This document shows positions 1 through 35,409 of a stretch of DNA of 35,409 nucleotides, in pieces (within the stretch, counting starts at the first letter, position 1; each line of letters starts with the position of its first letter). This stretch comes from a virus. The notes beneath the pieces were generated by a model. That model saw nothing but the letters and a program-made list of their open reading frames with translations, was not told the origin of the DNA and ran no database searches. The position numbers were made by a program, and so were the translations under genes. Location: the IMG/VR virus record IMGVR_UViG_3300008107_000992, positions 1 through 35,409 of that record, one strand, 5' to 3'.

Positions 1-2
1 TG

Positions 3-647
3 TCGATCAAGGCCTCGCTTCCGGCCGCCAAGTGGTCGGCCCAGTGGCAGCAGCAACCGACGACTTCCGACGCTGGCATCATCCGCAAGGACTGGTGGCG
101 CATGTGGGAGAAGGAAGACATCCCGCGTCTGGACTATGTCCTTCAGGCCTACGATACCGCGTTCTCAAAGAAGGAGAGCGCCGACTATTCGGCGATCACG
201 ACGTGGGGAATCTTCAAGCCGGAGATAGATGGCCCCGACCACATCATCCTGCTCGACGCGCAGCGAGGCCGATGGAGCTTTCCGGAGCTCAAACAGGTTG
301 CCTTCGACGAGCACGAGTACTGGCAGCCTGACATGGTTCTCGTTGAAGCCAAGGCCACAGGTCAGCCGCTCATTGACGAGTTGCGCCTGAAGAACATCCC
401 TGCCCTTGGCTTTTCGCCGGGCGGCCGGGGCGGCGGGCGCGACAAGGTGAGCCGGATGCACATGGTTGCTCCGCTCTTCGAGGCGGGTATGGTATGGGCA
501 CCGGAGGCCAAGAGTTTCTCGGAAGACGTGATCGAAGAAGTGACTTCTTTTCCCAATGGCGATCATGACGACTTTTGTGATAGCATGACGCTGGCTCTAA
601 TGCGTTTCCGTCAGATGGCGATCATGACGACTTTTGTGATAGCATGA
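3..647 (+). CDS. terL: Terminase large subunit, C-terminal nuclease part (partial, frameshifted 3' end)
   Basis: Packaging motor subunit whose C-terminal RNase H-like nuclease cuts concatemeric DNA. The frame is open from base 3, so the N-terminal ATPase lies upstream of the window. Early residues contain SAQWQQQPT and a tryptophan-rich IIRKDWW stretch, followed by QAYDTAFSKKESADYSA, the usual first nuclease aspartate region, and a late NGDHDDFCDSM stretch with the last catalytic acidic residues. The final ten residues (MAIMTTFVIA) are not native: they come from reading the second copy of a 59-bp tandem duplication (556-673) out of frame. Without one copy the frame runs to a TGA at 743-745 that shares its A with the portal ATG. 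The nuclease motifs lie before the break, so activity might survive. Family call is strong; whether the frameshift is biological is unknown. Confidence 0.9.
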   Translation, partial: SIKASLPAAKWSAQWQQQPTTSDAGIIRKDWWRMWEKEDIPRLDYVLQAYDTAFSKKESADYSAITTWGIFKPEIDGPDHIILLDAQRGRWSFPELKQVAFDEHEYWQPDMVLVEAKATGQPLIDELRLKNIPALGFSPGGRGGGRDKVSRMHMVAPLFEAGMVWAPEAKSFSEDVIEEVTSFPNGDHDDFCDSMTLALMRFRQMAIMTTFVIA

Positions 648-673
648 CGCTGGCTCTAATGCGTTTCCGTCAG
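556..673 (+). repeat. Perfect 59-bp tandem duplication inside terL
   Basis: Bases 556-614 and 615-673 are identical by eye, directly adjacent 59-base copies starting ATGGCGATCATGACG and ending TTTCCGTCAG. Because 59 is not a multiple of three, the second copy shifts the terminase frame and brings a stop at 645-647. Removing one copy restores an open frame into the portal junction, so the single-copy form is ancestral. Confidence 0.97.
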
Positions 674-745
674 GGCGGATTTGTGGCACTTGAAGGCGAA
701 GACGTAGGGGATGACTTTATCCCACGCAAACGGGAGTATTACTGA
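617..745 (+). pseudogene. Displaced C-terminal tail of terminase large subunit
   Basis: This stretch is open in the frame that continues the original terminase after the duplicated copy. It repeats the GDHDDFCDSMTLALMRFRQ segment and then reads GGFVALEGEDVGDDFIPRKREYY before TGA at 743-745. The TGA overlaps the portal ATG by one base (TGATG), the usual packed junction in this genome. That spacing supports this as the native 3' end of the terminase gene, cut off by the 59-bp duplication. It has no start signal of its own. Confidence 0.8.
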
Positions 746-3240
746 TGGCTGTCGCACCTCGTATGGCAGGTTCCTTGACCGATAGCGGCTTCATGCAGGG
801 CGGCATGGACGAGGAGGTTCCTCAGGTCGAGTTCTCGATGCCCGGTGCCGAAGACTTTTCGGGCGGGGCGATTGTCACGGAGACCGAGGACGGCGGCGCG
901 ATGGTGCAGGCCGTTGCGGATGCGCTCATGGCCATGGAGTCCGAGGTACAAATTCCGCACGACGCCAACCTCGCCGAATACCTCGAGGATTCCTACCTTG
1001 GCGAGATCGCCTCTGACCTGACGGCCGCCTACGAGGACGACCTTCTGTCCCGCGAAGAGTGGGAAGAGGCCTACACCAACGGCCTTGACCTCCTCGGCGT
1101 CAAGACCATCGAGCGTACCGAGCCTTTCCAAGGCGCGTCGGGCGTGACACACCCGCTCATCTCCGAGTCCGTCACTCAGTTTCAGGCGCAGGCCTACAAG
1201 GAGCTCCTGCCCGCAGGCGGCCCGGTCAAGACGGGCGTCATGGGCATGCAGGACCCAGAGCGCGAGGCTCAAGCCGCCCGGGTCCGGGACTTCATGAACT
1301 ACGAGATCACCGAGGTCATGGAAGAATATGACCCGGACATGGACCAGCTCCTGTTCTATCTGCCCCTCTCAGGCTCTTGCTTCAAGAAGGTTTACTGGGA
1401 CGTGGGTCTGCAGCGCGCGGTGGCCAAGTTCATCCCGGCGCAGGACCTTGTCGTTCCGTACATGGCTGCGGACCTCTACACGACGCCGAGGGCTACGCAC
1501 CGCCTGCGGATGGACAAGAACGAAATCCGCAAGATGCAGGTCGCCGGGATGTACCGGGACATCGACCTGATCGCCAGCGACGAACCTGTCGATCAAGTGC
1601 GCGAAAAGGTCGACGAGCTGCAGGGCACGTCCAAGACCTACATGGACAAGACCTACACGCTGCTCGAGATGCACGTGAATCTAGACCTTGAGGGCTTTGA
1701 GGACCTCGATCCGGAGGGGGAGCCCACAGGTATCGAGCTGCCGTATATCGTCACCATCGACAAGGCGTCGTCCAAAATCCTGTCGATCCGCCGTAACTTT
1801 GAAGAGGGCACGGACCTCGCAAAGAAGCGCCAGTACTTCGTCCACTACAAGTTCATGCCGGGTCTGGGCTTCTACGGCTTTGGTCTGATCCACATGATCG
1901 GCGGTCTTGGCCGTGCTGCTACGTCGATTCTGCGTCAGCTGATTGACGCGGGCACCTTGGCGAACCTGCCGGGCGGCTTCAAGGCCAAGGGCATTCGGGT
2001 CCGCAACAGCGACGAGCCGATCCGCCCGGGCGAGTTCCGCGACATCGACGCCCCCGGTGGGGACCTCCGCAACTCGATTATGCCGCTGCCCTACAAGGAG
2101 CCAAGCGCAACGCTGGCCCAACTGCTTGGCAGCCTGATCGACGCGGGACGTCGCTTCATCTCGCTGGCGGACGAGAAGACCGGGAACATGAACCAAGAGG
2201 CCCCGGTCGGGACCACCGTCGCTCTTCTCGAGCGCGGCATGAAGGTTATGTCGGCGATCCACAAACGCCTCCATTACGCACAGAAGACCGAGTTCCGCAT
2301 CCTTGCGCGCATTTTTGCAGACAACCTTCCGCAGGAGTACCCCTACGAGGTTGCCGGGGCGGAGCGGACGGTGTTCGCTGCAGACTTCGACGACCGGATC
2401 GACGTGATCCCTGTCAGCGATCCGAACATCTTCTCGATGGCGCAGCGCGTCACTTTGGCCCAGACCCAGCTTCAACTTGCTCAGTCGGCACCGCAGATGC
2501 ACAATCTGCATGCCGCATTCCGGCGCATGTATCAGGCCCTTGAGGTCCAGAACATCGAGGAAATCCTGCCCGCTCCGCCGGAGCCGCAGCCCACTGATCC
2601 GGTGACTGAGAACGCACGTATCCTGATGGGCGAACTGGCGCAGGCCTTCCCAGACCAGCTGCACGACATCCACATTCAGCTCCACGTGGCCTTTATGAAG
2701 ACCCCGTTGGTATCTACGTCGCCGACTGCGATGGGCGTGTTCTACGCCCACGTCCTTGAGCACATCGCCCTCAAGGCTCGGAACGATGTCCAGAACCAGA
2801 TCATGCAGCTGATGCAGACGGCAGAGGCTCAGGCCATGGCCGGGAAGGCTAACCCGCAAATGGTGCAGCGCATGGTGATGCAGGCGCAGCAGCAAATGCA
2901 GGACCCAGCACAGGTCGAGCAGCTTGTCGCCATTCGTCAGAAAGAGCTGATGGACGAGTTGCTGCCGATGATCTCGCCGCAGGGCCCCGATCCGATGGCC
3001 GACCCGCTGGTGATGATCCGCATGCGGGAACTCGAGCTGAAGAACAAGGCCGAAGACCGCAAGACCGAGATGGAGAAGGCGCAGCTTTTGCTGGACGCCG
3101 CCAACCAGAAGCAGCGCGCAACCACCGACGCCGCCCGCTTGGAGCTGCAAGAGCAGATCGCCGACGAGCGCAACGAGGTGAACCGCGAGCGCATCGAGGT
3201 TCAGCGCCAAGCGTCGGTCTCAAGACAGAGGGCCTTCTGA
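745..3240 (+). CDS. Portal protein
   Basis: Dodecameric portal at the capsid vertex through which DNA is packaged and ejected. The call rests on its place directly after the terminase, its 831-residue length and recognisable podoviral portal features: an early [20 protein letters not shown] segment, a core with [27 protein letters not shown] and [16 protein letters not shown], and a [33 protein letters not shown] helix region. The last 70 or so residues are highly charged and heptad-like ([13 protein letters not shown] onward), predicting a coiled coil that would point into the capsid. ATG overlaps the native terminase stop (TGATG), and the stop overlaps the next ATG at 3240. The long C-terminal glutamine/methionine-rich region (about residues 690-720) is low complexity. 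Confidence 0.9.
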
Positions 3241-3437
3241 TGCCGTTGAAGTCTGGAAAGTCGCAGAAGACGGTGTCTTCGAACATCAGCATGCTGGTCA
3301 AGGAGGGCCGCCCGCAGAAGCAGGCGGTCGCCATTGCCCTGTCAAACGCCGGGAAAAAGCGCTACGCGCAAGGCGGAATGGTCAACAGCCGCTTCAGTGA
3401 CGCCGCTCGCCCGCAGAGGTTTCTGGGCGTTTTCTGA
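3240..3437 (+). CDS. Small conserved phage protein downstream of portal
   Basis: A 65-residue, basic protein beginning [20 protein letters not shown] and containing [18 protein letters not shown]. This N-terminal block is a recurrent small protein in phages; I recognise the pattern but know no established function. The ATG overlaps the portal TGA by one base, indicating translational coupling. Its expected abundance is that of a late structural gene, and it could be a minor virion or DNA-binding protein, but nothing in the sequence proves that. The coding assignment is strong because of the junction and the conserved start. Confidence 0.75.
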
Positions 3438-3493
3438 GGTGACAGAACGTCACTTTCATGCGATGAACAAGAAACTTATGCGGAGGTTCTTGC

Positions 3494-3706
3494 ATGGATG
3501 TTGTTAGCTTGTCGAAAGCGCTGTATAAGGTTTTAAGAGAGCGCGAAGCCGACATTGTTGAGATGGTCGCGACGGGCTCTCCCGCGAACTGGGAGCAGTA
3601 CCAGAGCATGGTTGGCGAGATACGGGGCCTCGCTTTTGCCAGAGAAGAACTTCGAGCCCTGCTGGAGAGAACAACAGAAGATGCCCTCGAAGCTTTATCT
3701 TCCTGA
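3494..3706 (+). CDS. Conserved small phage protein (70 aa)
   Basis: Predicted mostly helical, with VSLSKALYKVLREREADIVEM followed by WEQYQSMVGEIRGLAFAREEL. The second half resembles a small protein found at this place in related podoviruses (function unknown to me). A GGAGG-type ribosome binding site lies at about 3482-3486. The 56-base gap upstream (3438-3493) holds only a weak hairpin. The end overlaps the start of the GroES-like gene by 26 bases in another frame, so the two may be translationally coupled. Confidence 0.75.
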   Translation: MDVVSLSKALYKVLREREADIVEMVATGSPANWEQYQSMVGEIRGLAFAREELRALLERTTEDALEALSS

Positions 3707-4163
3707 CCACATTGTGGAACGAATTAACAAGACCAAGGCGGCCAGCGAGCCCGTGTCTGCTCAGGCTGCCTACGTCAAACCCGAGGAGCGTGTCCTCGAC
3801 CCCGAACTCCTTGACAAGCCCTTGGTAGAACGCCTGCCCCAACCGACAGGTTGGCGGATTCTTGTCATGCCCTATCAGGGTAAGGCAAAGACCGACGGCG
3901 GCTTGATCATCCCTGATCAGGTCCGTGACCGCGAAGCGCTGGCAACTGTCGTGGCATACGTCATGCGCCTTGGGCCGCTGGCCTACAGGGACCCGGACAA
4001 GTTCGGGGACGGCGCGGAACCGTGGTGCCAAGAGGGGCAGTGGGTCTGCATCGGCCGCTATGCTGGCTCGAGATTCAAGATCGACGGAGGCGAAGTCCGC
4101 ATCATCAACGATGATGAGGTTATTGCCACGATCCTTGAACCCGACGACGTACAACACGTGTGA
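3681..4163 (+). CDS. GroES-like co-chaperonin
   Basis: A 160-residue protein. Residues from about 53 to the end match the chaperonin-10 fold: GWRILVMPYQGKAKTDGGLIIPD (first strand and a mobile-loop-like region), LATVVAYVMRLGPLAY, GQWVCIGRYAG and a C-terminal DDEVIATIL strand. Phage co-chaperonins such as T4 gp31 replace or modify host GroES so that GroEL can fold the large capsid protein; position between portal and scaffold fits that job. The first 50 residues are an extension absent from bacterial GroES. Start chosen at ATG 3681 because it opens with a conserved MPSKLYLPDHIVERI segment; the frame is open further upstream, but that part overlaps the preceding gene and reads as noise. Alternative: a GroES-fold structural protein without chaperone activity. 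Confidence 0.8.
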   Translation: MPSKLYLPDHIVERINKTKAASEPVSAQAAYVKPEERVLDPELLDKPLVERLPQPTGWRILVMPYQGKAKTDGGLIIPDQVRDREALATVVAYVMRLGPLAYRDPDKFGDGAEPWCQEGQWVCIGRYAGSRFKIDGGEVRIINDDEVIATILEPDDVQHV

Positions 4164-4171
4164 GGAACAAC

Positions 4172-5038
4172 ATGAGCGTAGAGAACAACAACGAAGAGGA
4201 CGTCGGCAACGAGATCATCGTTGAGACCGAAGTCCCTGCGGGCAGCCAAACAACACAATCGTCCTCGGATGACGATGATGAGCTTTCGTCTTACAGCAAC
4301 AAGGTCCAAGCTCGGATCAGCCGGATCACCGAGAAGTACCGCAAGGAGCAGCGGGACCGCGAGGAAGCGACTCGGGTTGCCCAGAAGCTTCTGGAAGAGA
4401 ACAACCAGCTCAAGAGCCGCGTTCAGGCGCTCGACTCCGGTTATCTGACGGAGTACGGCGCGCGACTCGAGAACCAAGAGTACCTTGTGAAAGGTGCGTA
4501 CCGGGTTGCCTACGAGTCTGGGGATGCCGACGCAATGATGGCGGCCCAAGAGGACCTTGCCAAGATCGTGTTGGAAAAGCAGCGCTACGCCACGGCGAAG
4601 CAGCGCTCCGAGGCAGCTCCCGCCCGCGCACAGCAGGCCGAGCGCGAGACGCAGGTCTCGCAGCAGCAGGCGGCCCCTCAGGTCAAGCCCGACCCCAAAG
4701 CTCAGGGCTGGGCCGAAAAGAACAAGTGGTTTGGCGAAGACCGCATCATGACGACTGCGGCGATTGCCATCCACCAGACGCTCGTCGAGGACGAAGGCTT
4801 TGACCCGAGTTCAAATGAGTACTATACTGAGATCGACCGCAGACTTCGGACGGAATTTCCGCACAAGTTTGCGGCTCGCAAACCGGGTGGAGGAAGTCAG
4901 GTCGCCCCTGCTGGCAACTCCGCATCCCGCAGCACGACACAGGAGCGCCGAACAGTGCGGTTGACGCCATCTCAGGTAGCCATCGCTAAGCGGCTGAATG
5001 TTCCGTTGGAAGAATACGCCAAATATGTGAAGGACTGA
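4172..5038 (+). CDS. Capsid scaffolding protein
   Basis: A 288-residue, acidic N-terminal and then coiled-coil protein (about residues 40-90, VQARISRITEKYRKEQRDREE onward), with an alanine/glutamine-rich linker near residue 150-175 and a globular C-terminal region ending LNVPLEEYAKYVKD. This is the usual make-up of podoviral scaffolds, which shape the procapsid and are then removed. It precedes the capsid genes as expected. I start it at ATG 4172, eight bases after a GAGGA ribosome binding site, and not at GTG 4160. The charged C-terminus may contact the capsid protein, as in other scaffolds. Confidence 0.8.
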   Translation: MSVENNNEEDVGNEIIVETEVPAGSQTTQSSSDDDDELSSYSNKVQARISRITEKYRKEQRDREEATRVAQKLLEENNQLKSRVQALDSGYLTEYGARLENQEYLVKGAYRVAYESGDADAMMAAQEDLAKIVLEKQRYATAKQRSEAAPARAQQAERETQVSQQQAAPQVKPDPKAQGWAEKNKWFGEDRIMTTAAIAIHQTLVEDEGFDPSSNEYYTEIDRRLRTEFPHKFAARKPGGGSQVAPAGNSASRSTTQERRTVRLTPSQVAIAKRLNVPLEEYAKYVKD

Positions 5039-5042
5039 AAAG

Positions 5043-5495
5043 ATGGATCGCAACTCCCGCACTTCTGAAACTCGCGAGACTGAATCGCGCCGCAAGCCAT
5101 GGGCACCGCCGAGCGTTCTTGATGCTCCTCCGCCCCCTGAAGGATACAAGCACCGCTGGGTGCGTTCGGCCATTCGGGGCGAGGAAGACAAGGGCAACGT
5201 GTTCAACCGACTGCGTCAGGGCTACGAGCCCGTGCGCGCGGAGGAGCATCCGGGGTACCAAGCACCTACCATTGAGGACGGCAAGCATGCCGGGATCATT
5301 GGTAACGGCGGTCTGATTCTGACCCGAGTACCTGTCGAGACAGCCCAAGAAAGAACCGCGTATTACGGGGGCCGGACCCGCGAACAAATGGATGCTGTTG
5401 ATCAGGACCTCATGAAAGAGCAACATCCGTCGATGCCGATCAACCAAAGTCGGCAGAGTCGGGTATCGTTTGGCGGACGGAAAAAGTCCGACTGA
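5043..5495 (+). CDS. Conserved phage protein between scaffold and head genes
   Basis: A 150-residue hydrophilic protein with no membrane segment. It opens with charged, arginine-rich sequence (MDRNSRTSETRETESRRKPW), then APPPPEGYKHRWVR, EEHPGYQAPTIEDGKHAGIIGNGGLILTRVP and a C-terminal PSMPINQSRQSRVSFGG. I recognise this block from the head regions of environmental podoviruses, where it is left as hypothetical. It sits four bases after the scaffold stop and 15 bases before the next head gene, so it is part of the head operon and may be a minor capsid or assembly protein. Confidence 0.75.
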   Translation: MDRNSRTSETRETESRRKPWAPPSVLDAPPPPEGYKHRWVRSAIRGEEDKGNVFNRLRQGYEPVRAEEHPGYQAPTIEDGKHAGIIGNGGLILTRVPVETAQERTAYYGGRTREQMDAVDQDLMKEQHPSMPINQSRQSRVSFGGRKKSD

Positions 5496-5510
5496 TAAGG
5501 AGCAACAACT

Positions 5511-6128
5511 ATGGCGAACACGTCTGGTGCGTTCGGGCTTCGCCCGATCAACCTTGCTGGTGGTGCACCCAACAGCCAAGGTACCAATGCGTACTACATC
5601 GCTTCTGATGCTTCCGCGATCTATAATGGGTCCCCTGTTATCGCGACCAACGGTGGCACTATTGCCATCACTGGCTCGGCTTCGGGCGATACCTATAAGC
5701 ATCTCGGCGCATTCAATGGCTGCGAGTACGTTTCTTCTGTGACCGGGAAAAAGACTTGGTCCAACTACTGGCCCGGTTCGGGCGCGAACACGAACTTCGA
5801 CATCGTCGGGTACGTGTACGACAACCCGACCCAGCGTTTCGTGATTGCGACTGACGCAACCTTCACGAACCGCGCAACCGCCAAGGCTGCAATCTTCGAG
5901 AATACCCAGTTCAACACCGGGACGTCGGGTTCGACGACCACGGGTGTGTCCTCGGCTTCGCTCGACGTCGCAACCTTGGACGCTTCTGACGCCTCGCTGC
6001 CGCTGAAGATTCTGGGCATCTACGATGACCCGACGAATCAGGACTACGCGGCCGCTGGTCTTCAGATGATCGTCATGTTCAACAACCATGCCCTTCTGGA
6101 AGCTAATTCCGAAGGCACGGTGGCATAA
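5511..6128 (+). CDS. Head-associated structural protein (decoration-like)
   Basis: A 205-residue, beta-rich protein with few charged residues, starting MANTSGAFGLRPINLAGG. The composition (Gly, Ser, Thr, Ala), the lack of coiled coil, and its place directly before the major capsid gene suggest a virion head protein such as a capsid decoration or stabilising protein. An AAGGAG ribosome binding site precedes the ATG by about 8 bases. The product could alternatively be a second, minor capsid protein; no catalytic motif is visible. Confidence 0.7.
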   Translation: MANTSGAFGLRPINLAGGAPNSQGTNAYYIASDASAIYNGSPVIATNGGTIAITGSASGDTYKHLGAFNGCEYVSSVTGKKTWSNYWPGSGANTNFDIVGYVYDNPTQRFVIATDATFTNRATAKAAIFENTQFNTGTSGSTTTGVSSASLDVATLDASDASLPLKILGIYDDPTNQDYAAAGLQMIVMFNNHALLEANSEGTVA

Positions 6129-6141
6129 GGAGACCTGACCC

Positions 6142-7053
6142 ATGGCAATTTCGCGCGCACAGTTGGCGAAAGAGCTTGAGCCCGGTCTCAATGCTCTGTT
6201 CGGCATGGAGTATGCTCGGTATGAAAACCAGCACTCCGAAATCTTCACCACCGAGTCCTCGGATCGTGCATTCGAGGAAGAAGTCATGCTGTCCGGGTTC
6301 GGATCAGCACCGACCAAATCGGAAGGCTCGGGCATCTCGTATGACGATGCACAGGAAGCCTACACCGCTCGGTACAACCACGAGACCATCGCGCTGGCCT
6401 TCTCGATCACCGAGGAAGCTATCGAGGACAACCTGTACGACCGCCTCGGCAGCCGTTACACCCGTGCCCTCGCCCGCTCGATGGCTCACACCAAGCAGGT
6501 GAAAGCCGCTGCCATTCTGAACAACGCCTTCACTGGCGGTGCTTCGGCTGGCGGTGACGGCGTGGCTCTCTGCGCCACCAACCACCCGCTGGTGAACGGC
6601 TCGACCTTCGCCAACAAGCCCACCACCGATGCCGACCTGAACGAAACCTCGCTCGAGGACGCTCTGATCAACATCGCTGGGTTCGTGGACGAACGTGGTC
6701 TGAAAGTGGCTCTTCGCGGCCTGAAGCTGATGATTCCTCGTCAGTTGCAGTTTGTCGCTGAGCGCCTGATGGTGTCGAACCTCCGCGTCGGTACCGCCGA
6801 CAACGACGTGAACGCCATCCGTTCGATGGGCATGCTGCCGGAAGGCTATGCCGTCAACGACTTCCTGACCGATCCGGATGCGTACTTCATCAAGACGGAC
6901 GCACCGCGCGGCTTCATCCACTTTGAGCGCACCGCGCTCTCGACTGGCATGGAAGCTGACTTCGACACGGGCAACATGCGCTACAAGGCGCGTGAGCGTT
7001 ACTCGTTCGGTTTCTCGGACCCGCGCTGCGTGTTCGGCACCACCGGGGCCTAA
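6142..7053 (+). CDS. Major capsid protein
   Basis: A 303-residue protein with the typical layout of HK97-fold capsid proteins related to the Mu gpT-like head subunit group: FTTESSDRAFEEEVMLSGFG near residues 36-55, then ARYNHETIALAFSITEEAIEDNLYDRLG, an ALARSMAHTKQVKAAAILNNAF spine helix, a CATNHPLVNGS segment, and a C-terminal ARERYSFGFSDPRCVFGT strand. It has an AAGGAG ribosome binding site 11 bases before the ATG and is followed by a strong hairpin terminator, both fitting a highly expressed gene. Scaffold and head genes lie just upstream. No proteolysed N-terminal delta domain is obvious, so a separate scaffold fits. Confidence 0.9.
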   Translation: MAISRAQLAKELEPGLNALFGMEYARYENQHSEIFTTESSDRAFEEEVMLSGFGSAPTKSEGSGISYDDAQEAYTARYNHETIALAFSITEEAIEDNLYDRLGSRYTRALARSMAHTKQVKAAAILNNAFTGGASAGGDGVALCATNHPLVNGSTFANKPTTDADLNETSLEDALINIAGFVDERGLKVALRGLKLMIPRQLQFVAERLMVSNLRVGTADNDVNAIRSMGMLPEGYAVNDFLTDPDAYFIKTDAPRGFIHFERTALSTGMEADFDTGNMRYKARERYSFGFSDPRCVFGTTGA

Positions 7054-7076
7054 TCGCTCAAGGACGGTTGACAGGG

Positions 7077-7106
7077 AGGGCGGGGGAAACCTCGCCCTTT
7101 CCTTTT
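7077..7106 (+). terminator. Intrinsic terminator after major capsid gene
   Basis: A 9-bp stem (7077-7085 with 7090-7098, including one G-T pair) is closed by a GAAA tetraloop (7086-7089) and followed by a T-rich tail TTCCTTTT (7099-7106). It begins 23 bases after the capsid stop. A smaller ACGGG/CCCGT hairpin follows at 7107-7119. It would set a step between capsid and downstream structural transcripts. Confidence 0.8.
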
Positions 7107-7216
7107 ACGGGCGTCCCGTGTACACTCCGAGCAAGGGCTAAACAGCCGCGCAGACAGGTTGCCCTTCCTGACGTTGCACAGACGGCGCGGCTAAACCTTG
7201 TGCAAGGGGTAAAACC
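7107..7216 (+). promoter_or_regulatory. Structured untranslated leader, possible H-type pseudoknot
   Basis: This is the longest non-coding stretch in the window and no gene fits it. Bases 7144-7151 (AGCCGCGC) are the exact inverse complement of 7185-7192, and 7174-7180 (TTGCACA) of 7199-7205. Arms occur in the order 1, 2, 1', 2', the arrangement of an H-type pseudoknot with connecting segments of 22, 4 and 6 bases. The last arm runs into the AAGGGG ribosome binding site (7204-7209) of the gene at 7217, so folding could control translation. GGCTAAAC also occurs twice (7136, 7189). No convincing promoter was found. Matches of this length can arise by chance in GC-rich DNA. Confidence 0.35.
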
Positions 7217-7450
7217 ATGGCTTCAACTACTTTCTCGGGTCCCGTGACCTCCACCAACGGCTTCGTCGTTGGCGCGGGCAGCTTCATCGCCCTCACCGCC
7301 CAGACCACGGCGTCACTGCCTGCGGCTGCCGCGGCTAACGCAGGCCACGTTCGTCTGGTCAGCGACAACGGCGCTGGCAACGACGAGTACTGCATTGTTG
7401 TCTCGACAGGCTCTGCTTGGGTCACCGCTGTCGGCGCGGCTCTCAGCTAA
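7217..7450 (+). CDS. Small virion-type protein (77 aa)
   Basis: Begins MASTTFSGPVTSTNGFVVGAGSFIALT, a start I recognise as common among small head/virion proteins of environmental podoviruses; it is beta-rich, Thr/Ala/Gly-rich and almost uncharged. Preceded by AAGGGG as ribosome binding site in a structured leader (7107-7216). Follows the capsid terminator and is followed 12 bases later by another small beta-rich gene. A capsid decoration role is plausible but not shown. Confidence 0.7.
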   Translation: MASTTFSGPVTSTNGFVVGAGSFIALTAQTTASLPAAAAANAGHVRLVSDNGAGNDEYCIVVSTGSAWVTAVGAALS

Positions 7451-7462
7451 TAGGAGGCCCAC

Positions 7463-7741
7463 ATGGCCGGTTCTGACGTAAAGGCCAAGAGGGTCACTGC
7501 AACGGGAGCGCTCAGTGTTGGGCGCTCTCGCCTCCGCATGATCCTTGTAACCACCACAGGCGCAGGCGCGGGTCGCTTGACCCTTACGGACGGCGACGGC
7601 GGAGCGACGACAGTGGACGTCGATCTCGTGGCCAGCACGACGCATAACGTCTACATCCCGGAAGAGGGTGTCCTGTTCTCCTCCGATATACATGTCGCAA
7701 CAGCCACCAACATCTCGGCTGCGACTCTCTTCTGGTCATAA
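7463..7741 (+). CDS. Small beta-rich virion-type protein (92 aa)
   Basis: MAGSDVKAKRVTATGALSVGRSRLRM leads into short alternating hydrophobic strands (LRMILVTTTGAG, GRLTLTDGDGGATTVDVDL, HNVYIPEEGVLFSSDIHVAT). It looks like a small beta-sandwich. Ribosome binding site AGGAGG at about 7452-7457. Forms a set with the genes at 7217 and 7757. Function unknown to me; probably a virion component because of composition and neighbours. Confidence 0.7.
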   Translation: MAGSDVKAKRVTATGALSVGRSRLRMILVTTTGAGAGRLTLTDGDGGATTVDVDLVASTTHNVYIPEEGVLFSSDIHVATATNISAATLFWS

Positions 7742-7756
7742 GGTAGGGCCCATCCT

Positions 7757-8539
7757 GTGGTAGACATTCGCTCCATCTCGCAGGTAGGCACTTACGAGCC
7801 GTTTGAGCTGCAGGTTGGCCGGGGGCAAATCCCCGGCCACAGCGTCATCCACGTCTTTGGCCACAACCCAGATGTGGACACCAGCGAAGTGACGATCTGG
7901 CCAGCCCTCGGCCTTTTGGTTCACCCCGCGTCACCCACGATCATGACCATCAGCTCCTCGAGCGCTGACGACACGTCTGCTGGAACCGGGGCCCGCACGG
8001 TCTACATCCTCGGCATCAATAGCACGGGCGGCTATGTCTCTGAGACAGTCACTCTGAACGGCCAGACAGCCGTCAACACGGTCAATCAGTACGACGCCAT
8101 TGAGACCATGAGTGTGGTGTCTGTGGGCTCTGGCGGCGTGAACGCAGGCATCATCTATGCTGGCACTGGGACAGTCACTGCGGGCGTCCCTGCGGTCCCG
8201 TACAGCGCGATTGGCATCGGGGACAACCTGTCTCTCGTTGGGCACTGGACCTGCCCTGCCGGGTACACTGGATACCTTGTGAGCGGAAGCGTCACCAGCG
8301 GCACGTCAAACGCAAACCAGTACATCACCGCGCGCCTCAAGCTTCGCGCTCAGGACAACATCGTCCGCACTGCCGCGATCACCACGCTTCACGACGGAAC
8401 GGCAGATTACGACTTTTCATACCCCGTCAAGATTCAGGCGGGGGAGTGCCTCACTGCCACCGCCAAAGGTTCGGGCAATAACAACGACGTCTCGTCGTAC
8501 TTCCAGATTGTCCTGATCAAGAACGGAGGACCGCTCTGA
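7757..8539 (+). CDS. Structural protein, beta-rich (260 aa)
   Basis: Starts with GTG at 7757 (MVDIRSISQVGTYEPFELQVGRGQIPGH). The sequence is beta-rich with segments VIHVFGHNPDVDT, ARTVYILGINSTGGYVSETVTLNG and GHWTCPAGYTGYLVSGSV and few lysines. I recognise the start and the IxxFGxNxD pattern from proteins in the head-to-neck part of environmental podoviruses, where they are virion proteins of unknown role. It has only a weak AGGTAGGG ribosome binding site. Its stop overlaps the next ATG at 8539 (TGATG). A receptor-facing or capsid-fibre role is possible because of the CPAGYTG cysteine-bearing loop, but this is conjecture. Confidence 0.7.
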   Translation: MVDIRSISQVGTYEPFELQVGRGQIPGHSVIHVFGHNPDVDTSEVTIWPALGLLVHPASPTIMTISSSSADDTSAGTGARTVYILGINSTGGYVSETVTLNGQTAVNTVNQYDAIETMSVVSVGSGGVNAGIIYAGTGTVTAGVPAVPYSAIGIGDNLSLVGHWTCPAGYTGYLVSGSVTSGTSNANQYITARLKLRAQDNIVRTAAITTLHDGTADYDFSYPVKIQAGECLTATAKGSGNNNDVSSYFQIVLIKNGGPL

Positions 8540-8799
8540 TGGGTAAAAGTCCGGCTTGGACACGCAAGGAGGGTAAGGACCCGAAAGGCGGTCTGAACGC
8601 CAAGGGCCGCGCTTCGGCGAAAGCGCAGGGGATGAACTTGAAACCCCCTGCCCCAAACCCAAAGAGCAAGGAAGACAAAGGCCGCCGCGCGTCATTCTGT
8701 GCCCGGATGTCCGGGATGAAGGCGAAGCTGACGAGCGAGAAGACCAAGCGCGATCCAAACAGCCGGATCAATAAGTCACTTCGAGCGTGGAACTGCTGA
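8539..8799 (+). CDS. Small lysine-rich protein (DUF6321-like)
   Basis: 86 residues, very basic: SPAWTRKEGKDPKGGLNAKGRASAK, then RRASFCARMSGMKAKLTSEKTK, RDPNSRINKSLRAWNC. I recognise this as the family often annotated DUF6321 in podoviruses and other marine phages. The invariant AWxRKEG, GGLNAKGR, FCARMxGM and SLRxWNC blocks are all present. Function is unknown; the charge and the C-terminal cysteine suggest nucleic-acid or virion binding. It is the first of three consecutive small Lys-rich genes and overlaps the preceding stop by one base. Confidence 0.8.
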   Translation: MGKSPAWTRKEGKDPKGGLNAKGRASAKAQGMNLKPPAPNPKSKEDKGRRASFCARMSGMKAKLTSEKTKRDPNSRINKSLRAWNC

Positions 8800-8851
8800 C
8801 ATGAACCGTGGTAGTATGACCCAACAGATCACGGAAACCGGAGGGAAGAGG

Positions 8852-9004
8852 ATGGCAAAGGTTGGCTTGTATGCTAACATCAACGCCAAGCGGAAGCGCA
8901 TCGCCGCAGGCTCTGACGAGAAGATGCGGAAACCGGGAACCAAGGGCGCACCGACCGCACAAGCGTTTCGGCAGTCCGCCAAAACAGCGAAGGGGAAGAA
9001 ATGA
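8852..9004 (+). CDS. Small lysine-rich protein (50 aa)
   Basis: MAKVGLYANINAKRKRIAAGSDEKMRKPG, then KGAPTAQAFRQSAKTAKGKK. The GLYANIxAKRxRIAAGSxEKMRKPGxKGAPT core is familiar from many freshwater and marine phages. I place the start at ATG 8852, behind a GGAGGGAAGAGG ribosome binding site, instead of the upstream ATG at 8801, whose extra residues do not belong to this family. The stop overlaps ATGATG of the next small gene (9001). Function unknown. Confidence 0.75.
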   Translation: MAKVGLYANINAKRKRIAAGSDEKMRKPGTKGAPTAQAFRQSAKTAKGKK

Positions 9005-9114
9005 TGAAGGCTGGCAAAAAGGGCGGCAAGGGCTGCTCGGCTGACATGATCAGCCCACGCAAGGCTATGGCCATGGGCATGAAGCCTGCAGTGGTCAAGA
9101 AGGGCAAGAAGTAA
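9001..9114 (+). CDS. Small lysine-rich protein (37 aa)
   Basis: Reads MMKAGKKGGKGCSADMISPRKAMAMGMKPAVVKKGKK. ATG at 9001 overlaps the previous stop (ATGA at 9001-9004), with a GAAGGGG ribosome binding site before it; ATG 9004 is an equal alternative start. It ends three bases before the next gene at 9118, so it fills the gap exactly. The low-complexity KKGGKG sequence and lysine bias match its two neighbours. Below usual length cut-offs, so prone to be missed. Confidence 0.55.
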   Translation: MMKAGKKGGKGCSADMISPRKAMAMGMKPAVVKKGKK

Positions 9115-9117
9115 ACC

Positions 9118-9783
9118 ATGGCAACCTCAGGGACCCGGACGTTCAATCTGGACGTCGGCGAGCTTATCGAAGAGGCGTATGAGCGGTGCGGGCTTGAAGT
9201 CCGCACAGGCTACGACGCGCGCACGGCACGGCGGTCCCTGAACCTGATGTTCGCTGAGTGGGCCAACCGCGGTTTGAACCTGTGGACCGTGAACCAAGCC
9301 ACGATCACCGTCACGGTCAACGTCGCGACCTACACCGTCAACGCCGATCACGCGGACATCCTTGAGATGGTTCTTCGTCGGGACGGCACGGATTACGAAG
9401 TCGAGCGCATCAGCCGCGGGGACTTCTTCCTTCTGCCCAACAAGACCACGCAGGGGCGGCCGTCGCAGTTTTACTACGACCGTCAGATCGCTCCGAAGAT
9501 TACCGTCTGGCAGGTTCCCGAGAACTCGACCGACCAGTTGATCTACTATTACGTCCGCCGCATCGAGGACGCAGGAACCCTGCAGAACACCACCGACATG
9601 CCGTGGCGGTTCTACCCTTGCATGGTTGCTGGCTTGGCTTACTATCTTGCCATGAAGCGGGCCCCTGACCGGATGGCCATGCTCAAGGCGATCTATGACG
9701 AAGAGTTCACGCGCGCGGCCGAAGAAGACGAGGACCGGGTGCCGTTGAAGCTGCAGCCTGATGTGGCCTACCTGAGGTTCTGA
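9118..9783 (+). CDS. Head-tail connector / tail adaptor protein (gp4-like)
   Basis: A 221-residue neck protein, probably the ring docked below the portal, similar in size and position to P22 gp4. It contains LIEEAYERCGLEVRTGYDARTARRSLNLMFAEWANRGLNLW, an alpha-helical start typical of this family, then ISRGDFFLLPNKTTQGRPSQFYYDRQ, and PWRFYPCMVAGLAYYLAMKRAPDR. These blocks recur in connector proteins of podoviruses with similar gene order. It is part of a tightly coupled set: its stop overlaps the ATG of the next gene (TGATG). The C-terminus is acidic (EEDEDRVPLKL). Confidence 0.85.
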   Translation: MATSGTRTFNLDVGELIEEAYERCGLEVRTGYDARTARRSLNLMFAEWANRGLNLWTVNQATITVTVNVATYTVNADHADILEMVLRRDGTDYEVERISRGDFFLLPNKTTQGRPSQFYYDRQIAPKITVWQVPENSTDQLIYYYVRRIEDAGTLQNTTDMPWRFYPCMVAGLAYYLAMKRAPDRMAMLKAIYDEEFTRAAEEDEDRVPLKLQPDVAYLRF

Positions 9784-10085
9784 TGACGTATGCCAGCGGT
9801 AAAAAGGCTTGGGGTATTTCTGATCGCTCCGGCGTCCGCTTCCGGCTGCGCGACATGCGAAAAGAATGGACGGGACTTCTCGTCGGCCCGGATGAGTATG
9901 ACCCGAAGCATCCGCAGCTCTTCCCGCCTAAGGCCTACCCTGACCCGCAGGCGCTTCGAAATCCTCGTCCCGACCCAGAGGCAGGGCACGTCTACGTCTC
10001 GGTCGGCAACACAGTCTTCCCGCCAGTTGCAATCATCTACCCGGTGGTTGGCACTGTCGGCTTCGTTACGGTGGTGACCACATGA
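9783..10085 (+). CDS. Conserved neck-region protein (100 aa)
   Basis: Begins MTYASGKKAWGISDRSGVRFRLRDMRKEWTGLLV, then GPDEYDPKHPQLFPPKAY and DPQALRNPRP, a block I recognise as conserved in podoviruses and some marine myoviruses. It looks like a small virion protein in the neck. The second half, VYVSVGNTVFPPVAIIYPVVGTVGF, is hydrophobic, beta-like, and could be a short transmembrane or packing strand. It lies between two adaptor genes and overlaps both (TGATG before, ATGA after), so a stoichiometric link with them is likely. No enzymatic motif seen. Confidence 0.8.
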   Translation: MTYASGKKAWGISDRSGVRFRLRDMRKEWTGLLVGPDEYDPKHPQLFPPKAYPDPQALRNPRPDPEAGHVYVSVGNTVFPPVAIIYPVVGTVGFVTVVTT

Positions 10086-10732
10086 GCTTTACTTACGGCC
10101 AGCTGAAGCAGGCTCTGCAGGACTATCTCGAGACCTCGGAGACCACCTTCGTCAACAACCTCCCGCTCTTCATCCGCCTGTCGGAAGAGCGTATTCTCAA
10201 GAACGTCCAGCTAAGTCTGTTCCGCAACAATGTCTCCGCCAACGCAACTTCTGGGGACCGCTTCCTCGGCTGCCCGTCGGACTTCCTTGCGCCGTTGTCT
10301 TTGTGTTACACGGACGCTGGGAACGATAAAGTTTTTCTGGAGTTTAAGGACGTCAGCTTTGTTCAAGAGTATTCCCCGGACGCAGCCGTTACGGGGGCTC
10401 CTCGGTACTACGCTCAGTTTGACAACCAGAACTTTATTCTGGGTCCGACTCCGAACTCGGCGTACTCGATGGAGCTGCACTATTTTTACCGCCCTGCCAG
10501 CCTGACGGCTGGGTCTGACAGCGGGACCACGTGGCTTAGCATCAACGCCGAACTGACGTTGTTCTACGGCGCGATGATCGAGGCCTACCTGTTCCTCAAA
10601 GGTGACCCCGACCTTTTGGCAAGCTACGACAAGCGCTTCCAAGAGTCACTCGTGGGCCTCAAGATGCTGGGCGAAGCGAAGCAGGTCACCGATGAATATC
10701 GCAAGGGCATGGTTGTGAGGTCCAAGGAATAA
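10082..10732 (+). CDS. Second head-tail adaptor protein
   Basis: 216 residues. MSFTYGQLKQALQDYLETSETTFVNNLPLFIRLSEERILKNVQ is a helical N-terminus typical of phage neck adaptors, followed by LFRNNVSAN, CPSDFLAPLSLCYTD and a C-terminal TLFYGAMIEAYLFLKGDPDLLASYDKRFQESL helix. I regard it as a second ring protein in the neck or tail hub attached to the connector at 9118. The order connector, small neck protein, second adaptor is shared with other environmental podoviruses. Its start overlaps the previous stop by four bases and its TAA overlaps the next ATG. Alternative: tail tubular protein A-type. Confidence 0.75.
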   Translation: MSFTYGQLKQALQDYLETSETTFVNNLPLFIRLSEERILKNVQLSLFRNNVSANATSGDRFLGCPSDFLAPLSLCYTDAGNDKVFLEFKDVSFVQEYSPDAAVTGAPRYYAQFDNQNFILGPTPNSAYSMELHYFYRPASLTAGSDSGTTWLSINAELTLFYGAMIEAYLFLKGDPDLLASYDKRFQESLVGLKMLGEAKQVTDEYRKGMVVRSKE

Positions 10733-11025
10733 TGTTTGGCGCGAAACTCTCTTTGCCTGAGACCCCCGTTGTCGTGGTAACGACCACAAGCGGCCGAGGG
10801 GAAACCCCTGAGGAAGTGGCGATGCGTTGCGTAAGCAAGCTCATCAGTGTGTCCGATAACGCCCCGCAAGAGATCAGGGACCAAGCGCTTGCGTACCGCG
10901 CGGCCGTTCTCGCGGTCGTCACGAGATACATGACATTTGCTGTCGCACAGGATCGTGTTACGGTATATAATGCCCTTGTAGAGGCTGGGCAGCCACAACT
11001 GGCGGAAGCCATTAAAAAGCTATAG
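10732..11025 (+). CDS. Small neck/tail-region protein (97 aa)
   Basis: An unrecognised protein with a threonine-rich N-terminus (VVVVTTTSGRGETPEE) and a helical remainder (VAMRCVSKLISV, APQEIRDQALAYRAAVLAVVTRYM, VTVYNALVEAGQPQLAEAIKKL). Related small proteins follow the adaptors in similar phages. ATG shares its A with the stop of the adaptor gene, so it is translationally coupled. It may be a tail-assembly or neck component; there is no signal peptide and no clear membrane segment. Confidence 0.7.
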   Translation: MFGAKLSLPETPVVVVTTTSGRGETPEEVAMRCVSKLISVSDNAPQEIRDQALAYRAAVLAVVTRYMTFAVAQDRVTVYNALVEAGQPQLAEAIKKL

Positions 11026-11034
11026 GAGGCCGCG

Positions 11035-11478
11035 ATGGCAATTACTCAGGCAATGTGCACTTCGTTCAAGGATCAACTCCTCGAGGGTGCTCACGACTTC
11101 CGCGCGAGCGGCGGGGACACTTTTAAGCTGGCGTTGTACACCAGCGCGGCCACCCTTGACGCAACCACGACGGCGTACTCGGCTACGAACGAGGTTGCCA
11201 ACTCTGGCTCCTATTCGGCTGGTGGCGGAACACTGACCAACGTCAACCCGACTACTTCCGGGACAACGGCCTTCACCGATTTCGACGACCTTTCGTTCAC
11301 GACGGCGACTATCACGGCCCGCGGCGCGCTGATCTACAACACGACCCCGGCGCACACCTATACCAACCCGTCCGTTGTGGTTCTGGATTTCGGTAGCGAT
11401 AAAACCTCGACGGCAGGCACCTTCACCATTCAGTTCCCGGCCGCCACTGCGTCTGACGCGATCATTCGCATCTCTTAA
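11035..11478 (+). CDS. Tail/fibre-region structural protein (147 aa)
   Basis: Begins MAITQAMCTSFKDQLLEGAHDF, followed by FKLALYTSAATLDATTTAYSATNEVANSGSYSAGG and strands with GALIYNTTPAH and VVVLDFG. I recognise this arrangement from a widespread, unnamed phage virion family near tail fibres. AGGAGG ribosome binding site at about 11024-11029. It is followed by two small beta-rich proteins. Mostly Thr/Ser/Ala-rich with regular strands, so it is probably an extracellular beta-sandwich or fibre accessory protein. Confidence 0.75.
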   Translation: MAITQAMCTSFKDQLLEGAHDFRASGGDTFKLALYTSAATLDATTTAYSATNEVANSGSYSAGGGTLTNVNPTTSGTTAFTDFDDLSFTTATITARGALIYNTTPAHTYTNPSVVVLDFGSDKTSTAGTFTIQFPAATASDAIIRIS

Positions 11479-11492
11479 CAGAGAGGTTTTCC

Positions 11493-11846
11493 GTGGTTCT
11501 GGTACTAGAAGATAGGGTCCTTGAGACCTCTACGACGACGGGGACCGGGCCGTTCGCGTTACTCGGGCCTACTCAGGGGTTCCAATCTTTTAATGATGGT
11601 GTGGGCAACAACAACAGTACCTACTACGCGATTACGAATGTGGCGGCAGGCGAGTATGAAATCGGCATCGGCACCTACACGCTGTCCGGCTCAACCCTTT
11701 CTAGGGATATCGTTTTAGCGGGAACCTATGGCGTTGGGACTAACGTTCCCTTTGTTGCGGGGACTAAGAACGTCTTTTCGACGCTACCAGCTGGCAAGGC
11801 GGTGTATACTGGGAGAGCTGTTGCCATGGCTCTCGTGTTTGGATAG
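11493..11846 (+). CDS. Fibre-region structural protein (117 aa)
   Basis: GTG start at 11493 after an AGAGAGG ribosome binding site. MVLVLEDRVLETSTTTGTG, then QSFNDGVGNNNSTYYAITN and YEIGIGTYTLSGSTLSRDIVL form a beta-rich module that recurs in phage fibre regions (motif RVxETxxTTGTG and IGTYT-SRxxxL, recognised from related phages). AFATLPAGKAVYT-type ending as FSTLPAGKAVYTGRAVAM. Likely a fibre or fibre-attachment protein. Located between two other small structural genes. Confidence 0.75.
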   Translation: MVLVLEDRVLETSTTTGTGPFALLGPTQGFQSFNDGVGNNNSTYYAITNVAAGEYEIGIGTYTLSGSTLSRDIVLAGTYGVGTNVPFVAGTKNVFSTLPAGKAVYTGRAVAMALVFG

Positions 11847-11857
11847 GGGGATAACCG

Positions 11858-12232
11858 ATGGCTGCGCCAAACATCGTCAACGTGACCAGCATTATCGGCA
11901 AGACCGCGACTACAAACCTCACCAGCACGAGCGCATTTTCGGTGGTGAGCAACGCGGCGTCTTCGGGTCTTGTCATGAAGATCAACACCTTGATCGTGTC
12001 GAACGTGGACGTCGCCGCTTCCGCCGACATCACGATCAACTACTACACCTCGGCGGCGCTGGGTGGTACTGCATTCCAGATTGCAAGCACTATTACCATC
12101 CCTGCGGACACGTCCTTGATTGTGATCAGCAAAGAAACACCCGTCTATCTCGAAGAGGATCGGTCGATTGGCGCAACGGCGAGTGTTGCAAACGACCTCA
12201 AGGTCATTTGTTCCTACGAAGAAATCTCGTGA
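11858..12232 (+). CDS. Fibre-region structural protein (124 aa)
   Basis: MAAPNIVNVTSIIGKTATTNLTS opens a beta-rich, Thr/Ser/Ala-rich protein with the segments KINTLIVSNVDVAASADITINYY, STITIPADTSLIVISKETPVYL and DRSIGATASVANDLKVICSYEEIS. It belongs to the same group of small, conserved fibre-region proteins as its upstream neighbours (recognised from environmental phages). Preceded by GGGGGATAA as weak ribosome binding site, and followed nine bases later by the glycine-rich gene. Could be a chaperone or connector for the adjacent fibre. Confidence 0.7.
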   Translation: MAAPNIVNVTSIIGKTATTNLTSTSAFSVVSNAASSGLVMKINTLIVSNVDVAASADITINYYTSAALGGTAFQIASTITIPADTSLIVISKETPVYLEEDRSIGATASVANDLKVICSYEEIS

Positions 12233-12241
12233 GGCCTTAAT

Positions 12242-13234
12242 ATGACAAGAGCCCCGGGAGGATTTATCTCCACAACACTCAACTCGAGCAATAGCGCCAA
12301 CGCCTCCGGGGGAGGTCTATCTAACCGAACCTCCGGCGGTGTCTTCACGATGGCTGAGTACAACGGGTGGTTCCGACGGGTGGGTCAGGTTGCGTACACA
12401 TCTCCCGGAACCTACACTTTTGTAGCTCCAAGCTTTGTCCCGTCCGTTAGCGTTGTTTGCGTCGGTGGCGGTGGCGGGGGCCTTGGCACCTCGAGCGGGG
12501 GCAACGGCGGCGGTGGCGGTGGACTTGGTTACTTGAACAACTACCCTGTTGTAACCGGGTCTTCGTATACGGTCACGGTGGGCGCTGGAGGGACGTCCAC
12601 GACCAGCGGGACGACGACCACCAACGGAGGGGAAAGCTCTTTCGTCAGCAGCGGTACCGTTTCTGGTGTTGGTGGTGGGCGGGCAAACTCTCCGACCGCT
12701 GCTATCAATAACACCGGCGGCTCTTTTGCCCGCACCGAAATCCCCCTGATTGGTCAGACCGGGGGCGGCGCCGCGGGCGGGAACGGAGGAAAAAACACAT
12801 CCACCAGCGCTGCCGGTGGTGGTGGCGGCGCGGGCGGCTATTCGGGAGCGGGCGGTGCAGCAGGAAGCACCAGCTCCGGGGTCGCGGGTTCTGGCGGCAG
12901 TGGAGGGGGCGGCGGTGCTGCAGGTTCTGGCGCTACGGCTGGTGCTGGTGGCGGTGTGGGTATCTTGGGAGAGGGGTCAAGCGGCAACGGCGGGTCTGGT
13001 TCAACCTCGGCCGGGGTTGACGGCAACGGAGGCACCGGAGGCTCTGGCGGCACAAACGCAACTGTCGGGGCCTATAACACAACCACAAACCGCTCGACGC
13101 CCGGACTCTACGGCGGCGGTGCTGCAGGTTCAGAACTGGCATCCACCGAACACGCCAACGGAGCTGGCGGCGCTGTCAGGATTATCTATGGATACGGGAG
13201 AAGGTTCCCGTCAACGAACACGGGAGACTTGTGA
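12242..13234 (+). CDS. Glycine-rich adhesin-like tail fibre protein
   Basis: 330 residues. An N-terminal part (MTRAPGGFISTTLNSSNSAN ... FTMAEYNGWFRRVGQVAYTSPGTYTFVAPSF) leads into a large Gly/Ser/Ala/Thr-rich region of about residues 75-310, with repeated GGGGG blocks separated by short loops. This is the composition of glycine-rich receptor-binding domains such as those of T-even gp38 adhesins, which form stacked polyglycine helices with exposed loops. The C-terminal AGGAVRIIYGYGRRFP segment is a common end of such domains. It sits at the head of the host-interaction region, overlapping the next gene. Receptor role is inference; the call as glycine-rich phage structural protein is strong. 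Confidence 0.75.
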   Translation: MTRAPGGFISTTLNSSNSANASGGGLSNRTSGGVFTMAEYNGWFRRVGQVAYTSPGTYTFVAPSFVPSVSVVCVGGGGGGLGTSSGGNGGGGGGLGYLNNYPVVTGSSYTVTVGAGGTSTTSGTTTTNGGESSFVSSGTVSGVGGGRANSPTAAINNTGGSFARTEIPLIGQTGGGAAGGNGGKNTSTSAAGGGGGAGGYSGAGGAAGSTSSGVAGSGGSGGGGGAAGSGATAGAGGGVGILGEGSSGNGGSGSTSAGVDGNGGTGGSGGTNATVGAYNTTTNRSTPGLYGGGAAGSELASTEHANGAGGAVRIIYGYGRRFPSTNTGDL

Positions 13235-13494
13235 TGCGTCTGTTCATCCGCATGCTGGACGGGGTCCCGTTCGAGCATCCTATTGTTGAGTCGAACATGA
13301 GGGATGCGTTTCCCTTTGTGGACTTGGACAACCTGCCGCCCCAGTTCATGCCGTTTGAGCGGATTCAATGCCCAAGAGCCGATGACGGTAAGATCATTGT
13401 CAGCGCTGAATGCCGCTACGAAATTCAGGACGGCGTTGTCCGGGATGTCTGGACGGTCGTCCAAGAGGATGCCCCGCCCGAGGAGGCAGCGTAA
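13234..13494 (+). CDS. Fibre-region protein, possible tail fibre assembly protein (86 aa)
   Basis: MRLFIRMLDGVPFEHPIVESNMRDAFPFVDLDNLPPQFMPFERIQ is a recurring start of small proteins beside phage fibre genes, where they are often thought to help fold or attach fibres. Followed by a short strand region (KIIVSAECRYEIQDGVVRDVW) and an acidic tail. I choose ATG 13234, which shares its A with the TGA of the glycine-rich gene; the adjoining GTG 13231 is an alternative. Function not proven by sequence. Confidence 0.65.
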   Translation: MRLFIRMLDGVPFEHPIVESNMRDAFPFVDLDNLPPQFMPFERIQCPRADDGKIIVSAECRYEIQDGVVRDVWTVVQEDAPPEEAA

Positions 13495-13546
13495 AGCTCG
13501 CTGTCCCGCATGCGCGGCTTGTGCTAAATTAAAGGAGCTGGCTTAA
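13469..13546 (+). CDS. Possible tiny CxxCxxC peptide (25 aa)
   Basis: Overlaps the end of the preceding gene in another frame and runs into the otherwise empty gap before 13564. It reads MPRPRRQRKARCPACAACAKLKELA, with an arginine-rich start and three cysteines in CxxCxxC spacing. Ribosome binding site is poor (AGAGG right before ATG). The gap also holds a CCGC/GCGG hairpin (13506-13517). Could be a chance reading frame. Confidence 0.25.
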   Translation: MPRPRRQRKARCPACAACAKLKELA

Positions 13547-13563
13547 TCTAACGGAGGTGCCGG

Positions 13564-13809
13564 ATGTTAGGTTTCTATCCTCTGTCAGGTGCTCCGCTTA
13601 GCTCGTCCGAGCAAATCGACTCTGGCGGAACCAACGTAAGCGTTTCCCTCACTGGTCTTTCTGCGACAGGCCAGACTGGGACAGTCGATGTCACGGGTTC
13701 CGCCGTTGTTCCTGTCACTGGTCTTTCTGCGACTGGGCAGGCTGGGACCGTTGATGTTTTAGGTTCCTGTAACTGGTCTTTCTGCGACAGGCCAGACTGG
13801 GACCGTTGA
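13564..13809 (+). CDS. N-terminal fragment of VTGLSATG-repeat protein
   Basis: This is what would be translated as the sequence stands: MLGFYPLSGAPLSSSEQIDSGGTNVSVSLTGLSATG, two repeats of VTGLSATGQ[T/A]GTVDV, then 17 residues of out-of-frame nonsense (LGSCNWSFCDRPDWDR region) before TGA at 13807. The start is preceded by a good CGGAGG ribosome binding site at about 13552-13557. The frame breaks near 13765 where an 11-base stretch is missing compared with sister repeats. See the whole-gene entry 13564-14619. Confidence 0.6.
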   Translation: MLGFYPLSGAPLSSSEQIDSGGTNVSVSLTGLSATGQTGTVDVTGSAVVPVTGLSATGQAGTVDVLGSCNWSFCDRPDWDR

Positions 13810-14427
13810 TGTCACGGGTTCCGCCGTTGTTCCTGTCACTGGAGTTTTTGCCACTGGGCAGACTGGGACCGTTGATGTCACGGGTTCCGCCGTTGTTCCT
13901 GTCACTGGAGTTTTTGCCACTGGGCAGACTGGGACCGTTGATGTTTTAGTCGCCGTCGACGTCTCTGTCCCTGTCACTGGTCTTTCTGCGACTGGGCAGG
14001 CTGGGACAGTCGTTGTCTTAATCCCCGTCGACGTCTCTGTCCCTGTCACTGGTCTTTCTGCGACAGGCCAGACTGGGACAGTCGATGTCACGGGTTCCGC
14101 CGTTGTTCCTGTCACTGGTCTTTCTGCGACTGGGCAGGCTGGGACCGTTGATGTTTTAGCGTCGACGTCTCTGTCCTCGTCACTGGTCTTTCTGCGACTG
14201 GGCAGGCTGGGACCGTTGATGTCACGGGTTCCGCCGTTGTTCCTGTCACTGGTCTTTCTGCGACAGGGCAGACTGGGACCGTCGTTGTCTCAATCCCCGC
14301 CGTTGTTCCTGTCACTGGTCTTTCTGCGACGGGGCTAGTCGGGACTGTTTCCATAACAAGTGACATCAATGTCGATGTCCGTGTTACGGGGCTTTCCGCC
14401 GCAGGTGCCGTTGGGACGGTCCTTGTT
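13648..14427 (+). repeat. Twelve-unit coding repeat array (66/72 bp units)
   Basis: Unit starts at 13648, 13714, 13769, 13835, 13901, 13973, 14045, 14111, 14179, 14245, 14311 and 14383. Spacings are 66, 55, 66, 66, 72, 72, 66, 68, 66, 66 and 72. The 66-base type encodes VTGSAVVP between units and the 72-base type encodes a longer VDVSVP-containing linker. Many units are nearly identical at DNA level; the last is the most diverged. The 55 and 68 spacings break the frame and cancel each other. Confidence 0.93.
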
Positions 14428-14628
14428 TGGGGGGAGGTTGTCCCAGCCCCACTGACGAACTGGAACTCGCTTACTCCCGCCACCTTAGCCTCTTGGAGTG
14501 ACATTTCTCCAAATCCCGAGTCTACTACGTGGACGGAGGTTAACACAGGTGCTATAAATTCATGGACCGAGGTGCAACAAGCACCGCCCAGCACCTCTTG
14601 GACAGACATCGCGGCGTAAGGAGGCGAC

Positions 14629-16899
14629 ATGGCCAGCACGTATACAACGAACAGCGGCATTGAGCTCATTGCAAGCGGAGAACAGTCCGGTACTTGGGGC
14701 ACCACGACCAACACCAACTTGTCAATCATTGACCGACTGGTGAACGGGGTCGGAGCAATCGCGCTTGCAGGAACAACCCACACGCTGACCACCTCTGACG
14801 GAGTTCTTTCGGACGGCCAGTACTCTGTCTTGGTTTTTGGCGGAGCGCCCTCCGGAACCAACACAGTGACGATCTCGCCAAACGACGGGCAGCACGTCTA
14901 CATCGTGTGGAACGTAACCAGCGAAAGCGTGGTTTTGACCCAAGGTTCGGGAGGCAACGTCACTGTAGCCAGCGGCGACACCAAAGTTGTGTACGCCGAC
15001 GGCACTGGTGCAGGGGCCGCGGTCATAGACATCACCGCCAACTTTGCCATGTCGAGCGTCAAGATTACCGGGGGCTCGATCACCGGGATCACCGACCTTG
15101 CTATCGTAGACGGGGGCACTGGCGCGTCGAGCGCCTCGGCCGCTCGGACCAACCTTGGTCTCGCCATCGGCACTGACGTGCAGGCTTACGACGCCGAGTT
15201 GACCGCCATCGCAGGTCTGGCGGTGACCGATGGGAACATCATTGTCGGCAACGGCACGACGTGGGTTGCCGAGAGCGGCGCGACGGCCAGAACCTCTCTT
15301 GGTCTTTCCATCGGGACGAACGTGCAGGCCTACGACGCCGGGCTGCAATCGATCTCAGGACTGACGACGTCTGCCGATCAGATGATCTATACGACGGCTC
15401 TGGATACCTACGCCACCACAGGTCTTACGGCTGCAGGTCGCGCCATTCTGGATGACGCCGACGCTTCGGCCCAGCGCACAACCCTCGGCCTCGCCATTGG
15501 AACTGACGTGCAGGCCTACGATGCGGGACTGCAGTCCATCTCCGGACTGACGACGTCCGCCGATCAGATGATCTATACGACGGCCCTCGACACCTACGCC
15601 ACCACAGGTCTTACGGCTGCAGGCCGCGCCCTTCTGGATGACGCCGACGCTTCGGCCCAGCGCACGACCCTCGGCCTCGCTATCGGTACGAACGTGCAGG
15701 CCTACGACGCCGAACTAACCGCCATCGCAGCTCTTGCGGTTACCGACGGCAACATCATTGTCGGCGACGGCACGACGTGGGTGGCCGAAAGCGGCGCGAC
15801 GGCGCGAACCTCTCTTGGTCTCGGCACCATGGCGACTCAGGCTGCGTCGTCTGTGACGATCACTGGCGGCTCTATCACGGGCATTACCGATCTGGCCGTT
15901 GCTGACGGTGGAACAGGGGCGTCTGACGCTGGCACAGCTCGGACCAACCTCGGCCTTGCCATCGGCACGGACGTGCAGGCCTACGACGCGGGGTTGCAGT
16001 CGATCTCTGGGCTGACGACATCTGCCAACCAGATGATCTATACGACGGCGCTGGACACCTACGCCACTACGGGGCTCACTGCGGCTGGTCGCGCCATTCT
16101 TGATGACGCCGACGCTTCGGCCCAGCGCACGACCCTTGGCCTCGCCATTGGCACAGACGTACAGGCCTACGACGCTGAGCTGACCGCTATCGCGGGTCTT
16201 GCGGTTACCGACGGAAACATCATTGTCGGCAACGGTACGACTTGGGTTGCCGAGAGCGGAGCGACGGCACGAACCTCTCTGGGTTTGGGGGCGGGGGACA
16301 GCCCGACCTTCACCGCGGTTACTGCCGGGCAGGTCGATGTCACGGCGCAGGGCGACGTGCGCTTCCAAGACGCGGCCGGGGGACAGTTCGTCGCGCTGCA
16401 AGGCCCCGGCACTGTCGCCACCAGCTACACTCTGTCGCTGCCCACGGCCGACGGCACCAACGGTCAGGCTGTTGTGACGAGTGGCTCCGGCCAGCTTTCT
16501 TTCTCTGACGTGGTCACTCCTACGGGGACTCAGACGCTAACCAACAAGACGCTCACCGATCCTGCGATTATCGGCGCAATCTTGGAAGACATCTTTACGA
16601 TCACGGATGGGGCCGCCTTCGAAATCGACCCCGGCAATGGAACCATTCAGTTGATCACACTTGGCGCAAGCCGCACCCCCAAAGCCACAAACTTTGCCAA
16701 CGGCGAATCTGTGACGCTGATGGTGAATGACGGCTCGGCCTACACCCTAACGTGGACCGACGCGACTTTCGGCGGCTCTGGCGTGGTGTGGAAAACCGAC
16801 GGCGGCACCGCGCCGACGTTGAATACGACGGGGTATACCATTATGGTTTTGTTCAAAGTTGGTGGTCAGGTCTACGGCGCTCGGGTAGGTAACGCATAA
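14629..16899 (+). CDS. Tail fibre protein with long repeats
   Basis: 756 residues. N-terminal MASTYTTNSGIELIASGEQSGTWGTTTNTNLSIIDRLVNGVGAIALAG is a widespread phage fibre start (GEQSGTWGxTTNTNL). The centre has six copies of a GT[D/N]VQAYDA[E/G]L block, alternating with TAIAGLAVTDGNIIVGNGTTWVAESGATARTSLGLG and LQSISGLTTSADQMIYTTALDTYATTGLTAAGRA[I/L]LDDADASAQRTTLGL. A C-terminal part begins near GDSPTFTAVTAGQVDVT and ends with a beta-rich domain (VWKTDGGTAPTLNTTGYTIMVLFK). It binds host surface and probably forms trimers. Strong ribosome binding site (TAAGGAGGCGAC); the stop overlaps the next gene's ATG. Confidence 0.85.
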   Translation: MASTYTTNSGIELIASGEQSGTWGTTTNTNLSIIDRLVNGVGAIALAGTTHTLTTSDGVLSDGQYSVLVFGGAPSGTNTVTISPNDGQHVYIVWNVTSESVVLTQGSGGNVTVASGDTKVVYADGTGAGAAVIDITANFAMSSVKITGGSITGITDLAIVDGGTGASSASAARTNLGLAIGTDVQAYDAELTAIAGLAVTDGNIIVGNGTTWVAESGATARTSLGLSIGTNVQAYDAGLQSISGLTTSADQMIYTTALDTYATTGLTAAGRAILDDADASAQRTTLGLAIGTDVQAYDAGLQSISGLTTSADQMIYTTALDTYATTGLTAAGRALLDDADASAQRTTLGLAIGTNVQAYDAELTAIAALAVTDGNIIVGDGTTWVAESGATARTSLGLGTMATQAASSVTITGGSITGITDLAVADGGTGASDAGTARTNLGLAIGTDVQAYDAGLQSISGLTTSANQMIYTTALDTYATTGLTAAGRAILDDADASAQRTTLGLAIGTDVQAYDAELTAIAGLAVTDGNIIVGNGTTWVAESGATARTSLGLGAGDSPTFTAVTAGQVDVTAQGDVRFQDAAGGQFVALQGPGTVATSYTLSLPTADGTNGQAVVTSGSGQLSFSDVVTPTGTQTLTNKTLTDPAIIGAILEDIFTITDGAAFEIDPGNGTIQLITLGASRTPKATNFANGESVTLMVNDGSAYTLTWTDATFGGSGVVWKTDGGTAPTLNTTGYTIMVLFKVGGQVYGARVGNA
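15148..16290 (+). repeat. Long near-identical coding repeats in tail fibre
   Basis: Blocks encoding GTDVQAYDAGLQSISGLTTSADQMIYTTALDTYATTGLTAAGRAILDDADAS occur three times (starting near 15313, 15502 and 15964) with close DNA similarity, and the AELTAIAGLAVTDGNIIVGNG block occurs three times (near 15190, 15709 and 16171). Such repeats are prone to recombination and to assembly error. Boundaries are approximate. Confidence 0.85.
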
Positions 16900-18995
16900 T
16901 GATTGGTGGAAAGCTTATCAGCGCCACTTCGGGTGTGGGCACAGCGCCAAAGGCCATCGCCCTGAGTGTTGCCGAGTTTCCGGGCGTCGTCGCCTACTCG
17001 TGGAACATCAGCGGATTTGGTGGGCTGTACAGCACCCCGACCACGCTGCCCACAGGCGCTGGAAACGGCATTGCCTTTAGCCCTGACGGCCTCTCGGTGG
17101 CCGTGGCCCATCTCACAACACCCTTTGTCACGGCCTACCCTTGGTCGGGGTCCGGGTTTGGAACCAAGTATTCCAACCCGGCTACCCTACCCACGGGAAA
17201 TGGAAACGGCGTGACTTTCAGTCCCGACGGCTCGGCGATAGTTGTGGCGCACGAGACCACCCCATTTGTCACGGCCTACCCTTGGTCGGTTTCTGGGTTT
17301 GGGACCAAGTACGCCAACCCGGCTACCCTACCCACGGGCGCTGGTAAGATTGCCTCCTTCAGCCCTGATGGGTCGGCAATCGCCGTGGCCCACAGCACCA
17401 CCCCATTTGTCACGGCCTACCCTTGGTCGGGGTCCGGGTTTGGAACCAAGTATTCCAACCCGGCTACCCTCCCCACGGGAAATGGAAACGGCGTGACTTT
17501 CAGTCCCGACGGCTCGGCCCTAGCCGTAGCTCACACCACCACCCCCTTTGTCACGGTCTATCCTTGGTCCGGCTCTGGGTTTGGGACCAAGTACGCCGAC
17601 CCGGCTACCCTGCCGACAGGGGTTGGAGAGGGTGTCTCTTTTCATCCCGAGGGCTCAGCAATCGCCGTGGCCCACAATACCACCCCCTTTGTCACGGTCT
17701 ACCCTTGGTCCGGCTCTGGGTTTGGAACCAAGTATGCCGATCCGGGAACCCTGCCGACGGGGAACGCTTCTGACGTCGCTTTTGGCCCAGACGGCTCGGC
17801 GATAGTTGTGGCCCACAGCACCACCCCATTTGTCACGGCCTACCCTTGGTCTGGCTCTGGATTTGGGGCCAAGCACGCCAACCCGTCTACCCTGCCCTCT
17901 GCCTCTGCTTTTGGCGTGGCCTTCTCTATTGTTGGCTCTCCGCAAACGGCATACACGGAGTACGTGGCGATAGCCAACGTTACACCAAATAGCACAACTC
18001 CACCGTTTCTTGGTATTTTTTCGGTTTATCCATGGTCTAGCTCAGACGGGTTTGGGACTAAGTACTCCGACCCAGCTACATTTCCGACGGGAACAGGGCA
18101 GGGGGTAGCGTTTAGCCCCGATGGCAGCGTCTTGGCGGTGGGGTATGGCACTACTTCCCCCCGTGTCTTGGCTTACCCTTGGTCAGGGGCTGGATTTGGG
18201 ACTAAGTATTCGGACCCTGCCTCGGTACCCACCTCAACCTGTTATGATGTGGCTTTTAACCCGGAAGGAACTGCCATAGCTTTGGCTCTTGACTCCTCTC
18301 CGTATGTTTCCGTCTATGCTTGGTCAAGCTCTGGGTTCGGAACTAGGTATTCCAACCCGGCAAGCCTCCCAGCAGGCACCCCCCTTGGGGTGACTTTTAA
18401 TCCGGCGGGAACTGCCATAGCCTTGGCCCATCTCACAACACCCTTTGTCACGGCCTACCCTTGGTCGGGGTCCGGGTTTGGAACCAAGTATGCCAACCCG
18501 TCGACGCTTCCAACAGGCACTGGCCGCGGCCTTGGGTTTTCCACTGACGGCTCTCAACTGGCTGTGGCCCACGACACTTCTCCGTTCTTCTCTGTTTACG
18601 CTTTCTCAATCTCTGGGTTTGGGGCTAAGACTGCTAACCCCTCTGTTCTTGCAACGGCTGCTGGTACAGGTATTAAGTACAGTCCTCAGGGTCCAAATGC
18701 CTTGTTCGTCTCAATTAGTGGTCCTCCGTACATTCTAGGCTACACGAGTGCCAGCGGCTCAAAGTTCTCAGACCCTGTCTCTCTGCCACCGGGCGTCGGG
18801 CAAGACCTTGCCTTCAGCCCAAACGGCTGGGCCGTGGCCCTGGCCTGCGGTACGACACCCTTTTTATTGGCCTATAAACGGTCACTTAACGACAGCGCCG
18901 GGCTGCAAGGGGGATTTGGTACTCAGTTCTCTAGCCCGAGCACCTTGCCTGCGGGGGCAGGCAGAGGCGTTATCTTTGGCCGCACCCCCGCCTAA
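16899..18995 (+). CDS. Fourteen-repeat beta-propeller-like protein (WD40/PD40-like)
   Basis: 698 residues made almost entirely of tandem units of about 47 residues, each with TTPFVTAYPWSGSGFGTKYxNPATLPTG followed by GVxFSPDGSAIAVAH. The FSPDG-xxxAVAH pattern is that of WD40/PD40-type propeller blades. I count fourteen repeats; 2, 4, 5 and 6 are closest, 12-14 are diverged, and 7 and 8 carry insertions. Fourteen equals two seven-bladed propellers, but the fold count is inference. N-terminal cap is MIGGKLISATSGVGTAPKAIAL. The gene follows the tail fibre (TAATG overlap) and precedes the tail-assembly genes, so a virion role, e.g. receptor-binding or fibre-tip, is likely. Propellers of this kind are not standard in podovirus tails. 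Confidence 0.8.
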   Translation: MIGGKLISATSGVGTAPKAIALSVAEFPGVVAYSWNISGFGGLYSTPTTLPTGAGNGIAFSPDGLSVAVAHLTTPFVTAYPWSGSGFGTKYSNPATLPTGNGNGVTFSPDGSAIVVAHETTPFVTAYPWSVSGFGTKYANPATLPTGAGKIASFSPDGSAIAVAHSTTPFVTAYPWSGSGFGTKYSNPATLPTGNGNGVTFSPDGSALAVAHTTTPFVTVYPWSGSGFGTKYADPATLPTGVGEGVSFHPEGSAIAVAHNTTPFVTVYPWSGSGFGTKYADPGTLPTGNASDVAFGPDGSAIVVAHSTTPFVTAYPWSGSGFGAKHANPSTLPSASAFGVAFSIVGSPQTAYTEYVAIANVTPNSTTPPFLGIFSVYPWSSSDGFGTKYSDPATFPTGTGQGVAFSPDGSVLAVGYGTTSPRVLAYPWSGAGFGTKYSDPASVPTSTCYDVAFNPEGTAIALALDSSPYVSVYAWSSSGFGTRYSNPASLPAGTPLGVTFNPAGTAIALAHLTTPFVTAYPWSGSGFGTKYANPSTLPTGTGRGLGFSTDGSQLAVAHDTSPFFSVYAFSISGFGAKTANPSVLATAAGTGIKYSPQGPNALFVSISGPPYILGYTSASGSKFSDPVSLPPGVGQDLAFSPNGWAVALACGTTPFLLAYKRSLNDSAGLQGGFGTQFSSPSTLPAGAGRGVIFGRTPA
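17104..18491 (+). repeat. Propeller gene repeats, 141-bp unit with near-identical blocks
   Basis: Unit period is 141 bases (47 codons), e.g. TTTGTCACGG at 17124, 17265 and 17406. Bases 17124-17236 match 17406-17518 at all but one position. Bases 17104-17171 are identical to 18424-18491, nine units apart, although intervening units differ. This indicates recent copying or conversion between repeats. Confidence 0.88.
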
Positions 18996-19013
18996 CCCAC
19001 TGAAAGGATAATC

Positions 19014-19277
19014 GTGGAAAATACCGAAGCACCTAAGACCCGTGAAGAAATCCTGCAGATGTCGCTCGACGCCCGAGTGCAGGAGGTCATGCACTACCAG
19101 ATCAACATCGACAACTACACGATTGCGTTGGACGAGATCGCAAAGTTGCCGCCTCAGGATCAGGCAGAGCTGTCCGAGTTCGCAGGTCAACTCCGCGGCC
19201 TCCTCGCTTCTGAAAAGCTCGAGCAGAAGAAGGCAAAGATTATGCTCGGCGTTGTTCAACAGCAGCTCAAGACGTAA
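19014..19277 (+). CDS. Small helical tail-region protein (87 aa)
   Basis: GTG start (MENTEAPKTREEILQMSLDARVQEVMHYQINIDNYTIALDEIAKL) after an AAAGGA ribosome binding site. Predicted to be helical with heptad-like KLEQKKAKIMLGVVQQQLKT. I recognise a similar small protein in related phages between fibre and tail-assembly genes, but know no function. It lies 18 bases after the propeller gene and 28 bases before the tail-assembly-chaperone-like gene, suggesting shared transcription. Confidence 0.75.
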   Translation: MENTEAPKTREEILQMSLDARVQEVMHYQINIDNYTIALDEIAKLPPQDQAELSEFAGQLRGLLASEKLEQKKAKIMLGVVQQQLKT

Positions 19278-19305
19278 CCCGTCCAACGAACAGAAAGGAT
19301 ACACA

Positions 19306-19791
19306 ATGTTCGTCAAGGCCACAAACGGCGCAATCGTCCAGTACCCCTACAGCGTGGGTGCGCTTCGCCGTGACAACCCCAACACCAGCTTTCCGAGGAC
19401 CATCCCCGACGAGGTTCTGGCCGAGTACGGCGTGTACGAGGTCAAGACTCCCCCGGCCCCGGACCACGATCCGGAGACGCACTTCGTAGAGTACGCCCCC
19501 GTCCCCACCTTTGTTGGTGGGGCTTGGGTGTATGCACCCTCCGTGCGTCCGCTTTCCGTAGAGCAGATCGCCGAGCGCACCGCTTCTCGGGCCTCGGCTA
19601 TTCGCATTCAGCGCGACAGCCTGCTAAAGGACTGCGACTGGGTGGTGGTCAAAGCTGTAGATCAAAACGCACAGGATAGTTTTGGCATTCAAATCCCCGT
19701 TGTTTGGCTTACCTATCGACAAGCTCTTCGCGACATCACAGCGCAACCGGGTTTCCCGGACACCGTAACTTGGCCTGCAAAACCGGAGTAA
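19306..19791 (+). CDS. Tail assembly chaperone-like protein (Phage_tail_APC domain)
   Basis: 161 residues. N-terminus MFVKATNGAIVQYPYSVGALRRDNPNTSFPRTIPDEVLAEYGVYEV is a fibre-tip-like domain seen in fibre-end or fibre-assembly proteins, and the C-terminal part (about residues 103-161) RDSLLKDCDWVVVKAVDQNAQ ... WLTYRQALRDITAQPGFPDTVTWPAKP matches the Phage_tail_APC type. The WxxYRQALRDIxxQPGFPxxVxWP signature is clear. Start set at ATG 19306 after AAAGGA; an upstream frame extension overlaps 19014-19277 and is noise. Members are thought to help fibre assembly or be part of the fibre itself. A short insertion (DSFGIQIPVVW) is compatible with a divergent member. Confidence 0.8.
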   Translation: MFVKATNGAIVQYPYSVGALRRDNPNTSFPRTIPDEVLAEYGVYEVKTPPAPDHDPETHFVEYAPVPTFVGGAWVYAPSVRPLSVEQIAERTASRASAIRIQRDSLLKDCDWVVVKAVDQNAQDSFGIQIPVVWLTYRQALRDITAQPGFPDTVTWPAKPE

Positions 19792-19794
19792 GCC

Positions 19795-20037
19795 ATGACC
19801 ACTGAGACGCTCTGGAGCGCAGGCCTGTCAGCCATCCTCGCCCTCGTGGGCTGGATTCTCAAAGGCCATTCCGACGAGGTGCAGCGCCTGCAAATCCTGC
19901 TCAATCGCACCCGCGAAGAGATGGCGCGGGACTACGTCACCAAGACTGACGTGCAGTCCAGCATGAACATGCTGATCGCCCGGATCGATAACCTCGACTC
20001 CAAGATCGACGCTCTGCTCCGGAGCCTAGCAAAGTGA
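19795..20037 (+). CDS. Small membrane-anchored coiled-coil protein, lysis region
   Basis: 80 residues: one hydrophobic segment near the N-terminus (LWSAGLSAILALVGWIL, about residues 6-22) followed by charged helix (HSDEVQRLQILLNRTREEM) and a C-terminal LIARIDNLDSKIDALLRSL heptad. This layout is shared by haemolysin XhlA-like and holin-accessory proteins. It heads the lysis region and its TGA overlaps the GTG of the next small gene. Could be a holin, a spanin-like or another lysis accessory protein; sequence does not decide. Confidence 0.65.
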   Translation: MTTETLWSAGLSAILALVGWILKGHSDEVQRLQILLNRTREEMARDYVTKTDVQSSMNMLIARIDNLDSKIDALLRSLAK

Positions 20038-20177
20038 ATGTGCCGCTGATCTGGGTGGCGTACACGCACCTTTGGATCGACGGCCGCATGGTATTTGTCA
20101 AGGTTTGCAGGTATAGTGCGGACATAGCGCTGGCGGTTCATCCGCTGTTTCCCTGCCCACCGTTCTGGAGCCTGTAG
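20034..20177 (+). CDS. Small lysis-region protein (47 aa)
   Basis: GTG at 20034 forms a GTGA overlap with the previous stop. The reading frame encodes VNVPLIWVAYTHLWIDGR, then MVFVKVCRYSADIALAVHPL and ends CPPFWSL, with TAG at 20175-20177 immediately followed by the next ATG at 20178. This exact fit between neighbours, and aromatic/cysteine-rich composition that resembles small proteins in equivalent places, support a real gene. No membrane segment of full length. Function unknown. Confidence 0.6.
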   Translation: MNVPLIWVAYTHLWIDGRMVFVKVCRYSADIALAVHPLFPCPPFWSL

Positions 20178-20669
20178 ATGTTTGATCCCGTCAGCATTGG
20201 TGTCGCGCTCAGTGTTGGGAGCAAAGCATTCTCAATGCTCAAGCAGGGCATTGCGGCTGGGCGCGAGATACAAGACATGGCGTCTCAGCTCTCCGAATGG
20301 GGCAAGGCGGTCTCTGACATTTCCTACGCCGCCCAGAAGGCTAACGAACCGCCGGGTGCGTTCAGAACGCTGTTCGGCGGCGGAAGTCAAAAGAGTGCCA
20401 TTGATATTTTCGCGGCGCAAAAGCAGTGTGAACAGCAGCGCAAAGAGTTGCGTCAGCTTATCAGCTACACCTACGGCAACGATGCTTGGCTAGAGTTCCA
20501 GAACATTGAGCGCCGGGTTCGAGAACAACAGCGAGAGCAGGTTTACCGTCGCAAGGAACTGATCGAAGGCCTTCTAGAAGCTGCGCTTTGGACGGTCATC
20601 ATCTTGGCGACGAGCGTTATCGCTGGCTTTGGTCTATACTTCTGGGGCCGCTATTTAGGGAGGTGGTAA
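20178..20669 (+). CDS. Conserved phage protein with C-terminal membrane segment (163 aa)
   Basis: MFDPVSIGVALSVGSKAFSMLKQGIAAGREIQDMASQLSEW is an N-terminal pattern I recognise from proteins of pelagic and cyanobacterial phages located near lysis or internal virion genes. The middle is helical (AQKQCEQQRKELRQLISYTYG), and a membrane helix lies near residues 137-158 (AALWTVIILATSVIAGFGLYFW). It is probably membrane-attached with its main domain in the cytoplasm. Not enzymatically recognisable. It begins right after the preceding stop. Possibly a lysis-control protein. Confidence 0.75.
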   Translation: MFDPVSIGVALSVGSKAFSMLKQGIAAGREIQDMASQLSEWGKAVSDISYAAQKANEPPGAFRTLFGGGSQKSAIDIFAAQKQCEQQRKELRQLISYTYGNDAWLEFQNIERRVREQQREQVYRRKELIEGLLEAALWTVIILATSVIAGFGLYFWGRYLGRW

Positions 20670-20670
20670 G

Positions 20671-21000
20671 ATGCTAGAGAAGATTATCTGGGCAGTTGCT
20701 GCTGCTTCTGTCGTGACGATTATCTACTTTTCTGGTGACGGATTCTATCGTTACCCATGCCAAGACCCAGCCAACTGGTCTGCGGTTATCTTGGCTGGCA
20801 CCATCTTCACCATCCTCTACAGCCTTGTCTTCGTGACCCAGCCTCTTGGCGAGTCGAGCGAGAACGACCGCAAGTTCTTCGAACTGCTGACCCCCATCGC
20901 CTCGTTTATCGTCGGCGCTCTCGGCGGCATCATGGCATCAGGCAACAATCGCAACAGGGGTGGCAACGATGAGCCGCCGACAAAGGAGTACACCGAATGA
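20671..21000 (+). CDS. Small membrane protein with YPCQDPANW motif, holin candidate
   Basis: 109 residues with three hydrophobic stretches: IIWAVAAASVVTIIYF (about residues 5-20), SAVILAGTIFTILYSLVFV (about 37-55) and ASFIVGALGGIMAS (about 77-90). DGFYRYPCQDPANW is a motif that I recall from small phage membrane proteins of marine phages. Two to three membrane helices plus a charged tail fit a holin, as does the place upstream of the endolysin. The start lies one base past the preceding TAA (AAGATG), after GGGAGG. Its stop overlaps ATG of the next gene. Confidence 0.65.
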   Translation: MLEKIIWAVAAASVVTIIYFSGDGFYRYPCQDPANWSAVILAGTIFTILYSLVFVTQPLGESSENDRKFFELLTPIASFIVGALGGIMASGNNRNRGGNDEPPTKEYTE

Positions 21001-21224
21001 TTGGCAAACTCGTTGGAATGTTCATGGGCCGCAAGCTCAAGGAAAAAGCTATTGATGCCGTGCTAGACAAGGTGAACCTGCCTGACCCGGTGGAGAACGC
21101 AATCAAGGTTGCGGCCACTGGCAACGTCGGCGACCTGCTCGGCGGCATGGGCAAGGACATGGCAAAAGAAGCTGCGCTGGACGCCGTCACCAAGAAGGTG
21201 CCGATCAAGAGACCGAAGAAGTGA
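20997..21224 (+). CDS. Small basic protein, lysis region (75 aa)
   Basis: MIGKLVGMFMGRKLKEKAIDAVLDKVNLPDPVENAIKVAA then GNVGDLLGGMGKDMAKEAALDAVTKKVPIKRPKK. Amphipathic helices with a basic tail; no clear membrane segment. ATGA overlap with the previous gene and GTGA overlap with the nuclease gene show tight coupling. I do not recognise a family. Confidence 0.6.
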   Translation: MIGKLVGMFMGRKLKEKAIDAVLDKVNLPDPVENAIKVAATGNVGDLLGGMGKDMAKEAALDAVTKKVPIKRPKK

Positions 21225-21628
21225 AGTGGCTTGGCATCCTCCTCCTGTCGGCCAGCCCTGCGCTGGCAACGCCCTATGAAATTACCCGCGTCATTGACGG
21301 CGATACCGTGGAGATTGCGGTGGATTTTCTTCCGTCGCCCCTGCCGCCAAGACTGTCGATTCGAGTCATGGGCGTCGACACCCCAGAAAAGGCCCCTCGC
21401 GCTCAATGCGATTCGGAAGCAGCCCTCGCTAGAAAGGCAAGCGCGTTTACAAAAGACGCGGTTGCCAATGCCCTTGAGGTAGATGTCGTCATTCTCAAGT
21501 GGGACAAGTACGGAGGCCGGGTTCTGGGTGAGGTCTATCTTGACCACCAGAGCCTAGCTCAAAGCCTGATCTCAGCGGGCCTAGCCCGTCCATATAAAGG
21601 CGAGGCTAAGTCCTCGTGGTGCGAATAG
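21221..21628 (+). CDS. Secreted staphylococcal-nuclease-like protein (SNase)
   Basis: 135 residues. Signal peptide MKWLGILLLSASPALA, cleavage likely after residue 16. The rest is the OB-fold SNase domain: RVIDGDTVEI (residues 23-32, calcium-site aspartate D28), R48 and E56 in SIRVMGVDTPEK, and R100 in KYGGRVLGEV, the counterparts of S. aureus Arg35, Glu43 and Arg87. All key residues appear intact, so it is likely active and Ca-dependent. Length is a little short compared with the mature SNase family. GTG start overlaps the previous gene and the endolysin follows nine bases later, so it is in the lysis operon. Likely exported to the periplasm; role there (host DNA breakdown or a lysis-time nuclease) is inference. 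Confidence 0.85.
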   Translation: MKWLGILLLSASPALATPYEITRVIDGDTVEIAVDFLPSPLPPRLSIRVMGVDTPEKAPRAQCDSEAALARKASAFTKDAVANALEVDVVILKWDKYGGRVLGEVYLDHQSLAQSLISAGLARPYKGEAKSSWCE

Positions 21629-21637
21629 GAGATATAG

Positions 21638-22525
21638 ATGAGCCTGATTACCGAAGCCCAACTGGCCGTTATGATCCCGACCAACAAGGAAGTTGGAGCG
21701 TGGTGCGCGGCCCTCAACGAGATGCTGCCCAAGTACGGCATCACCACCGACAAGCGCATCGCTGGCTTCATCAGCCAGTGCGCCCATGAGAGCATGGACT
21801 TCCGCGTCCTCGAAGAGAACCTGAACTACAAGGAGGCCACGCTCCTGAAGGTGTTCCCGCGCTACTTTGGCCCCGGCAAAGAGAACGCCGCCGAATATGC
21901 GGGCAAGCCTGAGAAGATTGCCAACTATGTGTACATGGATAAAAACCGCTCCAAGTCAGGTGCTTTAGGCAATCACAAGGAAAATGACGGCCATTTTTTC
22001 AGAGGAAAAGGTCTGAAGCAAATTACTGGGCGTTCGAATACTACTGCCTTTGGAAAGACCGTTGGCATGACCGCCGAGGAGGCAGCCGAGTATTTGCTGA
22101 CCAAGAAGGGCGCACTTGAGAGCGCGCTGTGGTTCTGGGGCAGCCGCAATCTGAACGACGTGGCTGACACGGGCGATGTGGTGAAGTTGACCAAGATCAT
22201 CAACGGCGGCAGCATCGGGCTTGCCGACCGTCAGGCGCGGTATGCCAAGGCCATGGCTGCGCTGGGTGGCAAGGTTTCTGCTCCGGCCCCGGCCCCGGCC
22301 CAAGCTGCTCCGACCCCGGCCCCTGCGGCCGTCGGCAATGAGACCCTGAAGCGCGGCAGCACAGGCGCTCTGGTGAAGCAGGTGCAGGAGAAGCTTGGCA
22401 TTGACCCCGCCGACGGTATCTATGGGTTTTGGACTTCGAACGTGGTAAAGAAGTGGCAGGCCGACAACGGCCTTGTTGCCGACGGCGTTGCTGGTCCGAA
22501 GACATTGGCTAAACTGCTCGGGTAA
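21638..22525 (+). CDS. Endolysin, GH19-like muramidase with C-terminal PG-binding domain
   Basis: 295 residues. N-terminal catalytic domain (about residues 1-210): IAGFISQCAHESMDFRVLEENLNY with the conserved HE pair at about H50-E51 and E60, GHFFRGKGLKQITGRSNTTAFG and KIINGGSIGLADRQARYAKAM typical of GH19 chitinase-like phage lysozymes. Then an Ala/Pro linker (APAPAPAQAAPTPAPAA), then a peptidoglycan-binding domain (about 237-295): TLKRGSTGALVKQVQEKLGI and GFWTSNVVKKWQADNGL, VADGVAGPKTLAKLL. It cleaves the cell wall for release. No signal peptide, so it depends on a holin. AGGAGA ribosome binding site precedes it. Confidence 0.9.
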   Translation: MSLITEAQLAVMIPTNKEVGAWCAALNEMLPKYGITTDKRIAGFISQCAHESMDFRVLEENLNYKEATLLKVFPRYFGPGKENAAEYAGKPEKIANYVYMDKNRSKSGALGNHKENDGHFFRGKGLKQITGRSNTTAFGKTVGMTAEEAAEYLLTKKGALESALWFWGSRNLNDVADTGDVVKLTKIINGGSIGLADRQARYAKAMAALGGKVSAPAPAPAQAAPTPAPAAVGNETLKRGSTGALVKQVQEKLGIDPADGIYGFWTSNVVKKWQADNGLVADGVAGPKTLAKLLG

Positions 22526-22554
22526 TGTAGTATCTCCAGCAACAGGAGACCGCC

Positions 22555-23379
22555 ATGCCACTCTCGAAGCTCGTATTCCGGCCCGGTATCAACCGCGAAA
22601 CCACCGCCTACGCCAACGAGGGCGGCTGGTGGGACGGTAACCTTGTGCGCTTCCGGGCCGGAAAACCTGAGAGCATCGGCGGATGGTCCAAATACTCTTT
22701 GAACCAGTCGCTCGGAACTGGGCGCTCCCTCATGACATGGACCGCTCTTGACGGGACGGTCTACACGGGCATGGGCACCAATCTGAAGTACTACGCTATC
22801 CGGGGTGGTGGCTTAAACGACATTACGCCGCTTCGTGAGACGACAGTTGCTGGGGCGGTCACCTTTGCCGCGACCAACGGGTCGGCGGTCATCACCGTCT
22901 CCGACACGAACCACGGTGCGTTGCCTAATGACTTCGTAACTTTCTCTGGCGCAGCGTCGCTTGGTGGCGTCATTACCGGGACCATCCTGAACGCCGAGCA
23001 CCAAATCACAACGGTCATCAACGCGAACAGCTACACGATCACTGTGAGCGTCGCGGCCAACGCGTCTGATGTCGGGAACGGTGGGGCCTCGGTCATCGGT
23101 GCTTACCAAATCAACACAGGCCTAAACGTCTCGGTTTTTGGTACGGGCTGGGGGACTGGCGTTTGGTCGCGCGACAGCTGGGGCTCTGGGTCTTCGACGA
23201 CACTTCCGGGGTCGCAGCTGCGCGTCTGGACGCAGGACAACTACGGTGAGGACCTCATCATCTGCGTTAAGGACGGTGGCATTTTCTATTGGGATGAAAG
23301 CGTTGGCTTGGCTACACGCGCCGTCCCCCTATCAAGCCTGCCCGGGCCGTCATGTCATTGCTTTTGGCTGCGACCCTGA
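22555..23379 (+). CDS. Tail protein, N-terminal part (frameshifted gene)
   Basis: MPLSKLVFRPGINRETTAYANEGGWWDGNLVRFRAGKPESIGGW is the familiar start of a large podoviral tail protein of the stabiliser/needle region. Residues continue with beta-rich sequence to LATRAVPLSSLPG, then switch to ten out-of-frame residues (PSCHCFWLRP) before the TGA at 23377-23379. The native continuation is in the +1 frame from about 23342. Together with 23342-24367 it makes one gene of about 600 residues. Preceded by AGGAGA as ribosome binding site. Confidence 0.8.
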   Translation: MPLSKLVFRPGINRETTAYANEGGWWDGNLVRFRAGKPESIGGWSKYSLNQSLGTGRSLMTWTALDGTVYTGMGTNLKYYAIRGGGLNDITPLRETTVAGAVTFAATNGSAVITVSDTNHGALPNDFVTFSGAASLGGVITGTILNAEHQITTVINANSYTITVSVAANASDVGNGGASVIGAYQINTGLNVSVFGTGWGTGVWSRDSWGSGSSTTLPGSQLRVWTQDNYGEDLIICVKDGGIFYWDESVGLATRAVPLSSLPGPSCHCFWLRP

Positions 23380-24367
23380 AAGCTCTCCCGGTGTTCAAGA
23401 CCCCCTTGTCATCCGGTTCTCTGACCAAGAGAACCCAGCGGAGTGGCGGTCTTTGGCTACCAACACGGCGGGAGAGCTGCGGATTGGTACAGGGTCCGCG
23501 ATCATCACAGCCGTTCAAACGAAGCAGCAGATCATTATTTTTACCGAGACGTCAATCCACGCAATGCAGTATATCGGACCTCCGTTTACTTTCGGCGTTG
23601 GAGAGGTGTCCTCGGCTATCTCACTCATGAGCCCCAACGCCGCCGTAGCCGTGGGCGACATCGTCTTCTGGATGGGCAAGAACGAGTTCTATGCCTACGA
23701 CGGTGCCGTGACGCAGATTCCTTGCGACGTTAAGGAGTATGTGTTCAGCGGAATCAATCAGGATCAATCGCTCAAGATTTGCGCCGGGCACAACAGCTCT
23801 TTCTCGGAGGTGTGGTGGTTCTATCCAAGCACAAGCAGCCAAGAAAACGACCTCTATGTCGTTTACAACTACGAGCAGCGTGTTTGGTACTACGGAGCGA
23901 TGCCTAGAACAGCATGGGCCGACCGAAACGTGCTTGGTTTCCCGATTGCAATCTCCCCGGACGGGTATGTCTACTACCAAGAAAGCGGTTTGAACGATAA
24001 CAGCGCGGACCCTCCCGCGGCGCTGGATACGTACATCGAGTCGAGCGTGGTCGATATTGGCGACGGCGACCAGTTCATGTTTGCCACCCGCATCATCCCG
24101 GACCTGACGTTCCGCAACTCGACCAACGGCGCACCGACGGCGACCCTTACGCTCAAGGCTCGAAACTTTCCCGGCGGGACATACTTTGCCACGGACAGCG
24201 ATCCGGTGGTCAAGACCGCTTCGGTTCCGGTCGAGCAGTTTACCGAGCAGGTCTTCGTGCGCCTGCGCGGTCGGTCAATGTCTCTGCGAATCGAGTCGAA
24301 TCAGGTCAACACTGCGTGGCGGCTTGGCGACCCGAGGCTTGATCTCCGCGCTGACGGACGGAGGTAG
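23138..24367 (+). CDS. Tail protein, C-terminal part (frameshifted gene)
   Basis: Authentic coding begins near 23342 with RHVIAFGCDPESSPGVQDPLVIRFSDQENPAEW, then TNTAGELRIGTGSAIITAVQTKQQIIIFTETSIHAMQYIGPPFTFGV, VFWMGKNEFYAYDG and VYNYEQRVWYYGAMPRTAW, blocks I recognise from the same tail protein family. The part from 23138 to 23341 is a shadow of the N-terminal fragment. From memory of family members, a linker of about 17 residues between SLPG and RHVIAFG is missing, which would fit a deletion of 3n+2 bases. Likely the gene product of a tail hub or needle protein. Confidence 0.75.
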   Translation: MVRAGGLAFGRATAGALGLRRHFRGRSCASGRRTTTVRTSSSALRTVAFSIGMKALAWLHAPSPYQACPGRHVIAFGCDPESSPGVQDPLVIRFSDQENPAEWRSLATNTAGELRIGTGSAIITAVQTKQQIIIFTETSIHAMQYIGPPFTFGVGEVSSAISLMSPNAAVAVGDIVFWMGKNEFYAYDGAVTQIPCDVKEYVFSGINQDQSLKICAGHNSSFSEVWWFYPSTSSQENDLYVVYNYEQRVWYYGAMPRTAWADRNVLGFPIAISPDGYVYYQESGLNDNSADPPAALDTYIESSVVDIGDGDQFMFATRIIPDLTFRNSTNGAPTATLTLKARNFPGGTYFATDSDPVVKTASVPVEQFTEQVFVRLRGRSMSLRIESNQVNTAWRLGDPRLDLRADGRR

Positions 24368-24369
24368 TC

Positions 24370-24666
24370 GTGGCTACAAACGTCCCGGCCCCATTCTTCC
24401 CGACGCCCCCAGAAAACTACAACCGCCAGTACATGGCGCAGCTTGTCCGGGCTTTCTCGGTTTTTGTCCAGCAGGTCAACAACCCCGGGGATGCCGTCTA
24501 CACAAACCTGCAGCTAACAAACCTTCCGACCAATGATTACGGCCTACAGACTGGAGCCTTGTTCCAGCAGGACGGTTTTGTTAAGATCACGCAAGCAAAC
24601 ACGCCGCATGTGGCGGGGGTATCTGGAACCTCGGCTCTCGGCATAGTCACGGTGGTAATCACATGA
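24370..24666 (+). CDS. Small virion-type protein (98 aa)
   Basis: Starts with GTG at 24370 (MATNVPAPFFPTPPENYNRQYMAQLVRAFSVFVQQVNNPGD), a start common in small phage tail/internal genes. Continues with ALFQQDGFVKITQANTPHVAGVSGTSALGIVTVVIT. Recognised from related podoviruses as a conserved hypothetical next to the tail protein. Stop overlaps the next ATG (ATGA at 24663-24666). Confidence 0.75.
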   Translation: MATNVPAPFFPTPPENYNRQYMAQLVRAFSVFVQQVNNPGDAVYTNLQLTNLPTNDYGLQTGALFQQDGFVKITQANTPHVAGVSGTSALGIVTVVIT

Positions 24667-25400
24667 GCCTCCTCTCTACAATCGGAAGCCTCGTTGGCCT
24701 CGTTGCGGGCGGTCCTGCCGGGGCGGCCCTTGGCTCTGGCCTTGGTACCCTGTTCGGTGGCGGCAGCATCTCCGACGCCTTTAAGACAGGCATAGGGTCT
24801 CTCGTCACGGGCGGTCTTGGCGGGAAGGCTGGGCTTGTGGCCGATATGCTGGGCGGGGGCGCGTCTTCGCAAGCGGCAGGGTCGGCGGTGTTTGACGCCT
24901 TCAGTGGCGGCGGGAAGGGCGGGAACCCGCTGGGAAGCCTGCTCGGCTTTGGCGGGCAGCCTTCGGCAGCCGCGGCGGCGACCGGAGCCAAGAAGACGCA
25001 AGGCCTCGGTGGCCTGCTTCAGGCCTTTGACAACCCGCTCATGCTTGCCGCAATCTTGAAAGCGACCGAGCCCAAGAACGTGACCATCACCACCCCCGAA
25101 CAGCAACGCCAGCTTGAGACGGGCGAGCGGCTCCCGGACTATCGTGGAACCCCGGCCTTTGACTACCGCTACGGCTCCAACTTCGCCAAGGGTGGCATGG
25201 TCGAGGGCCCCGGAAATGGAACCAGCGATTCGGTTCGCGCCCGCATCTATCAGGGCGGTCGCCCCGTCCAAGAAGCGCGGCTCTCGGACGGTGAGTTCGT
25301 CATGACCAACCGCGCCGTCCGCGGCGCTGGCGGTGGTGACCGCGCCAAGGGCGCGGCAGAGATGTACCGTATGATGCAGCGCTTTGAGCGGAGGGCATAA
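24663..25400 (+). CDS. Internal virion / ejection-type protein, Gly/Ala-rich (245 aa)
   Basis: A hydrophobic Gly/Ala-rich N-terminal half (LLSTIGSLVGLVAGGPAGAALGSGLGTLFGGG, about residues 3-34) that may insert into the host membrane, followed by the EGPGNGTSDSVRARIYQGGR and ARLSDGEFVMTNRAVRGAGGG segments known from phage internal virion and tape-like proteins. C-terminus is charged helix. It starts the ejection-protein block. The membrane-inserting role is inference. ATGA overlap before and TAATG overlap after. Confidence 0.75.
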   Translation: MSLLSTIGSLVGLVAGGPAGAALGSGLGTLFGGGSISDAFKTGIGSLVTGGLGGKAGLVADMLGGGASSQAAGSAVFDAFSGGGKGGNPLGSLLGFGGQPSAAAAATGAKKTQGLGGLLQAFDNPLMLAAILKATEPKNVTITTPEQQRQLETGERLPDYRGTPAFDYRYGSNFAKGGMVEGPGNGTSDSVRARIYQGGRPVQEARLSDGEFVMTNRAVRGAGGGDRAKGAAEMYRMMQRFERRA

Positions 25401-26476
25401 TGGCCGATCAAACAGTCCGCCAAGAGAGCATCTCTCTTCTTCCTGAGTATCAGGAACGGTTTCTAAAAGACCTTCTTGCCAACATCTACAGCGTGGACCC
25501 AACCACCGGGCAGCCGTCAGGCATTGCCGCGGTCTCGCCTCTTTACGGCAAGCCTGTCACGGACGCGCAGGGAAACCCCCTCTACGAGCTCAACGCTGAC
25601 GGTAGCCCGCGCCTCGACATTCGCGGGCAGCCGATCCAGAAGGTCGAGGGCGGCGTTCCTCGCCCCGAGATCATGCCGTTCACGCCGTCTCAGGAACGCG
25701 CGGCAAGGATGGCCACGGAGGGCATCGGTGCTTACGCCCCCTACCTGCAGTCTGGCACTCAGACCATGCAGCAGGGTGTCGCTGCGCTGGGCGGGACCAC
25801 GGGTGCCTACGACCCGCAGTCCTACAAGAACTACTACGACCCCTTCGTCGAGCAGGTTATCGGCTCGGCTGAGCGCGACATCATGCGGCAGTCTGACATC
25901 GAGCGTGACCGCCTCGGCGCTCAGGCCGTGCAGTCGGGGGCCTTTGGAGGTTCTCGTCAGGCGGTGGCCGAACAGGAGTTGCAGCGCAACACCGCCGACC
26001 AGATGGCGCGCACTGGCGCGCAGCTTCGCTCTGCCGCCTACACAGGGGCACAGCAGCAAGCGCAAAGCGTGTTTGAGAACCAGATGCAGCGTGGCCAGAA
26101 CGCCGCCTCGATCTTCCAGAACTTGGGGACAGCGCAGGCGGCACTGGGCGAAGCCGCGCAGGGTCTTGGGCAGCGAGACGTCAACGCCCTGTTCAACATG
26201 GGCGCACTCGAGCAGGGGCAGCGCCAGTCGGAGTACGACGTGCAGCGGGCCGGGGCCATCGAGTCGGCCTACGAACCGTTCCAGCGTTTCTCCTTCATGT
26301 CCGACATCTTCCGTGGCGTTCCGTCGTCGGCGTCAACGCTGGCTGTCACCAGCGCCCCGACGCCCAGCCCGGTGTCCTCGATCCTCGGAACTGGGATGTC
26401 GCTCGGCGCATATGGGCAAAAGTATGGCGGCGGCCAAGGGATTCTCGGTTCTCTCCTGAACCCAAGCGGAGCTTAA
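25400..26476 (+). CDS. Internal virion / ejection protein (358 aa)
   Basis: Helical, Gln/Ala-rich protein. Segments EYQERFLKDLLANIYSVDPTTG, AARMATEGIGAYAPYLQSGTQ, YYDPFVEQVIGSAERDIMRQS, then DRLGAQAVQSGAFGGSRQAVAEQELQRN and many glutamine-rich helices, ending GILGSLLNPSGA. This is a recognised class of podoviral internal virion proteins, thought to form part of the channel used to eject DNA. It shares its start with the stop of the upstream gene (TAATG at 25398-25402). Confidence 0.8.
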   Translation: MADQTVRQESISLLPEYQERFLKDLLANIYSVDPTTGQPSGIAAVSPLYGKPVTDAQGNPLYELNADGSPRLDIRGQPIQKVEGGVPRPEIMPFTPSQERAARMATEGIGAYAPYLQSGTQTMQQGVAALGGTTGAYDPQSYKNYYDPFVEQVIGSAERDIMRQSDIERDRLGAQAVQSGAFGGSRQAVAEQELQRNTADQMARTGAQLRSAAYTGAQQQAQSVFENQMQRGQNAASIFQNLGTAQAALGEAAQGLGQRDVNALFNMGALEQGQRQSEYDVQRAGAIESAYEPFQRFSFMSDIFRGVPSSASTLAVTSAPTPSPVSSILGTGMSLGAYGQKYGGGQGILGSLLNPSGA

Positions 26477-26477
26477 C

Positions 26478-27857
26478 ATGTCAGGTGTCTACAACCGCAA
26501 GCTCTTCCGTCAAAGCGGCGCTCGCGACGAACTCCGCAAGATGGGCGGGATCATGTCCAGCTCCGAGGAGCTGATGCGCGCGGCACTGATGACCGGGATG
26601 CAAGCTCCGGGGCCCTCGGACCTTGGGCCTATGGCCATGCCGCAGCAGCCTGTGATTGGCATGCCCGCTCCGCCCGTTATGCAGCCGCAGCAGCCGATGG
26701 TGGAGCCGCAGCAACCCATGGACATGGGGATGCAGCAGCCGATGGATTCCGGATATGGAATGCAGCCGTCGCAGCCCATGATGCAGCAGCAACCGATCCA
26801 GCCGCCAATTGCTGAGCCTGCCTACATGCCGCCGCAGATGCCGCAATCTTTGCAGATGCCGCAGGCGCAGCCCCCGGGGTTTTTCCTCGGCGGCCTGATC
26901 AACCTCGCCCCGACGATGGGTTCCGCAGAGGCCTCTGAAGACCCGGCCGCTCCTCCCGCTCCGGCAGCCCGGCCGAACCCTGCTCGCGCCATAGGCATCG
27001 GGCCTTCGACCGTCCGGTCGGCTGAGCCTGTCGATATCGGGGCGACCGCTGGTACTGTCGTTGTGCCGCCAAAGGTGAATGCGATTGGCGTGGACGCATT
27101 TGTGGAGCGGATCGGAGCGAAACTCGATACGGCCTCCCCGGAGGAAGTGGGCGACGACATCGTGAAAACCGCGGTCGAAGAACCCACGGGTGACCTGCGG
27201 TTCGACCTCGCCAAGACCCTAGAAGAGATGACGGGCGATCTGTCGGCCTACGAGAAAGACATCGACACCCTGAACCGCGGCATCATTGGTGCGGCGATTG
27301 CGGCCGGAACCTCCGCACGTGCCACGGAGAATATCGCCAAGGGTATGTTGGTCGGTATGGAAAGCGTCAAGGCGACAGAAGAGCGCCGGGCAGCCGATGC
27401 TCAGGCCTTGCAGCTCAAGGCGCTGGAGGTTCGTGCTGCGGAGCAGGCTGCCAGAGAAGCTGAGATCAAGGCCGAGGAGAAAGCTAAGACCGAGGCCAAA
27501 GCTAAGCTGGCAGAGGATGTTCGAAGCGCGTATTCGAGAGCGCGGGATTCCATCATTGAGTCCGGCATCAACAACGTCGGCAAGCTCCCGGACGGCATGA
27601 CCCTGACGGAGTACGCCGAGTCGTTTGGTCGTTCTCAGGCTGAAGCCACGTATGGCAAGGAAGCCGTTGACGCCATCCTCGGGACCCCCGCCGCCCCTCA
27701 AAGCACTCTTAGTGCCGAGGACAAAGCCGAGCTCTTGAACGAGGCCAAGGTTAAAATCGGAAAGAACCCCGCCCTGAGAACTGCGGTCAGGGACAGGCTT
27801 TCCAAGGATTTCGGCATCACGCCGGAAGAACTTGATGCGGTTCTGGGGGGCTCTTGA
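26478..27857 (+). CDS. Internal virion protein with Met/Gln/Pro-rich region (459 aa)
   Basis: N-terminal MSGVYNRKLFRQSGARDELRKMGGIMSSSEELMRAALM, a low-complexity Met/Gln/Pro stretch (about residues 40-135, PMAMPQQPVIGMPAPPVMQPQQP onward), then a conserved-looking domain FVERIGAKLDTASPEEVGDDIVKTAVEEPTGDL and a helical coiled-coil part (RRAADAQALQLKALEVRAAEQAAREAEIKAEEKAKTE). The make-up resembles other podoviral internal virion proteins. It lies between two ejection proteins and ends by overlapping the next gene's start. Exact role not visible. Confidence 0.75.
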   Translation: MSGVYNRKLFRQSGARDELRKMGGIMSSSEELMRAALMTGMQAPGPSDLGPMAMPQQPVIGMPAPPVMQPQQPMVEPQQPMDMGMQQPMDSGYGMQPSQPMMQQQPIQPPIAEPAYMPPQMPQSLQMPQAQPPGFFLGGLINLAPTMGSAEASEDPAAPPAPAARPNPARAIGIGPSTVRSAEPVDIGATAGTVVVPPKVNAIGVDAFVERIGAKLDTASPEEVGDDIVKTAVEEPTGDLRFDLAKTLEEMTGDLSAYEKDIDTLNRGIIGAAIAAGTSARATENIAKGMLVGMESVKATEERRAADAQALQLKALEVRAAEQAAREAEIKAEEKAKTEAKAKLAEDVRSAYSRARDSIIESGINNVGKLPDGMTLTEYAESFGRSQAEATYGKEAVDAILGTPAAPQSTLSAEDKAELLNEAKVKIGKNPALRTAVRDRLSKDFGITPEELDAVLGGS

Positions 27858-30800
27858 TGGGGAAGTTCAGCGGCGTTTTTGACGACCTCGAACCCGATAG
27901 CAGCAAGCAGTTCTATGACGACACCGCCCTCGGCGAGATCGGAGAAGGTATTGTCTCCGGCGCTATCGGCATCGGTGAGGGTGTGCTTGGCCTCGGGGCC
28001 ATGGCCGTCGACGTTGTTGCTGACACCAACTACGGGGATCAAGTCACGCAGAGGGCAGAAGCTTTGCGCGACGCCCTCGGCGTTGACCCGGAAGGTTTCC
28101 TTGGCAAGGGTGCCGAGATCGTTACCCAGTTCGTGGTCCCCGGCCTCGGGGCTGCCGCGAAGGTGAACAGCCTTGCCAAGGCCGCTCGCGCTGCCAAGGC
28201 CGCCAAGGCTGGACCGTGGGCCAAGGCCCCCGGGCCTATGACCAAGGCCGAACGGTTCTCTCTGGCTGCCAAAGAGCTTGCCGCCGCAGGGGCTGTTGAC
28301 GCGGTGGTGTCGACAGACAACACCACCACCCTTGGCGACTGGGTCGAAGCCGGGCCTACGCAGACCGAGGACTTGATCGGTCTGAGCGGCCGCGAGAAGG
28401 CCTTGGCCCGACTGGGCAACCGCCTCAAGATGGGCGTCGAATCCACGGCCCTTGGTGGTCTGGTCCAAGGCGCGCTGGTCGGCGGCGGTCGGACCTTGGG
28501 CCAAACCCGGGTAGCCAAGAACATTGCCGGAGCCGCGAACCGCAAGATCGACGAGATCGGGCAAGGCATCGACAACCTGCTGATCCGCAGGATGACAGCA
28601 CGTCCCGGCAGCGCTGAAGAGCCGGGGGCTTTCATGGGCAGGGTGGCGGACTTCTTGGCCGCCTCTCGGTACCGTGGCTTTCTTCCCGAGCAGGTTGCAA
28701 CGCGTCGCCTTCTTATGGATGGGAAGGTGCAGTCGCAGATCAAACGCGCCAACCTGCTGCTGGGGAAGCTCGACACCGAAATTGACAAGTCCATCAAGGC
28801 TTTTCCCACAGGTCCGGGTGGAAACCTTGACCGCGTAGGTATTATGAACCGGATCGAGTCGTACCTGACAGAGTCTGATCGCGTCGTTAAAGCGCGCGTC
28901 CTCAAGGAGCTCCCAAAGAACATCCGGCAGAACGCAATCCGCATGCGGAAGCATGTCGACGAGCTGTCGCAAGGTGTCCTCAACAGCAACTTCTTGAAAC
29001 AGAACAACCTCGTCACGCGTGACGGGCAGAACCTGAACGACCTCATCGAGCAGAACCTCAACAGCTACCTGCGCCGTCGGTACCGGGTCTTCGAGGACGC
29101 GAAGTATACGCCCACGCAGGATTCGATCAAGGTTGCCAACGACTTCTTCCGCTCCAACCGGAAGGCTGTCGAGCGCGAGCTGACAACGCTGGCTCGGAAG
29201 ACCCCGCAGGACGTCACGGATGACTTCCTGCTCCGGAACGGCTTGAACCGCGTCGGAACGGGCACCGACATGCGGATTGAGCTTGGGGCAAAAGTCACCG
29301 ACGAAACGGTCGACCTCGCTCGCGACGCCTTCTTGAGCCGCTATAGTATCAAAAACCGGGGGAAGATGTTGGGCGGCCGGGTAGCTCGTGACCGTCTTGA
29401 TACCGGAATGTTTGCGACTCGCGAGGCTGTGCCAAAGCCGCTGCGCCAACTGCTTGGCGAGGTAGACGACCCAAGGGAAGCGTACCTCGGCACCATCGCA
29501 GACCTCGCGCAGTTCAACGCTATCGACGACTACTTCGGCACCATTACAAAACTTTCCGAGAGCAACTCAGGAATCGGCAAGCTCTTTGTGAACGGGAATA
29601 ATCTCACCCCGGACCAAGCCAAAGGCCTCCAAGAGCGCGGGTTTGTCAAGCTCGGCGGCGACGACGGAAAGAGCAGCATGGTCGGCGCGGTCGGGGTAGT
29701 TCCCGACGATATCGACAAGATGGTTGGACGGGCGGGATGGGGCAGCCTTGACGGGTACTATGTCCCAGCTCCTATCTACAACAACCTTACAAATGCTGTG
29801 CTTGCAGAAGACAGCATCGGTGCCGCGATCACCAATGCCACCATTGGAACTTTTCTAAAGGCCAAGGGCATCTCTCAGTATACTACCGTCGTCCTGTCCC
29901 CCATCACACAGGTCAAGAACTTCACCACTGCTTTGGCCTTTGCCATGGCGAACGGCAACATTCCAATTATTGGCCGAGGCGGGAGCTTAATCGACTCCGC
30001 GCAGGCCATTTTCGCGAACGTCAGGAACAAGGGTGCTGACGGGATTCTCAAGGACCTCCTAGACGCCCAGCGTCGGGGGGTGGTTGGGACAAACGCGAAG
30101 CTGCGCGAAATCCAAGACCAGCTCAACAAGGGGCTCGGTCTTACGGCCCGCGAACCTCAGAACTTTGCGGAAGCCGTGGCCGGGAAAACCGGGGCGGTTG
30201 GCACCATGGTTGTCGGGGGACTCGGAAAGGTGACAAAGCCTTTCGAGGTTTTTTACCAAGCCGGGGACGACTTCTGGAAGTACTTCAACTACAACGCCGA
30301 GCAGGCGCAAATTCGCCACGCCCTGCGCGGTGCGGACGATGCGACGAAGATCAAGTATCTCACGCGGAACGGGACTGATGTGAGCCCTGAAGTTGCCGAG
30401 GCTATCCGCAAGGGCGACGTAGACATCGACGATCTGATTAAGGATCGAGCTGCACAGATCGTTCGGGACACTGTTCCAAACTACAGTAAGGGTGCTTCTG
30501 ATCTGGTCCGGTTTGGCCGCAAGCTCCCTGTTGGTAACTTCATCACCTTCCCGGCGGAGATGTTCCGGACAGGCTTTAACATCGTGAAGCAGGGTCTGGA
30601 CGACATGGCATCAGAGGTTCCGGGAGTTCAGGCTCGGGGGCAGCAGAGACTTCTTGGCTTCGGCTTCACGACGGCCGTCGTACCCGCGGCCATTTCCGAG
30701 ACAGCTCACCAGATTTCTGGCGTGTCCCGCGAGGAGATGGACGCCTACCAGCGTTCCTTCGCCGCGCCTTGGGAGAAGGGCTCTATCCTTGTCCCGGTCG

Positions 30801-32041
30801 AGCGGACCGAGGACGGGAAGATCAAATACATCAACCTGAGCAACTCGAACCCATACGACATCCTTTCGCGCTTCGCGAACCGTGCTATCAACGAGGCCGA
30901 GAACGCTGCGGCAGAGGGCAAGGACCCGGGTCAGGCTTTGGCCAGTGTCATGGTCGGCACCCTTACGGAACTCTTCTCCCCTTTCCTTTCGGAAGCCATG
31001 CTGACAGAAGCACTTGTCGACATTAGTCTCCGAGACGGCCGCACCAGCACCGGGGCTGAAGTCTACAATCCGCAGGACAGCTTCGGTGACAAGGGTTTCA
31101 AGATGCTCAAGCACGTCTTTGAAACCATAATCCCGGGTTTTGTTCCGGTGAATGTGTCCGGAGGTGAGTTCGAGCCAAGCCGCTTTGCCCGCGGCGTCAT
31201 CGGCAGCCTGTCCCCGGACCTTGTTGATCCGGAGGACAAGCTCGGCCGCGAACGCGAGCTGACGACCGAAATCTTCCGGCAGTTCACCGGGATCACCCCG
31301 ATGGAGTTCGATCCGAAAAAGGGATTGGAGTTCAACGCTTTCCAGATGCAGCAGGCGCAGACGGATGCCAAGCGGATGTTCAACCGCGTGACCGACGACG
31401 CCAACGCCACCTCCGAAACTTTCCTGAACGCCTACGTTGAGGCCAATCAGGCAAAGCTCCGGGTGGATCGCGCGTACTACCGGATGATCAAAGACCTCCA
31501 AACGATGGGCCTTCCCGAGGACGAAATCCGACAGATTCTCAAGAAGAACAACATTGGTGGATTCGGCGCGTTGATGCGGGGCATGTTCGAACCCTTCACC
31601 ATAAGCGAGCGCAACTACCAAGAGATGCAGGACGCGGGAACCATCGACCGCTTCCCGCAGTCTGAAATCCTCGACCTTCGGAACAGCCTTCTCGAGGTTC
31701 CTTTGGAGAGTGTGCCTGACATCGAGGCCCCGAGCGTTGAGGCTCCGGCCACGGGCGGGAAGTTCAAGGGCGTGTTCGACGATCTCGAAGCGCCAGCCAC
31801 GGGCGGGAAGTTCAAGGGCGTGTTCGACGATCTCGAAGCACCGAGTGGCGGGGGCAGCGGCAGCAGATCGACACAAGGGGCGGCACCGCCGCCCCCCGCC
31901 TTCGGTTCAATGCCAGCACCCTCGGCACCACAGCTGCCGACGGCACCAGCGAATAGAGCCTCCTTGTCTCCGAGCCTTCTCGGAGGGGACCTCGCGTCGC
32001 AGATGGCGAATATGGAAATTGCACAGCGCCTCGGGGGTTAG
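27857..32041 (+). CDS. Giant internal virion / ejection protein
   Basis: 1394 residues from ATG 27857 (chosen over TTG 27854; it overlaps the previous stop). Starts MGKFSGVFDDLEPD, then Gly/Ala-rich hydrophobic sequence (about residues 25-60, EGIVSGAIGIGEGVLGLGAMAVDVV) and long helical regions. The segment VLSPITQVKNFTTALAFAMANGN is recognised from large podoviral ejection proteins. C-terminus has two exact copies of GGKFKGVFDDLEAP, a Gly/Ser/Pro-rich linker and SLLGGDLASQMANMEIAQRL, a common C-terminal element. No lytic transglycosylase motif seen. It probably forms the DNA ejection conduit across the envelope, in the place of T7 gp16. It ends overlapping the minus-strand gene by four bases. 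Confidence 0.8.
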   Translation: MGKFSGVFDDLEPDSSKQFYDDTALGEIGEGIVSGAIGIGEGVLGLGAMAVDVVADTNYGDQVTQRAEALRDALGVDPEGFLGKGAEIVTQFVVPGLGAAAKVNSLAKAARAAKAAKAGPWAKAPGPMTKAERFSLAAKELAAAGAVDAVVSTDNTTTLGDWVEAGPTQTEDLIGLSGREKALARLGNRLKMGVESTALGGLVQGALVGGGRTLGQTRVAKNIAGAANRKIDEIGQGIDNLLIRRMTARPGSAEEPGAFMGRVADFLAASRYRGFLPEQVATRRLLMDGKVQSQIKRANLLLGKLDTEIDKSIKAFPTGPGGNLDRVGIMNRIESYLTESDRVVKARVLKELPKNIRQNAIRMRKHVDELSQGVLNSNFLKQNNLVTRDGQNLNDLIEQNLNSYLRRRYRVFEDAKYTPTQDSIKVANDFFRSNRKAVERELTTLARKTPQDVTDDFLLRNGLNRVGTGTDMRIELGAKVTDETVDLARDAFLSRYSIKNRGKMLGGRVARDRLDTGMFATREAVPKPLRQLLGEVDDPREAYLGTIADLAQFNAIDDYFGTITKLSESNSGIGKLFVNGNNLTPDQAKGLQERGFVKLGGDDGKSSMVGAVGVVPDDIDKMVGRAGWGSLDGYYVPAPIYNNLTNAVLAEDSIGAAITNATIGTFLKAKGISQYTTVVLSPITQVKNFTTALAFAMANGNIPIIGRGGSLIDSAQAIFANVRNKGADGILKDLLDAQRRGVVGTNAKLREIQDQLNKGLGLTAREPQNFAEAVAGKTGAVGTMVVGGLGKVTKPFEVFYQAGDDFWKYFNYNAEQAQIRHALRGADDATKIKYLTRNGTDVSPEVAEAIRKGDVDIDDLIKDRAAQIVRDTVPNYSKGASDLVRFGRKLPVGNFITFPAEMFRTGFNIVKQGLDDMASEVPGVQARGQQRLLGFGFTTAVVPAAISETAHQISGVSREEMDAYQRSFAAPWEKGSILVPVERTEDGKIKYINLSNSNPYDILSRFANRAINEAENAAAEGKDPGQALASVMVGTLTELFSPFLSEAMLTEALVDISLRDGRTSTGAEVYNPQDSFGDKGFKMLKHVFETIIPGFVPVNVSGGEFEPSRFARGVIGSLSPDLVDPEDKLGRERELTTEIFRQFTGITPMEFDPKKGLEFNAFQMQQAQTDAKRMFNRVTDDANATSETFLNAYVEANQAKLRVDRAYYRMIKDLQTMGLPEDEIRQILKKNNIGGFGALMRGMFEPFTISERNYQEMQDAGTIDRFPQSEILDLRNSLLEVPLESVPDIEAPSVEAPATGGKFKGVFDDLEAPATGGKFKGVFDDLEAPSGGGSGSRSTQGAAPPPPAFGSMPAPSAPQLPTAPANRASLSPSLLGGDLASQMANMEIAQRLGG
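31748..31843 (+). repeat. 48-bp exact tandem repeat encoding GKFKGVFDDLE
   Basis: Two adjacent 48-base copies (from 31748 and 31796) code for ATGGKFKGVFDDLEAP, differing by only a few third-position changes at the edges. The same motif in the form GKFSGVFDDLE is at the very N-terminus of the same protein, about 1290 residues away. Confidence 0.9.
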
Positions 32042-32250
32042 AACTCAAACTTCGGATTGACCTCGACGGTCAATCCGTGGGCCCCGAACAGTTGAACCAA
32101 CTCGTCGATGTCTTGAAAGACCTCTTCAAAGGCGTCTGCGCTGTACGCGTCGGCGAGGTTGAGGGCATGCGCCACCACCCTCGTAAACGCTTCGATCTGC
32201 AGGGGGTCCATGTCCTTGAACCCCACGCTCTTAACCTCTTGTCCGTTCAT
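32038..32250 (-). CDS. Small protein downstream of DNA polymerase (70 aa)
   Basis: MNGQEVKSVGFKDMDPLQIEAFTRVVAHALNLADAYSADAFEEVF then QDIDELVQLFGAHGLTVEVNPKFEF. A small, acidic, helical protein. Its ATG at 32250 forms an ATGA overlap with the polymerase stop, so it is translated from the same message. The C-terminal codons contain a hairpin and the stop codon overlaps the plus-strand stop. I do not recognise it; it may be a replication accessory or small regulator. Confidence 0.65.
   Translation of the reverse strand: MNGQEVKSVGFKDMDPLQIEAFTRVVAHALNLADAYSADAFEEVFQDIDELVQLFGAHGLTVEVNPKFEF
32053..32077. terminator. Convergent-end hairpin, possible bidirectional terminator
   Basis: Ten-base perfect stem (32053-32062 with 32068-32077) and five-base loop TCGAC. 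It lies 12 bases after the stop of the plus-strand ejection gene and inside the last codons of the minus-strand small gene. Neither side has a classical long T tract, though the minus-strand side continues AAGTTTGAGTTC. It may stop or protect converging transcripts. Confidence 0.45.
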
Positions 32251-34157
32251 CCAACCTCACCCCAATTGTTGCCAAGCTCTTGGTCCACCTTGCTGGGAAC
32301 CTTGAGGGACAGCCCTTCTTCCATGATCTTGGTGATGCGGGCTGCCTGCTCGTCGGACTCCACGTTGAAGCACAGTTCGTCATGCACCGTGAGGAGCGGG
32401 ACCAGTCCCTCCTCGTAGCATTCTGCCATGGCGAGCTTGTTCTGATCGGCAGCGGAGCCTTGGATCACACGGTTCAAGGCTTTGTAGGTGAACGCCCGTC
32501 TCAGGCGACCCATCCCACCGTACTCGCGCTGCGCGTCGTCGTACTTCATGGGCTTATTGTACCCGAAGGTCGCGGGTTCCCAAAGATCAAAGCGGCACAA
32601 GCGGCCAAGAATGGTGCGGATGCGCCCCTCTCTTTCGGCCCGGGTCGAAGCAAGAGTTGCCAGCTTCTTCACGAACGGCACCTTCTCTTGATACTCTGTC
32701 ATGAGCGCCTTGGCCTGCACGTCGGACAGCCCGAGCTGGTTGGCCAGCTTGCCGACGCCCATGCCGTACATGATGCCGAGGTTGATGGTCTTGGCAGCCT
32801 TCCGGCTGATGCCTGCCATGTCTGCTACCATCTGGTGCAGGTCGGCATCCCCGCGCTGGTACTCCTCGACGATGGACTTGACCAGAGGATCGCGCTCCGT
32901 GTCGGGGTGGCTGGCCGCGAAGTGCACCAAGAGCCGCGGTTCTTGGGACGAGTAGTCGAACGATCCCCACTTGCAGCCATCCTCCGGGACAAAAAGTCCC
33001 CGGATTACTTTCTTGATGTAGGGGTCCCGGGCCGGGATTTGCTGGAGGTTCGGGTTCGAAGAAGAGAAGCGCCCGGTCACCGTGCCGCCGTCGTCGGAGC
33101 GGAGCTGGTGCATCTCGCAGTGGATGCGCCCGTTCTTCTGGTAGCGCAGGATCGAGTCGATGAACGTGCTGTCCGCCTTGTCCATCTCGCGCAGCGTGAC
33201 GAGGGCCTTGGCCACCGGGTGCTCCATGGCCTGCAGGAATTGCTTGGTGAACGACGGCGCTCCGGCCTCGGTCCTTGGGTACTCCAGCCCGAGAGCATCG
33301 AACATCTTCTGCACCGAGGCGGCCGACCAAGGATCGACCTTGACCCCGGACTCCCTGCCGATCCAGTCGGACATCTCGTTGGCCCGCTTGCGAAGCTCCT
33401 TCTTCGCCTGCTCCGCCTTGTCCAGATCGACCTTGACCCCGCGCATCCGCATGTCGATCACGGCGGGCAGGACCCTGTGCTCGAGCGTCAGGACGGACAT
33501 CAGGCTTTGCTCCTCGAGCATGGGCTTGAAGCGCTCCCAGAGCTTGAGTGTCAGCACGGCGTCGGTCTCGGCGTAGACGCCCACGTAGCGGGGCGGCAGC
33601 ATCCACATCTCGGACTTTGGGTCGATGCCCCACTCGGCCGCAGCCTGCTTCAGGATTTTCTCGTCCTTCCGCATTCCGAGGTAGTCCTTGCCCAAGAGGT
33701 CGAGGCGGTAGGACATGCGGTTCTCGTCCAAGAGCGGGGCGGACAGCATCGTGTCAATGATTGGGCCTTGAATATTAACACCCTCGGCCATGAGCCAGCC
33801 CGTATCGTAGCTGGCGTTGTGCATGACCTTCGTCATGTGGGGCGTGGCGAGTTGCTTGGCCAACCAGCGCATCGTCGTCTTCTTGTCGAGGTTCGGCCCT
33901 TTTGCATGGGCGATGGGGAAGTAGCCGGAGAAGTCCCCGGCCGCGATGGCGATGCCGATGATCTCGCCGTTCTTGGTTGCCCAGCCGGGGCCCATCTCCG
34001 TCAGTTGCGGGTCCCTCGTCTCGAGGTCGATGGCCATCAGCGTGTGGCGCGTCAGGTCAGGGAACTCAGAGGGCATGAACCACTCGACGTCCGGGTTGGA
34101 CAGGTCCATCTTCAGCAGGAAGTCGTCCGTGCTGACGTCGAAGCGATCCTTGGTCAC
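32247..34157 (-). CDS. polA: DNA polymerase family A (Pol I-like) with 3'-5' exonuclease
   Basis: 636 residues from GTG 34157. Exonuclease domain (about 40-210): D44/E46 in MAIDLETRD, HNASYD with D118, Y195xxxD199 in YAETDA, all expected catalytic residues. Polymerase domain: DYSSQEPRLL (motif A, D401), motif B at about 452-465 with R452, K456, L460, Y464, and VHDE (591-594, motif C). No 5' nuclease domain. Leu460 corresponds to E. coli Phe762, discussed for environmental phages. Replicates the phage genome. The start gives GTGA overlap with the upstream gene and has GGGGAG ahead of it; the longer in-frame upstream part overlaps that gene and is noise. Part of an operon with a helicase. Confidence 0.92.
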   Translation of the reverse strand: MTKDRFDVSTDDFLLKMDLSNPDVEWFMPSEFPDLTRHTLMAIDLETRDPQLTEMGPGWATKNGEIIGIAIAAGDFSGYFPIAHAKGPNLDKKTTMRWLAKQLATPHMTKVMHNASYDTGWLMAEGVNIQGPIIDTMLSAPLLDENRMSYRLDLLGKDYLGMRKDEKILKQAAAEWGIDPKSEMWMLPPRYVGVYAETDAVLTLKLWERFKPMLEEQSLMSVLTLEHRVLPAVIDMRMRGVKVDLDKAEQAKKELRKRANEMSDWIGRESGVKVDPWSAASVQKMFDALGLEYPRTEAGAPSFTKQFLQAMEHPVAKALVTLREMDKADSTFIDSILRYQKNGRIHCEMHQLRSDDGGTVTGRFSSSNPNLQQIPARDPYIKKVIRGLFVPEDGCKWGSFDYSSQEPRLLVHFAASHPDTERDPLVKSIVEEYQRGDADLHQMVADMAGISRKAAKTINLGIMYGMGVGKLANQLGLSDVQAKALMTEYQEKVPFVKKLATLASTRAEREGRIRTILGRLCRFDLWEPATFGYNKPMKYDDAQREYGGMGRLRRAFTYKALNRVIQGSAADQNKLAMAECYEEGLVPLLTVHDELCFNVESDEQAARITKIMEEGLSLKVPSKVDQELGNNWGEVG

Positions 34158-34444
34158 TGTGCACACTCCCCTGCGATGGCGGCATATGCCGCCGCATCGA
34201 CATAGTTGTCCTCGTGGTACCCGCCAGCAAAAGACCGGGCGGACTTGAGCAGGACCATCATCCATGCCACATCCTCGGCCTCGACCATGACGGGGTTTCC
34301 GTTGCGCTGCGTCAGGTACGTCTGCCAAAACTCGGCGATGTTCGTCAGGTTGTCTTTGACAGGGCCGTAGGAATCCTGCCTCTCCCCGCCCGTCACCTCG
34401 GCGGCGCGCTTCAAGATTTGGATTCGCTTCGGATCAGAGGACAT
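34154..34444 (-). CDS. DUF6378-like protein (96 aa)
   Basis: MSSDPKRIQILKRAAEVTGGERQDSYGPVKDNLTNIAEFWQTYL then PVMVEAEDVAWMMVLLKSARSFAG and EDNYVDAAAYAAIAGECAQ. The RQDSYGPxxxNLxxIAEFWxxYL and EDVAxMMxLLKxAR blocks match what I know as the DUF6378 family, common in phage replication modules, of unknown role (the family shows a helical acidic fold with possible nucleotide-related function; this is inference). ATG 34444 overlaps the helicase stop; its end overlaps the polymerase start. Confidence 0.8.
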   Translation of the reverse strand: MSSDPKRIQILKRAAEVTGGERQDSYGPVKDNLTNIAEFWQTYLTQRNGNPVMVEAEDVAWMMVLLKSARSFAGGYHEDNYVDAAAYAAIAGECAQ

Positions 34445-35409
34445 AACGATACTCCTTGTCTGTGTGGACGAACACGAGGTTCTTCTTGGCCCGGCTTCCG
34501 CACACGTACATGGTCCGGTGCTCGTCGTCGGGGAACTGGGTGTTGACGCAGGCCTTGGTCGAGGACAGATCGACTGCGACGTTGTCCTCCTCACCGCCCT
34601 TGGCGGCATGCCCGGTCGAGAGTTTGATTCGAGGTTCGCCAGAGATGTCTTCGCCCCGGCGCTCGAGGCCACGGATGTAGTCGGCGTCGAAGCTCCCGAG
34701 GTTCAAGACCTGAAGCGCATCCATGCCACGCCCCGCGATCATCCCGGCCGAGGCCACGAGATGGTCGTAGTCGTAAAGGCCCTCGGGGTTAAAGGCTTCG
34801 AGGAGCTTGGTGGACCCACGCTTGAGGGCCGCAGCGTCGCCTTGCTTGGGCAGCATCTCGTAGAGCGCCTTGATCGCGCCCACCGGGAGAGCCCCGCCTG
34901 TCTGCAGGGTCCGCCACCCTTTGATCGCATCGGCCAGCTTGGGATCGACGGAGTTGCGGCCGTAGACCTTGAACATGTAGCCGTCCTGCCGCAGGCGCTG
35001 GGCCCACTCCTGCACGTAGGAGTTGGTCCGGGCCAGCACCATCCACTTGCCCTCCCGCAGGTCAAGGTGCCGAGGCCCGATGACCCTGCTCACCGAACCT
35101 TCGTGCCCGGCCGGATGGAACTCCTTGGGCAGGCGGTCGCGAATGCGGCTGGAGATACCGATGCACGTCTCGTAGACGGGGCGGGGCAAGCGGAAGCTCT
35201 GGGAAAGCACCTCGATGTTGCGCGAGCTTTCCATGAAGAGCTTAACCTTGACGCCAGCCCAGCGGTGGATCGCCTGATCGTCGTCGCCTGCGAAGAGGAC
35301 GCGGTCGGACCGCTCGGCCAACAGCTCCACCATCCGCCACTGCAAGGGCGTCAGGTCCTGCGCTTCGTCGACCACGAGGAGCTTGAGCCTCGGACCTTGG
35401 AGCTCCTGC
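34434..35409 (-). CDS. Superfamily 1 (UvrD/Rep-like) helicase, C-terminal portion (partial)
   Basis: Frame open to the window edge, so the N-terminus with the Walker A motif is missing. Motif II VVDEAQDLTPLQW, motif III FAGDDDQAIHRWAG, motif IV-like VLSQSFRLPRPV, motif V-like IKLSTGHAAKGGEEDNVAV and motif VI-like MYVCGSRAKKNLVFVHT. These are signatures of SF1 helicases of the UvrD/Rep type. It unwinds DNA in replication, repair or recombination; the place upstream of a family A polymerase fits replication. Apparent lack of an exonuclease C-terminus fits a helicase only. Overlaps the DUF6378-like gene by 11 bases. Confidence 0.85.
   Translation of the reverse strand, partial: QELQGPRLKLLVVDEAQDLTPLQWRMVELLAERSDRVLFAGDDDQAIHRWAGVKVKLFMESSRNIEVLSQSFRLPRPVYETCIGISSRIRDRLPKEFHPAGHEGSVSRVIGPRHLDLREGKWMVLARTNSYVQEWAQRLRQDGYMFKVYGRNSVDPKLADAIKGWRTLQTGGALPVGAIKALYEMLPKQGDAAALKRGSTKLLEAFNPEGLYDYDHLVASAGMIAGRGMDALQVLNLGSFDADYIRGLERRGEDISGEPRIKLSTGHAAKGGEEDNVAVDLSSTKACVNTQFPDDEHRTMYVCGSRAKKNLVFVHTDKEYRYVL

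Follow-up and report, generated by a model that had tools for sequence, protein, structure and literature searches.

A 59-base duplication in the terL gene of an uncultivated phage contig is very probably an assembly artefact

Tandem duplications and deletions are among the local misassembly classes of NucDiff, according to the accessible part of its description (PMC5508607). The window analysed here is a whole IMG/VR virus record of 35,409 bases, classed as linear. It resembles such cases in that, set against other assemblies of near-identical DNA, it has an extra adjoining copy and lacks certain blocks. It differs from them in that there is no strain reference genome, sister contigs and relatives standing in for one. 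In the literature searched, as far as its text was available, nothing came closer to the exact artefact than NucDiff (PMC5508607). Exact head-to-tail copies, as seen in the window terL, also occur naturally in phage coding genes as in-frame tandem repeats. However, the natural coding repeats of related loci have periods of 21–66 bases, all divisible by three, whereas the window repeat has a period of 59, is blunt and breaks the frame. The window TerL fragment finds some of its best relatives from annotated phages in the TerL proteins of Pelagibacter phage HTVC027P and Phage DSL-LC04 (53–56% identity); being below 60% identical, they represent a distant lineage.

The features at the left end of the window are:

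3–647, + strand: terL (large terminase), its 5′ part lying outside the record; open frame, PF17289 and terminase matches in annotated phages
556–614, + strand: first 59-base copy; exact self-match
615–673, + strand: second, identical 59-base copy, with a blunt junction at 614/615; exact self-match
674–745, + strand: end of native terL (23 codons, then TGA), in a different frame from the upstream part; sequence, and same tail in L181 and L183
745–3240, + strand: portal gene, intact; open frame and matches to annotated portal proteins

By direct sequence comparison, the adjoining stretches 556–614 and 615–673 are identical, as the initial annotation had reported, and an exact match of this length is far beyond chance expectation. 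The identity extends over one period and no further: bases 555 and 614 differ, as do 615 and 674, leaving zero microhomology at the 614/615 junction. The gene was identified as terL by its PF17289 match (Terminase_6C, 34.0 bits versus a cutoff of 22.6) and by the portal gene downstream. The copies had been placed right after the last nuclease motif, which is incorrect since this motif, HDDFCD, sits inside the copied unit. As recorded, the frame passes HDDFCD, reaches MRFRQ at 614, continues with 10 foreign residues and stops at TGA 645–647 (...MTLALMRFRQ MAIMTTFVIA stop). Lost from it is the native tail of 23 residues, GGFVALEGEDVGDDFIPRKREYY, encoded by 674–742, whose TGA (743–745) shares base 745 with the portal ATG; the relatives L181 and L183 encode this tail as well. 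The coding effect described initially (about 23 native residues lost and 10 new, with a native frame ending in a TGA over the portal ATG) agrees with these positions. Judging from the sequence, a −1 slip on TTTT 632–635 would restore the native frame, but there is no call for such a frameshift rescue if the duplication is an error, and the idea was set aside.

To see how the site is arranged in relatives, viral contigs were searched with a 204-residue TerL piece, the best 80 loci being taken. We examined 85 terL loci; five of the seven contigs with an exact single-copy right junction were new to the set. Among the matches listed, the frame continued into a tail ending in YY in all 85 loci (84 directly and L006 via its intein-like insertion), and none of them carried two HDDxxD motifs, 73 having one and 12 a different motif or, in L006, a split one. 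In an exact junction search, the single-copy right-hand junction matched 7 viral contigs and the doubled junction 0. The spacing of flanks was also measured by placing 300-base flanks on the loci left after removal of duplicates. One copy was found in 11 of the 12 usable contigs, while the twelfth, L006, had 918 extra bases. The initial annotation had suggested a comparison with terL homologues; the extra 59 bases were present in none of the relatives examined. The nearest strains at terL were L183 (97.9% over 1,301 bases) and L181 (97.5% over 3,818 bases). None of the contigs matched the window exactly at terL, and the single-copy form of the strain itself was thus not seen, which counts against an artefact.

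L006 (IMGVR_UViG_3300042562_001954), a close relative, has its TerL interrupted within the last nuclease motif, precisely at HDDF/C, by an intein-like insertion. The insertion point corresponds to window 575/576, inside 556–614, and the 918 extra bases read CLAEG...HN between F and C. Pfam matches were weak, Intein_splicing and Vint (intein, Hint) both scoring below their curated cutoffs, and no homing-endonuclease domain was reported by Pfam in L006. In another locus, L023, about 270 bases near the terL end (3678–3950) are absent from the near-identical L029, L041 and L053 and possibly represent a small mobile element.

Comparison with other contigs revealed at least three more blunt joins in the window, each breaking a gene:

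13762/13763: blunt join, 155 bases missing versus L213, L214, L216 and L217, with frame changes; contig comparison
20783/20784: blunt join, 134 bases missing versus L097, L202 and L218; contig comparison
23346/23347: blunt join, 50 bases missing; contig comparison, 23/23

The most informative sister contig was L097 (IMGVR_UViG_3300008113_004651), whose 5,220-base alignment to window 19417–24757 contains 0 mismatches and 4 block differences. Two blocks (38 and 83 bases) are found in the window only and two (134 and 50 bases) in L097 only. L097 is thus a near-identical contig that differs from the window by blocks and not by point changes. A second strain, L098/L202, contains all four blocks (220 mismatches in 4,887 bases), which indicates that the window and L097 each lost two. 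At the 134-base site, 133–139 bases were present in 12 of 12 comparable contigs, and the ORF 20671–21000 is a fusion across the join. The 50 bases lost at 23346/23347 were present in all 23 comparable contigs; this join breaks a gene seen as ORFs 22555–23379 and 23138–24367. Of the blocks lost in L097, that of 83 bases was present in 12/12 other contigs and that of 38 bases in 9 of 10, the tenth, L228, mapping elsewhere. A similar loss was observed in L201 (3300008261), which is without 198 bases found in the window, L195 and L184.

At 13762/13763, seven contigs of the same strain (L210, L211, L213, L214, L216, L217 and L218) diverge from the window exactly at the join. The gene at this site has an uninterrupted frame of 448 codons in L213 and L216 and of 470 in L218, and the window copy of this 13.56–14.63 kb gene has two frame changes. 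By flank mapping, L211 and L218 gave 221 bases, that is 155 plus one 66-base repeat unit; an exact 30-base match nonetheless places the point 155 bases on in these contigs. With 10 of 16 contigs falling on another repeat unit by flank mapping, this site is less clean than those at 20783 and 23346. A further 4-base loss versus L213, L216 and L218 was noticed near 14158, within repeats and outside the seven blunt joins considered below.

Other regions of the record showed peculiarities of their own. From 16920 to 19013, similarity to same-strain contigs is lost; this is where a 698-residue repeat protein lies (16899–18995), which suggests an exchangeable tail-fibre-like cassette. The end of contig L220 (IMGVR_UViG_3300020042_007629, 8314–9418) is an inverted match to window 18422–17318 and looks like another assembly chimera. 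Finally, the very long virion-like protein of 27854–32041 opens with MGKFSGVFDDLE and closes with this motif again in two nearly identical versions (GKFKGVFDDLE). The second pair corresponds to a 48-base repeat kept in frame, at 31748–31839, and forms a peptide motif at the terminus.

The seven joins have in common zero microhomology: 59, 155, 134 and 50 bases in the window, 38 and 83 in L097 and 198 in L201. At random breakpoints, zero microhomology is calculated to occur at about 0.56 per join and at about 0.02 for all seven, and it would be even rarer for deletions arising via short homologies. We also surveyed tandem duplications in 1,364,653 bases of related loci, duplicates included. Exact ones occurred in 24 loci, and in every case the period was divisible by three and the run exceeded one period. 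The 59/59 arrangement of the window is unlike every tandem duplication in the surveyed related loci.

Taken together, the other blunt joins in the record (155, 134 and 50 bases missing, each with zero microhomology) and in sister contigs, and the single copy in relatives, lead us to consider with high confidence that the second 59-base copy arose in the assembly of this contig, which comes from an uncultivated phage, and is not a real feature of the phage. In the actual phage, the stretch is most likely present once and TerL normal. Neighbouring contigs or reads may have been set end to end with the overlap or gap left unchecked, a step we infer from the pattern. Contig ends overlapping by 59 bases would then have had the overlap written twice, in terL, and gaps between contigs would have been ignored, with the loss of 155, 134 and 50 bases. 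Such end-to-end joining would produce errors of both signs, an exact blunt duplication and blunt deletions. Strain variation in the sample may explain why contigs broke at these places. The identity of L183 to the window is 96.3% left of the terL join and 99.3% right of it (Fisher p 7e-5), as would be expected if pieces of two strains were joined; L181 showed no identity change across the join. A chimera with a distant strain was rejected, as no consistent identity shift to L002–L005 occurred at 556–673 and the change was clear in L183 only. No block differences separate L213, L214 and L217, which belong to the same number series and are in full agreement. The fault is therefore not in every contig of the series, a point counted against the artefact.

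Two technical routes to such errors were considered and not retained. General stripping of N gaps is unsupported: although the window is without N, runs of N are retained in two other loci. The second route concerns k-mer size. We take records numbered 33000081xx–84xx to come from Lake Erie. For Lake Erie Microcystis isolates, IDBA-UD was run with a k-mer ladder of 52–92 in steps of 8, as given in the available text of PMC5647855. Two of the join sizes, 59 and 83, equal k−1 for k 60 and 84 of this ladder, but the other five do not fit, which counts against the artefact, and the ladder may not be that used for the record.

Besides an assembly artefact, the option selected by the evidence, the initial annotation had listed a mutation in a defective element and a reversible slippage switch; neither is supported, as no relative has two copies and the other blunt joins of the record are unrelated to slippage. 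A real, recent tandem duplication in one lineage, either a loss-of-function terL mutant maintained via co-infection or a decaying defective element, is very unlikely. The copies are exact and adjacent, the flanking bases are equally distant from L002, L004 and L005, and the record contains several broken genes, which would suit a decaying element. Yet L097 has 0 mismatches over 5,220 bases and is broken elsewhere, where decay should give point mutations and shared lesions; every join is blunt; and the terL tail is kept in 85/85 relatives among the matches listed. There is a slimmer chance still that a real duplication marks a fragile or variable site at the L006 intein point, the two-copy TerL without its conserved tail defining a packaging-deficient sub-population. 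Less probable again is a switch in which a 59-base unit is gained or lost by slippage, turning terL off or on. Its period, not a multiple of three, would indeed shift the frame, but the two-copy form occurs in 0 viral contigs and in no relative examined, so that both states were not seen, and with zero microhomology there is no short direct repeat to seed slippage. A repair scar, left by a cut where L006 carries its intein and mended with a duplication, borders on the negligible: despite the 918-base intein-like insertion at a site within 556–614 and its weak intein/Hint matches, the window holds no intein remnant, Pfam shows no homing-endonuclease domain in L006, and the other blunt deletions of the record are left unaccounted for.

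The initial remark that, if the duplication is real, the phage makes a terminase with an altered C-terminus is probably moot. According to the accessible text of PMC5727402, ATP binding by D6E TerL is influenced by the C-terminal arm of the protein, for which contact with the portal is predicted. If the duplication were real, a phage left with a tail-less TerL would probably be poor at packaging, which adds to the doubt that the two-copy form dominates the sample. The gene calls at terL, 20671–21000 and 22555–24367 of this record are not to be trusted. More generally, blunt, microhomology-free block insertions and deletions in environmental phage contigs can mimic gene switches, fused genes and pseudogenes, and such artefacts can be exposed without reads by comparison to a mismatch-free sister contig.

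Follow-up and report, generated by a model that had tools for sequence, protein, structure and literature searches.

The question raised by this locus is whether a phage gene whose reading frame is broken twice inside an array of near-identical repeats, and is regained before the gene ends, is a genetic feature in its own right or a product of sequence assembly. The gene occupies positions 13564-14619 of the window (the whole 35,409-nucleotide stretch of viral DNA that was analysed), and consists of an ATG at 13564 placed after a GGAGG, 12 repeat units and a Trp-rich tail. Its parts are laid out as follows.

13553..13557, plus strand: probable ribosome-binding site GGAGG of the repeat gene, from a consensus match only
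13564..13809, plus strand: translatable part as assembled, 81 amino acids, with the N-terminus MLGFYPLSGAPLSSS, units 1-2 and a premature TGA at 13807
13651..14439, plus strand: repeat array of 12 units of about 66/72 bases (22/24 amino acids: VTGLSATGQxGTVDVTGSAVVP)
13757..13776, plus strand: break 1, TTTTAG followed by GTTCCTGTAACTGG, the join lying between 13762 and 13763
13763..14159, plus strand: units 3-8, open in the other frame (+1), with no start codon of their own
14154..14181, plus strand: break 2, TTTTAG followed by CGTCGACG, the join lying between 14159 and 14160
14182..14619, plus strand: units 9-12 and the Trp-rich tail ending WTDIAA, in the original frame

The original prediction was of 12 units with spacings of 55 and 68 among others of 66/72, and a unit-by-unit count reproduced this exactly: the units start at 13651, 13717, 13772, 13838, 13904, 13976, 14048, 14114, 14182, 14248, 14314 and 14386, with successive spacings of 66, 55, 66, 66, 72, 72, 66, 68, 66, 66 and 72. 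The same array was recovered by TRF with a score of 721, far above chance. Relative to the ATG at 13564, the frames of the units are 0,0,1,1,1,1,1,1,0,0,0,0, which bears out the prediction that the middle of the gene lies off frame and returns before the tail, with units 3-8 in frame 1 and units 9-12 and the Trp-rich tail, down to its TAA at 14617-14619, in frame 0. That the two shifts cancel is not beyond chance, because half of all combinations of two out-of-frame changes do so by computation. Translation from the ATG at 13564 halts at the TGA at 13807 after 81 codons. The middle frame (+1) is open from 13763 to 14336 and lacks any ATG, GTG or TTG upstream of 14216, and a GTG at 14572 is the sole start codon of the final frame-0 stretch; ordinary initiation therefore cannot yield three products, nor can the second shift restore expression of the repeat gene as assembled.

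The same gene was sought elsewhere in IMG/VR with its N-terminus, which gave 45 loci, and with the neighbouring 87-aa gene, which gave 19, although both scans may leave out records very near the window; more distant relatives were added by scanning with the Trp-rich tail. Eight loci (L002-L009) represent the same phage in other samples, and whatever part of the gene each of them covers lies in a single frame. Among these, L003-L007 and L009, assigned to the same species, carry it in a single frame of 242-470 aa, and every complete copy is uninterrupted (448 aa in L003 and L005, 470 aa in L007, 242 aa in L009). The more distant L010/L011 and L016-L023, as well as the relatives from the tail scan, also use a single frame. 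Three or more units were recognised in 60 distinct contigs, 531 units in all, and no array among them uses two frames; identical contigs from related samples are entered separately in this count. Inspection by eye gave one exception, the distant relative L091, whose array has a single frame break at about 2300-2500; relatives of 299 aa are unbroken. The family as a whole can be described by an MLGFxPL N-terminus, 22/24-aa repeats, a Trp-rich tail ending WxxIAA and one continuous frame. The window gene has the repeats, in the form VTGxxATGxxGTVxV, and the tail, but its frame is broken twice as assembled, and the frame is continuous in the other members save L091.

These comparisons bear directly on the proposal that the locus is an on/off or segment-shuffling switch, that is, a phase-variable or frame-switching fibre gene encoding alternative products. 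Slippage is known to act on tandem repeats that are nearly identical, and such repeats would suit a switch, as would the variation in array length described below. However, 66 and 72 are multiples of 3, so the frame is preserved when whole units are gained or lost, and the off state was found in no close relative among the same-species contigs compared, where on and off states would be expected together. The lack of a start codon in the middle frame, the late GTG of the last segment and the position of the downstream frame, out of reach of translation from the start of the gene, also argue against it. With relatives in one frame (the distant L091 excepted), junctions private to the window and no usable starts, the three-product switch is very improbable. 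Programmed ribosomal frameshifting, +1 and then -1, would restore one long product, and a reading through frames 0, +1 and 0 does give a continuous repeat protein. Yet the shift sites are private to the window contig rather than conserved in relatives, which need no shift, and the second site, read directly as GTTTTAGCG, has no XXXYYYZ heptamer; this explanation is the least credible of those considered.

The nature of the breaks became clearer when the window gene was parsed into its longest exact matches to relatives. The first 199 bases are identical to the start of L002, L003 and L005-L008, ending in GTTTTAG at 13762. Relatives continue from GTTTTAG with TCGCCGTCGACG, the next base always being T, as TCGCC, whereas the window continues with GTTCCTGTAACTGG, which in L007 sits 155 bases further on. 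Break 1 is thus a step from array position 199 to 355 of L007, with 155 bases absent and not one base of microhomology. Break 2, at 14159, also falls directly after GTTTTAG, and the TCGC of all relatives is missing there. Neither 24-base junction was found among the other 2.9 million IMG/VR viral contigs. The shared position could be read as a real hot spot directly after GTTTTAG, by the palindrome CGTCGACG, at which the gene is repeatedly cut and rejoined, so that intact and truncated forms are mixed in the population; this too is a very doubtful reading.

A more serious alternative is that the window carries a rare but real inactivated allele, in which an out-of-frame deletion arose in the phage population by repeat recombination and a 4-base loss followed, the product being truncated at 81 aa. 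Among the near-identical phages L003, L005, L007 and L009, the recognised units number 7, 16 or 17, all in frame, and array length thus seems to vary among same-species contigs with near-identical flanks, which makes repeat recombination plausible; the distant L091 is also frame-broken in its array. The route would perhaps have begun with in-register recombination, after which 11 bases were lost by slippage between GTTCC copies, as the original prediction had supposed for the first break. The letters fit, since GGTTCCGCCGACGTTCC of relatives gives the observed letters by an 11-base slip, but the precursor does not: GTTTTAGGTTCC followed by GCCG was found in no fetched locus, and GTTTTAGGTTCC is present nowhere but at the junction itself. 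The slip would consequently need an extra prior recombination to put GTTTTAG before GTTCC. Two independent frame breaks in the array and one in the terminase of the same contig would also be improbable for a living phage lineage. A true inactivated allele is unlikely, though clearly ahead of the switch, the hot spot and the programmed shift.

The break in the terminase gene, identified by TRF and by comparison with relatives, is the following.

556..673, plus strand: exact 59-base tandem duplication in the gene for the terminase large subunit

This duplication changes the reading frame close to the C-terminal end of the protein (PHROG 38), is absent from the relatives G002 and G007, and has a junction unique to the window contig. 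The upstream flank of the repeat array, over 5,191 bases, is 99.65-99.71% identical to L073-L075 with no gaps and 99.07% identical to L076 with two single-base gaps, and the downstream flank is 98.5-99.96% identical with no gaps (up to 2,670 bases at 99.96%). With flanks near-identical and essentially free of indels, indels occur almost only in the array. Assemblers evidently fail there, as 7 of the 22 related contigs end inside it (L002, L008, L012, L013, L015, L022 and L023).

Other repeats were observed in the same contigs. At 31748-31839 the window has an exact 48-base (16-aa) tandem duplication, in frame, within a 1395-aa ORF at 27854-32041; the L077 alignment breaks at these positions, L077 being about 54 bases shorter there. 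Some 5.7 copies of a 141-base unit lie in frame at 17100-17897, inside an ORF at 16899-18995 with weak WD40/PD40 beta-propeller matches. Positions 1-1105 of L076 (contig 3300020042_007629) match window 17318-18422 in the orientation opposite to the rest of that contig; this inverted end, foldback-like and located at the 141-base repeats, is perhaps another assembly fault.

The reading favoured here is that the broken frame is an assembly error in the repeat array of a structural protein gene, to which a probability of about three in four may be given from sequence comparison. The original prediction had named repeat-driven misassembly as one of its two possibilities, and it is preferred because the same contig has the frame-breaking terminase duplication and because 7/22 related contigs stop in the array. 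The gene would be an intact structural-type repeat protein gene from the tail-fibre region of a freshwater Caudoviricetes phage, the 66/72-base array of which was wrongly joined from several near-identical copies in the window contig, with two out-of-frame joins as the result, each immediately following GTTTTAG. We infer that the joins came from assembly (or library chimeras) and not from the phage. Pieces of the window gene match the arrays of relatives at differing places and out of order, as would be seen in a collapsed array. Assembly from k-mers normally depends on a long exact overlap, and the k-mer graph of the relatives does not branch at GTTTTAG once k is 21 or more; the simplest model, in which the breaks mark unitig ends, found no support, since breaks 1 and 2 lie off branch points for realistic k. 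Because break 1 has no microhomology and GTTTTAG is no branch point, a gap-closing step, chimeric reads or a strain mixture must be assumed. Assembly error leaves unexplained why both breaks fall at one position in the unit. If it is the cause, GTTTTAGTCGCC gives the letters expected in reads instead of the broken joins.

As to the protein itself, the gene neighbours are a glycine-rich protein, the 87-aa protein and a tail-fibre protein (PHROG 24210). The glycine-rich neighbour matches Pfam Gly_rich_2 and PHROG 4474, a family without an assigned function, and more weakly a tail-fibre-assembly family. From position only, the repeat protein would appear to have a structural, tail-associated role. 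The intact homologue of L005 gave no Pfam or PHROGs profile match. An AlphaFold model of the 242-aa homologue has two short strands per unit at a mean pLDDT of 53, too weak for fold claims, and a Foldseek search with it against BFVD returned nothing at E 0.001 or better. Literature searches returned nothing specific to the repeat gene.

As a genetic feature, the frame break in the window is most likely not real, and the locus serves as a warning about the false frame breaks that near-identical repeat arrays of phages produce in metagenome contigs; same-species contigs from other samples are a cheap means of exposing them. The real object is a widespread, unannotated tail-region repeat protein that seems to have different numbers of units in phages that are near-identical. 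These differences would reflect apparent copy-number variation or assembly collapse, as unit counts in repeat arrays are themselves open to assembly error.

The closest counterparts are L003, L005, L007 and L009 (contigs 3300008339_002381, 3300008450_001689, 3300032092_000680 and 3300020042_007629), which share with the window the N-terminus, the repeat, the Trp-rich WTDIAA tail and the neighbours, with near-identical flanks, and differ from it in having one unbroken frame and other unit numbers. A distant homologue (about 37% identity) is found in Phage DSL-LC04 (OR003939.1, an annotated complete genome) as WJZ48131.1, a hypothetical protein of 376 aa whose near neighbours include an annotated adaptor and a protein with a chaperone domain. 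Like the window gene it has VTGVQGTGQVGTVTV-type repeats and a Trp-rich end, WTRIAA; in contrast to it, the N-terminus is Trp/Gly-rich and the frame is unbroken. The tandem BACON-domain repeats of crAssphage are described as a phage protein array grown by domain duplication (PMC6949934), and by that description they would resemble the window gene in being a tandem array and differ from it in the domain that is repeated.
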